In this document: one piece after another, positions 1-64,000 of the stretch | Layout: the number at the start of each line of letters is the position of its first letter | Position numbering within the stretch: position 1 is the first letter of the stretch | Made by a program: the position numbers and the translations under genes | Notes under the pieces: model-generated | What the model was told of the DNA's origin: nothing | The model's input: the letters and a program-made list of their open reading frames with translations, nothing else | Databases searched by the model: none | Source of the DNA: Parabacteroides sp. AD58 | GTDB taxonomy: Bacteria; Bacteroidota; Bacteroidia; Bacteroidales; Tannerellaceae | NCBI RefSeq assembly: GCF_023744375.2 | Contig: NZ_CP146284.1 | Coordinates: 3,100,001 to 3,164,000 of the forward strand | Length of the DNA: 64,000 nt | Direction: 5' to 3'

Positions 1-34
1 AATAATTTGTGCTTTACTTGATTCCTTATGTCCC

Positions 35-391
35 TTATTCTTCTGGATCAATACGGTCAAAGGCTTCCTTAATGGATAATAACTCTGCCCGGATCAGTTT
101 GAGTTTGTTGACTACTTCTACCTGACGGATGACTTTCTCTTTGTTGTCGCGCAATTTCTTCTTGGCACCGGCCAGTGTCATGCCCTGTTCTTTCAGCAGA
201 TAATAAACTACGCGCACGGCTTCGATGTCTTCTTCCTTATAGAATCGGGTTCCCTTTTCATTCTTCCGGGGATTGATGATATCGAATTCCTTTTCCCAAA
301 AGCGAAGTGCCGACTCGTTGATGTCGAACATTTGGGCTACTTCGCTGATGGAATAATATAATTTCTGCGGTTTGTCTTTCTTGATGGCCAT
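35..391 (-). CDS. MerR family transcriptional regulator
   Basis: Small 118-residue DNA-binding regulator. The N-terminal part (residues about 12-80) reads as a MerR winged helix-turn-helix: YYSISEVAQMF, then the family pattern ALRFWEKEF and a GTRFYKEEDI segment. It is followed by a lysine-rich helix typical of the short MerR proteins of Bacteroidetes, and no metal-binding cysteines are present. The gene lies 12 nt behind the M23 peptidase gene on the same strand, so the two probably share a transcript. A role near cell-envelope functions is only inferred from that neighbour. The effector is not recognisable. Confidence 0.88.
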   Translation of the reverse strand: MAIKKDKPQKLYYSISEVAQMFDINESALRFWEKEFDIINPRKNEKGTRFYKEEDIEAVRVVYYLLKEQGMTLAGAKKKLRDNKEKVIRQVEVVNKLKLIRAELLSIKEAFDRIDPEE

Positions 392-403
392 ACGATTTAT
401 CTC

Positions 404-1387
404 CTAATCCATTACCTGACCGTGGTTGTCTGCAATCTGTATCATCCGGTCATATTCTTCCGGAGTCAGGTCCATATAATAATATTTGGAAGGATTGTCG
501 TAATGCCCACGTACAATCACTTCATAATGCAGATGCGGACCTGTTGATTTTCCGGTGTTTCCGACAGCTCCGATCACTTCTCCTCGTTTTACCTTCTGTC
601 CGACACGGACCTTGAACTTGCTCATGTGCCCGTATAAGGTCTGGTATCCATAACCATGATCAATCATAACACAGTTGCCATAACCCTGTTTCCAGCCGGC
701 CATGGTTACTTTCCCGTCACCTGTTGCATAGATGTCTGTCCCGATCTTGGCTGAGAAGTCCATGCCTGAGTGGAAACGGGGCGTGCGGTAAATCGGATCG
801 ATTCGCACACCGTAACCCGAAGCTGTTTGCCGTAAGTCTTTGTTGGAAATAGGTTGAATGGCGGGAATACATTTTGCCCGTTCTTCCTGGTTCTTGCCAA
901 TTTCAATCAGCTCTTCCAGTGAATTGGACTGAATATAAAGTTGCTTGCGGAGCATATCCATTTTCTTGGTTGTCGAGACAACCAGTTCTGCGTTGGTCAG
1001 TTCCATCAGTTGCTTATACCGGTTGGTGCCGCCGAAGCCGGATTTGCGGACCGATTCCGGAATGGATTCTGCCTGAAAAATGGCCCGGTACAGATTTTCG
1101 TCCCGCTGCTGGATGTCATCCAGGATTTCCATGGCGTTGTTCAGACGTAAATCCAGTACTTCATATTGGGTTTGCAACAGTTTGTTCTCTTTTCTCAATT
1201 GAGATTCCTGCGGAGAATCGATGACATGCATCATGACAAAGAAAGTCGCGATACCAAACGCAATACCTGTACTCAAATGTCGCAGAACAGAAAACAAACG
1301 ATCTTTAGCCGAAGGGTAAACACGTTCATAATCCAACGTGTTGGGGTTATATAAATAATATGTTTTCCTGTTTTTAAATAGTTTCAT
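404..1387 (-). CDS. M23 family metallopeptidase, membrane-anchored
   Basis: Predicted cell-wall peptidase of 327 residues. It has a cytoplasmic start, one membrane segment (about residues 37-54), a coiled-coil stretch (about 58-100) and a C-terminal LytM/M23 domain (about 187-295). The zinc-binding pattern is intact: H206xxxD210 (HSGMD) and the HLH pair at 285-287, with another histidine in YGHMS at 254. M23 enzymes cleave peptide cross-links in peptidoglycan or regulate amidases, acting in the periplasm. It is the first gene of a leftward pair with the MerR gene. A strong minus-strand promoter (-7 box 1414-1421, -33 box 1441-1444) lies just upstream, overlapping the alaS promoter region. Confidence 0.93.
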   Translation of the reverse strand: MKLFKNRKTYYLYNPNTLDYERVYPSAKDRLFSVLRHLSTGIAFGIATFFVMMHVIDSPQESQLRKENKLLQTQYEVLDLRLNNAMEILDDIQQRDENLYRAIFQAESIPESVRKSGFGGTNRYKQLMELTNAELVVSTTKKMDMLRKQLYIQSNSLEELIEIGKNQEERAKCIPAIQPISNKDLRQTASGYGVRIDPIYRTPRFHSGMDFSAKIGTDIYATGDGKVTMAGWKQGYGNCVMIDHGYGYQTLYGHMSKFKVRVGQKVKRGEVIGAVGNTGKSTGPHLHYEVIVRGHYDNPSKYYYMDLTPEEYDRMIQIADNHGQVMD

Positions 1388-1413
1388 TGAATATTTTGTT
1401 GCTTGGATAGCTG

Positions 1414-1444
1414 CAAAAATAATAATTTGCAGTACTTTTGCAAA
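1414..1444 (-). promoter_or_regulatory. Bacteroidetes-type promoter for the M23/MerR operon
   Basis: On the minus strand the sequence gives TATTTTTG (1421-1414), matching TAnnTTTG, and TTTG (1444-1441) exactly 19 nt upstream. The distance to the M23 start codon is about 27 nt. Confidence 0.7.
1433..1440 (+). promoter_or_regulatory. -7 promoter element upstream of alaS
   Basis: TACTTTTG matches TAnnTTTG about 45 nt before the alaS start. No good -33 box is seen at the usual spacing. It lies inside the divergent M23 promoter, so the two transcription units may interfere. Confidence 0.55.
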
Positions 1445-1484
1445 TTGTTTTTCAGAATATTAACGAGAACTATATAGATATATT

Positions 1485-4112
1485 ATGTTGACAGCAAAAG
1501 AAATCCGTGAATCGTTTAAAGCGTTCTTCGCTTCTAAAGGACACCAAATTGTGCCGTCTGCGCCCATGGTAGTAAAGGGCGATCCTACATTGATGTTTAC
1601 CAATGCGGGAATGAATCAGTGGAAAGATATTATCTTGGGAATCCGGGATCCGGAACCTCGCCGGCGAGCCGATTCTCAGAAGTGTCTTCGCGTGAGCGGT
1701 AAGCACAATGACTTGGAAGAAGTAGGGCATGACACGTATCACCATACGATGTTCGAAATGCTTGGTAACTGGAGTTTTGGCGATTACTTCAAGGAAGGCG
1801 CCATTGATATGGCTTGGGAATACCTGGTTGATGTATTGCATCTGGATCCGGCGGATCTGTATGTAACGGTATTCGAGGGTTCCAAGGAAGAAAACCTCGA
1901 ACGTGATGACGAAGCGGCTTCTTACTGGGCTAAACACGTTCCGGCCGATCATATTATCAATGGTAACAAACATGATAATTTCTGGGAAATGGGTGATACA
2001 GGTCCTTGTGGTCCTTGTTCTGAAATCCATTTGGATTCGCGTACTCCGGAAGAAAAGGCGAAAGTTCCCGGACGTGAACTGGTCAATAAAGATAATCCAC
2101 AGGTAATTGAGATCTGGAATCTGGTCTTTATGCAGTTTAACCGCAAAGCTGACGGCTCGTTGGAAAAACTGTCGATGAATGTGATTGATACAGGTATGGG
2201 CTTTGAACGTCTGGTTCGTGCCCTGCAGGGTAAACATTCCAATTATGATACAGATATTTTCCAGCCGACCATTCAGGCTATCTCTAAGATGTCCGGATTG
2301 GAATACGGAAAAGATGAGAATGTGGATGTTGCCATGCGTGTGATTGCCGATCACTTGCGTGCTGTGGCTTTCTCTATTGCCGATGGTCAGTTGCCTTCGA
2401 ATGCTAAGGCTGGTTATGTAATCCGTCGTATTCTGCGCCGTGCTGTTCGTTATGGATATACATTCCTGAATCGCAAAGAAGCCTTCATGTATAAATTGCT
2501 TCCGGTGTTGATTGAGACCATGGGTGATGCTTATCCTGAACTGATCGCTCAGAAATCATTGATCGAAAAGGTTATCAAGGAAGAGGAAGAAGCTTTCTTG
2601 CGTACACTTGAGACTGGTATCCGTCTGCTGGATAAGAAAATGGAAGAGACCAAGGCTGCCGGTAAGACAACCATCAGTGGTGTGGACGCCTTTACCTTGT
2701 ATGATACATACGGTTTCCCGTTGGATTTGACAGAACTGATCTTGCGTGAGCATGGCATGGATGCCGATATCGACGAATTCAATGTGGAAATGCAGAAACA
2801 GAAAGATCGTGCCCGTAATGCTGCAGCGGTAGAAACAGGCGACTGGATTACCTTGAAAGAGGGTGAAACTGAGTTTGTCGGTTATGATTTCTTTGAATAT
2901 GATGCTGAAATCCTCCGTTACCGCCAGGTAAAACAGAAGAATAAAGTTTTATATCAGCTTGTCTTGGATAAAACTCCGTTCTATGCTGAAATGGGTGGTC
3001 AGGTAGGTGATACCGGATGGCTGATTAACGGTGATGAAAAAATAGCGGTTATCGATACGAAGCGGGAGAACAACCTGCCGATTCATATTGTAGAGAAGTT
3101 ACCACAGGATGTAACGGCTGTTTTCACTGCCAAGATTGATAAGAAGAAGCGTATTCAGTGTGAATGCAACCACTCGGCTACTCACTTGCTGCACGAAGCT
3201 TTGCGGGAAGTCTTGGGTACACATGTTGAACAGAAAGGTTCGTATGTATCACCCGAAGCCTTGCGTTTCGACTTCTCTCACTATCAGAAGGTAACAGATG
3301 AAGAAATCCGTAAGGTAGAACGTCTGGTTGGAGAAAAGATCCGTGTCAACTATCCGTTGGAAGAACATCGGAACATGCCGATCGATGAGGCAAAGAAATT
3401 GGGTGCGATGGCCTTGTTTGGTGAGAAATACGGTGATAAAGTGCGTGTCGTTAAATATGGAACTTCTATCGAATTGTGTGGTGGTACGCATATTCCGGCA
3501 ACTGGTATGATTGGTTCTTTGCGTATTGTCGGAGAAAGCTCTGTTGCAGCAGGTGTTCGTCGTATTGAAGCAGTTACTGCCGAAGCAGCTGAAGAATATA
3601 CATTTGTATTGCAGGATTCTATCCGTGAGTTGCGCGCCATGTTCAATAATGTACCGAATTTGGCTTTGACGATCCGTAAGGCTATCGAAGAAAATGCAGA
3701 GCTGAAGAAGCAGGTAAATGATTACGTCAAGGAAAAAGTACAGCGCATGAAGAAGGATCTGGTTGCTAACGCGCAGGAAAAGAACGGCGTCAAAGTAATC
3801 GTCTTCAAGGGAGATGCTAATGTAGACGTAATTAAAGACTTGGCATTCCAGATTAAAGGGGAAGCTCCGATGGACGGAAAAGTATTCTTTGTCGGCGGAA
3901 TCAAAGATGGAGCCAAGTGTGCATTAATGGTTGCTTTGAGTGATGGTCTGGTAAAAGACGGCCTGAACGCAAGTAAGCTGGTAAAAGATGCAGCGAAACA
4001 TATCAAGGGCGGTGGCGGCGGACAGCCTCACTTTGCAACTGCCGGTGGTAAAAATCCGGATGGATTAGATGCTGCCGTTGACATGATTTTGGAAGAAGCT
4101 GGATTGAAATAA
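1485..4112 (+). CDS. alaS: Alanine--tRNA ligase
   Basis: Cytoplasmic class II aminoacyl-tRNA synthetase that charges tRNA-Ala. It has 875 residues, the usual length. The N-terminal catalytic domain begins [14 protein letters not shown]. The editing domain carries the zinc ligands HSATH (from residue 563) and CGGTH (665-669). The C-terminal glycine-rich segment ([14 protein letters not shown]) is also typical. The ATG at 1485 gives the canonical N-terminus. It is divergent from the M23 gene and ends in a strong hairpin terminator at 4159-4203. Confidence 0.99.
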
Positions 4113-4158
4113 TAGAATCTGTATATACAATCCTATGTCGGATTTGTATTAATATGTT

Positions 4159-4210
4159 AAAGTTTCATTTTCGAAGTAGAAATATCTTTGAAAATGAAAC
4201 TTTATTCTTT
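4159..4210 (+). terminator. Terminator after alaS
   Basis: A perfect 14-bp inverted repeat (AAAGTTTCATTTTC at 4159-4172, its complement at 4190-4203) is followed by a T-rich stretch. Confidence 0.7.
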
Positions 4211-4463
4211 TTGTTCTCTCTCAGTGAATATAGGTTTACTTATGATTTGTAAGTGAAACGGTTTTGTCATACGTTTTATACAAAAATGCAATTGTGTATC
4301 TGTGTTATTATTTTTATTTTTGCATAAATATTAAGACAAATCTATTCTGAAGGGCGTTTTTTATAGCAAGTGAAAGGTGTTTTCTATAGTGGAAAGTGAA
4401 AGCTCCTTTTAGGGCTACTGAAAAACCTTTCATCAATAAAGGTTATCTGTTAAATATTATTAT
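4204..4463 (+). promoter_or_regulatory. Spacer and promoter upstream of the Oar-like receptor
   Basis: This gene-free spacer holds a plausible promoter: TATTTTTG at 4315-4322 with ATTG about 20 nt upstream. The remaining 140 nt would form a long 5' untranslated region with loosely repeated GTGAAAG / TTTTTATAG words whose meaning is unclear. Confidence 0.45.
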
Positions 4464-7400
4464 ATGAATTATTCTACTAAATTAATGCTTACAGCATTGG
4501 CCGCAACAACCGTTATTTGTGCTGATGCTCAGGTGACAACTTCAGCTATCAATGGCGTGGTTCTGGATGAAAATAAGGAACCGGTAATTGGAGCAACAGT
4601 TACTGCTGTACATGAACCTTCGGGTACTCTTTACGGCACTGTTACAAACATGGATGGTCGTTACACCATTCAGGGTATGCGTACTGGTGGACCGTATAAA
4701 GTAGAAATCTCGTATGTAGGTTATAAGAAATCTACATTTACCGGGCTTCAGTTGGAGCTGGGTAATACGTTGGATTTGAATGCCAATTTACAGGTCAGCT
4801 CTGAAGAATTGGATGAAGTCGTAATTACGGCAGATGCCTTGGCTAAAACGGGTGCTGCCCAGAACTTCTCAACAAGCAAGATTGTAAATACTCCTACGGT
4901 CGATCGTAATGTTTACGATGTGATCAAGAATATGCCGATGGCAATGACTTCCAAGAATGGTGGTATTACCTTTGCCGGCTCAAATAACCGTTATAACAGT
5001 TTCCAGATTGATGGTACAGTAAGTAACGACGTATTCGGTTTGTCTGCTTCCGGTACAAATGGTGGTCAGACAGGTGCTAACCCGATTTCTATGGATGCTA
5101 TTCAGGAAATTCAGGTAGTTGTTGCTCCGTTCGATGTTCGTCAGAGCGGATTTACCGGTGGTGGTATCAATGCGATTACGAAACAGGGAACAAACAAACT
5201 GCAGGCTACGGCTTATTCTTATTTCACAAATGAAAATATGTATGGTAAATACAGTGCGTTGCGTGATAATGAGAAGTATCCGATGTCTGAACAATATACA
5301 CGTACATTTAGTGGTACATTAGGAGGCGCGATTATCAAGGATAAATTATTCTACTTCGTAAGTGCTGAGGCTAAGAAAGAGGCTTATCCTTCGAGCGTTT
5401 ATCCGGGATATACCGATAATTACATGACTCCGGAAGTGGCTCAGCAGATTGCCGACAAGTATCAGCAATATACGGGTTTCAAGGAAAGTTATTCGGCTCG
5501 TGATGTAGAAAACAAATCGTTCGGCTTGTTGGCCCGTATCGACTGGAACATCAATAAGGATCATAAACTGGCTGTCCGTTATCAGCATAATAACTCATTT
5601 GATGATAATTATAGCTCAGGTACTACTTCTTATAAGTTCAACAACAGTGGTTATCGGATGAACAACAAGACCAACTCTATCGTGGCTGAATTGAACTCTC
5701 GCTTCTCGGATCAGATCTCTAATGAGTTCCGTGCTTCTGCTACGTACGTGCGCGACCATCGTGACGTGGCTTATCAGGGACCGACGGTGCAGATCAGCAA
5801 TGTTCCGGGTGCTGACCAGACGACAATGATTCAGGCTAATATCGGTACTGAATATTCTTCGGGTGCCAACTACCTGAACCAGGATATTTATACATTCGAA
5901 GATAACGTGTCTTGGTATAAAGGAAATCATACATTTACATTTGGTACACATAATGAAATCTACCGGATGCAGAACCTGTTCATCCAGGCTGCCAATGGCT
6001 CTTGGTATTTCAACTCATTGAACGACTTCCTGAATGATACACCGTATCAGTTCTCTTATAAATATACTGATCCGGATTTGACGGGTGGCGATTTGAAGTA
6101 TGCGCCGATTATGAAAGCCGGTCAGTTTGGTTTCTATGCTCAGGATAAATGGGATATTACACGCGACTTCAATTTGACCTACGGTATCCGTTTTGATATT
6201 CCGTTGACATTCAATGATCCGACAACGAATCCGAACTTCAATAAATATGCAGAAGAAAACGGGCTGAATGCACGTGTAGGCGAAATGCCGGGTGCAAAGG
6301 TAATGGTTTCTCCGCGTGTCGGTTTCCGTTGGTATGCGGATGAAGATCGTAAGACCTTGCTTCGTGGTGGTGTCGGTTTGTTCACAGGCCGTGTTCCGTT
6401 TGTCTGGTTGTGCAATGCCTACAACAATACGGGTATGGAACTGAAGGGAACTACTATTAATCAGGTAGAAGATGCGGATGGTAATATTACTCAGTATGCT
6501 CCGTCATTAGGTCAGTATGCTGACAATCCATTAGGAGCTTTACAGTCTATGAGCGGTTCGGCTGCTAAACCGGATATCGTAACGGTTGATAAGGATTTCA
6601 AGTATCCGCAGGTGTTCCGTGCTAACCTGGCTTTGGAACAGATGTTGCCGGGCGACGTGAAGTTTACGTTGGAAGGTATTTACTCAAAGACAATGAACAA
6701 TGTGTTCTTCGAGAACTTGGCTTTGTCTAATAATGGTGAAAAGGTATATGCTATTCCGGGTGTTGAGGCTTCGGCTGCTCCTTTCTATTCAAATGCGAAG
6801 AGCGACTATTATAGCATCATCAATCTGAAGAATACCAATAAGGGTTATACGTATGCTGTTTCTGGTTTGTTGGAAAAACACTTCAACTTCGGTCTGGACT
6901 TGTCGGCATCTTATACATTCGGACATGCGAAGGCTGTTAACGACGGTACTTCTTCTGTGGCTTATTCTAACTGGAAATACAATTACTCACGCGATACTAA
7001 TTCGGAAGACGAATTAGGTTTCTCTAAGTTCGATATTCCTCATCGCTTGATGATCCAGCTTTCTTATACAACTCCGAGATATTTGAACGGATGGATGGCT
7101 ACAACCGTAGCATTGATCTATAACGCATTCTCTGGTAGCCGCTACAGCTTGACGATGAACGAATCAAGCGACTTCAACGGTGATGGTTACCGCGGTAACA
7201 GCTTGTTATATATCCCTACTGAATCAGAATTACAGCAGATGAACTTTGTAGATTATGTCAGCAAAGGAAAGGTAATCATGACAGCCGAAGAAAGCCGTCA
7301 GGCATTTGGCGAATGGATTGCCAACGACAGCTATGCCAAGAATCATCGTGGCCAGTATGCTGAACGTAACTCGAACTTGTCAGACTGGGAACATCAGGTT

Positions 7401-7679
7401 GACTTGCACCTGGCTCAGGACATCTTCTACTTGAAAGAACGTGGAAGCAAGATCCAGGTAACATTCGATGTTGTGAACTTCACGAATATGTTGAATAAGA
7501 AATGGGGTGCAAGCTACAGCTCAGCTTACAACGTATCACCGCTGTCAGTACAGTCTATTTCAACAGCAGCCGATGGTACACGTACTCCGGCTTATACATA
7601 CAACAGCAACAATGAGGTGGCAAAAGATGATATCGCTTCTCGTTGGCATGCTCAGGTAGGTGTAAGATTGACATTCTGA
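4464..7679 (+). CDS. TonB-dependent receptor, Oar-like, with carboxypeptidase-regulatory domain
   Basis: Large outer-membrane protein of 1071 residues. It starts with a signal peptide (about residues 1-23, ending CADAQ). A carboxypeptidase-regulatory-like beta-sandwich follows (about 26-110: INGVVLDENKEPVIGATV, then GRYTIQGM). Next is a plug region (DEVVITADAL, then NAITKQGTNKL near 235-245) and a long beta-barrel. The C-terminus ends in an aromatic residue (VRLTF), as expected for outer-membrane barrels. The layout is that of Oar-like proteins of Bacteroidetes, which import or export an unknown ligand with TonB energy. No SusD partner is next to it. It stands alone between its own promoter and a terminator, so the substrate cannot be inferred. 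Confidence 0.92.
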   Translation: MNYSTKLMLTALAATTVICADAQVTTSAINGVVLDENKEPVIGATVTAVHEPSGTLYGTVTNMDGRYTIQGMRTGGPYKVEISYVGYKKSTFTGLQLELGNTLDLNANLQVSSEELDEVVITADALAKTGAAQNFSTSKIVNTPTVDRNVYDVIKNMPMAMTSKNGGITFAGSNNRYNSFQIDGTVSNDVFGLSASGTNGGQTGANPISMDAIQEIQVVVAPFDVRQSGFTGGGINAITKQGTNKLQATAYSYFTNENMYGKYSALRDNEKYPMSEQYTRTFSGTLGGAIIKDKLFYFVSAEAKKEAYPSSVYPGYTDNYMTPEVAQQIADKYQQYTGFKESYSARDVENKSFGLLARIDWNINKDHKLAVRYQHNNSFDDNYSSGTTSYKFNNSGYRMNNKTNSIVAELNSRFSDQISNEFRASATYVRDHRDVAYQGPTVQISNVPGADQTTMIQANIGTEYSSGANYLNQDIYTFEDNVSWYKGNHTFTFGTHNEIYRMQNLFIQAANGSWYFNSLNDFLNDTPYQFSYKYTDPDLTGGDLKYAPIMKAGQFGFYAQDKWDITRDFNLTYGIRFDIPLTFNDPTTNPNFNKYAEENGLNARVGEMPGAKVMVSPRVGFRWYADEDRKTLLRGGVGLFTGRVPFVWLCNAYNNTGMELKGTTINQVEDADGNITQYAPSLGQYADNPLGALQSMSGSAAKPDIVTVDKDFKYPQVFRANLALEQMLPGDVKFTLEGIYSKTMNNVFFENLALSNNGEKVYAIPGVEASAAPFYSNAKSDYYSIINLKNTNKGYTYAVSGLLEKHFNFGLDLSASYTFGHAKAVNDGTSSVAYSNWKYNYSRDTNSEDELGFSKFDIPHRLMIQLSYTTPRYLNGWMATTVALIYNAFSGSRYSLTMNESSDFNGDGYRGNSLLYIPTESELQQMNFVDYVSKGKVIMTAEESRQAFGEWIANDSYAKNHRGQYAERNSNLSDWEHQVDLHLAQDIFYLKERGSKIQVTFDVVNFTNMLNKKWGASYSSAYNVSPLSVQSISTAADGTRTPAYTYNSNNEVAKDDIASRWHAQVGVRLTF

Positions 7680-7700
7680 TAAAGAGTCCGCTCAATAAGA

Positions 7701-7747
7701 AACGGCTGGTTTCCCCCATGAAGGAAGTCAGCCGTTATTTTTTTATC
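7701..7747 (+). terminator. Terminator after the Oar-like receptor
   Basis: The stem AACGGCTG (7701-7708) pairs with CAGCCGTT (7729-7736), with an inner TTCC/GGAA pairing, followed by ATTTTTTT. Confidence 0.85.
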
Positions 7748-7782
7748 CTTCACAAACGTCCATAAAGTTCAAGTGATTGTCC

Positions 7783-7858
7783 GTTCTTTCTGGCTTGACC
7801 CAGAAAGAACCAAAGAGTTCAAGATTGTATTCGTTCTTTTCTCTTGAAAGAAAAGAAC
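7783..7858. repeat. Two GTTCTTT hairpins (repeat family)
   Basis: Two perfect hairpins stand close together. The first has arms GTTCTTTCTGG (7783-7793) and CCAGAAAGAAC (7800-7810), with loop CTTGAC. The second has arms GTTCTTTTCT (7833-7842) and AGAAAAGAAC (7849-7858), with loop CTTGAA. Members of the same family occur at 8322-8347, 8371-8396 and 21110-21135, some with the loop in the opposite orientation. Confidence 0.8.
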
Positions 7859-8001
7859 CAAAAGTTCAAGGCTGCGTCTGCTGAGCTACTCCGTCACTTC
7901 GTTACGCTGTGCGCGCCGCAAACTCGCTTCGCTCAAACAGCGACGCTCCGGCCGCTCCACTTCGTTCCTTCGCTTAACGCTCACCAGAACGAGGCCCCAA
8001 A
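7859..8001. repeat. Dispersed intergenic repeat module, inverted copy at 20968-21109
   Basis: About 140 bp beginning AAAGTTCAAGGCTG and containing CTCGCTTCGCTCAAACAGC. It recurs on the opposite strand at 20968-21109 with few changes, each time attached to a GTTCTTT hairpin. A shorter related version (GAGCCGAAGGCGAGTTT) lies at 8238-8256. Open frames inside it do not look like protein genes. Confidence 0.75.
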
Positions 8002-8720
8002 AATTGAAAATTGATAATTGAGAACTTCTTAAATTGAAAATTAATGATGAGGATGACTGTAGAGGCGTAGCGCTGCTGCGCCTCAAAACGGCATTGTGAA
8101 ATCGAATGGCAATCAATGCAAGAACGAATAATATTATTATTTTTTTCGGCCATTTGTCCATTCTCAATTGTACATTGTTTCGGCCTAACGGAGGAGGCGT
8201 AAAGCGGTCGACCAAGCGAAGCGTTAAAAAATCTCGGCTGTTTGAGCCGAAGGCGAGTTTTCCGAGATTTTAGCGTAGCGACCGAGACCGTAGCCTCCGT
8301 AGTGTGAGCCTTGATTTTTTGGTTCTTTTGCATCAAGGCAAAAGAACGAATACTATCTTGATATCTTTGCTTCTTTCTGGGTCAAGCCAGAAAGAACGAT
8401 AAGAACCTTCACAAGAACTAGCAGAATATGAGATAAATAACTAGTGTGTGAAGGGTATAAAAGAAAATTAGATATAGGTATAATCAATTCCAACGAAGAT
8501 CAAAAACGAATCTGACGAAGATCGATTTTAAAACTCGTTACTTTTAATAAAATATACGCCGGCTTTTCAGCAATATACGCCGGGAATTCATGAAAAGACG
8601 CCGGCTTTTGAATCATTCATAGGCATGAATGAAAACAGACTTCCCTATTCCTTATTATATATAGCAAATCTCTTTTTGGTTGAATGGAAAATAAATGGGA
8701 TTTGAAATAATGGAGTAGTA
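8002..8720. other. Gene-free repeat-rich spacer
   Basis: I see no gene here. It holds AATTGAAAATTGA-type low-complexity words (8000-8045), a GAGGCG palindrome (8062-8084) and a TAACGGAGGAGGCG/CCTCCGT pseudo-palindromic block (8186-8300). It also holds GTTCTTT hairpins at 8322-8347 and 8371-8396, a CCTTCACA/TGTGAAGG hairpin (8406-8454), and two short periodic arrays: ACGAAGATC twice at 22-nt spacing (8493, 8515) and ACGCCGG three times at 21-nt spacing (8556, 8577, 8598). Confidence 0.7.
8062..8084. repeat. GAGGCG palindrome (REP-like)
   Basis: Palindromic unit GAGGCGTAGC / GCTGCGCCTC, a member of the dispersed family also seen at 19788, 20271, 20409, 26261 and 33599. Confidence 0.75.
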
Positions 8721-8931
8721 ATAAAACGGTGGTTTCTTCCCGACTTTACCGTATTGCAAAGGTAAATCCTTTTTTGATACTAGCAAATAAACGTACTAAT
8801 TTTTTTCCAAATATATACTCTTTCTTATCAACCACATAACAATTATGGTACAAACAACCCGTTTTGGGCAACAAAGCCTTTTCTTTCCTTAATTCTGCCG
8901 CCCTGATGTTGGTTTTAAACCACCGTTTTAT
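8721..8931. promoter_or_regulatory. Candidate invertible (phase-variable) promoter upstream of DUF6383 protein 1
   Basis: A 15-bp perfect inverted repeat, ATAAAACGGTGGTTT (8721-8735) and its complement (8917-8931), encloses 181 bp. Inside is one clear consensus promoter on the minus strand: TACCTTTG (8764-8757) with TTTG (8787-8784) exactly 19 nt upstream. It points away from the surface-protein gene that starts 73 nt beyond the right repeat. No plus-strand TAnnTTTG is seen between 8736 and 9003. Inversion of the segment would point the promoter at the gene. This arrangement is known from phase-variable surface loci of Bacteroides; the OFF assignment is inference. No recombinase gene is in the window. 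Confidence 0.7.
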
Positions 8932-9003
8932 ACCGACTTGATAAAGACGAATATTACACAAGAGGATATAATTACTTATTATTAATACTAAATTAATTTA
9001 ATT

Positions 9004-12000
9004 ATGAACAAAAAGTTTTCTACTTTGATGGCTGGTTTACTGCTTAGTGGTGGTTTGTTCAACAGCGTTCTTGCTGAAAAATTACCTTATGGTGAAGTGG
9101 CCAAATCTATTGAGTCGGGAAAGTATTATTTCTTTGTGAATAAAACAAACGATTCTTATGCTTATGGTTTCAAGGAAAATGCTACTAACGACAAATTTAT
9201 TGATCAGCAGTATGCACAAATTGATGGTGATGTAACAGATTACAAAGAATTTGTTTGGAAAGTTGAGGTCGCTCCTATTGAAGTGTCAAGTGGGGTTACA
9301 ACTGCATATGGCTATAAGTTGACAAATTTAGCTACTGGGAAACAGCTATTTTTTGATGCTAATGGTACTGTAGATACAGATTATTCAGATGCTAATCCAA
9401 CTAATGTTTTAAATCAGGTAGTTTGGTTTGGAAATGCAGCTATTGAATATAGAGCAAAAGAAGATAAGGATGGTTCTGCGTATGCAGGTCCATTATATAA
9501 GAATGACGCAACATCAGGAAAAAGTGCATTAGTGATAACACAGACTGGTTTGTCACGGGCTGGTACAACAACTGTATATCCTTGGTTTTTCTACTCTGTT
9601 AATTCTTCAAATATTGATGCAACAGAATTGAATGATCTATACAACTCAACTGGATTTAATTTTGTATTAAATCAGGACAAGTGGAAAGATGTAGATAATA
9701 TCTTTGCAAAAGAAGGTGATCGCATTATGGCTGTTCAAGTTGTAGATGGTAATGTGAAATCTAGTGATGGTAAATACAGTTTCCCTGTAGGTACTTATTT
9801 TGTAGTAAATAATAAACTAGGAGCTGTTCCTCCAGCTACAAAAGGTGGGGAAATTTATGATTTCTTAATGAATTCTACATTAATTGCAGCTTCTCCTTCT
9901 GTAAATGATATCAATGATGCTGATTGGCGTAAAGCTGGTCAAGGCTTCCAGTTGATTAAGAAGGCAGGTCGTGATTTAGTAAAAGTTGGTACAAATAAAG
10001 ATCTTCAAGGAGAAGATGTATCAGTAAACAATGCATGTTTTAAAGTTACAAAAGATTTAAATGGTGACTATGCTCTTCAACTTGCAACCTTCTATTATAA
10101 CGAAAAAACTGGTGCTGAAAAACAAATTTCTGCAGCAGTTGCAATCAAAGTAACTGCTAAAGACGGTGATGATCATGGAGATTTGTATTTAACAACTGAT
10201 GCAAAAGCAGAAAATTTCATTTTTGACTTTAAGGAAGTAAATACAGTTTCTTATACAAAATTCTTGAATCAGAATGCTAAAGCAGTTTACAATATTCAGT
10301 TTGTAAATGATGATTTAGCTGGTAAATATCTGTTCACTCCGGCTTATGCACCAGATACCGCGTATGCTAAGGGTGCGAAGTTTGTTGATCCGACTGCTCC
10401 AGAAGCTCAATATATCATTACTGATGTAGATTTGGATGATAACAACATCACTTTCGAAAACCGTGCTAATAAGGCTTATAGCTTTACTGCTAAATTCTAC
10501 CAGGAAGCAGATGGAGTTTATTCAATGGCTATTAAGAATGGAGCAAGTCAGAAAACATTTACTGACTTGAATGTTGATAAAGATGGTAATATTGTTGTTG
10601 CATCAACTGAGGATTTACATACGCAGTGGGTTAAACTAACTCCTGTTACAGTTGATATGTTTGCTGGTGCATGGGATGTTGATAACTTGACAGAGGTTAC
10701 TATGTCATTTGCTCGTGATGATAAATCAACTTCTAACCGTTTGTTTGTTATGGTTAAAGATAATCAGAAGGGTATTACTGTAAGTGATAATCAATCGGAT
10801 GCAATCCAGTTCCAGCTTGTTAAGAATAAGGAAGTGAACTACATCACAAATGAATATGCTTATCTTTCTGCCGATAATAAAGTGAAGAAATATGCTGATG
10901 GCGATACGATCGCTTATTACACATATAAATTCCAAGCTTACAGAGACGGTGAAGCAGTTGAGAAATATTTGGCATGGAATAGTACAGGCAGTAAATATGG
11001 CTTAGTAGATGATGTCAACACTGCAAATAATTTCATCATTAAAGATAACGCAGCAGACGGTTCTGTGACAATTCTTTATGGTACTTCAACTGTTGGTGAT
11101 TATGATTATACTAAGAATATTGTAGTTGATGAATGGAATGTAGCTTCAAATAGTATTGAAAATTTTGATGGTCATAATATCATTGAAGCTTCTTTGGCTG
11201 AAATCTCAAACGCTAAGGATGTTAAGACATTCTTGAAAGTAGAATCTCCTGAAGTATCATTAGATCCGAAGACTACTTATGCTACATTGACAACTGAATT
11301 AGACAACTATGTGGCTATCAAGAACGATCGTGACGCAATCATTACTGGTAAAGAGACAACATTACGTTTGTTTGCAACAGATACAGACCGTCAGATTCCT
11401 TCATTCTTGATCTCTACTGGTTGGAATGGTGAAACAGGTGAACGTCAGTTCTTGTTCAACTCTGTTGACTCTGTAGATTACAATGTTGCAACAGGTGAAT
11501 TCAATAAAGAATATGCTTTGAACGGTGATTATGATCTGAATAAAGCAATCTTCCGTGTAGGTAAATTGAATGCTGATCATGATACAATTGTTACAACAAT
11601 TAAGGGTAAGGAAACAGCTGTAGCAACTGTTGCTGATCAAAATAAGAATGTACAGGCTGGTTTGAATCGTTATAAATTCCAGATTGTAGAAGATTTGGAT
11701 AATGAAGGTTACTACTTAGTACGTCAGGGTGGTTACTACTTGTTCAATATCAATGAATACTTGGTATTTGCGAATAGCGATCAGTATAACCGTACAAATG
11801 CATTGCGCGTAAAAGTAACTAACGTAGAAGCTCCGACAGCCAACGAAACAATCGCTGCTGGTAACGTAGTAGTAGCTGGTACAAACGGTGCAGTAGTAGT
11901 TAAGGGTGCTGAAGGCAAGAACGTAATCGTAAGCACAATCTTAGGTAAGGTAGTTGCTAACGAAGTATTGACTTCAGACAACGCTCAGATCACAGCTCCT

Positions 12001-12057
12001 GCAGGTGTAGTAGTTGTATCAGTTGACGGCGAAAGCTTCAAAGTGGTTGTTAAATAA
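9004..12057 (+). CDS. DUF6383 domain-containing secreted protein (paralog 1)
   Basis: Predicted exported protein of 1017 residues with unknown function. The signal peptide MNKKFSTLMAGLLLSGG... ends near residue 25. The long middle is rich in beta-type sequence with many DGDY/YAYG/FLN-like turns. It is similar along its length to the paralog at 56864 (for example YGYKLTN, LNDLYNSTGFNF, SPSVNDIND). The last 75 residues form the DUF6383 module, ANETIAAGNVVVAG ... LGKVVANEV ... APAGVVVVSVDG ... VVVK. That module resembles type IX sorting tails: a GK-V turn, a P-A-G-V-strand and a basic last residue. Secretion by T9SS is inference. The ATG at 9004 gives the same N-terminus as both paralogs. Expression is probably set by the invertible promoter upstream. 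Confidence 0.85.
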   Translation: MNKKFSTLMAGLLLSGGLFNSVLAEKLPYGEVAKSIESGKYYFFVNKTNDSYAYGFKENATNDKFIDQQYAQIDGDVTDYKEFVWKVEVAPIEVSSGVTTAYGYKLTNLATGKQLFFDANGTVDTDYSDANPTNVLNQVVWFGNAAIEYRAKEDKDGSAYAGPLYKNDATSGKSALVITQTGLSRAGTTTVYPWFFYSVNSSNIDATELNDLYNSTGFNFVLNQDKWKDVDNIFAKEGDRIMAVQVVDGNVKSSDGKYSFPVGTYFVVNNKLGAVPPATKGGEIYDFLMNSTLIAASPSVNDINDADWRKAGQGFQLIKKAGRDLVKVGTNKDLQGEDVSVNNACFKVTKDLNGDYALQLATFYYNEKTGAEKQISAAVAIKVTAKDGDDHGDLYLTTDAKAENFIFDFKEVNTVSYTKFLNQNAKAVYNIQFVNDDLAGKYLFTPAYAPDTAYAKGAKFVDPTAPEAQYIITDVDLDDNNITFENRANKAYSFTAKFYQEADGVYSMAIKNGASQKTFTDLNVDKDGNIVVASTEDLHTQWVKLTPVTVDMFAGAWDVDNLTEVTMSFARDDKSTSNRLFVMVKDNQKGITVSDNQSDAIQFQLVKNKEVNYITNEYAYLSADNKVKKYADGDTIAYYTYKFQAYRDGEAVEKYLAWNSTGSKYGLVDDVNTANNFIIKDNAADGSVTILYGTSTVGDYDYTKNIVVDEWNVASNSIENFDGHNIIEASLAEISNAKDVKTFLKVESPEVSLDPKTTYATLTTELDNYVAIKNDRDAIITGKETTLRLFATDTDRQIPSFLISTGWNGETGERQFLFNSVDSVDYNVATGEFNKEYALNGDYDLNKAIFRVGKLNADHDTIVTTIKGKETAVATVADQNKNVQAGLNRYKFQIVEDLDNEGYYLVRQGGYYLFNINEYLVFANSDQYNRTNALRVKVTNVEAPTANETIAAGNVVVAGTNGAVVVKGAEGKNVIVSTILGKVVANEVLTSDNAQITAPAGVVVVSVDGESFKVVVK

Positions 12058-12076
12058 TTAAGTTATGACTAACAAC

Positions 12077-12103
12077 ATATCAGGAGTCTCAGACTCCTGA
12101 TAT
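12077..12103 (+). terminator. Perfect 27-nt palindrome after DUF6383 protein 1
   Basis: ATATCAGGAGTCT (12077-12089), one unpaired C, then its complement (12091-12103). No long T-run follows, so it may be a partial terminator or an mRNA-stabilising end. Confidence 0.55.
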
Positions 12104-12126
12104 TTACACGAATATATTACAATTTG

Positions 12127-12186
12127 CACGCACATGAATCTTTTTTAAGATACTTGTAACGAGTAACCCGCGAGGGCGAAAGCGTG
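12127..12186 (+). ncRNA. 3' structured RNA unit (locus 1, unit 1)
   Basis: The outer stem CACGC (12127-12131) pairs with GCGTG (12182-12186). Inside are a second stem, ATCTT/AAGAT (12138-12151), then AGTA, a hairpin CCC-GCGA-GGG and CGAAAG. AGUA opposite GAA around a short GNRA-capped stem is the signature of a bulged-G (loop E, sarcin-ricin) motif. The same plan recurs at 26346, 26421, 26503, 60007 and 60091. Confidence 0.6.
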
Positions 12187-12236
12187 TTTTTACATTATTA
12201 AATTAATATGATAATAGTGTAATAAAAAGTTCTATG

Positions 12237-12272
12237 ACCTTCCAAATCCGAGAGGACAAGGAAGGTTTTTTG
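12237..12272 (+). terminator. Terminator closing the DUF6383-1 3' region
   Basis: ACCTTCC (12237-12243) pairs with GGAAGGT (12260-12266), followed by TTTTTT. Confidence 0.8.
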
Positions 12273-12306
12273 TTTTTATTCCTCTCCGAAATCGAAGAAT
12301 TTCTTC

Positions 12307-12314
12307 TAATTTTG
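12307..12314 (+). promoter_or_regulatory. -7 promoter element for aroB
   Basis: TAATTTTG matches TAnnTTTG and lies 25 nt before the aroB ATG, implying a very short leader. Confidence 0.55.
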
Positions 12315-12339
12315 TTTCCGAAAATAAAATCAATGGATT

Positions 12340-13401
12340 ATGGCTGAACAGAAAGTAGTGATTTGTCAGGATCTGAAAGCCGAGCTACAGGCTTTTCTGG
12401 CAGGTCTGGATTATGATAAGTTGTTTGTATTGACCGATACGCATACGGTGGAGCAGTGCTATCCTTTGGTAAAAGATATTCCTTTGCTGCAGGATGTTCC
12501 GGTTATAACGGTTGAAGCCGGAGATACACATAAGAATTTAGAATCATTGTCGTCTATCTGGATGCGGCTGTCGAATGAAGGCGCGACTCGTCATTCGGTA
12601 TTGTTGAATTTGGGTGGAGGCATGGTTACGGATATGGGCGGTTTCGCCGGTGCTACTTTCAAGCGGGGCATTCGGACGATCAATGTACCGACAACATTGA
12701 TGGCTTCTGTCGATGCCGCGGTTGGCGGTAAAACCGGTATTAACTTCAACGGATTGAAGAATGAGATCGGTTCGTTCTATCCGCCTTTATGTGTCTTTAT
12801 CGACTGTGAATTTCTCCGCACGTTAGATCGTGCCAATATTCTTTCCGGTTATGCCGAGATGATCAAGCATGCACTGATCAGTTCGATGGACGTCTATTTG
12901 CCCGTCATGCTGTATGACATTGATACGATGAATTATTCCTATCTGAATCAGCTGGTGGCACAGTCGGTTGCCGTCAAAGAAGATATTGTGGCAAAGGATC
13001 CGAAAGAGAAAGGTATCCGAAAAGCCTTGAATTTCGGTCATACGATTGGTCATGCGTACGAAAGTCTGTCTTTCCAGCAAAACAAACCGTTGTTGCACGG
13101 ACATGCAGTAGCAGCCGGTTTAGTCAGCGAATTATATTTATCACATAAAGTATGTGATTTCCCGAAAGAGAAACTGAGTCAGGTCATCTGCTACCTGAAA
13201 ACGTATTATCCGGCCTTTTTCTTCACTTGCAAAGACTACGACCGCCTGTATGAATTGATGACACATGACAAGAAGAACGAAGGCGGCATCATCAACTTTA
13301 CTTTGTTAGGACAAATAGGAGATGTGCGTATCAACCAGCACGTTGGAAAAGATCTGATCTTGGAGGCAATGGATTTTTATCGGGAAAGTTTTGGAATTTA
13401 G
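12340..13401 (+). CDS. aroB: 3-dehydroquinate synthase
   Basis: Second enzyme of the shikimate pathway. It converts DAHP to 3-dehydroquinate with NAD and a divalent metal in the cytoplasm. It has 353 residues, close to the usual length. Family hallmarks are visible: GGGMVTDMGGFAG for NAD binding, the NVPTTLMASVDAAVGGKTG signature followed by KNEIGSFYPP, then metal-binding histidines in FGHTIGHAYE and LLHGHAVAAG. It is read toward the tRNA-Pro gene, which has its own promoter inside the last codons of aroB. Confidence 0.98.
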   Translation: MAEQKVVICQDLKAELQAFLAGLDYDKLFVLTDTHTVEQCYPLVKDIPLLQDVPVITVEAGDTHKNLESLSSIWMRLSNEGATRHSVLLNLGGGMVTDMGGFAGATFKRGIRTINVPTTLMASVDAAVGGKTGINFNGLKNEIGSFYPPLCVFIDCEFLRTLDRANILSGYAEMIKHALISSMDVYLPVMLYDIDTMNYSYLNQLVAQSVAVKEDIVAKDPKEKGIRKALNFGHTIGHAYESLSFQQNKPLLHGHAVAAGLVSELYLSHKVCDFPKEKLSQVICYLKTYYPAFFFTCKDYDRLYELMTHDKKNEGGIINFTLLGQIGDVRINQHVGKDLILEAMDFYRESFGI

Positions 13402-13420
13402 AATAAAATCTCTACCTTTG
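13390..13420 (+). promoter_or_regulatory. Consensus promoter for tRNA-Pro
   Basis: TTTG (13390-13393) and TACCTTTG (13413-13420) with exactly 19 nt between them, immediately upstream of the tRNA. The -33 box lies inside the end of aroB. Confidence 0.8.
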
Positions 13421-13439
13421 CACCCGTCAAAAGAAAAGA

Positions 13440-13514
13440 CGGGATGTAGCTCAGCCCGGTTAGAGTACGCGTCTGGGGGGCGTGTGGTCGCTGGTTCGAA
13501 TCCAGTCATCCCGA
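13440..13514 (+). tRNA. tRNA-Pro (anticodon GGG)
   Basis: The acceptor arms CGGGATG and CATCCCG pair fully and the discriminator base is A. The anticodon loop CTGGGGG places GGG at the anticodon. The T-arm GCTGG-TTCGAAT-CCAGT is present. CCA is not encoded. It reads proline CCC/CCU codons. Confidence 0.95.
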
Positions 13515-13567
13515 CTGAAAGCATAAAGGAGTTAAGTTGCTGGCTTAACTCCTTTGTTATTAATAGG

Positions 13568-15109
13568 CTATCTGTTTAGTAAAGATTTTCCTTTCTCCGT
13601 GGTATAATATTTCTGCAACCGGCTGTTAGGTTTGTCAGGAACAGTCATTGCTAGTAATCCTTCTGCAATCAAAGGGTTTATATATTTATTCCTAAATTTA
13701 GTCCGATTACTAAAGTGTAGCAAAGTAATAATTTCTATTAGTGACTTTTCAGATATACAAGCTTCAAGAATTGTTTGTATTTCTCTCTGACTTAGTGTCA
13801 ACTTTGTGCCGACTTGGTCCTGACTTGGTCCCGACTTGGTCCCGACTTGGTCCCGACTTGTTGGTATATCTTCTGTAAATTCAAACTCTTTAGGATCACG
13901 ATAGGTAATGGAAAAGATAAACTCTTCTCCACTATGAATTTCTATCTCAGCGTTTTCAAAGTATAACGGAGCATATTTCCGAATATTTTTCTGTCCAGAA
14001 CCCAGCTCTTCAGCCCATTTCATTTCACGGAATACCTTCGTAATTAGCGGATTCTTTGTACGGGTACGCCAGTCATTTATATTTATATCCCCTGTTTGGA
14101 AAGGTTTTGTCCAATTCTCCGTTATTACCCGGTCACGGAATATGAGAAATTTATTAGTATATGAACTGATATACTCACGGTGCAAAAGTGTATTCGATAT
14201 TACTTCTCTGAATATCATTACCCGCAAATCCAAACGGTCTATACCATTATCCGCTAAACGGAATTTATCTGGCATATTGCGCTGCACAAAATTAAGCAAA
14301 CGGATATATGACTGAATCAGATTGACGCATATCATATCCCGATCATTGTAACGAATATCAGGGTCAGTCGGAAGTGGATGTAAGAAACGTTCGTAAGACA
14401 TGCTACGGTAAATGGCATCTGTACGATGCCACGGACAACAATTCAGAATAGTCTGTTCTTTACCAAATAAAAGAATGGCTGCTAATTTATATCCTTCTTT
14501 GTTTGTTTCCCGTTGTTTACCCCAAAACAGACTTTTTAGGAATTCTTCATTAGTCATGCTCAGCCACGGATGATTAGAGTTATAGATGGAAATGTGGCTG
14601 CGCATAATCTTGAGCGATTCTTCGTCCATATCATTTATAGTTACATCGGGAAATACTTCGTTCTCTGAAGATTCCTTTTCTTTTCGCATGAATATATTCT
14701 TAACTAAATAAGTCTGCTTTGACACATCATTGTCAGCATCACCCCAACGGTCGTAAAAACGGTTCTTATACCTATGTACTTGTTCGCTCTCAGGCACATT
14801 TATATATATGATCAACTTTCCGTCTATCTCAATTACTTCCGGATTGATTGGCATTGGTGGCAAAAACTGTTCTGGATTATTTAATGTATTAATAATACTT
14901 TTGGTCATATCAATGGCGCATTTGGGATTTATTCCAATAATTGCACCATCATCATTCACACCTAAGAAAATATATCCACCTTCTGCATTTAAAAATGAAC
15001 AGATCGTTTCATATACGGAAGCTGAAACTTGATCCGTACATTTCTTAAATTCGACTTGTTTATTCTCTCCAAGAGAAAGCATTTCCCTGATTTTATCTAT
15101 TGATAGCAT
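13568..15109 (-). CDS. AlbA_2-type putative DNA-binding/ATP-binding regulator with 11-nt coding repeat
   Basis: Protein of 513 residues with three parts. An N-terminal AlbA_2 (Schlafen-like) domain covers about residues 10-120 (QVEFKKC, then NAEGGYIFLGVND). A central part carries the GHKL-like ATPase piece common in this family (LREVISNTLLHREY-like around 310). A C-terminal winged helix follows (SQREIQTILE ... NKYINPLIAEGLL). Such proteins are loosely linked to regulation or phage defence, and no partner gene is next to it. Residues about 415-433 (SRDQVGTKSG...) are encoded by four and a half tandem copies of an 11-nt unit, so gain or loss of one copy would shift the frame and remove the winged helix. 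The present copy number keeps the frame open. Confidence 0.85.
   Translation of the reverse strand: MLSIDKIREMLSLGENKQVEFKKCTDQVSASVYETICSFLNAEGGYIFLGVNDDGAIIGINPKCAIDMTKSIINTLNNPEQFLPPMPINPEVIEIDGKLIIYINVPESEQVHRYKNRFYDRWGDADNDVSKQTYLVKNIFMRKEKESSENEVFPDVTINDMDEESLKIMRSHISIYNSNHPWLSMTNEEFLKSLFWGKQRETNKEGYKLAAILLFGKEQTILNCCPWHRTDAIYRSMSYERFLHPLPTDPDIRYNDRDMICVNLIQSYIRLLNFVQRNMPDKFRLADNGIDRLDLRVMIFREVISNTLLHREYISSYTNKFLIFRDRVITENWTKPFQTGDININDWRTRTKNPLITKVFREMKWAEELGSGQKNIRKYAPLYFENAEIEIHSGEEFIFSITYRDPKEFEFTEDIPTSRDQVGTKSGPSQDQVGTKLTLSQREIQTILEACISEKSLIEIITLLHFSNRTKFRNKYINPLIAEGLLAMTVPDKPNSRLQKYYTTEKGKSLLNR
13811..13865 (-). repeat. 11-nt tandem repeat inside the AlbA_2 gene
   Basis: Units GACTTGGTCCT, then GACTTGGTCCC three times, then a partial GACTTG (plus strand), starting at 13811, 13822, 13833, 13844 and 13855. 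The period of 11 is not a multiple of three. Confidence 0.9.
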
Positions 15110-15211
15110 TTTAGATTTTCTGTATGATTGTATATTTCGCTAATTTAATCAAATAATTAATTCACACGTACGGATTATGATAATATCTGGAGATAGGTTC
15201 TTTTTAGATTC

Positions 15212-17509
15212 TTAATACCCAAATCTCGACGTATCGACTTTCTTATGTTTCTTTTCTTTATATCCATTGAACTTATACGTAAAGGAGATGGATAAATTCC
15301 GGTTGATGTTCAGAATATCCATGTTGAGCTTTTGTCCTTTGTAGTCAATCTTGCCATCCGGAACAAAGGTGTTGAATAAATCGTTACCTTGGATCTTCAA
15401 TTCAGCCTTGTCGTTGGCGAAAGTCCATTTCAATCCCAGATCCATTTTCCAGACAGAACTTACGTCGTAGATACCCTGTAACGTCGGACTAACGTACAGT
15501 AGGTTATATTCCAGCTGGAGATTCGGTCGGGAAGAAAGGCGGAATGTGTTGTTCATCTGTACAATGCCTCTCCAGTTGCTCCGGTTCAGGGAGATATTGT
15601 AATACTTGTCGCAGACATCCTGGTTGTATGAACCGTCGAACATACATTGGGCTGTCCACCATGTGCCAACCGAAAAAGGAATGATCAGCGACAAACCTGC
15701 ATTCTGTTCATAATCCAGATTAATGGACTGGTAAACCAATGCCAGTTCATCCGGACTTTGGTAAGGCAACTGCGAGAAGAAATCTTTTACATGCGAATAA
15801 TAAACGTTGGCAATATATTTCCCTTTGAAGATATAAGTCAGTGAAGCCGTGTAATCGGTTGAAGGACGCAGGTACGGATTTCCTTTCAGCTTCATATATC
15901 CATTGATGTAACTGGTGATATCCTGCAGTTCCCAATAGTTCGGATATGCCTTATCCGAAGAAAAGCCTAGTTGAAAGATATGTTCAGAACTCGGTTGATA
16001 ACTCAGTTGAAAAGTCGGGTAAACCGCCCACTGTTGATAATCCATCAGCCGATAATATTCTCCGGCAAGCGATAAAGATATGGATAACTGATTGTTGAAT
16101 GACTTCTCCGTTCCTGCATAGAAATTATAGGTTTCTTCCTGCATGTGAGTATCTGTGTTCGTAACCGGTAAGTCAGTTCCCGCATCCAACTGATATAATT
16201 GTCCGCTTTTTTCTCGGGCGAAGGTGAAATTAATGCCATAATTAAGTCCCCAGCCTTGAGGCAAATCATGGTTTTGTCCGGCATAGACATTCCAGCGGTC
16301 GATAGTCTGTCTTTCTTCTACTAAGAAATGTTGTTCCCCGGTATTCTGATAATTGGTAAAATCCTGCGTTGACGGACTGTTGAAATGGGTATAATCCAGC
16401 CCTACATTCAAGCCGAAAGCCGCGGTATAATCTAAGTTTACATTGTGCATCTGTTCCTGGGATGTCCGGAAACTCTCTGAATCCGAATAATTACCTTTCG
16501 ATCGTGTTGTGGTATTGCCTTTTGTCTGAAATGAACCCGTATAAGCCGTATGCAGACTGTTTCCTTCCGACAGCTGATAATCCAGTCCGAAGCGGACATT
16601 GTGCAGCCAGTGTTTAGCTTCCGTTTCATTCACCTGCTGGATCGAATAAACCTTGTCGTGCAGGGTATGATGCGAATCGGTTCCCATGCCGGAGTCTTTG
16701 TGCCTGTATCCGGCAGCATAGTTGATATCAGCTGATAATTTTTTCCCAGTGTACGAGAGATTTATATTGCCTTCGCCGTTGGCATGAACGAACTGTTGGT
16801 AGTTTCCGCTCACTTCGCCTTTCCAAAACGGATCAGCTGATTTCCCGTTGTCCAATACGATGTTGATGGCTGCGCCTCTAATCCGGTATTTGGCCGGCGC
16901 GTTGTACATGACTTCTATTTTCTTGACTTGTGAAACCGGCGTGCTTTTCAACAGCGTTATCAACTGGTCCTGGTTCATAGATGAAGGTTTTCCGTTAATA
17001 AGTATGTTCATATCTTTTGTGCCGGTTAATGACAGTTCGTCGTTCAGTTCCATGACGCCGGGCAAACGTAACAGAGATTCGTAGGCATTGCTGGCTGTTG
17101 TCCGTTCGGACAAGACTTGTGCATCATAGACTAACGTCCCTTTATCTGCCTTAACCAAAGGACGTTCGCCGGTTACTACCACTTCGTTCAATGCATAATC
17201 TTGTCCTTTCAGTGTAATGATACCGGCATCCGGTCCGCAGTTTTCCTTCTCGAAGGTTTTGAACAGGAGGTGTTGAAAAATCAGTCGATAACAGGTTGGT
17301 TCTTCTTTGAAGACGAAACAGCCCAAGGAATCGGTAATGACGGCATCGATAAAAGTCGAATCGGGCGTTTGCATGATAACGGTCGCTGCCTCGACAGGCT
17401 GTTTGGCTTCATCTACGACTTTCCCTTTTACTTCCTGAGCCATAAGCGGCAAACAGGTACAAGCCATCAGGCTCATGATCATTCCTATTTGTTTACTAAT
17501 CATTGTCAT
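15212..17509 (-). CDS. Outer membrane beta-barrel protein, TonB-receptor-like
   Basis: 765 residues if started at the ATG at 17509, which opens a good signal peptide (MTMISKQIGMIMSLMACTC, cleaved after MAQ). An upstream in-frame start at 17560 would add a charged extension and is unlikely. A carboxypeptidase-regulatory domain (VKGKVVDEAKQPVEAATV) is followed by a plug-like region (NEVVVTGERPLVKADKG, MNILINGKPSS, KIEVMYNAPAKYR). A beta-barrel of the OMP_b-brl_3 type completes it. The family is often linked to metal or peptide sensing or transport. It is divergent from a histidine kinase/response regulator pair with phased direct repeats between them, so it is probably a target of that system. 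The ligand is unknown. Confidence 0.88.
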   Translation of the reverse strand: MTMISKQIGMIMSLMACTCLPLMAQEVKGKVVDEAKQPVEAATVIMQTPDSTFIDAVITDSLGCFVFKEEPTCYRLIFQHLLFKTFEKENCGPDAGIITLKGQDYALNEVVVTGERPLVKADKGTLVYDAQVLSERTTASNAYESLLRLPGVMELNDELSLTGTKDMNILINGKPSSMNQDQLITLLKSTPVSQVKKIEVMYNAPAKYRIRGAAINIVLDNGKSADPFWKGEVSGNYQQFVHANGEGNINLSYTGKKLSADINYAAGYRHKDSGMGTDSHHTLHDKVYSIQQVNETEAKHWLHNVRFGLDYQLSEGNSLHTAYTGSFQTKGNTTTRSKGNYSDSESFRTSQEQMHNVNLDYTAAFGLNVGLDYTHFNSPSTQDFTNYQNTGEQHFLVEERQTIDRWNVYAGQNHDLPQGWGLNYGINFTFAREKSGQLYQLDAGTDLPVTNTDTHMQEETYNFYAGTEKSFNNQLSISLSLAGEYYRLMDYQQWAVYPTFQLSYQPSSEHIFQLGFSSDKAYPNYWELQDITSYINGYMKLKGNPYLRPSTDYTASLTYIFKGKYIANVYYSHVKDFFSQLPYQSPDELALVYQSINLDYEQNAGLSLIIPFSVGTWWTAQCMFDGSYNQDVCDKYYNISLNRSNWRGIVQMNNTFRLSSRPNLQLEYNLLYVSPTLQGIYDVSSVWKMDLGLKWTFANDKAELKIQGNDLFNTFVPDGKIDYKGQKLNMDILNINRNLSISFTYKFNGYKEKKHKKVDTSRFGY

Positions 17510-17573
17510 TTTGTTATCATTTTTGTTTCTGAAGCAAAGGAACGTCCTTTTGTCCGGCAAATAGGTTATCGGC

Positions 17574-17635
17574 TTGTTATGGTTTTGTTATTTAATCGTT
17601 ATCGGCTCGCCGATTGTTAAGGAATTGTTATACCT
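17574..17635. promoter_or_regulatory. Phased 11-bp direct repeats, candidate response-regulator operator
   Basis: TTGTTA occurs at 17574, 17585, 17614 and 17625, with a close match TCGTTA at 17596. The spacings are 11, 11, 18 and 11. One-turn direct repeats are the usual binding pattern of OmpR/PhoB-family regulators, and the adjacent operon encodes one. The last repeat abuts the -7 box. Confidence 0.6.
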
Positions 17636-17638
17636 TTG
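17631..17638 (+). promoter_or_regulatory. -7 promoter element of the two-component operon
   Basis: TACCTTTG matches TAnnTTTG. The in-frame TTG at 17636 lies within this box and so cannot be the start codon of the kinase. Confidence 0.7.
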
Positions 17639-17662
17639 CGATACAAGACGCAAAAGACCTGT

Positions 17663-18985
17663 ATGCCTCAGAAGTACATTAAAATATTGACCTTTTTAGG
17701 ACTGATTGCCATTGTGGCCGTACAAAGCTTGTGGCTGGTGAATGCGTATCAGCTGATTGACGGGAAAATCCGGCAGGCTTGTTCTCGTTTATTTCCCAAA
17801 TCGGTATTAGATGAGGTGGCCGATCGCCTGAATCAAGTTTCTGATTCGGAGGATGCGGAGCTTACGATCCACTTGGAGGAAACTGCTAATATCGAGGAAG
17901 CCAGCGGACCGGAACTTATCAGCCGACTGATTGTCGCCTTTAATCATTATGCTGATTCGGTTTATCAATCTGCTTTTTCTACTTCGGCGCTGGATTCTAT
18001 CTTTACGGAAGCACTAGCCGGAGAAGGCATTTATGTTCAGGTACACAGTCAGGTGCTCGATTCAGTCCGTTTGGTGAATACTTCTTCCTCGCTTTTGTCT
18101 TTCAAGCATATCGAAACGCAGCCGGTTTTTTTGGATGAAGGAAAAACAACGCTGGTCCAGGCCCGTATCGTTAATCCGTATTGGGCAATATGCCGGCAGA
18201 TGGGAATTTCGCTGATCGCAACGATTGTCCTGATTGTTCTGGTGGTAGTTTGTCTTTTATATCAGGTGAAAATCATTTTACGCCAGAATAAGATTGCCCG
18301 TCTGCGACAGGACTTTACCTATGCCATGATTCATAATATGAAGACGCCAATCAATACGATCACGATGGCCGGTCATACGTTGGAAAGCGGCGTGTTGGAC
18401 AATAAACCCGAACTGAAGCGGCAGTATTTCTCGATCCTCAACGAAGAGAGCGGGCATTTGTTGCAGCTTTCGGAACGGATTCTGACCATTGCAAAACTGG
18501 AGCAGTCGAATCTGAAACTGACTTTGGCTCCTGTTCGTATCTATCCACTTTTAGATGAGCTAGTTTGTAAATACAAAGTAAAGGCAAAGAAAGTAGTTGA
18601 TTTCCGGATCGACTGCCCGGAGATGTTGGAAGTGATGGCCGATGAGGAATATCTGAAGGAGGCTGTCAGCAATTTGATCGACAATTCGCTGAAGTATTCC
18701 GACGACGAAGTGCAGATCCGCTTGTCGGCATATACAGAAAACGGCTATGTGGTGATCAAGGTCTGGGACAACGGTTGGGGAATCTCGAGACAACAGCAGA
18801 AACACATCTTCGAGAAATTCCAGCAAGGCGGTCTGGAAGAGAAGAAAGACAAGCGGATAGCCGGTTTCGGTTTAGGCTTGAATTACGTATATAAGGTCAT
18901 TACGGCAATGGATGGTTCCGTACATGTCGACAGTGTAGAAGGAAAATACAGCGAGTTTGTACTGGTCTTGCCGGTTAAAGCATAG
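17663..18985 (+). CDS. Sensor histidine kinase
   Basis: Membrane sensor of 440 residues from the ATG at 17663, chosen because an upstream TTG at 17636 sits in the promoter. There are two membrane helices (about 6-25 and 178-204) with a periplasmic sensor of about 150 residues between them. A HisKA domain with phospho-acceptor H224 (AMIHNMKTPIN) follows. The ATPase domain has NLIDNSLKYS, DNGWGIS and GFGLGLNYV boxes. The signal is unknown. The response regulator starts 3 nt after its stop codon, and an outer-membrane barrel gene is divergent. Confidence 0.95.
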   Translation: MPQKYIKILTFLGLIAIVAVQSLWLVNAYQLIDGKIRQACSRLFPKSVLDEVADRLNQVSDSEDAELTIHLEETANIEEASGPELISRLIVAFNHYADSVYQSAFSTSALDSIFTEALAGEGIYVQVHSQVLDSVRLVNTSSSLLSFKHIETQPVFLDEGKTTLVQARIVNPYWAICRQMGISLIATIVLIVLVVVCLLYQVKIILRQNKIARLRQDFTYAMIHNMKTPINTITMAGHTLESGVLDNKPELKRQYFSILNEESGHLLQLSERILTIAKLEQSNLKLTLAPVRIYPLLDELVCKYKVKAKKVVDFRIDCPEMLEVMADEEYLKEAVSNLIDNSLKYSDDEVQIRLSAYTENGYVVIKVWDNGWGISRQQQKHIFEKFQQGGLEEKKDKRIAGFGLGLNYVYKVITAMDGSVHVDSVEGKYSEFVLVLPVKA

Positions 18986-18988
18986 GTT

Positions 18989-19702
18989 ATGGTTCGGGTA
19001 TTATTAGTTGAAGACGATAAGAATTTCAGTTTCATTATCCAGAACAGTCTGGAACAGATGATTGGCGGCTATGAAGTTGTCACGGCTTCAAACGGGAAAG
19101 AAGGCTTGGAAAAGTTAGCTCAGGAATCTTTTGATGTGGTGGTTTCAGACATAGAGATGCCTGTCATGGACGGAATTACGATGGTGCAGCAGATCCGGCA
19201 GCGGTCTTCAGCGGTGGCGATTATCTTCGTTACCGGCCGGACTCAGGCCAAAGACGTGATTCAGGGTTATCATTCGGGAGCCGATTTATACCTCAAGAAA
19301 CCTTTTCTCCCGGAAGAACTGGATGCCCATATCCAGGCGTTGATCAAGCTGAAACAGGCTTCGGCTTCTGCCCGGCCGGCAGCAAAAGAGGCAGAAGAAG
19401 CCGTTTATACCATCAGTTCTTATCGTTTTTATCCAGAGCAAAACAAATTGTGTCACGCGGATGAACAGCAGTCACTGACGCATAAGGAAGCCCAGATCCT
19501 GGAAATTCTCTGCCGGGAAAAAGGACGGGTCGTTAGTCGCGATGAAATTCTTTCGTCCGTCTGGGGCACAGCCGATTTTTATTCTTCCCGCAGCCTGGAC
19601 GTTTTCCTGACCAAACTGAGAAAATATCTTTCGCAAGATACGCGAATCCAGATCAAAGTACTTAAGGGTGTTGGCGTTTGTCTGGTGGATTCTATCTGCT
19701 GA
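18989..19702 (+). CDS. Response regulator, OmpR/PhoB family
   Basis: 237 residues. The receiver domain (about 1-120) has acidic residues VEDD near the start, phospho-acceptor D54 (VVSDIEMP) and the conserved lysine in LKKPF. A winged-helix DNA-binding domain follows (about 140-235: LTHKEAQILEILC, then SSRSLDVFLTKLRKYL). It is paired with the kinase just upstream. The 11-bp phased repeats at 17574-17630 are its most likely binding site (inference). Confidence 0.96.
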   Translation: MVRVLLVEDDKNFSFIIQNSLEQMIGGYEVVTASNGKEGLEKLAQESFDVVVSDIEMPVMDGITMVQQIRQRSSAVAIIFVTGRTQAKDVIQGYHSGADLYLKKPFLPEELDAHIQALIKLKQASASARPAAKEAEEAVYTISSYRFYPEQNKLCHADEQQSLTHKEAQILEILCREKGRVVSRDEILSSVWGTADFYSSRSLDVFLTKLRKYLSQDTRIQIKVLKGVGVCLVDSIC

Positions 19703-20202
19703 TAAATTCAAAATATGATCTTTCATGATTTATCTATCTGTTTGTATATCTGTTAATTCTTGTGATTCAAGGATAAATCGACGAGTAGAAGCGTAACGTG
19801 CTGCGCTTCCAGTAGGCGTAAAGGAAGTGCCTTCACATCCTTCACAGGAAATGACAGATTATGAGAGGAATAGAGGTGTGTGTGAAGGTTGAAAAACAAA
19901 ATCAGATTAGGGGTATATTATTAGAATAGAAAATCTTGTTGATATAAACGAGAATCGGAAATCAATCCAACGAGAATTGCTGACGGCTCTCGTTTATTTT
20001 GTAGAAGAAGGTAGGCAACTTCTCCCAAATTCATGCCTATGTTCTGATCAAAACACGCCAGGAATTTATCAATTTACGCCGGCTTTTTGGTGATAGACTG
20101 CTTTGTGGAAATGAACTCTTATTTTTACTTGCTTATTTTTTATTTATTCCTAAATTTGCCTATCCCGCTATTGGGACAAAACACATTAAAAAGACCTTTT
20201 CT
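19703..20202. other. Gene-free spacer with several repeat types
   Basis: No gene is seen. It contains a GAAGCG variant of the GAGGCG palindrome (19788-19809), CCTTCACA twice (19830, 19839) facing TGTGAAGG (19881-19888), and AACGAG at 22-nt spacing (19947, 19969). It also has ACGCC at 21-nt spacing (20055, 20076) and a good promoter (CTTG 20128-20131, TAAATTTG 20151-20158, spacer 19) for the broken Rpn gene. Confidence 0.7.
20128..20158 (+). promoter_or_regulatory. Promoter of the Rpn pseudogene
   Basis: CTTG and TAAATTTG with 19 nt between them. The following TCCCGCTATTGGG segment is shared with the intact Rpn copy at 55435. Confidence 0.6.
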
Positions 20203-20908
20203 ATGAGAAAAAGCGTATTTATCAATCCGTTTGTGGATCGTGGGTTTAAGATTCTGTTCGGAAGATAGTAGAGGCGTAGCGTGCTGCGCCTCCTGTCGGC
20301 AGATCAGGAAATAAAGGCTAAAAGAGAAGGAACAAATCCTTGCCAATACAGGATTAAGGTAATGTCGTTCAAAAGATATCCGTCAATTATTGGGTATAAC
20401 GCCTGCTGGAGGCGCAGCACGCTGCGCCTCTACTGTCGCAAGGCCTGTTTTGGAGATTATTTTCCGGGAAATCTTTATCGAATTTCCATTATTCAACAAA
20501 ACGGAATCAGAATGTAAGACCCCGTTAGATTACTGGTTGTATAATTTGAAACATATGGAACAGTTGGAACATTTATCATTCAAAGGTCAGAAAGCCTTGT
20601 TTAACCGCTTGGAAGAGTTGGCACGTATCGCCAATATGAACAAGAAGGAACGGGCAGAATACGAGGCTGCCCTGAAAATATACCGGGATAATGAGAATGT
20701 TGTTACGACGGCAAGGAGAGAAGGAATCCAAATTGGTGAAAAGCGAGGCTTGGAAAAAGGCCGAACAGAGGGGCGAAAAGAAGGAATAGCAATTGGAGAG
20801 GAGAGAGGCGTACTTAAAATCGCCCGTCAGATGAAACAGAACGGAGCTTCCGTTGAATTCATTAAGCAATGTACGGGTCTGACCGACGAAGAAATCAAGA
20901 ACCTATAA
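20203..20908 (+). pseudogene. Broken Rpn family nuclease/putative transposase gene
   Basis: The first 20 codons (RKSVFINPFVDRGFKILFG) match the intact paralog at 55473, then a TAG stop follows at 20266. About 390 bp of the middle, including the whole PD-(D/E)XK catalytic core, is missing. In its place is a segment of about 165 bp bounded by inverted GAGGCG palindromes (20271-20292 and 20409-20430). The C-terminal half resumes near 20455 (REIFIEFPLFNKTESEC ... EEIKNL) and stays open to 20908. The tail has repeated EGRxEG/GEERG words. It was inactivated by insertion plus deletion, or by replacement. It sits upstream of a leader RNA and a DUF6383 gene, as the intact copy does. Confidence 0.85.
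20267..20435. mobile_element. REPIN-like inverted palindrome pair inside the Rpn gene
   Basis: Two 22-bp GAGGCG palindromes with flanking bases (AGTA on one side, CCTG/CCAG on the other) face each other as inverted arms about 115 bp apart. Including flanks, the arms match over about 26 bp with one change. The layout resembles REP doublets moved in trans by RAYT transposases. No RAYT gene is in the window. Confidence 0.55.
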
Positions 20909-21410
20909 AATCAATTGAAAATGGAGAGTTGAAAATCGTCAATTATCAATTTCCATTGTCAATTGGATTGGTCTCGTTCTGGTGAGCGTTAAGCGTAGGA
21001 ACGAAGTGGAGCGATCGGAGCGTTGCTGTCTGAGCCAAAGGCGAGTTTGCGACGCGCACAGCGTAACGAAGTGACGGAGTAGCTCAGCAGACACAGCCTT
21101 GAACTTTTGGTTCTTTTCTTTCAAGAGAAAAGAACGATAGACTTCACATCCTTCACAGGAAATAGCTGAATATGAAAGAAGTAAGTGCGTGTGTGAAGGG
21201 TATAAAAGCAAATCGGATATGGGGTATATTATATAATAAGGTAAGAAGGGCTACTGTAATAAACACAGGCATGGATGGATGAAAAGATGTTTATGTTTTA
21301 TCAAACGGTATTGGCTTTTTATCATGTACTTAAAATAAAGGATTTCGTGCTATAAATCCATTTGTTTTGTCCTTTAATCGCCTGATTTGGAAAAATAATA
21401 CATGTTTTTT
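20909..21410. other. Gene-free spacer with inverted repeat module
   Basis: No gene is seen. It holds TCAATTGAAAATGG-type words (20910-20965), the reverse copy of the 7859-8001 module (20968-21109) with its GTTCTTT hairpin (21110-21135), and a CCTTCACA/TGTGAAGG hairpin (21150-21199). From about 21322 the sequence is homologous to 56354 onward, upstream of the other leader RNA. Confidence 0.7.
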
Positions 21411-21441
21411 CTTGTTGATTCAGAAAACCTCCTTATCTTTG
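21411..21441 (+). promoter_or_regulatory. Promoter of leader RNA copy 1
   Basis: CTTG (21411-21414) and TATCTTTG (21434-21441), spacer 19, conserved at 56444-56474. Confidence 0.75.
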
Positions 21442-21446
21442 CAGTG

Positions 21447-21728
21447 ATTCCGTAGCGGACAGCGGTTCGCAAAGTACGGTTTCATACATATTTAATGTAA
21501 GCATTTTACGAAGATTATTCCTTCATTGAAAATCTGGAAAATTTTTAACATCACGGAATAATGGACAGTAAATGCTTGCGCTGACTACGTATATAGGAAA
21601 AGTCTGCCATTTTAGTTGGGTAGATTGTATTATATCGTATAAGCGCGGGCTATTGTTCTGTTATTGTGATGTGGGCGAATTTCCAGATGCCTCAATGAAA
21701 ATAATAGACAACTAGCCCGCGTTTTTTT
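21447..21728 (+). ncRNA. Conserved structured leader RNA, copy 1, upstream of DUF6383 protein 2
   Basis: A predicted transcript of about 280 nt runs from the promoter to an intrinsic terminator. Pairings shared with copy 2 are: ATTCCGT (21447-21453) with ACGGAAT (21553-21559); TAAGCATTTTAC (21498-21509) with GTAAATGCTT (21568-21577); CATTGAAAATCTGGAAA (21524-21540) with TTTCCAGAT..CAATG (21680-21697); and the terminator stem CGCGGGCTA.. (21644-21665) with its partner (21700-21721), then seven Ts. The pairings interlock, so the fold must contain pseudoknots or switch between alternatives. I do not recognise a known family. It could be an independent small RNA or a transcription-attenuating leader. 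Confidence 0.7.
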
Positions 21729-21819
21729 ATGCTCGTTCATAATGATTCGCGGGGGTTGTGGACCCTTCGTAAAATTAGTTGTTGAATTATCCTTATTATT
21801 AACAATTAATTTATTTATT

Positions 21820-24800
21820 ATGAACAAAAAGTTTTCTACTTTGATGGCTAGTTTACTTATGGCTAGCTCATTTTCTGTAGTGGCAGAAAACTTTATTCCG
21901 GAGAACGGGCATTATGAGTTCCGCCGAAGTAAAGTGCTCTCAAATGTAACTTTTGAAGATGTTAAAGCTATTGATGCTCAAAAATGGTATCAATTGAGAG
22001 CTTATGATCCTAAAACAGGAAGAGAAGGTTATTTGGTACACTCTCGTAATCAGGAGACTGGTGAAGTTTTTTTACGTCTGGTAGAGGATGTTGAAGGAGC
22101 GCAAAAGACACCGTTGTTGGCCTCTTTGTGGCAGATTGATTATGGAAATACGGATGGTTTATCTGGTGGTAAATACCGTTTTATCAATAAAGAGACAAAA
22201 GTGTCTTTGATGTATGATTATGCATTTGCTATTGATGCTGATGGGAAATCTCTTGATAAACCTCGTGCGAGCCAAATGATTGATGGATGTGTTACGCGTT
22301 GGGCTTGGTATCAAGGAAATTCACAAGATGTCAATTTTAAATTTACAGCTCCGTATGCTTATTTTAATAATAAGAAGGATTCTGTAATGATAATGAAAGC
22401 TAATGAAAAGGGCTTTATTACATCTTATAAAGATATTGATGAGCATATTTTAGCAAATGGAGTTGTTAAAGATCCTGAAGCTTTAAAGGTTAAGCCTGTA
22501 TTAGCAAATCCGATCGTATTGAATGCTTATGACTTTAATTCAATGATTGATTATAATAAAAAATCAGTGTTTGATGAAGGTAAGGCATTTGGTAGTTTTA
22601 AATTTTATACTCCTGATGGCAAATTATTCTATGATGGCAAGTGGGTTGATCCGAATGAACGTCCGTTCAAGGGGGAAGCTATGCTTGATGGAATGAATTA
22701 TAAAGCTGAAAATTCAAAATTACAAGAGGCTTTCTTCGATAAATCATATAAGGACTTAGGAGGTAAAGATCTGGGTAATTTACCGGGACAGATTTTTGTG
22801 AAATCTGAAGAGGTTTGGAAACTGAAAGGAATTAATGCTTCTTTATTATCTGCAAATGACGACTTAGAGGCTGAAGTGTTTGATCTTGAGCAAGACGTAA
22901 AATATAATGAAGGATTACTAGCTGGAGGAATAAAGTCTGGTTATGAAGAAGTTGTTAACAAACAAAATAAATTAGTTGGTGAGATTGATAATTATGATTC
23001 AAGAGTACTTGCAATAAATCCTGTCAATCGAACACTTTCTTATGAAACTCTTTACAAGAGATATAGGACATCTATTACTAATTATAACAATAATCAAAAA
23101 CCTGAATTGTCTTATAATCTTGCAAGTAAAGTTTATTCAGCATTTTCTAGTTTGTTAAATAATGGTTTTGGTTCAGGTTCTGTTAGTACTACGGGGCTAA
23201 ATTCTTTGAGAACCGATTTTGCTGCCTTGGAAAAATTAGATAATACGGATAAAAAAGTATTTGGTCAATTTTTTGAGTATAGTGGCGAAATTGAAGATTG
23301 GAAATTACTTATTTCTGAGAAGGAAGGTTCTATTAGCCAAAATAAACAAATAATTAGTGATAATGAAGATGCAATTAGAGCGTTAAATGGAGAAATAGAA
23401 TCTTTGCAAAAATCATTAAATACGAATAATTTAGCTGGAGAAAAATCCTCTTATTTATTGGATCCTACTTTCTTGCGGTTAAATTATATTGACAATAAGG
23501 ATAATAATCAGTATTTAATGGTCGATACTGCCTATTGGCAATCTGTATCAAATCCAGTAGATGGTGATCTGAAAATTGTCAATAAAGTACCTAATAGAAA
23601 AGATGACTTAGCCATTCAAGCTCGTTATTATTTCAAATTTACTTACTATCCATCACAAGATAGTTTGGTTGTAGAACCATTGAATGCTTCTGATAAATCG
23701 GAAAAAGAGGCAGAGAAAAATGTTTCTTTCAAAGATTCTTATGCTGGTAAGTATTTTGTGTATGCTAGTGATGTAAATGAAAAGGCATCTCAGGTAAGTA
23801 ATACTTGGACCTCTAAGGGAGATGAAATCGTTATTCGTTTGAAAGATTTATCAACTTCTAAATGGTGTTTGACAGCAACATCCAAAAATAAAGGTATTGG
23901 AGCTTCTCCATTGAATGCTCGTATTGCATTTGATAATCCTTATGATCATTTGGTTCGTACTACATTGGAACCAGGTTTGTATTGGATTCAATCAACGGTA
24001 AAGAATGGAAAGTATCTTGTAGCTGGCTTAGAAGGACACTATATGTATGATGTTCCTAATGCTGATCAAGATTATGGAATGATGCCTGCAACTATGTATG
24101 TAGTAGAAAAATATGGTTCTTCTTGCAGTGATCTCGTTCAGATTCGTAATCGTGAATATGGTGAAGAATGGTATACAACCTTTAAAGGACAGTTGTATGC
24201 AGCTGTTAATGCTAAAGGAGAGGAAGTTGGTAAATATACCATTAATATGAAGGATTATAGCGATGAACCAACAGATGAATTGGAGGTATCATGGTGGAAT
24301 CGTTATTATGGCGGTCTTTGGATGAAAGATACTTATAAGTTCTCTCATGTGGATAATGAGGAAGCTTTAACTAGTCAATATCATGGTTACAGATTCTTAG
24401 ATCCGGAAACATTGCGTTATACAAACTATGCAATGCGTTATAACCGCTACAACAAAGATTCTGAATATATTAATCAGGGTGAAGGAGATGTTCTGTTTGT
24501 TTCTGAAGACGAAAGTAAGTATTTTGAATTTGATACAGTATATTATCAGCCTGGATATAATAAAGAAGGAAAACGAAATTACAGGAATATTTCTGTAGAT
24601 GAATTTGGTTATGGCGCAGGTGTGATAGATGCTATTAGTGGGAAAGAACTTCCTCAATTAGTTCGTCAGGCATATACGATGAAAGTGAAGGATTTCAATT
24701 TGATTGATAACGACACTCTTTATGTAAATGTTAATGAAAAATTTGGTGAAAAGAACTATTACATGACACGAGGTATCGGTGATATTTTGGATAATGGTCT

Positions 24801-26232
24801 TGGTACTATGTCATTGTTCTACTTGAAAGCAGATCAATTCGATTCTCAGTCAGATACATGCTATGCTCTTATAAATACAGTTAAAACTTCTGATGAACTA
24901 CAACTGTGGAACGGTTATGGTCGTGTCGATGTATTGAGTACAGGACAATTAGGAGAAGCTGATTTATATAATGGCCAAGAAGATAACATTGATGCTTTTG
25001 CTTTGGAAATTTTCAACCGTCCGTTGTATCGTTCAATACCTGAAGGTAAAGTTAATTTCTATCGTACTGTAGGTGGTGTAGATCAGAAGTTGTTTGCGGA
25101 TGAATTTAATGAAACTGGAGCTCCTGCTTCAAATGTGATTGAAGGCTTTGAATACTTAGGTTTGAGCCAAGAAGCAATGAATGTTGGTGATACTTCAAAA
25201 GTATTCTTTGTAGAACCATTGCGTTTGGATAATAAACTTCGTATGCCTCAATACATGTTGGCATTGACAAAAGATACTGTTGCTGACGGTTTCTGGTGTA
25301 TCAATAATGTACATGGTTATTTTGCTGACAAAGATGCTGCTGAAGCAGAAGATGCTAGCCATTATGCATTCTATAATGGATATACAGCTGGTCGTTTCTT
25401 AGTTAATTTGACTGATTCTTTAGTTAAAAAAGGAGACGGATCACATGCTTATCATGAACCAGACTTGTTTACATATAAGGGATATGCAGTTCGTTTGGGA
25501 TTTGTTGAAGGTGTTCACATGGTAATTACGAAAGAACATGCTGCAGAAATCAATGCTGCTATCAGTGCTTATAAGAAGGAAAAAGTTGATTGGGTTAAAG
25601 AAGGTGAATTCTTCTACACATTCAAAGGTGATAATACTTTGGAATCAATGAAGGTTTATGTGAAGAGATATGATAAATCATATTTGGATCCTATTAAGTT
25701 CTTCGATCCTAAAAATACAAACCGGAATGATTATTCAATAGTTGATAGACATAATAATTGGTCATTCTCATTCCGTTTAGTTCAGGATGCAACTGAAGAA
25801 GAATCTGAAGAATTCTTGATTGAATCTAACTTGGACGGTGTGTCTGAAATTGCTTCATGGCAAGGTTCTTGGATTAAGATTTATGATAAGTGTCCTGTAA
25901 CTAATTACATCGGTGGAAACCATGGAGAGTTGTTGCTTGGTAAGGGCTTATATGCTGATAATGTAACTGATGGTACCTTATTTAAGGTTACAACAACAAC
26001 AGATTCAGCTACTGCTAACGAAGAAATCGCTACTTCAAGTGTAATCGTTGCAGGTGTTGACGGCGCTGTAGTAGTTAAGGGTGCTGAAGGTAAGAACGTA
26101 ATCGTAAGTACAATCTTAGGTAAGGTAGTAGCTAACGAAGTAGTTTCTTCAGACAATGCTCAGATTTCTGCTCCGGCTGGTATCGTAGTCGTATCAGTTG
26201 ACGGCGAAAGCTTCAAGGTAGTCGTAAAATAA
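21820..26232 (+). CDS. DUF6383 domain-containing secreted protein (paralog 2)
   Basis: Predicted exported protein of 1470 residues with unknown function. The ATG at 21820 gives MNKKFSTLMAS, the signal peptide shared with both paralogs. An upstream in-frame start at 21742 lies in the leader and is rejected. The body differs from the other two paralogs. It includes a predicted coiled-coil stretch, roughly residues 330-570 (ANDDLEAEVFDLEQDV, then NGEIESLQKSL), and many YYxW/Y-rich segments. The last 75 residues are the DUF6383 module ending VVVK, which looks like a T9SS-type sorting tail (inference). It is preceded by the structured RNA and followed by three 3' RNA units. The base composition of the body is visibly more AT-rich than that of neighbouring housekeeping genes. 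Confidence 0.85.
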   Translation: MNKKFSTLMASLLMASSFSVVAENFIPENGHYEFRRSKVLSNVTFEDVKAIDAQKWYQLRAYDPKTGREGYLVHSRNQETGEVFLRLVEDVEGAQKTPLLASLWQIDYGNTDGLSGGKYRFINKETKVSLMYDYAFAIDADGKSLDKPRASQMIDGCVTRWAWYQGNSQDVNFKFTAPYAYFNNKKDSVMIMKANEKGFITSYKDIDEHILANGVVKDPEALKVKPVLANPIVLNAYDFNSMIDYNKKSVFDEGKAFGSFKFYTPDGKLFYDGKWVDPNERPFKGEAMLDGMNYKAENSKLQEAFFDKSYKDLGGKDLGNLPGQIFVKSEEVWKLKGINASLLSANDDLEAEVFDLEQDVKYNEGLLAGGIKSGYEEVVNKQNKLVGEIDNYDSRVLAINPVNRTLSYETLYKRYRTSITNYNNNQKPELSYNLASKVYSAFSSLLNNGFGSGSVSTTGLNSLRTDFAALEKLDNTDKKVFGQFFEYSGEIEDWKLLISEKEGSISQNKQIISDNEDAIRALNGEIESLQKSLNTNNLAGEKSSYLLDPTFLRLNYIDNKDNNQYLMVDTAYWQSVSNPVDGDLKIVNKVPNRKDDLAIQARYYFKFTYYPSQDSLVVEPLNASDKSEKEAEKNVSFKDSYAGKYFVYASDVNEKASQVSNTWTSKGDEIVIRLKDLSTSKWCLTATSKNKGIGASPLNARIAFDNPYDHLVRTTLEPGLYWIQSTVKNGKYLVAGLEGHYMYDVPNADQDYGMMPATMYVVEKYGSSCSDLVQIRNREYGEEWYTTFKGQLYAAVNAKGEEVGKYTINMKDYSDEPTDELEVSWWNRYYGGLWMKDTYKFSHVDNEEALTSQYHGYRFLDPETLRYTNYAMRYNRYNKDSEYINQGEGDVLFVSEDESKYFEFDTVYYQPGYNKEGKRNYRNISVDEFGYGAGVIDAISGKELPQLVRQAYTMKVKDFNLIDNDTLYVNVNEKFGEKNYYMTRGIGDILDNGLGTMSLFYLKADQFDSQSDTCYALINTVKTSDELQLWNGYGRVDVLSTGQLGEADLYNGQEDNIDAFALEIFNRPLYRSIPEGKVNFYRTVGGVDQKLFADEFNETGAPASNVIEGFEYLGLSQEAMNVGDTSKVFFVEPLRLDNKLRMPQYMLALTKDTVADGFWCINNVHGYFADKDAAEAEDASHYAFYNGYTAGRFLVNLTDSLVKKGDGSHAYHEPDLFTYKGYAVRLGFVEGVHMVITKEHAAEINAAISAYKKEKVDWVKEGEFFYTFKGDNTLESMKVYVKRYDKSYLDPIKFFDPKNTNRNDYSIVDRHNNWSFSFRLVQDATEEESEEFLIESNLDGVSEIASWQGSWIKIYDKCPVTNYIGGNHGELLLGKGLYADNVTDGTLFKVTTTTDSATANEEIATSSVIVAGVDGAVVVKGAEGKNVIVSTILGKVVANEVVSSDNAQISAPAGIVVVSVDGESFKVVVK

Positions 26233-26260
26233 TCGACAATTGACAATTATAAAATCAGTA

Positions 26261-26312
26261 GAGACGTGGCGTGCCGCGTCTGGGTTTCACACCCGTAGCG
26301 TGCCGCGTCTCC
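26261..26312. repeat. GAGACG variant palindromes
   Basis: Two adjacent copies of a GAGACGTGGC / GCCGCGTCT palindrome, a diverged form of the GAGGCG family, just after DUF6383 protein 2. Confidence 0.6.
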
Positions 26313-26345
26313 CTGATAAAAAGAAATAATCATAAAAATTAATTG

Positions 26346-26397
26346 TTCCACCAGCCGGCAACGGTTTGCAGAGTATCCCGCGAGGGCGAAAGTGGAA
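26346..26397 (+). ncRNA. 3' structured RNA unit (locus 2, unit 1)
   Basis: Outer stem TTCCAC/GTGGAA (26346-26351, 26392-26397). Inner stem AGCCG-GCAA-CGGTT (26353-26366). Then AGTA, hairpin CCC-GCGA-GGG, and CGAAA. The stems differ in sequence from those at 12127 but pair in the same places. Confidence 0.6.
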
Positions 26398-26420
26398 GTT
26401 GTTAATAAATAGAGTTAATA

Positions 26421-26471
26421 GTCACACACCTTTTTGCAAAGGTAAGTATCCTGCGAAGGAGAACAAGTGGC
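26421..26471 (+). ncRNA. 3' structured RNA unit (locus 2, unit 2)
   Basis: Outer stem GTCAC/GTGGC (26421-26425, 26467-26471). Inner stem CCTTT/AAAGG (26429-26442). Then AGTA, hairpin CC-TGCGAA-GG, and GAAC. Confidence 0.6.
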
Positions 26472-26502
26472 ATTAGTATTAATAATAGTGTAATATAAAG
26501 TT

Positions 26503-26538
26503 TATGTTCTATTAGTAACCCTGCGAAGAGTAAACATA
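26503..26538 (+). ncRNA. 3' structured RNA unit (locus 2, unit 3, reduced form)
   Basis: Outer stem TATGTT/AACATA (26503-26508, 26533-26538), then AGTAA, CCCTGCGAAGAG and TAAA. The second stem is missing. It is almost identical to 60091-60126. Confidence 0.5.
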
Positions 26539-26555
26539 GAATCTCAAAAAGATGA

Positions 26556-26593
26556 AATCCCTGCCGTTCTATTCGGATGGCAGGGATTTTTTG
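26556..26593 (+). terminator. Terminator closing the DUF6383-2 3' region
   Basis: AATCCCTGCC (26556-26565) pairs with GGCAGGGATT (26579-26588), followed by TTTTTT. Confidence 0.85.
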
Positions 26594-26716
26594 TTAATTG
26601 AAAATTGAGGATTGAGAATTGACAATGGACAATTATTCTTGGTGAGAGACTTTGTTGTATAAGAATCTGTAAACAGATTGTCACACCAAACACACAGCCT
26701 CGTAATATACGCCCGC

Positions 26717-26724
26717 TACTTTTG
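26717..26724 (+). promoter_or_regulatory. -7 promoter element of the lpxH-like gene
   Basis: TACTTTTG matches TAnnTTTG. The in-frame TTG at 26722 lies inside it, which argues for the ATG at 26746 as the true start. Confidence 0.6.
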
Positions 26725-26745
26725 TGTAAAACAATCAAAAAGCTG

Positions 26746-27555
26746 ATGTATTTACGAAAGCATTACCGCACAATTGTCCTTTCGGACATTCATTTGGGAA
26801 CAACTCACTCGAAAGTCGAGGAAGTTAGCCAATTGCTCCGTTCAGTGAACTGTGATAAACTCATCCTGAACGGAGATATCATTGACGGCTGGCACATGAA
26901 GAAAAACGGAACTCGGAAATGGCAGCCGGCACATACACAATTCTTCAAGATCATCATGAAACTGATGGAGAATTGCGGTACAGAGGTGATTTACGTGAGA
27001 GGAAATCACGACGATTTCTTGGACAATCTGGCACCGATCCGCTTTGCCAATATCCAGATTGTCAAAGATTATGTACTGAAGAGTGGTGATAAAGTGTACT
27101 TTGTTACTCATGGCGATATATTTGACCGGGTAACCACCCAGATGAAATGGCTGGCCCTTTTGGGCTATATGGGCTATACATTCCTGCTTTGGTTCAACGG
27201 CTGGTATAACAAATACCGTGCCTGGAAAGGAAAACCTTATTTCTCTCTTTCGCAACGGATCAAGCAGAAAGTCAAATCGGCCGTCTCATATATTTCGGAT
27301 TTCGAGAAGACTTTGTCTGATTTTGCTCTGGCCCGTAAGTACGACGGCATTATTTGCGGACATATACACCATCCGGATAATTGTTATTATGGCAAGATCC
27401 ATTATCTGAATTCAGGCGACTGGGTAGAAACCATGTCGGCTCTGGCTGAAGATGAAAATGGAAACTGGAGCATCCTGTATTATACGGATGTAGAAATGGA
27501 CGAGCTTCAGGGAAAAGATCAATTAACCGTTCAACCTATGCAATCAGCCTCATGA
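26746..27555 (+). CDS. UDP-2,3-diacylglucosamine diphosphatase-like metallophosphoesterase
   Basis: 269 residues. All calcineurin-like metal motifs are visible: SDIHLG, LNGDIIDGW, RGNHDD, THGDIFD and CGHIHH. Closest in look to the LpxH family, which hydrolyses UDP-diacylglucosamine to lipid X in lipid A synthesis at the inner membrane. A hydrophobic segment (ALLGYMGYTFLLWF) fits membrane association. The start at 26746 is chosen because the upstream TTG lies in the -7 promoter box. Its stop overlaps the next gene's start (ATGA), so the two are translationally coupled. Confidence 0.85.
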   Translation: MYLRKHYRTIVLSDIHLGTTHSKVEEVSQLLRSVNCDKLILNGDIIDGWHMKKNGTRKWQPAHTQFFKIIMKLMENCGTEVIYVRGNHDDFLDNLAPIRFANIQIVKDYVLKSGDKVYFVTHGDIFDRVTTQMKWLALLGYMGYTFLLWFNGWYNKYRAWKGKPYFSLSQRIKQKVKSAVSYISDFEKTLSDFALARKYDGIICGHIHHPDNCYYGKIHYLNSGDWVETMSALAEDENGNWSILYYTDVEMDELQGKDQLTVQPMQSAS

Positions 27556-28673
27556 AATATATCTTTATCGTACAAGGTGAAGGTCGCGGACATCTGACGC
27601 AATGTATGGCTCTCGAAGAAATTCTCCGTAAGAACGGCCACGAAGTTGTCGAGGTCCTCGTCGGTAAAAGTAAGTCACGGCAGTTGCCGGCATTCTTTAC
27701 CAGGACCATCAAAGCGCCGGTACAGCGTTTTGAGAGTCCCAATTTTCTGCCTACGGCTTCCAACAAGCGGAATAATATCCTGCGGAGCGTTGGCTACAAT
27801 CTGCTGAAAGTCCCGACGTATCTGAAAAGCATGCGTTTCATCAAAGACCGGATTCGGGAAACAGGGGCCGAAGTAGTCATTAACTTTTATGAGCTGCTGA
27901 CCGGTCTGACTTATGCGCTCTATCGGATAAAAGTACCGCAGATCTGTATCGGGCACCAATATCTGTTTTTACATAAAAACTTCCATCTTCCGGAGATTCG
28001 CAGGGCGGAAATCCAACTATTGAACTTTTTTTCCCAACTGACTTGCCTGGGAGCAAGCCAGAAGCTCGCACTTTCATTCAAGGCAATGGAAGATGATAAA
28101 GCCCACCACATTCGCATCGTACCGCCGTTGCTCCGGAAGGAAGTTTTTTCTATACAGGCTACAGCCGGAAATTATATACATGGTTATATGGTGAATGCGG
28201 GCTTTGCCGAGAATGTGATGGAGTGGCACCGCCGGCATCCCGAAACTGAACTGCATTTCTTTTGGGACCGGAAGGGAGAAACGACGGTCCGAAAGATCGA
28301 TCAGACACTTTCTTTCCATCCACTCGATGATAAAGCCTTCTTAAAGCAGATGAGCGGTTGCAAGGCTTATGCCAGTACGGCCGGCTTTGAATCTGTCTGC
28401 GAAGCGATGTATTTAGGGAAACCTATTCTGATGGTTCCGGCTCATATTGAGCAGGATTGCAATGCGCAGGATGCCGCCCGTAATGGAGCCGGTATTGTGT
28501 CAGGCGATTTTAATCTTGACCGGTTACTGGCCTTTGCCGAGGCGTATAAACCCAATCCGGTATTCCGTACGTGGGTGAACAGTGCTCCTTACGTTATTTT
28601 ACATGCCTTGGAACCCGAACCGGATCAGATCACTTATTTGGCCGGTCAGATAGGCATGGCCGGAAATTGTTAA
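27552..28673 (+). CDS. Glycosyltransferase family protein (GT28-like)
   Basis: 373 residues with a nucleotide-sugar transferase look. The N-terminal segment VQGEGRGHLTQCMAL is glycine-rich, as in MurG/GT28-type enzymes. The C-terminal half has the donor-site pattern STAGFESVCEAMYLGKP and VPAHIEQDCNA. The gene overlaps the lpxH-like gene by 4 nt, suggesting a common role in envelope lipid or glycan synthesis. The acceptor and sugar are unknown. Confidence 0.82.
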   Translation: MKYIFIVQGEGRGHLTQCMALEEILRKNGHEVVEVLVGKSKSRQLPAFFTRTIKAPVQRFESPNFLPTASNKRNNILRSVGYNLLKVPTYLKSMRFIKDRIRETGAEVVINFYELLTGLTYALYRIKVPQICIGHQYLFLHKNFHLPEIRRAEIQLLNFFSQLTCLGASQKLALSFKAMEDDKAHHIRIVPPLLRKEVFSIQATAGNYIHGYMVNAGFAENVMEWHRRHPETELHFFWDRKGETTVRKIDQTLSFHPLDDKAFLKQMSGCKAYASTAGFESVCEAMYLGKPILMVPAHIEQDCNAQDAARNGAGIVSGDFNLDRLLAFAEAYKPNPVFRTWVNSAPYVILHALEPEPDQITYLAGQIGMAGNC

Positions 28674-28805
28674 GGTCTATTTCTCAAAAAGTAAGTATAA
28701 AAACAGCGATTTATCAATTTAATTCATAACTTTAGCAAGTTTTCAGAATCTATTTGTTTTGGATTTTTACTGTTTCGTAAATTAAAATCAAAGATAAAAA
28801 GATTG

Positions 28806-28845
28806 TAGTCCCGCTTTGTCAGAGGTATTCTGTAGAGCGAGACTA
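28806..28845 (+). promoter_or_regulatory. Hairpin in the ppk1 leader
   Basis: TAGTCCCGCT (28806-28815) pairs with AGCGAGACTA (28836-28845) with one mismatch, 26 nt before the ppk1 start. Role unknown. Confidence 0.4.
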
Positions 28846-28871
28846 AACTTGTTTCTTTATTTATTATCAAA

Positions 28872-30956
28872 ATGAATGCGCTAATGAAAATAAAGGAAAA
28901 CAAAAACTATTTGCCAAGAGATATCAGTTGGATGTATTTCAACCGGCGAATTTTGCAGGAAGCATGTAAAGACAATGTTCCCTTGTTGGAGCGTTTGTCG
29001 TTTTTGGGTATCTATTCGAACAACTTGGATGAATTCTTCCGGGTTCGCGTAGCTTCCCAGAGTCGGATTGCTGAATGTGAGGATAAAGCTGCCCAGAAGA
29101 ATAAACGGGAAGCCTTGGCAATCTTGAAAGAAATCAACAAGCTGAATGCCGAATATTCCAAAGAATACGAGCAGGCGATCCGGGAAGTCACCCAGCGACT
29201 GAGAGATGAGAATATTTATCTCTTGCGTGACGATGAGGTAGATGATGAACAACGTGCTTTCATCAAGAACTTTTATATGCAGCATCTGAACGGAGCCGTC
29301 ATTCCGGTCTGGTTTTCTGCCATCAAGCAACTGGATGTTGAGAACGATGAGAATATTTATCTGGCCGTCAGAATGTTCAAGAAGAACACCAAGAAACGGA
29401 ATCAGGAGTATGCGTTTCTGTCTTTGCCCGTGAATACTTGCGGGCGTTTCCTCCGCTTGCCGGATAAAGGAGAGAAGCGTTATCTGATGTATCTGGATGA
29501 TGTGATCCGCTGCTGTCTGCCGATGATCTTCTGCGGACAGGACTTTACGGATTATGAGGCTTATTCCTTTAAGTTTACACGCGATGCCGAAATGGAAATC
29601 GACAATGACTTACGGAACGGTATGCTGCAAAAGATATCCAAAGGCGTGAAAAGCCGTAAACGGGGCGAACCGCTTCGCGTGGTGTACGATTCAACTATGC
29701 CGAAAGGCTTGTTGAAGCAGGTACTTTCTACCTTATGCCTGGATAAACTGGATACCGTCCTGGCCGGTGGCCGCTATCACAACCATAAAGATTTGATGAA
29801 GTTCCCGGACTGCGGGCGGAAGGATCTGAAATATCCGACATGGACGCCGATTCTGAAAGACGAACTGTCGGGAACGGAAAGTATTCTAAAGCTGATCCGC
29901 GAGAAAGACCGCTTCATCCATGTGCCTTATCATAGCTTCGATTCCTATGTACGTGTATTGCAGGAAGCTGCCGTGAGCAAGGAAGTAAAGAGCATCAAAA
30001 CGACGCTTTACCGCTTGGCTAAAGATTCGAAAGTCGTGAAAGCCCTGATCGGTGCTGCACGGAATGGCAAGAAAGTGACGGTAGTTATTGAACTATTGGC
30101 CCGCTTTGATGAGGCTTCCAATATTGACTGGTCGAAGAAGATGCAGGATGCCGGCATTCATGTGATCTTCGGTGTGGAAGGACTGAAGGTACATTCCAAG
30201 ATAACTCATATATCCATGCGTTCAGGTACAGATATCGTTTGTATCAGTACAGGTAACTTCCATGAAGGAAATGCCCGGACTTATACGGATTATATGTTGA
30301 TGACGGCTTCAAAACCGATCGTGAAGGATGTCAATGCCGTATTTGACTTCATCGAACGTCCTTATTCTCCGATTCGTTTCAAGGAACTGCTGGTTTCACC
30401 GAATGAGATGAGGCAGAAGTTTATCCGGCTGATCAATGAGGAAATCCGCAATAAGGAGGCCGGAAAACCGGCTTATATCAAAATAAAGATCAACCACATC
30501 ACGGATGTATTCATGGTACGTAAGCTGTATGAAGCTGCCGAACGAGGTGTGCCCGTTGATCTGCTGGTTCGTGGAAACTGCTCTTTATTTACAGAATTGC
30601 CTGAACTGAATGGCAACTTACGTATCCGGGGCATTATTGACCGTTATCTGGAGCATTCCCGTATCTTTATCTTTGCTGCCGGCGGAATTGATAAGACTTT
30701 CATCGGTTCGGCTGACTGGATGCCGAGAAACCTGGATAACCGGATTGAAGTGATTACGCCTGTATACGATCCGGAGATAAAGGCTGATCTGCGACAGGTT
30801 GTGGAATATGGATTGAATGATACGCTGCAAGGGCGGATTGTAGACGGAACAGGAGAAAACAGAATGCCTGATCAGACTGAAGAAGGTGTTTTCCGTTCGC
30901 AGGAAGCTCTCTATAACTATTATCTGTCGAAAGAAGAAGAAAATACACACAAATAA
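28872..30956 (+). CDS. ppk1: Polyphosphate kinase 1
   Basis: Enzyme of 694 residues that makes long-chain polyphosphate reversibly from ATP. The N-terminal domain starts LPRDISWMYFNRRIL, as in the PPK1 family. The catalytic region has GLKVHSKITHI with H441 as the likely phospho-histidine, and a STGNFHEGNARTYTD segment. The C-terminal part contains the second phospholipase D-like half (GNCSLFTELPELNGNLRI, then SADWMPRNLDNRIE). The exopolyphosphatase gene starts 1 nt after its stop, so synthesis and breakdown enzymes share an operon. Confidence 0.97.
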   Translation: MNALMKIKENKNYLPRDISWMYFNRRILQEACKDNVPLLERLSFLGIYSNNLDEFFRVRVASQSRIAECEDKAAQKNKREALAILKEINKLNAEYSKEYEQAIREVTQRLRDENIYLLRDDEVDDEQRAFIKNFYMQHLNGAVIPVWFSAIKQLDVENDENIYLAVRMFKKNTKKRNQEYAFLSLPVNTCGRFLRLPDKGEKRYLMYLDDVIRCCLPMIFCGQDFTDYEAYSFKFTRDAEMEIDNDLRNGMLQKISKGVKSRKRGEPLRVVYDSTMPKGLLKQVLSTLCLDKLDTVLAGGRYHNHKDLMKFPDCGRKDLKYPTWTPILKDELSGTESILKLIREKDRFIHVPYHSFDSYVRVLQEAAVSKEVKSIKTTLYRLAKDSKVVKALIGAARNGKKVTVVIELLARFDEASNIDWSKKMQDAGIHVIFGVEGLKVHSKITHISMRSGTDIVCISTGNFHEGNARTYTDYMLMTASKPIVKDVNAVFDFIERPYSPIRFKELLVSPNEMRQKFIRLINEEIRNKEAGKPAYIKIKINHITDVFMVRKLYEAAERGVPVDLLVRGNCSLFTELPELNGNLRIRGIIDRYLEHSRIFIFAAGGIDKTFIGSADWMPRNLDNRIEVITPVYDPEIKADLRQVVEYGLNDTLQGRIVDGTGENRMPDQTEEGVFRSQEALYNYYLSKEEENTHK

Positions 30957-30957
30957 T

Positions 30958-31878
30958 ATGAAGACGAAAAGCTATGGTGCAATCGATATCGGTTCCAACG
31001 CCGTCCGATTGTTAATTAAGAAGGTTTCCCGAAAGGAAAGTACCGGAGAAGACAAGTTCTCCAAGATTTTATTGTTGCGTGTCCCTTTGCGCCTGGGGTT
31101 TGATGTGTTTGAGAAAGGAGAAATCAGTCCGGTGAAAGAAGAACGTATGCGCCGGCTGATGAAAGCCTATCGCCATTTGATGAAGATCTATGAGGTAGAA
31201 TCGTTCCGGGCCTGTGCGACATCGGCCATGCGTGATGCCAAGAACGGAAAGGCGATCATTAAGAAAATCCGGAAAACTACGGGCATCAATATCGAGATCA
31301 TTGACGGGCAGGAAGAAGCTCAGATGATTTATAACAATCATGTAGAGTGCCGGGAAGATCAGAACGGTAATTATATGTATGTTGACGTGGGCGGTGGTAG
31401 TACGGAAGTCAATTTGCTGATCGATGGACAGCTGGTGTATTCCAAGTCATTTAATATCGGAACCGTACGTATTCTGACGGGTGGCGTGACGGAAGCTGCC
31501 TGGCAGCAGATGCGGGATGAAATCGGTCGGGTAACAAAAGGCCAGAATGAAATCAATATCATTGGTTCGGGTGGTAATATCAACAAGTTATACCGGCTGA
31601 TTGAAAAGAAAGACAAGAAACGGAAACGCATTCCGATTACTTCTTTGCAGAATATCTATGATAAGCTGAAGGTCCTGACTCCGGAAGCCCGTATGGAAGC
31701 TTTTAACCTGAAGCCCGACCGTGCTGATGTGATTGTTCCGGCTTCCGAAATATTCTTGTGTATTGCTGAAGTCATTCATGCCAGTTACATTTATGTTCCG
31801 GAAATCGGACTTTCGGATGGTATTATCGATAATCTGTATGCCGCCGATAAGGCAAAGGAGCTGGCAGAAAGCAAATAA
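30958..31878 (+). CDS. Exopolyphosphatase, Ppx/GppA family
   Basis: 306 residues from the ATG at 30958, chosen because it opens the family N-terminus YGAIDIGSNAVRLL; the frame is open further upstream only within ppk1. The ASKHA ATPase-like motifs are present: AIDIGSNAVR, RACATSAMRDA, YVDVGGGSTEV and IIGSGGNINKL. It removes terminal phosphate from polyphosphate or pppGpp. It is short compared with E. coli Ppx and lacks the C-terminal HD domain, as is common in this phylum. It is coupled with ppk1 upstream. Confidence 0.93.
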   Translation: MKTKSYGAIDIGSNAVRLLIKKVSRKESTGEDKFSKILLLRVPLRLGFDVFEKGEISPVKEERMRRLMKAYRHLMKIYEVESFRACATSAMRDAKNGKAIIKKIRKTTGINIEIIDGQEEAQMIYNNHVECREDQNGNYMYVDVGGGSTEVNLLIDGQLVYSKSFNIGTVRILTGGVTEAAWQQMRDEIGRVTKGQNEINIIGSGGNINKLYRLIEKKDKKRKRIPITSLQNIYDKLKVLTPEARMEAFNLKPDRADVIVPASEIFLCIAEVIHASYIYVPEIGLSDGIIDNLYAADKAKELAESK

Positions 31879-31906
31879 TCATTGTTTCATCTATAAATCA
31901 AGTAAC

Positions 31907-32791
31907 ATGAAAAACATTTCAAGAAGAGATGCGATCAAATCAATCTTGGCCGGAAGTGCTTTAGCATCGGCAGCACCGCTGGCCGCAGCCGGAAATCTGC
32001 TGGGAAGTCCTTCCGTTGCGGAAGAACCGCTGAAAGGAAATATTCATCATTCAGTCAGCAAGTGGTGCTTCGGAGATATTCCATTGGATGAGTTCTGCGA
32101 GATCTGTAAACGGATTGGCATTGAATCGGTGGAATTATTGGATCCAGCTGACTGGCCGACGGTAAAGAAACACGGACTGACGGTTGCCATGGCGCAGGGT
32201 GCCGGTTTAGGTATTGACCGTGGCTTCAATGATCCGCAACTGCATGATGAACTGGTGGCCAGCTACGAGAAAGTGATCCCGATGGTTGCCGAGGCCGGAC
32301 TGACCAATCTGATCTGTTTTGCCGGACGTAGAAATGGAGTGACCGATCTGCAAGGCTGGGAGAACTGCGAGAAAGGATTGAAACGGTTGATTCCCGTAGC
32401 AGAAAAATATCATGTGGTGCTGACGATGGAGTTATTGAACAGCGTAGGCCATAAGGATTACTTATGTGATCATACGGTCTGGGGCGTTGAATTATGCCGC
32501 CGGTTAGGTTCACCCAACTTCAAGTTGCTGTATGATATTTATCACATGCAGATCATGGAAGGAAATATCATTGAGAATATCCGTAAGTATCATACGTATT
32601 TTTCTCATATCCATACCGGTGGCTGTCCGGGGCGGGCAGAGATCGACGAAACCCAGGAATTGTATTATCCGGCTATTATGAAAGCTTTGGTAGAAATGGG
32701 TTATAAGGGCTTTGTCGGTCAGGAATTCGTACCTAAACAGAAAGACAAGATTGCATCACTGGAAAAATGTATTCGCATTTGTGATGTATAA
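31907..32791 (+). CDS. Tat-exported TIM-barrel sugar isomerase/epimerase, hydroxypyruvate isomerase-like
   Basis: 294 residues from the ATG at 31907. The N-terminus NISRRDAIKSILAGSALA is a twin-arginine signal. The rest is an AP_endonuc_2 TIM barrel with metal-binding residues in LTMELLNS, LLYDIYHMQ, HIHTGGCPGR and GFVGQEF. Closest in look to hydroxypyruvate isomerases, but many exported members act on unknown sugars. It follows ppx by 28 nt and is probably the last gene of the ppk operon, ending at a strong terminator (32802-32837). Confidence 0.88.
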   Translation: MKNISRRDAIKSILAGSALASAAPLAAAGNLLGSPSVAEEPLKGNIHHSVSKWCFGDIPLDEFCEICKRIGIESVELLDPADWPTVKKHGLTVAMAQGAGLGIDRGFNDPQLHDELVASYEKVIPMVAEAGLTNLICFAGRRNGVTDLQGWENCEKGLKRLIPVAEKYHVVLTMELLNSVGHKDYLCDHTVWGVELCRRLGSPNFKLLYDIYHMQIMEGNIIENIRKYHTYFSHIHTGGCPGRAEIDETQELYYPAIMKALVEMGYKGFVGQEFVPKQKDKIASLEKCIRICDV

Positions 32792-32801
32792 GACTATAAG
32801 A

Positions 32802-32842
32802 AAACGGGCAATCAGCTAAAAAGTCGATTGCCCGTTTCTTGA
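32802..32842 (+). terminator. Terminator after the ppk1-ppx-isomerase operon
   Basis: AAACGGGCAATC (32802-32813) pairs perfectly with GATTGCCCGTTT (32826-32837). Confidence 0.75.
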
Positions 32843-32891
32843 TATAAAGATGAACCAACGTGTTAACTTGTGAAACTGATGTTGCCACCAC

Positions 32892-33386
32892 TTAAACAGC
32901 CAGTACGCGGCATGCTCCTACATAGCGCTTCTGATAATAGGCTTCGGTTGATGAGGATACACATACACCTGTACGGCTGGCGTGAATAAAAGAAAATGAC
33001 CCCGTTTGATGATTGACTTCCGTAACGATTCCCACATGTCCGATCCGGCTGCTGTTGCGTGAACCGCTGAAAAATACCAGATCTCCTTTGTGCAATTCCT
33101 TGCAGTCATTGATTTGTATGCCTTGTGTAAACTGCGAACGGGAAGAATGGGTGAGTAAGATATTTTCTTTCTTGAAGACATAAGATGTAAATCCGGAACA
33201 GTCAAAACCCACCTTCGGATTCATTCGTCCGCTCCGATACGGAACGCCGATGTATTTCATCGCTCGCTGCACGATATCATTGCCTGTTACTTTGGTAGAA
33301 TCAGCGGGTGTGCTGGCATAGACTGAAAGGACTGCCGGAAATGACAGTAAAAACGAAATCAATAACGTATAGAGTCTTCTCTTCAT
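32892..33386 (-). CDS. NlpC/P60 family C40 peptidase, secreted
   Basis: 164 residues with a signal peptide (about 1-25, ending VYAS). The C40 domain carries the catalytic cysteine in GFDCSGFTSYVF and the histidine in IGHVGIV, with FIHAS as the third position. Such enzymes cut the gamma-D-Glu to diamino-acid bond of peptidoglycan stem peptides in the periplasm. No extra cell-wall-binding domain is present. It stands alone between a rightward operon and the acyl-CoA ligase gene. Confidence 0.93.
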   Translation of the reverse strand: MKRRLYTLLISFLLSFPAVLSVYASTPADSTKVTGNDIVQRAMKYIGVPYRSGRMNPKVGFDCSGFTSYVFKKENILLTHSSRSQFTQGIQINDCKELHKGDLVFFSGSRNSSRIGHVGIVTEVNHQTGSFSFIHASRTGVCVSSSTEAYYQKRYVGACRVLAV

Positions 33387-33598
33387 CTTCTCAGGAATTG
33401 ATAGTTATACATCTTCTTCAAAACGGTACCCAAAGCTACAGAAATGAATGGTTGATAGCAAATATCTTCATCTCTTTTGGGAAAGTCTAAAGTTTCTTTA
33501 CGTTCTGATATGTAAATGAGGCTTTTGCCAAACATTTCTTCTTATTTCTGAAAAGAAGTGATAAGAAACGCTAATTAAGAGGCTTGGAAAGAAAAATA

Positions 33599-33620
33599 GA
33601 GGCGCAGCTTGCTGCGCCTC
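33599..33620. repeat. GAGGCG palindrome, perfect copy
   Basis: GAGGCGCAGC-TT-GCTGCGCCTC, a perfect palindrome 50 nt downstream of the acyl-CoA ligase stop codon. It may also serve as a transcription stop. Confidence 0.75.
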
Positions 33621-33670
33621 ATAGATGGTTTGTTAGTTCGATTAGATTGCAGTATCACATGGATACTCAT

Positions 33671-35482
33671 TTACTCTGCATACATCGCTTCGATTTGTTT
33701 CGCATAATGTTCTGCAACCACACGGCGACGTAATTTCAGCGTATCAGTCAGTTCCCCGCTTTCAATGGTAAAAGGTTCGGGCAGCAAGGTGAAACGCTTG
33801 ATCTTCTCGAAGGCGGCCAGTTCTCCCTGATGCTCTTCGATATGGGCTTCTATCAATTTATAGATGAATTTGTTCTGCAACAGTTCGGCACGTGTCGTAT
33901 AAGCGATGTGCTGTTCTTTGGCATATTCTTCGAGCAGGGCATAATTCGGTACGATCAGTGCGCTGACAAATTTACGCTGATCACCGATTACGGCTACCTG
34001 ATCAATATACGGGTCACTCGAAACGCTCAACTCGATGGCCTGTGGAGCAATATATTTACCGTTGGACGTCTTGTACAGGTCTTTGATGCGTTCCAAAAAG
34101 TATAAGGTATTTCCTTCCAACCGGCCGGCATCGCCCGTGCGGAAATAACCGTCTTCTGTAAAGGCAGCCGCATTTTCTTCCGGACGGTTGTAGTAACCAG
34201 ACATCACCGTCTTACCTTTTACCAGGATTTCATTGTTGGAAGGATCGATACGAACCTGCAGATCCGGCTGTAGAATGCCTAACGAACCAATTTCATAATG
34301 CTCTTCAGGGAAGAAACTAACGGTAGCAGTCGTTTCACTCAGGCCATATCCGTAGCGGATAGGAATATTGACTGACAGTAAAAATTCCAGCACTTTGTCT
34401 GACAGCGGAGCTCCGGCAACCGGGAAGAAACGTCCGTTCTGAATGCCGATTACCCGTTTCAATAAAGTAAAGACCGTCCGGTTATAAAACTCAAACTTGG
34501 CTTTTAAGGCCAATGGCGGTGTGATACCTTTCCGCCGGTATTCCAGATTGTATTTACGGCCTGTTTCGATGGCGTCTTTGAAGACTTTCTGCATTGTCGG
34601 TGAGGCGTTATGGATTTTCTCCTGTACCCCAATGTAAACCTTTTCCCACAGGCGCGGAACACTCGACATCGTGGTGGGCGCAATTTCCGGCAATGCTTTC
34701 TGAATTAATTTCGGGTCGTGGTTAATAGCCACTTTCATGCCTTTAACCAGACAAACAAAGGTCCATCCTTTTTCAAAGATATGTGTTAAGGGCAAGAAAC
34801 ACATCGACGTATCTTTATCCGTAATATGCGGAAGGCGCAGGTCGTGAGCCCGCATGGCTTCCAGGTAATTGGTATGTGTTAACACGACTCCCTTTGAGTT
34901 GCCTGTCGTTCCTGATGTATATATAATGGTAGCTACATCTTCCGGCCGGGCTTGCGAAGTACGGATCTTTACCTGCGATTCGGCGTGCGCATTATTTCCC
35001 AGGCGAATGAAATCGTCAAAATAGACAGATGTCTTGTCTTCCGGATTCAAACGGACTGACGAATCGTAAACGACAAGCTTTCGCAAGATGTTCGGCAACT
35101 GTTTCTGTACAATCCAGGCATTGTTATACTGCAATTGCTCGCCGACAAACAAGGTATGTATATTCGCGTCTTTTACAATATAGGCAATCTGAGTAGGAGA
35201 ACTTGTCGCATACATCGGAATATCGACAATCCGGTTGGCATATGCTCCGAAGCTTGTGTACAGGCACTGGGGCATGTTCTGTGAATACATGCCTATATTC
35301 TCTTGTACACCAATTCCACTATCCGCCATTGCTTCTGCAGTCAGGCGTACATTTTCGGCAAACTGAATCCATGAAATCTTAGACCATTTACCCGTAGCAT
35401 CATCCCGATACTTTAAAGCTGTACGGTTTCCGTATTTTTCAGCCTGCCGCTGTATCAGCTCGGCAAAGTGATAATAAGTCAT
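33671..35482 (-). CDS. Long-chain fatty acid--CoA ligase (AMP-binding)
   Basis: 603 residues of the adenylate-forming family. It activates a fatty acid with ATP and CoA. Motifs in order: phosphate loop IIYTSGTTGNSKGV, a GYGLSETTATVSF segment, YFRTGDAGRLEGN, and a C-terminal catalytic lysine region (KDLYKTSNGKYIAPQ). Length and layout fit FadD15-like enzymes of Bacteroidetes. A minus-strand -7 box TACATTTG (35524-35517) lies 35 nt upstream. No beta-oxidation genes are nearby, so use in lipid recycling is only a guess. Confidence 0.93.
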   Translation of the reverse strand: MTYYHFAELIQRQAEKYGNRTALKYRDDATGKWSKISWIQFAENVRLTAEAMADSGIGVQENIGMYSQNMPQCLYTSFGAYANRIVDIPMYATSSPTQIAYIVKDANIHTLFVGEQLQYNNAWIVQKQLPNILRKLVVYDSSVRLNPEDKTSVYFDDFIRLGNNAHAESQVKIRTSQARPEDVATIIYTSGTTGNSKGVVLTHTNYLEAMRAHDLRLPHITDKDTSMCFLPLTHIFEKGWTFVCLVKGMKVAINHDPKLIQKALPEIAPTTMSSVPRLWEKVYIGVQEKIHNASPTMQKVFKDAIETGRKYNLEYRRKGITPPLALKAKFEFYNRTVFTLLKRVIGIQNGRFFPVAGAPLSDKVLEFLLSVNIPIRYGYGLSETTATVSFFPEEHYEIGSLGILQPDLQVRIDPSNNEILVKGKTVMSGYYNRPEENAAAFTEDGYFRTGDAGRLEGNTLYFLERIKDLYKTSNGKYIAPQAIELSVSSDPYIDQVAVIGDQRKFVSALIVPNYALLEEYAKEQHIAYTTRAELLQNKFIYKLIEAHIEEHQGELAAFEKIKRFTLLPEPFTIESGELTDTLKLRRRVVAEHYAKQIEAMYAE

Positions 35483-35946
35483 ATCTTATTGTTTAAATTT
35501 CTATTGCAAATGTAGTTTTTTCTTTATACACTAACTAATATTTCCTAAATAATTACACACTATTATTTAAAATGTGCAATACTGACGAACCCAATATTCT
35601 ATTTTGACGAATAAACTTGCTATATTGTCCTCTTTGTCTGCCAATAACATCTCTTTTTCTGGTTTACTTTTTACCATTTCACCCTTGTGGTACGATCGTT
35701 TCACCTATGTGGAACGATCTCTTCACCCAGGTGGAACGATCATTCCACCCAGGTGAAACGGTATCTTTCCTATTACATGAGCGCTTGTTTCTTGCCGGAA
35801 TTTATTCAGTATCTGTTCAGGAAGATAAATAGTCTTCCTATAAATTAAGTTAAATAATAGTAGTATGTATTGCATAGTACATTATAAATTGATACATTCG
35901 CAGTACAAAATAAAAATAAGGTGTAAATCAACATAAACGAAAGGCA
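35483..35946. other. Gene-free spacer with a 22-nt array
   Basis: Apart from the minus-strand promoter of the acyl-CoA ligase gene (35517-35524), it holds only the four-unit 22-nt array at 35677-35764. The open frame at 35617-35832 is composed of this array and is not a convincing gene. Confidence 0.7.
35677..35764. repeat. 22-nt periodic array of small palindromes
   Basis: Four units of exactly 22 nt. Their CACC cores start at 35680, 35702, 35724 and 35746. Each has the palindromic heart TTCACC(N)2-3GGTGGAA followed by ACGATC or a variant. Confidence 0.85.
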
Positions 35947-36273
35947 ATGAATGCAGAGAACGTAAAATCGCAGATGAGAAAAGGAACACTCGAGTATTGT
36001 ATCCTTCTCTTGCTGAAGAAAGAGCCGGCTTATACCTCAGATATTATTCAGAAACTGCAGGAAGCTCGCCTGATTGTTGTGGAAGGGACTTTATATCCAT
36101 TGCTGACCCGCTTGAAAAACAGTGGTCTGCTCAGCTATCAATGGATAGAATCTACGCAGGGGCCACCTCGCAAATACTACCAGCTGACGGAATCGGGCGA
36201 AGAATTCCTTCAGGAACTGGAAGCATCGTGGCAACAGCTTAATGATACCATCAATCACATAAAAAACAATTAA
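35947..36273 (+). CDS. PadR family transcriptional regulator
   Basis: 108-residue winged-helix regulator. It has the PadR hallmark sequence: RKGTLEYCILLLL, then YTSDIIQKLQEA, VVEGTLYPLLTRLKNSGLL, and GPPRKYYQLTESG. It starts an operon with a PspC-domain membrane protein (6 nt gap) and a DUF2807 lipoprotein, an arrangement common in Bacteroidetes. It probably represses its own operon in response to envelope or drug stress (inference). Confidence 0.93.
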   Translation: MNAENVKSQMRKGTLEYCILLLLKKEPAYTSDIIQKLQEARLIVVEGTLYPLLTRLKNSGLLSYQWIESTQGPPRKYYQLTESGEEFLQELEASWQQLNDTINHIKNN

Positions 36274-36279
36274 AAGAAT

Positions 36280-37362
36280 ATGAAAAAGACACTTACGATC
36301 AACCTCGGAGGTTCGGTATTTCACATAGATGAAGATGCCTATCAGCTTCTCGACAAATATTTGAGCAATCTGCGTATCCACTTCAAGAAAGAAGAAGGAT
36401 CCGACGAAATCATGAACGACTTCGAGCTGCGTATCTCGGAACTTTTCTCGGAAAGAATCCGTTTGGGATATCAGGTAATCAGTATCGATCTGGTAGAAGA
36501 GGTTATCAAACGGATGGGAAAACCGGAAGAAATATTCGACGAAGAGATTCATGAAGAGCAGGAACATGTTACTAACGAAAGCAATACCCAGCATACAACC
36601 CGCAAACGCCTGATGCGTGATCCGGATAATAAGGTATTAGGCGGTGTTGCTGGTGGTATCGCTGCTTATACAGGCTGGGATGCAACGGCTATACGAATCA
36701 TTCTTTTCCTGCTGATGTTTTATTACGGAATTACCATTCCTATTTATCTGGTCCTTTGGCTGATCATTCCACAGGCACGGACAGCTACGGAAAAACTGGA
36801 AATGCGTGGTGAAAGCGTTACGATAGAAAACATCGGAAAGACGGTTACCGACGGTTTCGAGAAGGTAAGTCACAATGTGAATAACTATGTCAATTCTGAA
36901 AAACCCCGTAACTTCCTTCAGAAACTGGGTGATATCTTTGTTCAGGTAATTGGCTTTATCTTGAAGTTCGTTGTTATTTTGGCCGGAATTATTCTGCTGC
37001 CGGGACTGTTGCTGGCTGTATTGGTCATGCTTGTTGCCATCTTTGCCCTGCTGGTCGGCGGTTCGAGCGTCTTGTATCATTTGTCGCCTTTTGGCATGGA
37101 CTGGTATTTAGGTGCTCCCAGTTCGTTAGTTATTATGGGCTGTATCGGCTGCGTGCTGTTGTTTGGTGTTCCATTATTCTATATTGGAAGCGCTATTGCC
37201 ACTTCTTTATTCCACACCAAACCGCTGCCGGCTACCGGTAAATGGACCTTGATTATTCTGTGGGTTATCTCGTTCATCCTGTTGGGAATTTATTTCTATC
37301 AGACCGGTATCAATGGATGGAACTCACTGGACTGGTCGAATGCCAACTATTATATTCTATAA
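36280..37362 (+). CDS. PspC domain-containing membrane protein
   Basis: 360 residues. The N-terminal cytoplasmic part (about 1-100) resembles the conserved region of PadR-linked envelope proteins (TLTINLGGSVFHIDEDAY). A PspC domain follows (about 108-170: RDPDNKVLGGVAGGIAAY, then IYLVLWLIIPQ). Further hydrophobic helices at about 220-340 make it a multi-pass inner-membrane protein. PspC proteins take part in the phage-shock membrane-stress response. It is the middle gene of the PadR operon. Confidence 0.88.
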   Translation: MKKTLTINLGGSVFHIDEDAYQLLDKYLSNLRIHFKKEEGSDEIMNDFELRISELFSERIRLGYQVISIDLVEEVIKRMGKPEEIFDEEIHEEQEHVTNESNTQHTTRKRLMRDPDNKVLGGVAGGIAAYTGWDATAIRIILFLLMFYYGITIPIYLVLWLIIPQARTATEKLEMRGESVTIENIGKTVTDGFEKVSHNVNNYVNSEKPRNFLQKLGDIFVQVIGFILKFVVILAGIILLPGLLLAVLVMLVAIFALLVGGSSVLYHLSPFGMDWYLGAPSSLVIMGCIGCVLLFGVPLFYIGSAIATSLFHTKPLPATGKWTLIILWVISFILLGIYFYQTGINGWNSLDWSNANYYIL

Positions 37363-37382
37363 CCGGATAAAACCTTGTGCGT

Positions 37383-38117
37383 ATGAAAGCAATTGTACAT
37401 ATTATAGGCTGCGGGCTTTTGGCCGCCCTGAGTCTTTCGTCGTGTTCGGTCAATGCGACGAAAGGCAATGGTAAGATTGTCGAGAAAGAGATCGCCATCC
37501 ATGACTATTCAATCCTGAATCTGGGTGGTTGGAAAGCCCAGGTTGTGTATCAGCAATCCGATGAAGCTCCTTATCTGAAGATTGAATGTGATGAAAATAT
37601 CCTGCCGTTGCTGGAAATCCGTTCGGCCAACGACAGCCTGACTATCCAACCGCCCAAAGAAGATTTAGGTCGGTTTATAACGACTCAATTCAGAATTCAG
37701 ACGAATTCTCGATCGATTAAGGTAATTAATCTGGCGGGAAAGATACAGTTCGAAGTAGCCGACTCGCTGATTGCCCCTGACCTTGAAATAGCTTTGGCCG
37801 GAGCCAGCAGGCTGCATGCGCCTAAAATGCGTGTAGATGATCTGCGGCTGAATATCGCGGGTAAATGTGATGCAGACCTGAGTGGAAGTGCAGAACAGGT
37901 AGAATTAAATCTGGCCGGTCAGTGTTCGTATCGTGCCATGGAGCTGAAAACGTCCGAATTGAATACGAATATTGCAGGCAGTTGTTCCATGGAAGTGTAC
38001 GTGACCGATAAAATCAAACTCTCAGAAATGGGAAAATGCGATATAACGTATAAAGGAAATCCGAGTATCGAACACGAAGGTGTAACTTTAGGGAATATTA
38101 AACAGATAGGAGAATAA
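37383..38117 (+). CDS. DUF2807 (head GIN domain) lipoprotein
   Basis: 244 residues from the ATG at 37383; a GTG two codons earlier is possible but unnecessary. The lipoprotein signal ends SLSSCS. The remainder is a repetitive right-handed beta-type DUF2807 domain, with repeated LNLAG, LNIAGKCDADLSGSA and TNIAGSCSMEV blades. Third gene of the PadR/PspC operon, probably facing the periplasm. The function of the family is unknown. It ends in a strong hairpin terminator. Confidence 0.88.
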   Translation: MKAIVHIIGCGLLAALSLSSCSVNATKGNGKIVEKEIAIHDYSILNLGGWKAQVVYQQSDEAPYLKIECDENILPLLEIRSANDSLTIQPPKEDLGRFITTQFRIQTNSRSIKVINLAGKIQFEVADSLIAPDLEIALAGASRLHAPKMRVDDLRLNIAGKCDADLSGSAEQVELNLAGQCSYRAMELKTSELNTNIAGSCSMEVYVTDKIKLSEMGKCDITYKGNPSIEHEGVTLGNIKQIGE

Positions 38118-38120
38118 AAA

Positions 38121-38157
38121 AAGAGGCCGATCTTCTCAGAGAGGCCTCTTCCCTTTT
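38121..38157. terminator. Bidirectional terminator between the PadR operon and the HIT gene
   Basis: AAGAGGCC (38121-38128) pairs with GGCCTCTT (38143-38150). It is flanked by a run of As on the left and Ts on the right. Confidence 0.85.
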
Positions 38158-38253
38158 TAAGGTCAACAAATTTTTATGAGTAAAAACCACTAATGAATTT
38201 TAATTTGTAGTGCAAATATACACTATATTTTTGTATTTACCTAATAAAATCGA

Positions 38254-38649
38254 TCATTTATACACAAAACGTACTTTTTCTGCCACGGCAGCCAGTTCTT
38301 CTTGTGTCATTTCTTTTTTCTTACCGAAGAAGTTCATATCAGACTCTTTGGTAATTGGGATTAAATGAATATGTGCATGAGGAACTTCAAGTCCCATGAC
38401 AGCCAGACCGACACGTTTACACTCGATAGCTGTTTCCAAAGCTCGGGCGACACGTTTGGCAAAAGCCATCATCCGTCCTAACATCGGGTCATCAATATCG
38501 AAGATATAATCAATTTCTTTCTTGGGAATAACCAATGTATGTCCCACTGCGACCGGATTAATATCCAGAAAGGCGAAGAATTCATCGTCTTCCGCAATCT
38601 TATGGCAGGGAATTTCACCTGCCACAATTCTACTGAATATTGTTGCCAT
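38254..38649 (-). CDS. HIT family protein
   Basis: 131-residue histidine-triad nucleotide hydrolase. The catalytic triad reads HAHIHLIP near residue 100, and the N-terminal segment has FAFLDINPVAVGHTLVIPKKE. HIT proteins hydrolyse adenosine phosphoramidates or dinucleoside polyphosphates in the cytoplasm. It lies 11 nt behind greA on the same strand, so the two are co-transcribed. Confidence 0.95.
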   Translation of the reverse strand: MATIFSRIVAGEIPCHKIAEDDEFFAFLDINPVAVGHTLVIPKKEIDYIFDIDDPMLGRMMAFAKRVARALETAIECKRVGLAVMGLEVPHAHIHLIPITKESDMNFFGKKKEMTQEELAAVAEKVRFVYK

Positions 38650-38660
38650 ACTATAAATGA

Positions 38661-39131
38661 TTAAATAGAAATATCCATAATTTCAAACTTCATCAAACCA
38701 GAAGGTACTTTGATTTCAACAATGTCGCCTACTTTCTTGCCTAACAGACCTTGTGCAATCGGTGTGCTGATGGCAATCTTACCTTCCTTCAGGTTGGCTT
38801 CCGAGTCAGAAACCAGCATATACGTCATAACGGCGTTGTTCTTTGTATTCTTGATCTTAACCTTATTCAAGATTTGTACTTCGTTTGTCTGTACACGCGA
38901 TTCATCAATCAGACGAGCATTTGCAATCAGAGCTTTCAACTGGGCCAATTTAGCCTCCATAATGCCTTGTGCTTCCTTAGCTGCATCGTATTCAGCGTTT
39001 TCAGACAAGTCGCCTTTGTCGCGGGCTTCAGCAATCTGAGCCGAAATTTCCGGACGTTTCACAGTCTCCAAATAATTAATTTCAGCTAAAATCTTGTTGT
39101 AGCCATCTTCTGTCATATAACTAACAGCCAT
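38661..39131 (-). CDS. greA: Transcription elongation factor GreA
   Basis: 156 residues, the normal length. The N-terminal coiled-coil domain carries the acidic tip region (RDKGDLSENAEYDAAKEAQ) that reaches into RNA polymerase and stimulates cleavage of backtracked RNA. The C-terminal FKBP-like domain ends SPIAQGLLGKKVGD-like. A strong ribosome-binding site (AGGAGGAATT) precedes the ATG. It is first gene of a pair with the HIT protein. Confidence 0.98.
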   Translation of the reverse strand: MAVSYMTEDGYNKILAEINYLETVKRPEISAQIAEARDKGDLSENAEYDAAKEAQGIMEAKLAQLKALIANARLIDESRVQTNEVQILNKVKIKNTKNNAVMTYMLVSDSEANLKEGKIAISTPIAQGLLGKKVGDIVEIKVPSGLMKFEIMDISI

Positions 39132-39187
39132 AATAATTCCTCCTAAATTGTTTATTTATTTTGTTTATATTCTAGTTACTAATCGTA

Positions 39188-39236
39188 CAATAAAAAAAGA
39201 ATCCCGGCCAATCAGTTTTGACCGGAACTCTTATTT
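39188..39236 (-). terminator. Terminator of the thioredoxin-like lipoprotein gene
   Basis: On the minus strand a GTTCCGGTC...GGCCGGGATTC hairpin is followed by TTTTTTT (39194-39188). Confidence 0.75.
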
Positions 39237-39352
39237 TATAATGTAAAGACTTCGCAAATGTAAGCGAAGTTTTTGAATTGCCCCAATTAAACGCTCTGCT
39301 TTATAACATATAGTCAATTCTCCTAATTGGCACGTTTTCTGTGTGTATCAGT

Positions 39353-40504
39353 TCACAAAGCCGCTTCAATATCTTTTTCAAGTTGCTTGATATTGTCGGC
39401 GCGCTTGATGATATTGCCTTTCTTATCGAGGATGAAGATTGCCGGCAACTGCTTCACATTATATAAAGAAGCTACCTGCGAGTAAACCGTTTGCGGATCA
39501 CGCACACATGTCCATGGCAGGTTTGATGCTGCATTCATCCAGAAATGCTTGTCGGCATCCAGCGAAATCTGATAGATCAGCAGGCCTTTGTCCTTATATT
39601 TGGTATATAATCGGTTCAGTTCCATATTCAAAGCAGGCGACCAATCTGCCTGATAGGCGGTAAAATTCACAATCACTGCACGGCCTTTTGCGATATCCGA
39701 CAATTTGATAGGAGTGCTGTACAAGTCTGGCAACTCAATGTCCAGGAATGAAATCTCCTTTGTCTTTACGTTCGACAGATCGAGCTTCCGTTGTGAACGG
39801 ATAAACTTAATGGACTGAAGAGCCAGATTATGTAATTGCTTTGACCGCGGATTTTCCGGATAAAAATGATCATAGCTGGTTGCCACAGCTCCATATGCCT
39901 GTGAATCTTTCTTATCATACAAATCGAAGAACAACAGTCCGTCGACCTGCTGGAAGAGGGCATAATAGGCTACCGTCGACATCGGCGCACCGAAAATATA
40001 TTTCAGGGCCACCGTTTTATAAGCAGATGAGGCTTCCAATACTTTGCGGCGGTAAACCGAGTCTTCCATGTGTTTGTGTTCATATTCCTTGCGTAACTTC
40101 TGGATGGCCTGGTTGGCATCCAGCTGTGCTAATGTAATCGTTTTGATGGCCTTGCAGTTTTCAGAACCTTCTACTTTATAGGAAGTGGCAAAAGTTCCGG
40201 CATCAGCCAAAATCTTGATGGTTTCGGTAGAGTCAACTGCAAAGTTGATTAGCTGATTCTTCAAACGTAACCGGTAAAAATCGGGATATTCCGGACGAGG
40301 TTGCGTAAATTCGAAAGTTCCGGCCGCACTCAACTTCACAGAATCCAGCATACTTACCGACGAAATGCCGACATTTTCTAAATACATAATTTGTCCTTCT
40401 GCTCCGGATACCACACCTTCCACTGTAAAATCATTATTTTTCTTACAAGAAGTGACAGCCAGAAGAGCCAGAAACAGATAAATATAACCGGGTATTGCTT
40501 TCAT
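39353..40504 (-). CDS. Thioredoxin-like (TlpA/DUF4369) lipoprotein lacking the CXXC motif
   Basis: 383 residues from the ATG at 40504; a GTG two codons upstream is a weaker choice. The lipoprotein signal ends LAVTSC. An N-terminal DUF4369 domain (TVEGVVSGAEGQIMYLENV) is followed by a helical linker and a C-terminal thioredoxin fold (RAVIVNFTAYQADWSPAL, then KQLPAIFILDKKGNI). The usual WCxxC is replaced by ADWSP, so a disulfide reductase role is not supported. The conserved cis-proline (LPAIF) is kept. It may be a binding or chaperone-type member. A minus-strand -7 box TATATTTG (40542-40535) lies upstream. Confidence 0.88.
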   Translation of the reverse strand: MKAIPGYIYLFLALLAVTSCKKNNDFTVEGVVSGAEGQIMYLENVGISSVSMLDSVKLSAAGTFEFTQPRPEYPDFYRLRLKNQLINFAVDSTETIKILADAGTFATSYKVEGSENCKAIKTITLAQLDANQAIQKLRKEYEHKHMEDSVYRRKVLEASSAYKTVALKYIFGAPMSTVAYYALFQQVDGLLFFDLYDKKDSQAYGAVATSYDHFYPENPRSKQLHNLALQSIKFIRSQRKLDLSNVKTKEISFLDIELPDLYSTPIKLSDIAKGRAVIVNFTAYQADWSPALNMELNRLYTKYKDKGLLIYQISLDADKHFWMNAASNLPWTCVRDPQTVYSQVASLYNVKQLPAIFILDKKGNIIKRADNIKQLEKDIEAAL

Positions 40505-40658
40505 ATTCACTAATTATTAATCCTTTTTCCGCTGCAAATATACATTAATTTACATTTTTACGCTATGAATCGGGAAATTATCCTTCAATTTTATAGGAAA
40601 AGTTCTATTGGGGCAATTATTTAATAGCTTTTTCATTCGCTTAGAGTCAAACTTTCAT

Positions 40659-40666
40659 TAACTTTG
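40659..40666 (+). promoter_or_regulatory. -7 promoter element of pnp
   Basis: TAACTTTG matches TAnnTTTG, 38 nt before the pnp ATG. Confidence 0.55.
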
Positions 40667-40703
40667 CGACAATTTTATAGATGAGAAAAAATAAAACAAG
40701 ATT

Positions 40704-42929
40704 ATGCTTAATCCAATTAACAAGACAATCGAGTTGAGTGATGGAAGAACCATCACCATCGAGACGGGAAAATTGGCAAAACAAGCCGACGGCGCTGTAA
40801 CCGTCCGGATGGGCAATACCGTATTGCTGGCTACTGTTTGTGCCGCTAAAGATGCAAATCCCGGGGTTGATTTTATGCCACTGCAAGTAGAATATAAAGA
40901 GAAATTCTCCGCTTTTGGACGTTTCCCTGGCGGCTTTACCAAACGTGAAGGGAAAGCTTCTGATTACGAAATTTTGACAGCACGCTTGGTTGACCGTGCC
41001 TTGCGTCCTTTGTTCCCCGACAATTACCACGCAGAAGTTTATGTAAATATCATTTTATTCTCTGCTGATGGAGAAGATATGCCGGATGCGCTGGCTGGTT
41101 TGGCAGCATCAGCTGCTTTGGCAGTTTCAGATATTCCGTTTAACGGACCGATTTCTGAAGTACGTGTTGCACGTATTGATGGTCAGTTCGTCATCAACCC
41201 GACGTTCTCGCAGTTGGAAAAAGCAGATATCGATATTATGGTAGGTGCTACGCTTGATAACATCATGATGGTGGAAGGCGAAATGAACGAAGTTCAGGAG
41301 TCGGAAATGCTGGATGCGATCAAGGCTGCACACGAAGCAATCAAAGTACAGTGTCAGGCGCAGATGGAATTAATGGAAGCCTGCGGCAAAACAGTAAAAC
41401 GTGAATACTGCCATGAAGTAAATGATGACGACTTGCGCAAGGATGTTCACGATAAATGTTATGCGAAAGCTTATGCTGTTGCTACTTCGGGTACCGACAA
41501 ACACGAACGTGCTGATGCATTCGATGCGATCGTTGAAGAATATAAATCTCAGTTTACGGAAGAAGAACTGACTGAAGAGAAAGTCGGTATGATCGACCGT
41601 TACTATCATGATGTAGAAAAAGAAGCAATGCGCCGTGCTATCCTTGATGAAGGAAAGCGTTTGGATGGCCGTAAGACGACAGAGATCCGTCCGATCTGGA
41701 TTGAAACCGACTGTCTGCCTGGTCCTCATGGTTCAGCTATCTTTACACGTGGTGAGACTCAGTCTTTGTCTACAGTTACATTAGGAACCAAAGATGACGA
41801 GAAGATTATCGACGATGTATTGGTTCATGATAAGGAACGTTTCTTGTTACATTATAACTTCCCTCCATTCTCAACCGGTGAAGCAAAGGCACAGCGAGGT
41901 GTTGGTCGTCGTGAAATAGGTCACGGTCACTTGGCTTGGCGTGCTTTGAAGCGGATGATTCCGGAAAACTATCCGTATGTTGTTCGTGTTATGTCAGATA
42001 TTCTGGAATCAAATGGTTCGTCTTCTATGGCAACTGTCTGCGCTGGAACATTGGCTTTGCGTGACGCAGGTGTTCCGATGAAGAAGCCGGTTTCAGGTAT
42101 TGCCATGGGATTGATCTCTGAAAATCACGGAACCAATTACGCGATCCTGTCAGATATTCTGGGTGATGAAGACCACTTGGGTGATATGGACTTCAAGGTA
42201 ACTGGAACAAAAGATGGTATTACTGCTACGCAGATGGATATCAAAGTAGATGGTCTGTCATACGAAATTCTGGAGAAGGCTTTGGCTCAGGCTCGTGAAG
42301 GCCGTATGTATATTCTGGATAAGATACTGGAAGCACAGCCGGAAGCTCGTCCAGACTTGAAGCCTCATGCTCCGCGTATCGAAACATTGACGGTAGCTAA
42401 AGAATTTATCGGTGCTATCATTGGCCCGGGCGGTAAGATTATTCAGGGTATTCAGGAAAAGACCGGCGCAACCATCTCTATTGAAGAAGTTGACGGTGTA
42501 GGTAAAGTGGAAATCTCTGCCAGCAACAAAGAAGTGATCGACGCGGCTATGCGTGCTATCAAGTCGATTGTGGCTGTACCGGAAATCGGCGAAGTTTACG
42601 AAGGTAAGATTTCTTCTATCATGCCTTACGGTGCATTCGTTGAATTCATGCCGGGCAAAGACGGTTTGCTGCACATCTCTGAAATCGACTGGAAGCGTTT
42701 GGATACAGTTGAGCAAGCCGGTTTGAAGGAAGGCGACACGATTACGGTTAAACTGCTTGATATTGATCCGAAAACAGGTAAGTTCAAGTTGTCTCATAAA
42801 GCTCTTCTGCCAAAACCGGAAGGATATGAAGAAAGAGCTCCGAGAAGTGAACGCGCGCCTCGTTCGGAAAAAGGACCGCGTAATAACAATCATGGTCCGC
42901 GTCCTGATCGTCAGCACAACCAAGGTTAA
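40704..42929 (+). CDS. pnp: Polyribonucleotide nucleotidyltransferase (PNPase)
   Basis: 3'-5' phosphorolytic RNase of 741 residues, the core of bacterial RNA turnover. Two RNase PH-like halves are visible: an N-terminal core with [19 protein letters not shown], and a second with [16 protein letters not shown] and [19 protein letters not shown] domain (about 560-620: [15 protein letters not shown]) and an S1 domain (about 625-695: [15 protein letters not shown]) follow. The tail is basic and low-complexity ([19 protein letters not shown]), probably an RNA-binding or disordered end. It ends at a perfect hairpin terminator. Confidence 0.99.
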
Positions 42930-43000
42930 TCTGCTTCCATACGAGGAAGCCTATGCATACGAAGAAGTTGACGGATGATTCATTCCATCCTTCTTTCCTG

Positions 43001-43040
43001 AAAAGTACGCCATTCACTTGTTGAAAGGCGTACTTTTTAT
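43001..43040 (+). terminator. Terminator after pnp
   Basis: AAAAGTACGCC (43001-43011) pairs perfectly with GGCGTACTTTT (43028-43038), followed by more Ts. Confidence 0.85.
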
Positions 43041-43110
43041 TTTATACAGTAATGATGCTAATATCTGTTCCGGTATTATGCTCTAAATTCCCCTCATATA
43101 TTGATTTCTC

Positions 43111-45324
43111 ATGAAGACAACGATTATTCTTTTGTGTATCCTGTCATGTTTTACGTTCGTTAGCGGATTCAGTCAAATCAGTCATGGCGGAAAACCTCTT
43201 CCTTACCTGTCGACTAAGTCTGCACCGGCAGCATTCTTCGAATCCATGCCAGCTTTCGATTTGCAGGAACAACTTCGCCTGGATTCTATGGAGTACAACG
43301 GATTGAGAAACTCGAATCGCTTCGCCTATAAATTCATGACTGATTTCACACCTGATAATGCCGGAATGACTTATACGCTGGCTGATGGAACTCGAGTATG
43401 GCGATTAGGCATCCGGTCTGAAGGCGCTGTTTCCATTAATCTTCTGTTTACAGAATATGAACTTCCTGAAGGCGCCAGTCTGTTTGTCTATGATCCGGAG
43501 CAAAAGCAAATAAAAGGCAGCTTTACCAGCCAAAATAATTCCGAGCGTCATATACTGCCTGTCTCTCCAGTCTACGGTGATGAAATCATTGTTGAATACC
43601 AGGAACCGGCTCATAGTCCATTTCATGGAAGATTGAGAATAGGAGAAGTCAATCATGCTTACCGCTCGTTAGCAAGAGCTACTGAACCAGCCGGTGAACC
43701 TAGCAGCTACAGTTGTATTCTTCCTCTTTCCTGTTCGCTGCCTGACGGTGATCCTTATCAGAAAGTAGGGCGAAGTGTGGTAGAACTTATTGTTGATGGA
43801 ACCTATTATTGTACCGGTTCGCTGATCAATAATCTCCAACACGACGGAAAACCTTATTTGCTGACGGCCTCACATTGCCTGAATGAGGATTTTACTATAA
43901 AGAATCCGGATTACGAAGAGATAGCCGGGAAAATCATTGCCTTCTTCAACTACAACAGTCCGACCTGCGAATCACCCATGCGCGGAACGGAAGAAATGTC
44001 GATGGCATCTGCCTATTACCGGGCTGTTAATGAAAATACAGACATGGCTTTATTGGAACTGACAGAAATACCGCCGGTTTATTATCGCCCGTATTATGCC
44101 GGCTGGAATGCTTCTGAAAGCCCTTCCGCTCCTTTTGTCTGTATCCAGCATCCGGGCGGAGCAACGAAGCGTTTCAGTCTGGCCGATCAGATTGCATTAG
44201 ACAATTTCAGTGACAGCAGTCTGAAGCTTGCCTCGATGAGTTTCTGGCATGTTGCTGAATGGACACAGGGTTGTACAGCCGGCGGCTCGTCTGGCTCGCC
44301 GTTGTTCGACAGCAATTATCAGGTGATTGGTGCCCTGACTGGCGGAAATTCGTATTGCTATTCCCCGTACAATGATTATTTCTATTCGCTTTATTATTCC
44401 TGGGAAAATGTGGCAGAAAAGGAACAACAGCTGAAATACTGGTTGGCTCCGAATCAAACGGACCGGCTTTGTGACGGATTGGATCCGTATGCCAGTGCGC
44501 CTGCCTTGCGTTTGAGTCATGTATTCGAGATTGGAAAGTATGATCAGATTGAGACCCGCCAGACATCCGATTCGAAATATGTATTCGGTCTGCACGATGA
44601 TGCGTGTGAATATGCCGAGAAATATACGAATCCGGGCAGAGTTGTCGTGTATGGCTGTTATCTGGTCACTCCCGCTTTGTCGGGAAGAACGGGGCTTGAT
44701 GTCGATATCTGCCTGTATGCCGGTAAGGAAAAGCCGGAAACATTACTGGCTTCACAGAAATTCAATCCGGTTTATCCTTATATGGAGAATGGAAATAGGG
44801 GAGAAGCCGGTAAATCGTTGGCTCGTTCCCAGGAGAACTTCGTTGTCTGGGATACGCCCGTTGAGGTAGAAGGAAACTTCTTTATCGGGTATCGTATCAA
44901 CAACACGGTAGATTTCTGTACTTATGCCGTTAAGGAAGGAGAAATAACCCAAAATACAGCGTGGGTCAAGCAAGGAGAGAATTGGAAAGAAGTATCTGCC
45001 GTTTCGGATATCGGTTTCAGTACGGCCTTGTTTCTTGATCCGGTCGTTAGCTATCAGTCGGATGAAACAGCCAACGAGCCGCTTGCTGTACAGAAAAACA
45101 TATTGGTCAGTTGTGTGCGTAGCGAGAAGAGTATTCATTTGATTCTTCCGCAGAATCAACCGGAGGCTACGTATGTGCTGGTTGATTCGAGCGGTAGAAT
45201 AATAGACCGGCAGATTATTCGTGACTCACAAACCACCTGGCGTTATCCGAATCTGCCGGTGGGCATGTATATTCTTTCTATCCAGCAGGGACGTCAGAAA
45301 TATACCCGTAAAATTGTTTTCTAA
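43111..45324 (+). CDS. Trypsin-like serine protease (lysyl endopeptidase type) with T9SS sorting tail
   Basis: 737 residues. There is a signal peptide (about 1-20) and a pro-region. The serine protease core has the triad H255 (LTASHCL), D311 (NTDMALLEL) and S394 (GGSSGSPLF). The pattern resembles Achromobacter-type lysyl endopeptidases. A middle domain of unknown fold follows. The C-terminus is a type A T9SS sorting domain (YVLVDSSGRII, NLPVGMYILSIQQG, ending KYTRKIVF). The protein is therefore predicted to cross the outer membrane by type IX secretion. This is the clearest sign in the window that the organism has T9SS. Confidence 0.9.
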   Translation: MKTTIILLCILSCFTFVSGFSQISHGGKPLPYLSTKSAPAAFFESMPAFDLQEQLRLDSMEYNGLRNSNRFAYKFMTDFTPDNAGMTYTLADGTRVWRLGIRSEGAVSINLLFTEYELPEGASLFVYDPEQKQIKGSFTSQNNSERHILPVSPVYGDEIIVEYQEPAHSPFHGRLRIGEVNHAYRSLARATEPAGEPSSYSCILPLSCSLPDGDPYQKVGRSVVELIVDGTYYCTGSLINNLQHDGKPYLLTASHCLNEDFTIKNPDYEEIAGKIIAFFNYNSPTCESPMRGTEEMSMASAYYRAVNENTDMALLELTEIPPVYYRPYYAGWNASESPSAPFVCIQHPGGATKRFSLADQIALDNFSDSSLKLASMSFWHVAEWTQGCTAGGSSGSPLFDSNYQVIGALTGGNSYCYSPYNDYFYSLYYSWENVAEKEQQLKYWLAPNQTDRLCDGLDPYASAPALRLSHVFEIGKYDQIETRQTSDSKYVFGLHDDACEYAEKYTNPGRVVVYGCYLVTPALSGRTGLDVDICLYAGKEKPETLLASQKFNPVYPYMENGNRGEAGKSLARSQENFVVWDTPVEVEGNFFIGYRINNTVDFCTYAVKEGEITQNTAWVKQGENWKEVSAVSDIGFSTALFLDPVVSYQSDETANEPLAVQKNILVSCVRSEKSIHLILPQNQPEATYVLVDSSGRIIDRQIIRDSQTTWRYPNLPVGMYILSIQQGRQKYTRKIVF

Positions 45325-45368
45325 AGGGTACAGCAGAAAGATTATCCTTTCTGTGCTGTTCCCTTTTG
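45323..45368. terminator. Shared terminator of the protease and the EamA gene
   Basis: AAAGGGTACAGCAGAAAG pairs with CTTTCTGTGCTGTTCCCTTT with small mismatches. The stem overlaps the end of the leftward EamA gene, so the convergent genes share it. Confidence 0.75.
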
Positions 45369-46286
45369 CTTTTCGTATGCTTCCAGATCAGCACGGCTGC
45401 GACTTTGTGTAACCAAAAAGACACCCGAGAAGACAAGGATGACAGCTACAATCTTCAGCAGGTTAAACTGATCCATGCCCCAAATGACGGCTACTACACA
45501 GGCTACGATTGGCTGTACATAATTGTACATACTGGTAACCGTCGGGCGCAGCGTGCGCTGTCCGATAGGAACTAACAGATAACTGATGAAAGTCGCGCAA
45601 AAGACGACCATCAACAAGCCTAATCCCAGTTTATAATCTATTTCAGCCCAATTGGTATGAAGCAGATCATTGTATGAGAACGGAATCATACAAATAGAAG
45701 AATAGGTAAACATCCACTTCATCAGTGTAATCGGAGAGTAACGGGATATCAGTCCTTTATAGAATACCAAATAACAGGCAAAGCTCAGCTGGGCCAGCAG
45801 GCAAAGTAAATCACCCCAGATATTTCCGCCCTGACCGGAAGCCTGTCCCTGATGTCCGCTGAAGATAAGCATTAAAGCTCCGGTTGCTCCCATAAATACA
45901 CCGATCAGTTTCTTGCCTGTTACCGGCTCATGCAAGTACAGAGCAGCGATAATCATGGTTAAAATAGGCGTACTGGTCGTTACAATTGAAGCATTGATCG
46001 GTGAAGTCAGGCTCAATCCGAAAATATATGAGCCCTGATTGAACACGATGCCCAGCATGGAAGCAAAAAACAATGTCAGCAGATCTTTATGGTTGACATG
46101 CTCAGGCTTGGTAAAGAACGAAACGAGCCAGAATAGCAGGGCAGCTCCGAACATACGGCAATCGGTAACTACCAGGGGGGTAAATATCGCGCTGGCCATA
46201 ACAAATTTGCCGATAGGTGCCATCAAACCCCACATAAACTCGGCACCAAACATGGCCGCATGGCCTTTTATCTCATTTGTTGTCAT
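45342..46286 (-). CDS. EamA family (DMT superfamily) transporter
   Basis: Inner-membrane exporter of 314 residues with about ten hydrophobic helices arranged as two EamA repeats. The N-terminal repeat starts HAAMFGAEFMWGLMAPIGK, and the second repeat shows TVTSMYNYVQPIVACVVAV. Family members export amino acids or other small metabolites. The ATG at 46286 is chosen over an upstream TTG at 46295. It converges with the protease gene and lies downstream of the TPR lipoprotein gene, separated by a terminator hairpin. Confidence 0.92.
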   Translation of the reverse strand: MTTNEIKGHAAMFGAEFMWGLMAPIGKFVMASAIFTPLVVTDCRMFGAALLFWLVSFFTKPEHVNHKDLLTLFFASMLGIVFNQGSYIFGLSLTSPINASIVTTSTPILTMIIAALYLHEPVTGKKLIGVFMGATGALMLIFSGHQGQASGQGGNIWGDLLCLLAQLSFACYLVFYKGLISRYSPITLMKWMFTYSSICMIPFSYNDLLHTNWAEIDYKLGLGLLMVVFCATFISYLLVPIGQRTLRPTVTSMYNYVQPIVACVVAVIWGMDQFNLLKIVAVILVFSGVFLVTQSRSRADLEAYEKQKGTAQKG

Positions 46287-46296
46287 AATATACAAG

Positions 46297-46325
46297 AAAA
46301 GGCCCTTCCGGAGAAGAGCCTTTCA
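46297..46325 (-). terminator. Terminator after the TPR lipoprotein gene
   Basis: On the minus strand AAGGCTCTTC...GAAGGGCCTTTTCTT forms a stem with a short T-rich end, just before the EamA start. Confidence 0.7.
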
Positions 46326-46348
46326 CTATTTTGATCGTAAAACTTCAA

Positions 46349-48040
46349 TTATTTTACCAATGCTGCAAAATCTGAATTAGTTGCATATTTAGCAAATTCC
46401 AGATCGATAGCAGCTTCTTTCTTCAAAGAACCATCTTTAGCGATAGCGTCTTTCAAGTTGCTTACTACACCGTTAGCATCGTTTGTACGAGCAGCAACGA
46501 TAGCTTTCAGATAAGAAGTAGTAGCATCAGCATTCGGAACAGCGTTCAAAGTCTGAGAAGCCTTGTTGTAATCCTTAGTCAGGATCTGAGCCAAAGCAGC
46601 GTTGTTTGACTTAACTGAACCAAATGAATTAGCAGCCTTAGCCCATTCGCCCTGTTCCAAGTACAGAACACCCAGAGCTTCGCTTAATTCAGCAACACCA
46701 GAAGCGCTACCGAACAACTGCTGAGCCTTAGCCTGGTCACCCTTAGTCAAAGCGATCAAACCTAAGTTCATGTTAGATTCCGGATTGTTCTTAACTGAAT
46801 TAGCTTTGTTGAACATCTGTTCAGCCTTAGCCAAATCACCAGCGCGGAATGCCATCATACCAACATTGTTCCAAGTACGATAGTCGTTAGGATACAATTC
46901 AGAAGCTTTGTTATAGATAGCTGTCTTTTCAGCATCGTTGTTAGTCAAAGTTGCAGCGTACAGAATTTCTTCTACGTTCAGTGCTTTCGGATCGTTCTTT
47001 GCCAAAGCAGAGATTTCGTCATCAGATTTACCGATGATTTCGATGTTGGCAACCAAACGAGAACGACGCAACTGCGGCAAGATTTCTTCAGCCAGTGTGC
47101 TGAATACTGAAGAGATATTCTTGATTTCTTTTTCACGCTGTTCAGGATCGCTGTACATTGACAATACACGCAATACCAAATCCTTATCCTGGATGTTTGA
47201 CTTAGAAACCAATTCCTGGAAGCCTTCCCAGTCCTGAGCTGTGTATTTAGCATCAACCGGAGCGTCAACTTTCATCTTCTTCAATTCCTTAGCCAGGTAT
47301 TTGTCTGTATTCTTTTCACGTCTTTCAGCCAAGCCAGTGTTCAGTTCAACACCACCATCAGGAGATGCATAAGCCTGGATTTCAATAGCTACATTCTGGT
47401 TAGGAGCTTCGTCAGCGTTCTTTACCAAGTCTTTCCAGTCAGAGATTTCATCTTTCTTCAATTCCTTAGAACGAAGTTCAGCCTGCTGGATCAAGAACAT
47501 GATGCTTGCATCGTGAGCTTCTTTGATGATACGCTGGAATTTGTCGGCTGCGATAGCTGCGTTAGCAGTAGCTGCATCAGCCAATTCTGAAGTAGCCAAT
47601 ACGCCTTCACCGATCTTTACATCCGGCAATTTAACTGTCTTGTTTTTGATTTTTGCATCGAAAGTCAGGTACAGTTCTGATTTCTTCATTTCAGGTTTGT
47701 AAGTGAAAGAAGATTTCATCGTTACATTAGCACCTTCTTTGTAAGGGATAACCTGATTGTTACCTTTTACCTTTTCGCCTTGGTAAGTGTAAGCAGTTCC
47801 CCAGGCTTCACCACCCTGATAACGCAATACCGGAGTGATTGTTACAACAGCTTTCTTGTTGAACCATTTTGCCGGGATTGTGGCATTGATAGTTACAGGA
47901 ACTTTACCACCGATAGCTTCCAGAGGTTGAGGCTCTGCCTTAATGTACTCTTCTGCCAGCGGTTTCAACTTGTTAGAACAAGAAGAAAAAGCTAAAATTG
48001 CTGCCAATAAGAAAAATGGCAATAAAAACTTTTTGTTCAT
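46349..48040 (-). CDS. TPR-containing OmpA-like lipoprotein of unknown function
   Basis: 563 residues with a lipoprotein signal ending AFSSCS. Residues about 35-150 look like a beta-rich domain (VPVTINATIPAKWFNKK...). A central region has VAIEIQAYASPDGGVELNTGLAERREKN, which resembles the peptidoglycan-binding core of OmpA-like domains. The C-terminal part has TPR-type repeats (WNNVGMMAFRAGDLAKAEQMFNKA, then NLGLIALTKGDQAKAQQLFG). It probably sits at the inner face of the outer membrane. A -7 box TAGTTTTG (48123-48116, minus) lies upstream. Confidence 0.85.
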   Translation of the reverse strand: MNKKFLLPFFLLAAILAFSSCSNKLKPLAEEYIKAEPQPLEAIGGKVPVTINATIPAKWFNKKAVVTITPVLRYQGGEAWGTAYTYQGEKVKGNNQVIPYKEGANVTMKSSFTYKPEMKKSELYLTFDAKIKNKTVKLPDVKIGEGVLATSELADAATANAAIAADKFQRIIKEAHDASIMFLIQQAELRSKELKKDEISDWKDLVKNADEAPNQNVAIEIQAYASPDGGVELNTGLAERREKNTDKYLAKELKKMKVDAPVDAKYTAQDWEGFQELVSKSNIQDKDLVLRVLSMYSDPEQREKEIKNISSVFSTLAEEILPQLRRSRLVANIEIIGKSDDEISALAKNDPKALNVEEILYAATLTNNDAEKTAIYNKASELYPNDYRTWNNVGMMAFRAGDLAKAEQMFNKANSVKNNPESNMNLGLIALTKGDQAKAQQLFGSASGVAELSEALGVLYLEQGEWAKAANSFGSVKSNNAALAQILTKDYNKASQTLNAVPNADATTSYLKAIVAARTNDANGVVSNLKDAIAKDGSLKKEAAIDLEFAKYATNSDFAALVK

Positions 48041-48483
48041 AATTACTGTAAGTTTAAAATGTTATAATGATCTCATTTATATTTTTAGTCTAATAAACCT
48101 TTCATTATTAAGCTGCAAAACTAAAGTATTTTTTCTTACATTGTAACATGTCTGCGATAAAATCACGCGGATTAAGACTTATTAATACATAAACGCTAAC
48201 ATATTGTCTTTCTTTGTCATTTTCTTCACTCGACTATCTTACAATGAATGAGCTCACAAAATTACCCTAATTTTTTTTAATATAGCGATTTATTCGCCAA
48301 AAAAATGTTCTTTAGCAATAAAATTCTTGTTTTTTGGTATGATTTCTCCTTGAATCCCCTTCATTTCCCATACAGATTGATTCTTTTTTCTGCCAGCTTT
48401 TGTCCTTTTTCCCCTGGCTTCAAATCTGATTCCTATGGGTTTCTAATTTGATTCTCGTTACTTTTTATATTTTTGACAGATGT

Positions 48484-48571
48484 GATAAAGCTTTTTCATA
48501 TATATCGAAAAGCTTTTTGACAAATATCGAAAAGCTTTTTGATAACTGTGATAAAGCTTTTTGACAATTGT
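48484..48571. repeat. 22-nt periodic AAGCTTTTT array
   Basis: Four units of exactly 22 nt. The central C of AAAGCTTTT falls at 48491, 48513, 48535 and 48557. Units have the form (GATA/CGAA)AAGCTTTTTGA plus 9 variable bases. A degenerate half unit precedes them. Confidence 0.9.
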
Positions 48572-48643
48572 CAAACAATTACTTTCTAACGGGTTTTATA
48601 CGCAGAAGTCGTATGTTTCAAATCTGTAGCTCCCTATATCCAG

Positions 48644-48683
48644 AAAAAAGCTCCGGAGATTCATCACTCGAAATCTCCGGAGC
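48644..48683 (-). terminator. Terminator of the RND efflux operon
   Basis: GCTCCGGAGATT (48650-48661) pairs perfectly with AATCTCCGGAGC (48672-48683). On the minus strand it is followed by TTTTTT. Confidence 0.85.
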
Positions 48684-48783
48684 CTGAAATAAGCTTCGTG
48701 CACGCTATTCTCATGGGATGCACGAATGGATAAAAGAGGTATTATACAGGCGCGTCTTTTTCAACACGCAATACCCATCCACT

Positions 48784-50070
48784 TCACGATAAACGTCCCA
48801 ACGACTTGAGATAAGCCGTCTCCTGTATCTTGTAATTAGTTTGAGCTTCAATGAGATGACTGTAGGCTTCCTGCCAGCGAGTTTGGGCATCCAGCAGATC
48901 AACCAAAGTCTTCATCTGCTCCTGGTAATTCAAACGGGTAATCCGCAGGGCTTCTTCCGCTTGGGCAAAAGCCTTTTCGGCCGTTTCAATCAGCTGGTAA
49001 GCATCCAGCAGGCTGCGTTTCTGCTGCTCCACTTCGATTGCCATCAGTTCCTTGTTGTGTTCGAACAGCAGGCGGCTGTTGGTAGCTTCCACTTTGGCTT
49101 TCTTCACTTTCTTATAATTCTCGCCAAAATGATAGATCGGAATGCTGGCCGAAAGCATCAGGGTTCCGATCCCGTCTGAATTGCCGACACCGCCCATTTT
49201 AAAGCCTCCATAATAGGTATAGCCGGCACTGAAGCCAATCGACGGTAAGTAATCGGCCCGGGAGAGCTTAATATGCTGTTCTTTCAGCTGGATATCTTTT
49301 TCCAAGAGTTTCAATTCCGGACGGGAAGAGAAGTCGGTATCCAGCACAGCGGGGCAAAGCTGTTCTACCACAATAGCCGTATCTGTCGGGACAACCTCTG
49401 TATCAAACGGAACACCTATTTTCTGGCACAAGGCCAGGCGTGCCAGCTCTTTCCCGGTCTGTGCCCGTTTCAGCTGGTATTCGATCTGGCTTTTTTCACT
49501 CTCGATGGTCAGCAAATCGTTCCGGGTCGCCATTTCCACATCCACGCCGACTTGTGTCTGCTGTAACAGTTCGTCCATTTGCCGTTGATAGTCTTCGAGC
49601 AGCTTTACCTTCTGACAGACGGAGACGTACAGCCAGTAGGCTTCGTCGGCATCGGCTACAACGTCGGCTGTTTCTTTCTGCTGGTTCAGCTGACTCATTT
49701 CTGCCCCAATCCGCGCCGACTGATAACCGGCCCGGATCTTTCCGCCGGTATAGATGGGTTGCGTAACGGATATGCCTGCCAGATAAACGCCTTTCATGCT
49801 CAGGTTCACGCCTTCCTGGATGGTATATTCCTTCGGTGTGTAAAAAGCTCCTGCCATACCGCTTACATTCGGCAGGAAATTGGATTTAGCCAATTGTTTC
49901 TCGATCGCTGCATTCAGGCGGTTATTGTCTGCAACCTGCAATGACTTGTTTGACTCACGGGCCATCTGGCGGCATGTTTCGTTGGATATTTCCAAGCGCT
50001 CTTGTCCCAGCATGCGGAACGGCAACAGGAAACAGCCTATACCTATTATATATATCAAAAACTTTTTCAT
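48784..50070 (-). CDS. TolC family outer membrane efflux protein
   Basis: 428 residues with a signal peptide (about 1-22). It shows the two coiled-coil repeats of the OEP family, including NNRLNAAIEKQLAKSNFLPN and a second repeat LSRADYLPSIGFSAGYTYYG. It forms the outer-membrane channel of the pump encoded upstream. It is third and last gene of the leftward operon, 7 nt behind the RND gene, and ends at a perfect terminator. Confidence 0.95.
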   Translation of the reverse strand: MKKFLIYIIGIGCFLLPFRMLGQERLEISNETCRQMARESNKSLQVADNNRLNAAIEKQLAKSNFLPNVSGMAGAFYTPKEYTIQEGVNLSMKGVYLAGISVTQPIYTGGKIRAGYQSARIGAEMSQLNQQKETADVVADADEAYWLYVSVCQKVKLLEDYQRQMDELLQQTQVGVDVEMATRNDLLTIESEKSQIEYQLKRAQTGKELARLALCQKIGVPFDTEVVPTDTAIVVEQLCPAVLDTDFSSRPELKLLEKDIQLKEQHIKLSRADYLPSIGFSAGYTYYGGFKMGGVGNSDGIGTLMLSASIPIYHFGENYKKVKKAKVEATNSRLLFEHNKELMAIEVEQQKRSLLDAYQLIETAEKAFAQAEEALRITRLNYQEQMKTLVDLLDAQTRWQEAYSHLIEAQTNYKIQETAYLKSLGRLS

Positions 50071-50077
50071 GTTTGTA

Positions 50078-53000
50078 TTACTCCTCTGTTTGAGGTTTTG
50101 TGACTTTAAAGAATAATGCGTAAAAAACGGGCAGCAACATCAGGGTGATAATCGTACCCATCGTCAGACCTGCCATGATAGATACGGCCATCGAACCGTA
50201 CATCGGATCGGTAACCAGAGGCAACATACCGACAATCGTCGTTGCCGAAGCCATGATGACCGGATTGGCACGGGCAACCGTTGCCTGAATGATGGCGTGA
50301 TACGGATGCATGCCTTCTTCTTTCATCAGCCGGTTGATTTCATCGACCAGCACAATCGAGTTCTTGATCATCATACCCATCAGGCCGGCCATGCCGACGG
50401 TCGCCATAAACGTAAACGGCAAACCGGTAGCGATCAGGGCAGGAGCTACACCCACAATCACGAAAGGCAGGCAAATCAGAATCAGGATCACCTTGCGCCA
50501 GTCGTTGAAAAGCAGCAGTAAGACGGTCAGAACGATGATCATCGTCAACGGATAATAATCAGCCAGCGCCTCGGTCGATTCATTCTGCAGCTTGATTTCT
50601 CCCATCCAGCGCATCGAATAACCCGGCGGTAATGGAATTGACTCGATCTTCTTCTGGATTTCCTTCTGTACTTTCATCGGTGATGAGCCGTTGTCGTAAT
50701 CCGGATCGCACTCAGCTTCTATGGCCCGCATACAGTCATAGCGGTAAACGGTTCCTTCTTCCCAGTCGAGATCCAGGTCTTTCGTCACATTACTCAGCGG
50801 TGAACTTTTGAAGATCTCGTTTTCCACATCCGAAGCCTGCATGGCACCGCTCATCAACGCCTTCATGTCGTTGTCTGATAGATTGACGTTCGGCATCATG
50901 GTCCAGACTGGCACATCATTTAGGTCCTGAATCTTGCTGCCGTCGGCATTCCGGATTTGCAGATTAACCCGTACAATCTTGTCCTTGTCGTGCAGGGCTC
51001 CGACCGTCAGCCCATCGGTTGCGGCCATCAGCGCATTCCCGACATCACTCCGGTTAATGCCGGTCCGCCGTCCGTCCATCTGCTGATAATGAGCCACCAG
51101 ACTCTTGTTCCGTTCTTTCCAGTTGTTCTGCACCGAATACGGATCTACCGATTTGGCTTCGCGCATGATCTGCTCTGCTTCGGCACTCAGGCGGCGCAAA
51201 ACTGCTGGATCCGGACCTTTAAACTGGACTTCAACCGTATGTGACGTACTGATGGAGAAGTTATAACGGCGGGTACGGATATAAGCCTCCGGATATTCTG
51301 CCCGAAGGAAAGCCTTCAGATTGGGAATGATCTCACTACAAGCCTTGAAATCTTCGCAATCAACCAGCAGTTCTCCGTAACAATCTCCTCCATTCGTCAT
51401 CGGGCGAACCAGGCAATAACGGGCCGGAGCGCTACCCTGACTGGCAGTAATCCGCTGTATCTGCGGATATTTCTCCTTCAGTTTATCCGTAATCTCCAAT
51501 AAATCATGGCGAACCTTCTCCGGGTTTGTCTGCGATGGCATCCAGTATTCCACGACAAACTGGTTGTAATCAAAGTCGGGGAAGTATAAGTTCTTCACGT
51601 AACGGAACGACCAGCCGGCCAAAACCAACAGCGAAACCGATACGGCCAGCGTCACTTTCTTATGATCTACCAGGAAGGAAGTCATTTTCCGGACAAAACG
51701 ATGGATCGGTTTGTTCAGCACTTCGTCCTGTCCTTGTGGATGTTCCTTGATACGCGGCGGTAAGAAAGTCTTGGCAAACATGGGCACTTGCGTCATGGCC
51801 AATAACCAGCTGATGAGCAGACTGACGCATAAGACGAGGAACAGGTCGTGGGCATATTCGCTGGCAGAACCTTTCGCTAAGAAGACACATAAGAAGGTAG
51901 AAGAAGCAATCAGCGTAGCTCCCAATAAAGGCCAGGCCGTTTTCCGGCAGATATTGAAGAGATACTGCTTCGGAGCCAGTCCGCGACGCTTATCCACCAG
52001 AATACCATCCAGGATGACAATGGCGTTATCCACCAGCATACCCATGGCAATGATAAAAGCTCCTAATGAAATACGTTGCAAGGTCGTTCCTAACATCAGA
52101 AGAACCGGGAAGGAAGCGGCAATCGTCAGTACCAGGCCGGAACCGATAATCAGTCCGCTTCTGAAACCCATGGTGAAGATCAAGGCAAAGACAACAATCA
52201 GGACTGATTCGATCAGGTTGATCAAAAAGGAGTTGATTGCCTGATTCACCTTGTCGGGCTGGAAGAAGATCTTTTCCACTTCGAAGCCGGCTGGAAGCGT
52301 CGTCATCAGCTCAGCCATGCGGGTTTCTACCCTTTCACCGACTTCCGTTACGTTCACATCCGGTTCGGTCGACAGCATAATGGCGATTGCCGGCTTGCCG
52401 TCTACCCAGAAACCATTATTCTGCGGTTCCAGATAACCACGTTCTACCTGCGCGATGTCGCCCAGTCGGATCTGTTTTCCCGTCATGGTCTTGATCAGCA
52501 GGTTTTCAATATCCTTTTCATCCTTCAGCTGATCGCTCACCCGAAGTTGTATCCGGTTGTTTCCGGCCTCATACTTTCCGGCTTCAACCGTTTTATTGGC
52601 TGCATTGATACCGCTCATGATTTGAGTTGCCGTCATGCCGTTGCGGGCCAGGTTTTCTTTGGGCAGCGTAATCGTAATACATTCATCCCGGCTGCCAAAT
52701 AAAGTCACCCGCTTGACACCGCTCACACCCAACAAGTTCCGGCGCAGGTATTCGGCATACGTAGTCATTTCCCGATTATCATAGCCGTCGGCTTTCAAGG
52801 CATAGAACATTCCGTAGACGTCGGACACATCATCAATCACCATCGGCGTGCTGCAACCGGCAGGAAGCATGGCGGACGCGTCATTGACTTTCCGGCGCAG
52901 TAAATCCCAGTATTGCTGCACCTGACTTTCGGGAACCGTCATTTTCATCTCGACCGTTACTAAACCCATGCCGTTCGACGATTCGCTTGAGATATAATTC

Positions 53001-53230
53001 ACTTCCGGCATCGACCGTAAAGCTTCTTCCAGAATGGAAACCGCCTCCAGTTCCACCTGATGTGCCGAAGCACCCGGATACAGCACCACGACATTTGCCT
53101 GCTTGATGCTGATTTCCGGATCTTCCAGCTTCGGCATCTTGCTGTAAGAATAAATACCTCCGAGGATAATAGCTACCATCAACGACCAGAACAACGTAGG
53201 CCGTTTGATAAAATAAGTACTTAATTTCAT
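50078..53230 (-). CDS. Efflux RND transporter permease subunit
   Basis: Inner-membrane proton-driven pump of 1050 residues, the full AcrB-type length with twelve membrane helices and two large periplasmic loops. TM4 has the proton-relay pattern FIIAMGMLVDNAIVILDG, where the usual Asp-Asp is Asp-Asn. The second half has GMAGLMGMMIKNSIVLVDEINR. The substrate may be drugs, bile acids or metals and cannot be decided here. It lies between its adaptor (16 nt gap) and the outer-membrane channel gene. Confidence 0.97.
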   Translation of the reverse strand: MKLSTYFIKRPTLFWSLMVAIILGGIYSYSKMPKLEDPEISIKQANVVVLYPGASAHQVELEAVSILEEALRSMPEVNYISSESSNGMGLVTVEMKMTVPESQVQQYWDLLRRKVNDASAMLPAGCSTPMVIDDVSDVYGMFYALKADGYDNREMTTYAEYLRRNLLGVSGVKRVTLFGSRDECITITLPKENLARNGMTATQIMSGINAANKTVEAGKYEAGNNRIQLRVSDQLKDEKDIENLLIKTMTGKQIRLGDIAQVERGYLEPQNNGFWVDGKPAIAIMLSTEPDVNVTEVGERVETRMAELMTTLPAGFEVEKIFFQPDKVNQAINSFLINLIESVLIVVFALIFTMGFRSGLIIGSGLVLTIAASFPVLLMLGTTLQRISLGAFIIAMGMLVDNAIVILDGILVDKRRGLAPKQYLFNICRKTAWPLLGATLIASSTFLCVFLAKGSASEYAHDLFLVLCVSLLISWLLAMTQVPMFAKTFLPPRIKEHPQGQDEVLNKPIHRFVRKMTSFLVDHKKVTLAVSVSLLVLAGWSFRYVKNLYFPDFDYNQFVVEYWMPSQTNPEKVRHDLLEITDKLKEKYPQIQRITASQGSAPARYCLVRPMTNGGDCYGELLVDCEDFKACSEIIPNLKAFLRAEYPEAYIRTRRYNFSISTSHTVEVQFKGPDPAVLRRLSAEAEQIMREAKSVDPYSVQNNWKERNKSLVAHYQQMDGRRTGINRSDVGNALMAATDGLTVGALHDKDKIVRVNLQIRNADGSKIQDLNDVPVWTMMPNVNLSDNDMKALMSGAMQASDVENEIFKSSPLSNVTKDLDLDWEEGTVYRYDCMRAIEAECDPDYDNGSSPMKVQKEIQKKIESIPLPPGYSMRWMGEIKLQNESTEALADYYPLTMIIVLTVLLLLFNDWRKVILILICLPFVIVGVAPALIATGLPFTFMATVGMAGLMGMMIKNSIVLVDEINRLMKEEGMHPYHAIIQATVARANPVIMASATTIVGMLPLVTDPMYGSMAVSIMAGLTMGTIITLMLLPVFYALFFKVTKPQTEE

Positions 53231-53246
53231 GATTCGCTTCTCCCGA

Positions 53247-54314
53247 TTAAATGAGTCCTCCTACATTCGTAGCAGCAGGTGCTTCTACGACGCCTACTTT
53301 CTCCTGTTCAACCAGCGCCTTTACTCCGGCTTTGACGATGCGTTCTTTTCCATTCAGTCCCTGACTGATCTGTAATGCTCCGCCCGGAAGCATCCGGTCG
53401 ACAACTACTTTCTGGCGACTGACGGTGGAATCGGCATTGAACAGCCAGACATAGCAAGTACCGTCTTCCGACTGAAAGACAGAACTCTCCGGAACGGTGC
53501 AAGTATTCTTGGCCGACTCGTTATTCCGGATATGGATATTTACTTCTACATTCATCCCGGCCGTCAGCACCGACTGTGCTTCGTGTGGCAAAGCAAATTT
53601 AACCTTGTACAGCTGGTTGCCGTCGGCTTTCTGGTTGATGCTGATCCACTTCAGATCAAAGCGTTTGTCCGGATACTGTGCAGACACACAGTCGAAACCG
53701 GAAAAGTCTGTTTGCCGGATATACAAAGAAGCCGGGATATCAGCTTCCACCTCAAAGTGATTTACATCCAACAAGGAAACAACTGCTGTTCCGGCTCCGA
53801 TCATTTCGCCTGCCCGGAAATTCACTTGCTGGATATAACCGCTCACCGGTGCTTTTAATACCGTATATTCACGGCTCAACTGGCATTGTTCCAGCTGGAT
53901 GCGCAATTGCTCCAGTCCGGCCAAAGCCTTTTCATAATCGTTTCCGCTCATACCATTTTGCTGATACATGCGTTGCATGCGGCCAACTTCTTTCTTCATC
54001 TGTTCGTATTGGATGCGGGCAGCGTCCAGATTCAGCTGGTAGTCTTTGCTGTCTAAACAAGCGATAGTCTGGCCCTGGCGGACAAAATCACCTTCTTTTA
54101 CGGCCATCTTTTCAATAACTCCGCCAACACGGAATCCGACACTGATTTCTTCCGATTCTTTGACGATACCCGAAAAATGTTTCGTCGAAGTCTCTCCGTT
54201 GATCGAAGGAGTCGTTAATACGACGTGGTGCAGGATTGGATCTTTTTTCTCCTCGTGATGGCATGACATCAGGCATAAGCCGATGAATACAAAAATTCCT
54301 AATTCTTTCTTCAT
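53247..54314 (-). CDS. Efflux RND transporter periplasmic adaptor subunit (lipoprotein)
   Basis: 355 residues from the ATG at 54314, which opens a lipoprotein signal ending LCLMSC. An upstream frame extension to 54386 has no signal features. It shows the HlyD/AcrA layout: barrel part (GGVIEKMAVKEGDFVRQGQ), alpha-hairpin, lipoyl half (VLKAPVSGYIQQVNFRAGE), then a beta-barrel domain. It is first gene of the efflux operon. A -7 box TACATTTG (54347-54340, minus) lies just upstream, and an AraC regulator is divergent. Confidence 0.95.
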   Translation of the reverse strand: MKKELGIFVFIGLCLMSCHHEEKKDPILHHVVLTTPSINGETSTKHFSGIVKESEEISVGFRVGGVIEKMAVKEGDFVRQGQTIACLDSKDYQLNLDAARIQYEQMKKEVGRMQRMYQQNGMSGNDYEKALAGLEQLRIQLEQCQLSREYTVLKAPVSGYIQQVNFRAGEMIGAGTAVVSLLDVNHFEVEADIPASLYIRQTDFSGFDCVSAQYPDKRFDLKWISINQKADGNQLYKVKFALPHEAQSVLTAGMNVEVNIHIRNNESAKNTCTVPESSVFQSEDGTCYVWLFNADSTVSRQKVVVDRMLPGGALQISQGLNGKERIVKAGVKALVEQEKVGVVEAPAATNVGGLI

Positions 54315-54339
54315 AAATAATACCTCTTTTAGTTTGTTG

Positions 54340-54347
54340 CAAATGTA
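54340..54347 (-). promoter_or_regulatory. -7 promoter element of the efflux operon
   Basis: TACATTTG on the minus strand matches TAnnTTTG, 26 nt before the adaptor start. No good -33 box is seen, consistent with activator dependence. Confidence 0.5.
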
Positions 54348-54472
54348 CCGTAAGCCCGAGATATGAGAGGAAGAAAATATGAACAATGATTGTGCATATT
54401 TTCCGATACAATTTGCATTTCGGAGAAAATGGCTTTATCTTCGCAAAGACAACTTAAATTCTCCGATGCTTT

Positions 54473-55378
54473 ATGAACCGAAAGAAGAAAATAGTTCAAA
54501 TACAGATTTCACAGATTCCACACCAGTTTTCTCAAGGAGTACTGCAAAATCAATACATGCTGTTTGATAACTTGGACGAAGAAACAACAGCCAACTTGCT
54601 GAAAACAGCCGACCCGATTCAAACCAACGATTTACTTTCCATTCATATCGCCCGGGGAACACTCGAAATGGAAGTGAATTATGAAACCGTTGTTCTCAAG
54701 GAAAGGCAAATTGTATCGATTATGCCGGGATCAACCTTCAAGTTAACCCAGAATTCTCCGGATCTGATCTATTTTGGTTTTGTCATACACGTCGATTTGA
54801 TTACCAACATGCTGAAAAGCCTGCATATAGAAACCAGCCTGTCTGAACGCAGCCAGTGTTTTTATAAACATCAGGGAAATGTACAGACTTTATCCGACAG
54901 TCTGAAGATTTACAGGCTGATCAAAGAGGAACTCTCTCTTCCGGCTTATCCCACACAACCGTTGGTGATTCAGCGCTACTGCGAGATCCTGACGCTGAAA
55001 GACTATAAGTTGTATGAAGATTCAGAGCGGGCAGTTACTGCACCGAATAATCGGAGAGAAGAACTATTTCGCCTTTTCCTGCAACTCCTGGAGGAAAACT
55101 ATGTAAGAGAACGGAACACGGGTTTTTATGCCTCCCAGCTTTGCATCAGTCCGAAGTACCTTTCTTCCATCATTAAGGAGCAAAGCGGTAAAACCTGCGC
55201 CGAATGGATTGACGAATACATTTCATTCAATGCTAAAACTTTATTGAAAGACAGCACGCTTAGCATCAAGCAGATTAGCGATCGCCTGGGTTTCCCTTCC
55301 CAAAGTATCTTCGGCCGCTTCTTCAAGAAGATAAATGGTGTTTCACCCAAAGAATTTCGTAACCGGCAGGATGTTTGA
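54473..55378 (+). CDS. AraC family transcriptional regulator
   Basis: 301 residues. The N-terminal part (about 1-190) is a cupin-like sensing domain of unknown ligand. The C-terminal 100 residues contain the two AraC helix-turn-helix motifs (YASQLCISPKYLSSIIKEQ, then IKQISDRLGFPSQSIFGRFF and NGVSPKEFR). It is divergent from the RND efflux operon with 158 nt between, and is most likely its regulator. Its own -7 box is a weak TATCTTCG (54436-54443). Confidence 0.94.
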   Translation: MNRKKKIVQIQISQIPHQFSQGVLQNQYMLFDNLDEETTANLLKTADPIQTNDLLSIHIARGTLEMEVNYETVVLKERQIVSIMPGSTFKLTQNSPDLIYFGFVIHVDLITNMLKSLHIETSLSERSQCFYKHQGNVQTLSDSLKIYRLIKEELSLPAYPTQPLVIQRYCEILTLKDYKLYEDSERAVTAPNNRREELFRLFLQLLEENYVRERNTGFYASQLCISPKYLSSIIKEQSGKTCAEWIDEYISFNAKTLLKDSTLSIKQISDRLGFPSQSIFGRFFKKINGVSPKEFRNRQDV

Positions 55379-55398
55379 ATAGGAAAGCCAGTAAGATC

Positions 55399-55429
55399 CT
55401 TGTATTTTCCTGTTAAAACCTTATCTTTG
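55399..55429 (+). promoter_or_regulatory. Promoter of the intact Rpn gene
   Basis: CTTG (55399-55402) and TATCTTTG (55422-55429), spacer 19. It is followed by the small hairpin TCCCGCTATTGGG shared with the broken copy. Confidence 0.65.
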
Positions 55430-55472
55430 TGCATCCCGCTATTGGGGCATAATATTAAATAAAACCTTTTCT

Positions 55473-56345
55473 ATGAGAAAACGTGTATTTATCAATCCGT
55501 TTGTGGATCGGGGGTTTAAGATTCTGTTTGGACAGGAATCAAGCAAGGAATTATTAATCGGGCTATTAAACGACATGCTCGAAGGAGAACGGCATATCCG
55601 GGATCTTCATTTTTTAGACAAAGAAGTGCAGGCTGTAACAACCGATGGCCGTGGCGTGATCTTCGATCTAGAGTGTGAAGACAAAGACGGAACGATATTC
55701 ATTGTCGAGTTACAAAATGCTGCTCAACCTTATTTCTATGAGCGCGGACTTTTCTATCTGAGTCATGCCATCGTTCGCCAAGGGGAAAAAGGTGCAGACT
55801 GGAAATTCAAGTTATGTCCGGTTTATGGAATCTTTATCCTGAACTTCCGTTCCGGCAGGACGGATAAAGTCCGTACAGATATTGTATTGGCAGATCGGGA
55901 AAACGGAAAACAAATGAGTAATATTCTACGGGAGATTTTCATTGAGATGCCTCTTTTCACCAAGACAGAATCTGAATGTGAAACCCCGTTGGATTATTGG
56001 TTATATAATTTAAAGTATATGGAACAGTTGGAAACATTATCATTCAAAGGTCAGAGGGAACTCTTCAACCACTTGGAAAAATTGGCCAAGATTGCCAATA
56101 TGAACAAGCGGGAAAGGGCAGAATACGAGGCCTGTCTTAAAGTATATCGTGACAACAAGAATATTGAAGACTATCGGGAAGAACAGTTGAAAGAGAAATA
56201 CCAGGAAGGTAAAGAAGAAGGCCATAAGGAAGGTGCTTTGGATAAGGCACGGAATATTGCCCGTTCTTTAAAGCAAAATGGTTTTTCTACAGAGCAGATT
56301 CAGCAATATACGGGTTTGGCGGCTGAAGAAATCGATCGTTTGTAG
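55473..56345 (+). CDS. Rpn family recombination-promoting nuclease/putative transposase
   Basis: 290-residue PD-(D/E)XK nuclease (PDDEXK_2 type). The N-terminus reads RKRVFINPFVDRGFKILFG. The catalytic core has VIFDLECEDKDGTIFIVELQ, giving the D...ExQ pattern. A C-terminal tail carries KEEGHKEGALDKARNIAR and ends in a small helical domain. Family members cut DNA and raise recombination in E. coli; movement of the gene itself is not shown here. It is the intact partner of the pseudogene at 20203. Both lie upstream of a leader RNA plus DUF6383 gene, so the three parts appear to have been copied together. Confidence 0.93.
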   Translation: MRKRVFINPFVDRGFKILFGQESSKELLIGLLNDMLEGERHIRDLHFLDKEVQAVTTDGRGVIFDLECEDKDGTIFIVELQNAAQPYFYERGLFYLSHAIVRQGEKGADWKFKLCPVYGIFILNFRSGRTDKVRTDIVLADRENGKQMSNILREIFIEMPLFTKTESECETPLDYWLYNLKYMEQLETLSFKGQRELFNHLEKLAKIANMNKRERAEYEACLKVYRDNKNIEDYREEQLKEKYQEGKEEGHKEGALDKARNIARSLKQNGFSTEQIQQYTGLAAEEIDRL

Positions 56346-56443
56346 AGGAAAAGTTCATGTACTTGAAAAAAGGAATTTCGTGCTATGAATCCGTTTGTTT
56401 CGTCCTATAATCCATATATTTTGGAAAATAATACAAGTTTTTT
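56346..56443. other. Spacer between the Rpn gene and leader RNA copy 2
   Basis: No gene is seen. From 56354 the sequence is homologous to 21322 onward, showing that the repeated block begins before the promoter. Confidence 0.6.
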
Positions 56444-56474
56444 CTTGTTGATTCAGAAAACCTCTTTATCTTTG
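56444..56474 (+). promoter_or_regulatory. Promoter of leader RNA copy 2
   Basis: CTTG (56444-56447) and TATCTTTG (56467-56474), spacer 19, the same as at 21411-21441. Confidence 0.75.
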
Positions 56475-56479
56475 CAGTG

Positions 56480-56755
56480 ATTCCGTAGCGAACAGCGGTT
56501 CGCGTTTTGCGGTTCATACTATTAATGTAAGCATTTTACGAAGATTATTCCATCATTGAAAATCTGGAAAATTTTAAGTGTTACGGAATAGTGGACAAGT
56601 AAATGCTTGCGCTGAATACGTATAGAAATGTCTGCCCTACATGGGTGGACTGTATTATATCGTATAAGCGCGGGCTTTTGTTCTATTATTGTAACACGGG
56701 TTTTATTTCCAGATACCTCAATGATAATAATAGACAACGAGCCCGTGCTTTTTTT
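56480..56755 (+). ncRNA. Conserved structured leader RNA, copy 2, upstream of DUF6383 protein 3
   Basis: Same plan as 21447-21728. ATTCCGTA (56480-56487) pairs with TACGGAAT (56582-56589). TAAGCATTTTAC (56528-56539) pairs with GTAAATGCTT (56599-56608). CATTGAAAATCTGGAAA (56554-56570) pairs with TTTCCAGAT..CAATG (56706-56723). The terminator stem GCGCGGGCT (56668-56676) pairs with AGCCCGTGC (56740-56748), followed by seven Ts. Compared with copy 1, a G-U pair in the long stem becomes A-U and the loop between has diverged. Pairing has thus been kept while unpaired bases changed. Confidence 0.7.
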
Positions 56756-56863
56756 ATGTCCTTACATAAACGATATAACCAAAGCCGGGTTTGTTCAGAG
56801 CTTCGTAAAATTAGTTGTTGGAAAAGTCTATTAATCTATTTATTAACAATTAATTTTATTATT

Positions 56864-59800
56864 ATGAACAAAAAGTTTTCTACTTTGCTAGGTGGCTTCT
56901 TATTGGCTGGAGGTTTATTCTCTGTCCTTGAAGCTGAAAATTTACCTATAGGAAGTGATATTGCTGCTGATTTTAAGAATGGCAATGAATATTACTTAGT
57001 AAATACTATTGATGGTGTCAAATATGTCTATGGCTTTGAAGAAATTGCCGGAAGTCCTAATTTGGTTCAACAAGTTGTAAAAAAAATAACTGATTCTGAC
57101 TTCGGCGAAAATGATTACAAAAACTATTTATGGAAAGTTGAAGAAGTTAAATTAACTGGAGTTGGAGAAAGCCCAGTTAAATATGGCTATAAATTAACTA
57201 ATAAAGCTACAAGTAAACAGTTGATCTTTAATAATGATGGAACTGTTGATGTTGATTATAGCGATAATGATGACTTGGACGATAAAGCATACTTCTTTAT
57301 TTTTGATGGTAATGCGCAGTATAAGAACGTTACTACAACAAGTGCTAATATTTATGATGGTTTTCAGTATGGCTCAAGTAGCAGCTATACTCATTTAGCG
57401 GTATACACTTCTCCTGCTAGATTAGAAAGATGGAATAATGTGAAATCTTCAGCATTTTCTTTCTATTCATATGAAGATGTAGAAATGGGCGATGAACTGA
57501 ATCAATTATATAACTCAATCGGTTTCAACTTCGGCATCACAGGTGAAGATAAGGTAGATAATATCTTTGATAAGGAAGGTGTTCGGATTAAAGCTATTGA
57601 ACTTACTGGAGATAAAACAGGCGAATCTGGTTTTGCATTTCCTAAAGGTACATATTTCGTTACAGAAACACCTGCAGGAATGGATACAAAAGATCCATCT
57701 TACGATGAATTGATGAATTGTACATTTATCGCAGCATCTCCTTCTTTAAATGATATCAACTTAGCTGCAGATAGAAAGACTGGTAAAGGTTTCCAATTGA
57801 CTACTGTTTCAGGTAAGGATTTGAATAATTATGTTGGTACAGAAGATAGCCGTAAGTCACAAGGAGAAGATATCTCTGTTTACAATGCTTGTTTCAAAGT
57901 GTTGAGAAACAGTGATGGTAATTATGATTTGAGCTTGGCTAAATTCCGCTTCAATGAAAAAGCAGATTCTGACGAACAGACTGATGCTGCAAAAACAGTT
58001 CGCTTTGCTGTAACACCGAAGACGGGTGATGATCATACAGAAAAATACTTGACAACAATCCTTTCTGATGATCCTAACTACTACTTCGTGTATAAAGAAA
58101 CGAATACAGCTAAAGCTACAGATTTCTTGAATGAAAGTGCAAAAGCCGTCTACACAATTCAGTTCGCAGCTGGAGATGCTGAAGGTAAGTATTTATACGC
58201 TACAGCATATGATCAAGATGATTCAAATTCTGATATTTATGCTAAAGGCGCTGCATTTGTTGATACAAATATGCCAGAAGCTCAGTGGATTATCTCGGAT
58301 GTTAAGACAGCAGATAATACAATTAAATTTACTAACCGTGCAAACAAGAATATAAGTTTCACTACTAAATTGTATAAAGAGAGTGATGGCTCTTATACAA
58401 TGGCATTGGATGCTGCTACAAATTACTACGATCTGAATGTAAATAATGATGGTGATATTATTGCAGCTTCTTCTACAAAAAATTTGCATGCAAGTGTTGT
58501 TGAATTAAAGCAAGTTACAACTGATAAGTTTGCTGGTACTTGGAATGTTGCTGATGGTACTGAAGTAACAATGTTGTTTGCTCGTGATGTTACTCCAACT
58601 TCTAATAAGTTGTATGTAACAAGAACATTGGATGCAACGACAGGAAATGAAACAAATACTTTAGAAGTAAGTAATAAATTAGCAGATGCAATACAGTTTA
58701 AGTTAGTTAAATCTGTTGATTCTGTAATTATAACTAATCCGTATGCCTACAAAGTAGGTGATGTAATCAAATATCAGAGTAAAGGTGATACAATTGCCTA
58801 TTACACTTACGAAATGCAGGCATATCAAGATGGAGTAGCAAAAGACTTATTCTTAGATTGGAACAGTTCTAAATATGAATTAGCTACAACAGGTGATAAG
58901 TTTATTATCAAGGATAATGTTGATGGTTCTGTTTCTGTTTTGACAACAAATAATTATGCTCATGAAGACTTCATAGCAGTAGAGGATTGGAAAGGAACAG
59001 GTAATACATCAGGCAAATCGTTTGTTGAATATTATGCAAAGAAAGCTATTAAGTTTGGAAAACTTACTGAAGCTGTAGGTGCTAACTACGTTAAAACATA
59101 TTTAAACATCGAGGCTCCTGAAACTTCTTTGGCTGCAACAGAAAGCTATGTAACAATTAAGAGTGATCTGGGTAACTACATCACAATGAACGAAGATCGT
59201 GATGGTATCATGGCTTCTACTGATCCTGCTACTATCCGTGTGATTGCAACAGATACTGAAAAGAATATTCCTTCATTCTATATCACAACAGGTTGGAACG
59301 AAGATGGTTCAAGAATGTTTATGTTCAACCCGTCTGATTCAGTTAACTATTATGTAGCTGAAGGTTCTTATGATAAGAAATATCAGTGGGATGAAGAAGT
59401 AAACAAAGTTATCTTCAAGAATGCTACATTAAGTGGTGCTAAGAATGATACTTTGTCAACTGAAATCAAGGGCGTTAAGACTTTGGTAGCTGACAAGGCT
59501 GATAATAATAAGAAAGTACAAGGTGGTTTGGATAAGTTCAAATATCAGATCATCTTGGCTGAAGATGAAGATAACTTATACTGGATCCGTCAAAATGGCG
59601 AATACTTAACAAGCATTAATGGTAAGTTGACTTTCTCTAATGGTACAACGACCAATGCTGTTAAAGTGTATGTAGAAAAAACTTCTGCTCCTACAGCTAA
59701 CGAAACAATCGCTGCTGGTAACGTAGTAGTAGCTGGTACAAACGGTGCAGTAGTTGTTAAGGGTGCTGAAGGCAAGAACGTAATCGTATCAACTATCCTT

Positions 59801-59914
59801 GGTAAGGTTGTTGCTAACGAAGTAGTTTCTTCAGACAACGCTCAGATCGCTACTCCGGCTGGTATCGTAGTTGTATCAGTTGACGGCGAAAGCTTCAAAG
59901 TTGTTGTTAAATAA
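56864..59914 (+). CDS. DUF6383 domain-containing secreted protein (paralog 3)
   Basis: Predicted exported protein of 1016 residues with unknown function. The ATG at 56864 gives MNKKFSTLLGG, matching both paralogs; the open frame upstream to 56603 runs through the leader RNA and is rejected. The body is clearly related to paralog 1 (shared YGYKLTNKAT, LNQLYNSIGFNFG, SPSLNDINL, KAVYTIQF). The last 75 residues are the DUF6383 module ending VVVK, nearly identical in DNA to paralog 1. The tail resembles a T9SS sorting domain (inference). It is preceded by the structured RNA and followed by two 3' RNA units and a terminator. Confidence 0.85.
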   Translation: MNKKFSTLLGGFLLAGGLFSVLEAENLPIGSDIAADFKNGNEYYLVNTIDGVKYVYGFEEIAGSPNLVQQVVKKITDSDFGENDYKNYLWKVEEVKLTGVGESPVKYGYKLTNKATSKQLIFNNDGTVDVDYSDNDDLDDKAYFFIFDGNAQYKNVTTTSANIYDGFQYGSSSSYTHLAVYTSPARLERWNNVKSSAFSFYSYEDVEMGDELNQLYNSIGFNFGITGEDKVDNIFDKEGVRIKAIELTGDKTGESGFAFPKGTYFVTETPAGMDTKDPSYDELMNCTFIAASPSLNDINLAADRKTGKGFQLTTVSGKDLNNYVGTEDSRKSQGEDISVYNACFKVLRNSDGNYDLSLAKFRFNEKADSDEQTDAAKTVRFAVTPKTGDDHTEKYLTTILSDDPNYYFVYKETNTAKATDFLNESAKAVYTIQFAAGDAEGKYLYATAYDQDDSNSDIYAKGAAFVDTNMPEAQWIISDVKTADNTIKFTNRANKNISFTTKLYKESDGSYTMALDAATNYYDLNVNNDGDIIAASSTKNLHASVVELKQVTTDKFAGTWNVADGTEVTMLFARDVTPTSNKLYVTRTLDATTGNETNTLEVSNKLADAIQFKLVKSVDSVIITNPYAYKVGDVIKYQSKGDTIAYYTYEMQAYQDGVAKDLFLDWNSSKYELATTGDKFIIKDNVDGSVSVLTTNNYAHEDFIAVEDWKGTGNTSGKSFVEYYAKKAIKFGKLTEAVGANYVKTYLNIEAPETSLAATESYVTIKSDLGNYITMNEDRDGIMASTDPATIRVIATDTEKNIPSFYITTGWNEDGSRMFMFNPSDSVNYYVAEGSYDKKYQWDEEVNKVIFKNATLSGAKNDTLSTEIKGVKTLVADKADNNKKVQGGLDKFKYQIILAEDEDNLYWIRQNGEYLTSINGKLTFSNGTTTNAVKVYVEKTSAPTANETIAAGNVVVAGTNGAVVVKGAEGKNVIVSTILGKVVANEVVSSDNAQIATPAGIVVVSVDGESFKVVVK

Positions 59915-59950
59915 TTGACAATTGAAGATTAACAATTGACAGTTTATAAA

Positions 59951-59978
59951 ATTGCGGTGGGACTTCTCCCATCGCAAT
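59951..59978 (+). terminator. Hairpin after DUF6383 protein 3
   Basis: ATTGCGGTGGGA (59951-59962) pairs with TCCCATCGCAAT (59967-59978) with one G-U pair. There is no T-run, so termination is uncertain. Confidence 0.5.
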
Positions 59979-60006
59979 CTATCAAAAGATATTTTTTAAG
60001 TTAATA

Positions 60007-60059
60007 GTCACGTGCCTGATTTAATCAAGGCAAGTACCCTGCGAAGGAGAACAAGTGGC
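60007..60059 (+). ncRNA. 3' structured RNA unit (locus 3, unit 1)
   Basis: Outer stem GTCAC/GTGGC (60007-60011, 60055-60059). Inner stem TGCC-T-GATT/AATC-AA-GGCA. Then AGTA, CCTGCGAAGG and AGAAC. The inner stem differs completely in sequence from the unit at 26421 but still pairs. Confidence 0.6.
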
Positions 60060-60090
60060 ATTAGTATTAATAATAGTGTAATATAAAGTT

Positions 60091-60126
60091 TATGTTCTAT
60101 TAGTAACCCTGCGAAGAGTAAACATA
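60091..60126 (+). ncRNA. 3' structured RNA unit (locus 3, unit 2, reduced form)
   Basis: TATGTT (60091-60096) pairs with AACATA (60121-60126) around AGTAACCCTGCGAAGAGTAA. It is nearly identical to 26503-26538. Confidence 0.5.
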
Positions 60127-60142
60127 GAATCTCAAAAAGATG

Positions 60143-60179
60143 AATCCCTGTCGTTCGTTTGGGCGGCAGGGATTTTTTG
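60143..60179 (+). terminator. Terminator closing the DUF6383-3 3' region
   Basis: AATCCCTGTC (60143-60152) pairs with GGCAGGGATT (60165-60174), followed by TTTTTT. Confidence 0.85.
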
Positions 60180-60308
60180 TTTCTGACTGTAAGGAAGGGC
60201 AGGAAACGTAGCATTTGTCTGTTGTCCATTAAGTCTGATCGTCTCCTCTTAATAGCAAATACCATGCGAGCCTGTTGGCATGATGCTGGAATTATCCCGG
60301 GAAATTTG

Positions 60309-60316
60309 TATCTTTG
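60309..60316 (+). promoter_or_regulatory. -7 promoter element of prfB
   Basis: TATCTTTG, 33 nt before the prfB ATG. Confidence 0.6.
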
Positions 60317-60348
60317 CACCTCTAATTATTAAACAATTCTATTTATTT

Positions 60349-61474
60349 ATGATTACATCAGACCAACTACATGACGTGTTGGAGCGCGAGAAGGCGCTGA
60401 GGGGGTATCTTTGACATTGATGGTAAGACCATTCAATTAGAAGAAGAAGAATTACGTACACAGGATCCGGCTTTCTGGGAAGATGCCAAACGGGCAGAAG
60501 TCCAGATGAAGAAGGTGAAAGACCTGAAGAAATGGATCGAACTGTATAATGAGGTGAAGGCTGCGACGGATGAAGTGCAGCTGGCCTACGAATATGTGAA
60601 AGAAGGAATCGTCTCGGAAGAAGAGCTGGATGCCAACTATGCCAAGGCGGTCGAGCTGATCGAAAATCTGGAATTCCGTAACATGCTTCGGGATGAGGCC
60701 GACCAGATGAGCTGTGTGCTGAAGATCAATTCAGGTGCCGGCGGAACGGAAAGCCAGGACTGGGCTTCCATGTTGTACCGTATGTACACACGCTGGGCCG
60801 AAGCCAACGGATATAAAGTCTTTATTGCCAACTACCAGGATGGGGATGAGGCTGGAATCAAGACCGCTACACTGAATATCGAAGGCGATTATGCGTATGG
60901 ATATCTGAAGAGCGAGAACGGTGTACATCGTCTGGTACGCGTTTCGCCGTATAATGCTCAGGGAAAACGTATGACTTCATTTGCATCCGTGTTCGTTACG
61001 CCCTTGGTAGATGATTCTATCGAGGTGAAGATCGATCAGGCCGCTATTTCGTGGGATACGTTCCGTTCGGGTGGTGCCGGAGGTCAGAATGTGAATAAGG
61101 TAGAATCAGGAGTTCGCTTGCGTTATCAGTTCAAAGATCCGTACACAGGCGAGGAAGAAGAAATCCTGATTGAGAATACGGAAACCCGAGACCAGCCGAA
61201 AAACCGTGAAAATGCTATGCGCCAGTTGCGTTCTATCTTGTATGATAAGGAACTGAAACACCGGATGGCTGAACAGGAAAAGGTAGAGGCCGGAAAGAAG
61301 AAGATCGAATGGGGCTCACAGATCCGCAGTTATGTATTCGACGACCGTCGGGTAAAAGACCATCGTACCAACTACCAGACATCGGATGTTACCGGTGTGA
61401 TGGATGGTAAGATCGACGGTTTCATCAAGGCTTATCTGATGGAGTTCGCCGGATCAGAATCTGCCGAGAAGTAG
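60349..61474 (+). CDS. prfB: Peptide chain release factor 2, with programmed +1 frameshift
   Basis: Recognises UGA/UAA stop codons and releases the peptide. Translation starts at the ATG at 60349 and reads 21 codons to an in-frame TGA at 60412. The site AGGGGG-TAT-CTT-TGA-C is the classic RF2 autoregulatory frameshift: an internal Shine-Dalgarno-like AGGGGG, then slippage on CTT. Reading resumes at GAC (60413) and continues to 61474, for 374 residues in total. The catalytic GGQ is present (SGGAGGQNVNKVES). The stop-codon recognition tripeptide reads SPY (LVRVSPYNAQG) instead of the textbook SPF. It ends upstream of a tRNA gene. Confidence 0.97.
60400..60415 (+). promoter_or_regulatory. RF2 programmed frameshift site
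   Basis: AGGGGGTATCTTTGAC: Shine-Dalgarno-like stimulator, slippery CTT-T and in-frame TGA at 60412-60414. When RF2 is scarce the ribosome slips +1 and makes more RF2. Confidence 0.97.
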
Positions 61475-61590
61475 AAATAAACTGAGTTATCAACTGGTTG
61501 TTCATAAAATTGTGGGTGCAATATTTGCGTATGTCGAGAATAAGTCGTAATATTGCACCCGATTTCAGAACACATGTTCTTTGAAAGACT

Positions 61591-61664
61591 GGTCCTATAG
61601 CTCAGTTGGTCAGAGCACCTGACTCATAATCAGGGAGTCCTTGGTTCAAGCCCAAGTGGGACCA
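61591..61664 (+). tRNA. tRNA with anticodon CAT (Ile2 or elongator Met)
   Basis: Acceptor GGTCCTA pairs with TGGGACC (with one G-U pair), discriminator A. The anticodon arm CCTGA-CTCATAA-TCAGG gives CAT, and the T-arm is CTTGG-TTCAAGC-CCAAG. A CAT anticodon read alone cannot separate methionine elongator from lysidine-modified isoleucine-2. Lack of the initiator features excludes fMet. CCA is not encoded. Confidence 0.93.
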
Positions 61665-61739
61665 CATAATTCAGTGAATCACTTACGAGTTTTTCGTGAG
61701 TGATTTTTTTGTTTATATCCATTCTCAAATCTATTAGAC

Positions 61740-63287
61740 ATGAAAAGACTGATCTTATCTTTCTGCACCGGGCTGGCTTGTTTCTCTTTGTCTGCCCAGT
61801 CTCCTGTTACTTATTCCAACCCGGTGATACCGGGCGATGTGGCCGATCCTACGATTATTCGGGCCGGCGATGTGTATTATGCAGCCGGTACATCTTCTGA
61901 ATGGGCACCGTTTTATCCTTTGTTTCAATCGTATGATCTGGTAAATTGGCGGCAGGTGGGGCATTTGTTCTATGAACAGCCGGCTTGGACGAAATCGTCA
62001 TTCTGGGCACCTGAGTTATTCTATCACCGGGGAACGTATTATGTATATTATACGGCCCGCCGGAAATCGGATGGGGTTTCTTATATTGGTGTGGCTACTT
62101 CCGACAAGCCGTCCGGACCTTATACCGATCGGGGCGTTGTTGTTGAATACGGAACAGAAGCCATTGATGCCTTTATCCTGGAGGATGAAGGGCAACTGTA
62201 TATTTCCTGGAAGGCTTATGGATTGGATGACCGTCCGATTGAGCTGTTGGGGTGCCGACTCTCGGCCGATGGACTGAGACTGGAAGGTGAACCTTTTACC
62301 TTGCTGAAAGATGATGAACGGCGCGGGATGGAAGGACAGCACTGGCTGAAATTAGGCGATTATTATTATCTGATCTATTCGGTGAATGGTTGTTGTGGCC
62401 CGAAGAGCGATTATGCCGTCTCGGTGGCGCGTTCCAGATCATTGCAGGGACCGTATGAGAAATATGAAGGAAACCCGATTTTACATGGTGGAGACGAAAT
62501 ACAGTCATGCGGACATGGAACGGTAACCACAACGTCCGACGGACGGATGTATTATCTTTGTCATGCTTATTTCCCCGGGGAAAATTTCTTTATGGGACGA
62601 CAGCCGATTCTGCAAGAACTGGTGTTGGGTGATGATGCCTGGTTGCATTTCAAGGAAGGAGAAACGGCTTCGAAGACACACCCGCTGCCGTTGGCCGGGC
62701 ATGTGCAGCAACCGGTTCCCGACTTCTACGATGATTTTACTTCAGACCGCTTGCGTGTGGAATGGACCTGGAACTATCCGTTTGCCACACCCCGCATCCA
62801 GTTGTTTGGCGGCCGCCTGTCTTTGAGCGGAGAACTGAAGGCCGGGGCTGAGGCCGGTACTGCCTTATGCTTGCGTCCGGTAGCAGCCGATTATACATTC
62901 GAGACTGTTGTCTTAAACCAGAATGATGCCCGTAAGGGAATAACCATGTATGGGGATGATCGGAATCTGCTGTCGTTGGTCTGCCGGAATAATCAACTGG
63001 AGCTTTGCTTGCGAAAGGAAGGAAAAGAGACTCCACTGGCAGCTCCGGTAGTTCTTCCCATACCGGAAAGAGGTGAAAAGCCGGTTTATCTGCGTTTGCA
63101 GGTAAAGGCCGGTTGCCAATATGCCTTCTTTTACAGTCTGGACGGAAAGAGCTGGACACAGATTAAGCAGCAAGTCCAAAATGCCGATCTGGTACAATGG
63201 GACCGAGTGGCCCGTCCCGGATTATATTATGAAGGAAAGACCGGAGAAGCTTTATTCGAATATGCGCTGATGCGTAATCAGCACTAG
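61740..63287 (+). CDS. Glycoside hydrolase family 43 protein, secreted
   Basis: 515 residues with a signal peptide (about 1-19, ending LSAQS). The five-bladed GH43 propeller covers about residues 25-320. The catalytic base Asp lies in GDVADPTIIRAGD, a second Asp in IDAFILEDEGQLYISWK, and the acid Glu in the GMEGQHWLK region. The C-terminal 200 residues look like a concanavalin-type beta-sandwich (FYDDFTSDRLRVEWTW). GH43 enzymes cut arabinose or xylose linkages of plant polysaccharides. No SusC/SusD pair is adjacent, so it is not part of a visible utilisation locus. Confidence 0.9.
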   Translation: MKRLILSFCTGLACFSLSAQSPVTYSNPVIPGDVADPTIIRAGDVYYAAGTSSEWAPFYPLFQSYDLVNWRQVGHLFYEQPAWTKSSFWAPELFYHRGTYYVYYTARRKSDGVSYIGVATSDKPSGPYTDRGVVVEYGTEAIDAFILEDEGQLYISWKAYGLDDRPIELLGCRLSADGLRLEGEPFTLLKDDERRGMEGQHWLKLGDYYYLIYSVNGCCGPKSDYAVSVARSRSLQGPYEKYEGNPILHGGDEIQSCGHGTVTTTSDGRMYYLCHAYFPGENFFMGRQPILQELVLGDDAWLHFKEGETASKTHPLPLAGHVQQPVPDFYDDFTSDRLRVEWTWNYPFATPRIQLFGGRLSLSGELKAGAEAGTALCLRPVAADYTFETVVLNQNDARKGITMYGDDRNLLSLVCRNNQLELCLRKEGKETPLAAPVVLPIPERGEKPVYLRLQVKAGCQYAFFYSLDGKSWTQIKQQVQNADLVQWDRVARPGLYYEGKTGEALFEYALMRNQH

Positions 63288-63309
63288 AAAAGAAGGACAT
63301 AGAAAATGG

Positions 63310-63357
63310 AAAACGATTCTCGTGAGTTTCCTGTCGGATTCTCGGGAGAATCGTTTT
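63310..63357. terminator. Bidirectional terminator between the GH43 gene and ispD
   Basis: AAAACGATTCTC (63310-63321) pairs perfectly with GAGAATCGTTTT (63346-63357). A second GATTCTC lies exactly 22 nt after the first. Confidence 0.8.
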
Positions 63358-63407
63358 CGTTTCCCGTTGGATCTGAAATGACTTCAAGCGACTTGGGTAT
63401 CGGAAAT

Positions 63408-64000
63408 TTATTCCTGGAACAAAGCGCGGGCCACTGTCAGATCGAACGGAGTAGTAATCTTTATATTTTCCCGGTTCGATAAAACCATAGCCACCTGGAA
63501 TCCGGCAGCTTCAACCACCGAGGCATCGTCGGTAAATGTATCTGTATATGGCTGCTGATAGGCACGAATCAGGATGTCGGAGGCAAATACCTGCGGTGTA
63601 TGAACGGCATAATACCGTGAACGGTCGACCGGGCAACTGCTCCCGTCGGCCTGCTTCATGCGGAGCGAATCAATCATCGGCAGGGCCGGAACAACCGCTC
63701 CTGTTTCTTCAGCTTTGGCAAAGCAGGCAGCGATTACTTCCGGAGATACAAACGGGCGTACGCCGTCGTGTACAGCGATCAGGGCTTTTTCGCCGGAAGC
63801 TTCTATCTCTTCCCGAATTGCATTCAGTCCGTTCTGTACAGAATGAAAACGGGTCTCGCCCCCGTTGACAATCCGATGAGGAGCCTTACAGCCGATTTCC
63901 TTACAGAGCATCTTCCAGTAAGCCTGATGATCTGTCGGGAGAACAAGGATGATGTTCATCTGGTTGTCCCACCGCCAGAACTTTTCAACCGTATGCATCA
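63408..64000 (-). CDS. ispD: 2-C-methyl-D-erythritol 4-phosphate cytidylyltransferase (partial, cut by window end)
   Basis: C-terminal about 196 residues of IspD, the non-mevalonate isoprenoid enzyme that joins CTP to methylerythritol phosphate. The N-terminal nucleotide-binding glycine-rich part (about 40 residues) lies beyond the right edge. The visible methionine at 63998 corresponds to the internal LMHT position, not a start. Motifs seen: ILVLPTDHQAYW, NGGETRFHSVQNGL, ALIAVHDGVRPFVS, the VPALPMIDSLR stretch, and TDDASVVEAAGFQV. The reading frame continues off the window. Confidence 0.93.
   Translation of the reverse strand, partial: MHTVEKFWRWDNQMNIILVLPTDHQAYWKMLCKEIGCKAPHRIVNGGETRFHSVQNGLNAIREEIEASGEKALIAVHDGVRPFVSPEVIAACFAKAEETGAVVPALPMIDSLRMKQADGSSCPVDRSRYYAVHTPQVFASDILIRAYQQPYTDTFTDDASVVEAAGFQVAMVLSNRENIKITTPFDLTVARALFQE

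Follow-up and report, generated by a model that had tools for sequence, protein, structure and literature searches.

The window analysed here, a stretch of 64,000 nucleotides from Parabacteroides sp. AD58 (NZ_CP146284.1, positions 3,100,001 to 3,164,000), contains at 9004-12057 a gene for a large predicted surface protein ending in a DUF6383 domain and, upstream of it, a 211-bp stretch (8721-8931) bounded by inverted repeats that encloses a promoter. The features of the locus, in window coordinates, are:

8721-8735, plus strand: left inverted-repeat arm ATAAAACGGTGGTTT, holding the core AAACGGTGGTTT, which has one mismatch against AAACGNNCGTTT
8736-8916, no strand: inner segment of 181 bp, proposed to invert
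8757-8764, minus strand: -7 box TACCTTTG, directed away from the DUF6383 gene as assembled
8784-8787, minus strand: -33 box TTTG, 19 nt before the -7 box
8808-8815, minus strand: second -7-like sequence TATATTTG, lacking a full -33/-7 match and present in P. faecalis too
8865-8895, plus strand: predicted position of the promoter after an in-silico flip, which would put the -7 box some 117 bases before the start codon
8917-8931, minus strand: right inverted-repeat arm AAACCACCGTTTTAT, the exact reverse complement of the left arm
8977-9033, plus strand: leader and first codons (MNKKFSTLMA), the portion found most broadly in the genus
9004-12057, plus strand: predicted surface protein of 1017 aa, beginning MNKKFSTLMAG (signal-peptide-like by eye)
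11833-12051, plus strand: DUF6383 C-terminal domain, residues 944-1016, 85.3 bits against a cut-off of 23.7

An earlier note on this DNA had described a 15-bp perfect inverted repeat with arms 181 bp apart, and this is exact to the base at 8721-8735 and 8917-8931; over a looser arm of 22 nt, complementarity is 86%. Perfect inverted repeats of at least 15 bp with arms 60-400 bp apart occur twice in the window (the 8721/8931 pair and 20278/20408), against a mean of 0.05 in 60 shuffled windows, three of which held any such repeat. Because approximately 5% of window-sized shuffles hold one, the repeat by itself suggests rather than establishes a switch, and it is therefore the comparison with relatives that carries the case. 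Bacteroidales promoters take the form TTTG / TAnnTTTG (-33/-7). Within the ~330 bases upstream of the 9004 gene, the full match TTTG-N18..20-TAnnTTTG is found once, on the minus strand, which bears out the note's single consensus promoter directed away from the gene.

The segment together with its leader (8700-9033) was searched in 38 Parabacteroides genomes, the best ~19 candidates per genome being scored, and matched in 34 of the 38, with up to 20 matches per genome among the matches listed. Eighty regions combined with further loci yielded 98 distinct leader sites, four of them in the window, which constitute a sample of the matches listed; from 118 BLAST rows on 121 loci, one row ending too early, two with fewer than 250 upstream bases and 17 duplicates had been removed. 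Three of the sites kept (window 48011, L111 1575 and L152 18674; E 8e-5 to 6e-4) are weak and probably due to chance, and counts over the 98 are non-independent because many sites are mutual orthologues. Inverted repeats scoring at least 12 at mirrored positions are present at 63 of the 98 sites, compared with 3 of 490 shuffles drawn from the last 400 upstream bases, so that the architecture read by the earlier note, an invertible promoter in the OFF orientation ahead of a DUF6383 surface protein, recurs at the leader sites of relatives. The -7 box TAnnTTTG lies reversed at -225 to -275 in 65 sites and forward at -100 to -140 in 22; no site has both, and 11, including all three weak ones, have neither. 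Since the full -33/-7 consensus TTTG-N18..20-TAnnTTTG is present in just 15 of the 98, direction in most relatives is read from the -7 box together with how the segment as a whole is oriented. The predicted position of the flipped -7 box in the window falls within the range occupied by the forward copies of relatives, -103 to -138. With 55 of the 63 repeat-bearing sites in the OFF state and four in the ON state, ON copies are scarce; three further sites carry an extra forward -7-like match and one lacks a -7 box.

At 18 of the 98 sites, in 17 genomes (L113, L114, L118, L119, L123, L125, L126, L129, L130, L132-L137, L150, L159 and L202), a forward -7 box at -103 to -138 stands without a mirrored repeat scoring at least 12. 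Among these, L137 has an AT-rich 14-nt pair in a wider repeat scan, and the P. faecalis site L150 has a promoter segment that resembles that of the window in inverted sense (78% over 79 bases). Within the sampled copies this suggests a default-ON member alongside many mostly-OFF switches. The window switch is a member of a family spread through the genus; the majority of the switches sampled are assembled in the OFF state, and often one copy is forward without a clear repeat. As a separate observation, L127 1529-2141 (G023) holds two divergent leader-bearing genes whose spacer is bounded by 44-nt inverted repeats 420 bp apart; a two-gene toggle was considered for this locus and rejected, no convincing promoter having been found inside its spacer.

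The inner segments of the 63 repeat-bearing sites were aligned with one another in both senses (all 1953 pairs), and 862 pairs reached the threshold score of 60, the other 1091 being too dissimilar to judge. Forty-five of the 862 align better inverted, 44 of them pairing an ON with an OFF copy and one an ON copy with a copy scored as 'both', while among the 817 pairs that align better in the same sense there is no ON-OFF pair. At one and the same locus, L221 (G013, OFF) and L190 (G038, ON) have inner segments that are identical at 125 of 130 bases when one is inverted, with no meaningful alignment in the same sense, between a left flank identical at 235 of 249 positions and a stretch from the start codon onward identical at 214 of 266. 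The inner segment of the window likewise matches the ON copy L117 (G027) in inverted sense, at 107 of 146 bases. Both orientations are thus found family-wide, and at the window locus OFF alone (the window and P. faecalis). Together with the same-locus inversion between two genomes, the occurrence of both orientations in relatives upholds the earlier reading of an invertible promoter.

We consider it very probable that the 211-bp stretch is an Mpi-type phase-variable promoter switch for the large DUF6383 surface protein. In the mechanism that we propose, a serine invertase of the Mpi family would pair both inverted repeats and flip the 181-bp segment between them; the present assembly, with the promoter directed away from the gene, would represent the OFF state, and after the flip the -7 box, ~117 bases before the start codon, would drive expression of the surface protein from a predicted transcription start near 8902, most likely an S-layer-type glycoprotein exported via the type 9 secretion system.

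The same locus in a sister species allows a closer look at how far this proposal extends to the window copy. The aroB products of the window and of P. faecalis AGMB00274 (L001) share 95% identity, and the orthologous segment in P. faecalis has the same orientation (OFF), with 144 of 149 aligned inner bases identical and an alignment score of 268 in the same sense against 20 inverted. The likeness to the window is lost over roughly the final 35 bases ahead of the right arm, and the right repeat of P. faecalis is one base short between its half-sites, which may lock the P. faecalis switch in the OFF state; from this one-base shortfall it follows that such a site can decay. The window might by the same token be a locked relic, once invertible and no longer flipping in this lineage, its gene silent or expressed only upon recombination into a different site, and the shared orientation, the shortened P. 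faecalis repeat and a window core that is one mismatch off the consensus all point in that direction. We nevertheless regard this as unlikely: the arms of the window are still perfectly complementary over 15 bp, a better arm with one mismatch against AAACGNNCGTTT is found at 29 of the 63 repeat-bearing sites, and, judged by eye in the P. faecalis alignment, the inner segment has for most of its length changed less than the sequence immediately left of the repeat. Flipping of the window copy itself is probable from the sequence comparison; the one orthologue found, that of P. faecalis, is OFF too.

Conservation with P. faecalis takes in the leader and the first codons and goes no further. The first ten residues of the downstream proteins (1017 aa in the window, 1436 aa in P. 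faecalis) are identical, and BLASTP returns one significant match between them, over the last 73 residues (DUF6383, 93% identity); likeness between window 9004-12057 and L001 5409-9719 is confined to the first residues and the DUF6383 domain. The middle of the protein looks to have been exchanged while the switch and both ends were kept. Since in this closely related pair of loci the middle of the protein is wholly different and the switch, signal peptide and C-terminal domain are retained, the order of surface-variation events is testable. A protein with a Schlafen AlbA_2 / Fic-like C-terminal domain (13568-15109, minus strand) adjoins tRNA-Pro in the window and is missing from L001, where its flanking stretches adjoin.

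In 57 of the 63 repeat-bearing sites the core of the better arm lies within zero or one mismatch of AAACGNNCGTTT, compared with three to six mismatches in shuffles; only left arms were shuffled, and the observed value is that of the better arm of each pair. The window core AAACGGTGGTTT has, in both arms, one mismatch in the 10 fixed positions of AAACGNNCGTTT, and the deviation lies in one half-site. A repeat pattern one base longer was rejected as noise, since it matched 71 times forward and 56 times in reverse while the reversed control gave 55 and 77. Repeats acted on by Mpi in B. fragilis are given as ARACGTTCGTN in excerpts of PMC8375218, and the window core differs from the consensus stated there at more positions than from AAACGNNCGTTT. 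The arms of the window hold a 12-bp near-palindromic core with a 2-bp centre that overlaps the Mpi sites.

Genes of the resolvase family are present in all 12 genomes tried, and in each of these a protein homologous to that of G005 occurs, with 57-100% identity. Three of the proteins were scored against the Mpi family NF009949 (cut-off 272), and the proteins of P. faecalis, G018 and G005 reach 326, 335 and 342 bits, respectively; the sister species, whose homologue is 57% identical to that of G005, therefore carries an Mpi-family gene. An Mpi homologue (E 1e-20 or better) is found in 34 of the 38 genomes, and the four genomes without one are the same four that lack a segment and leader match, a coincidence expected by chance 1 in 73,815 times in a hand computation that ignores kinship and assembly quality. 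One genome, G022, has the leader, yet just weak Mpi matches (28%, or 48% over half the length).

A tyrosine recombinase might instead flip the segment, given that the capsule promoters of P. distasonis are flanked by GCTACTYRGNRAGTAGC (PMC12118408, excerpts) and that a tyrosine-type gene is placed near them in passages of PMC8400631. We find this quite improbable, both from the overlap of the window core with Mpi sites and from G018, which combines at least four leader copies among the matches listed with, in a survey of resolvase-family genes, a single PF00239 match, of the Mpi family. The repeat type of PMC12118408, as excerpted, was not found at the window arms, which read ATAAAACGGTGGTTT. 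The repeat core is of the Mpi type, which refines the reading of the earlier note, and an Mpi-family enzyme is the likely agent; the repeat is unlike that reported for P. distasonis capsule loci.

We give little credence to the alternative that, with the segment oriented as it is now, some other promoter drives transcription of the gene and the segment is of little consequence. Other members of the family do have fixed promoters, and a generic sigma-70 scan places E. coli-type boxes at 8953-8982; however, that scan was rejected, as its 20 sites in 7600-12400 compare with 15.7 (sd 3.1) for shuffled sequence, and no TAnnTTTG faces the DUF6383 gene within the 330 bases upstream. A repeat unrelated to recombination (an operator, an RNA stem or chance) is hardly credible, despite the ~5% of shuffled windows that hold such a repeat, in view of the mirrored positions and both orientations across the family, the inverted pairs speaking strongly against it.

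The 1017-aa protein that the proposed Mpi-type switch would control is putatively secreted, on the strength of its leader sequence and of DUF6383, which one paper treats as a putative type 9 secretion (T9SS) targeting domain (PMC9722745, excerpts). Counting weak matches down to a limit of E 0.001, DUF6383 is matched 9 times in P. faecalis, 14 in G005, which holds copies of the leader as well, 38 in G009, 6 in G018 and 11 in T. forsythia. Two adjacent frames of T. forsythia (1178 and 1369 residues; DUF6383 at 102.8 and 99.9 bits) fit TfsA and TfsB by size and adjacency alone; the C-terminal regions of TfsA and TfsB are said in passages of PMC4030854 to resemble B. distasonis S-layer glycoproteins. 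Homologues of the window protein number 163 among the best 7995 candidates, and a search of the genome contigs for relatives of the whole 1017-aa protein gave 14 pattern matches and no true relative. In the AlphaFold model (53 sequences, mean pLDDT 79.9, pTM 0.61) the protein is nearly all beta, and the top Foldseek matches are fascin chains at TM-scores of at most 0.25 over whole chains, with single interleukin-1 domains scoring up to 0.63 on their own length. Fascin and the other proteins matched are beta-trefoils, and the model possibly depicts tandem beta-trefoils. NCBIfam models gave one meaningless weak match on four surface proteins, and a profile search of solved structures gave one match, at E 0.046, which was not used. 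A different protein of the window, trypsin-like and 737 aa long (43111-45324), has a sub-threshold Por_Secre_tail match and is possibly a type 9 secretion substrate; farther on, at 48784-54386 (minus strand), lies an efflux operon of three genes for an OEP outer-membrane protein, an AcrB-type pump and an HlyD-type adaptor.

Two further DUF6383 genes in the window are each preceded instead by a fixed promoter and a leader RNA of ~380-390 nt:

21412-21819, plus strand: region ahead of the second DUF6383 gene, separate from the switch, with a fixed promoter (TTG-N19-TATCTTTG) and a structured leader RNA of ~380 nt
21820-26232, plus strand: second DUF6383 gene, its start inferred from the common MNKKFST leader
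56473-56863, plus strand: second window copy of the structured leader RNA (~390 nt), of the third DUF6383 gene
56864-59914, plus strand: third DUF6383 gene (84.6 bits), with a predicted start

Intergenic repeats are also found upstream of DUF6383 genes (window 7782-8021, 8307-8482 and 20939-21228): a 199-bp unit at 7831-8021 has an inverted copy at 20939-21137 (90%), and a 92-bp unit at 7782-7873 has one at 8307-8398 (88%).

Copies of the leader RNA lie at 21442-21819 and 56473-56863 of the window and in L290-L300 and L318-L357. The first folds with a z of -8.1 relative to shuffles, none of 100 being as good. A genus search that included the leader end matched in 34 of the 38 genomes, many of the matches covering the common 3' end alone. 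When 123 genomes of the family were searched, 15 contained the core of the RNA (G018 and G037 weakly), and all 15 are among the 38 of the genus. Fifty-one leader RNAs were extracted and 38 aligned, leaving out two duplicates, one with wrong coordinates and ten to keep the set at a moderate size; eight further rows had no recognised start codon, of which six are long same-sense matches and two are short secondary matches on the opposite strand (L325 and L332). A 35-pair structure is formed in 94.4% of the cells of this alignment, with 203 both-side changes compared with 66 after column shuffling and no more than 57 with the structure slid along, figures that favour the structure in that it was derived from the same alignment used for scoring; covariation is strong in two variable helices. 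An alternative 21-pair hairpin followed by a T run, hand-drawn on the window sequence, draws on the same GCGCGGGC strand. Its pairs, too, form in 94.4% of cells, and its both-side changes number 20, compared with 5.8 in shuffles and at most 7 when slid; six of the 38 copies have it complete, and 37 have no fewer than 16 of its pairs. The RNA further carries an invariant strand, GCUUGCGC. Because one strand has two exclusive pairings, one of which is an intrinsic terminator, the layout resembles that of an attenuator, and the leader RNA may be described as attenuator-like on its predicted pairing. A cwpV-like invertible terminator at 21434-21819 was considered and rejected, the orientation being the same in all 38 aligned leaders; extraction required a downstream start codon, but the long matches of the genus search also run in the same sense into the start codon. 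Searched against Rfam, the window gave no gathering-score match except two tRNAs, a lax threshold adding one sub-threshold rRNA match on the other strand, and neither this RNA library nor the literature search gave a description of the leader RNA.

Taken together, these elements lead us to a tentative proposal, which we rate as a serious possibility somewhat short of probable: in Parabacteroides, one family of surface-coat genes may be governed by two unrelated switches, the inversion promoter and a new class of long leader RNA. With a fixed-ON member added, the whole would amount to one system of expression choice, lineages differing in the switch they use. In the RNA switch, the 5' arm of the terminator would pair either with the upstream invariant strand, allowing read-through, or with the downstream arm, causing a stop. 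The leader RNA offers a concrete experimental target.

Fletcher et al. (2007, PNAS) reportedly described phase-variable S-layer glycoproteins (Dgp) of Parabacteroides distasonis controlled by promoter inversion. Excerpts of later papers describe an inversion mechanism for a P. distasonis S-layer glycoprotein (PMC8400631), count nine such glycoproteins (PMC11647740) and name DgpA and DgpC (PMC2943079). Promoter inversion of a P. distasonis S-layer glycoprotein is thus already published, and the window switch probably belongs with such phase-variable S-layer-type proteins; a literature search judged by titles and abstracts found no account of the switch in the present species. The comparison suggests that promoter inversion ahead of DUF6383 genes, as described for P. 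distasonis, is a genus-wide system with a common leader and repeat type and probably a common recombinase, and the finding ties DUF6383 to S-layer biology. Set beside the Dgp proteins by descriptions, in excerpted sources, the window locus shares with them the genus, large surface proteins and, as proposed here, control by DNA inversion; it differs in the species, and in that the window protein is, outside its ends, unrelated to the protein at the same locus in P. faecalis.

Other known systems of this kind are the capsule promoters that Mpi controls in Bacteroides fragilis (PMC4747536) and the CPS promoters resembling them in B. intestinalis (PMC8375218), as excerpted there. The segments of the latter are of similarly short length (183-186 bp, compared with 181 bp here), and the window core overlaps the ARACGTTCGT of the B. 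fragilis sites, with a recombinase in the sister species that is likened to Mpi via the NCBIfam model alone. Unlike these capsule promoters, the window switch fronts a single surface-protein gene rather than a capsule operon, and its core is one position off. The capsule promoters of P. distasonis, as excerpted in PMC12118408, are likewise invertible promoters for surface structures in the same genus, but differ in the GCTACTYRGNRAGTAGC repeat, in a segment of 314-345 bp and in the tyrosine-type recombinase given in passages of PMC8400631. Finally, the T. forsythia frames, named TfsA and TfsB by size and adjacency, share the C-terminal DUF6383 domain with the window protein, whereas tfsA and tfsB are, according to the excerpted text of PMC4030854, co-transcribed from one promoter.
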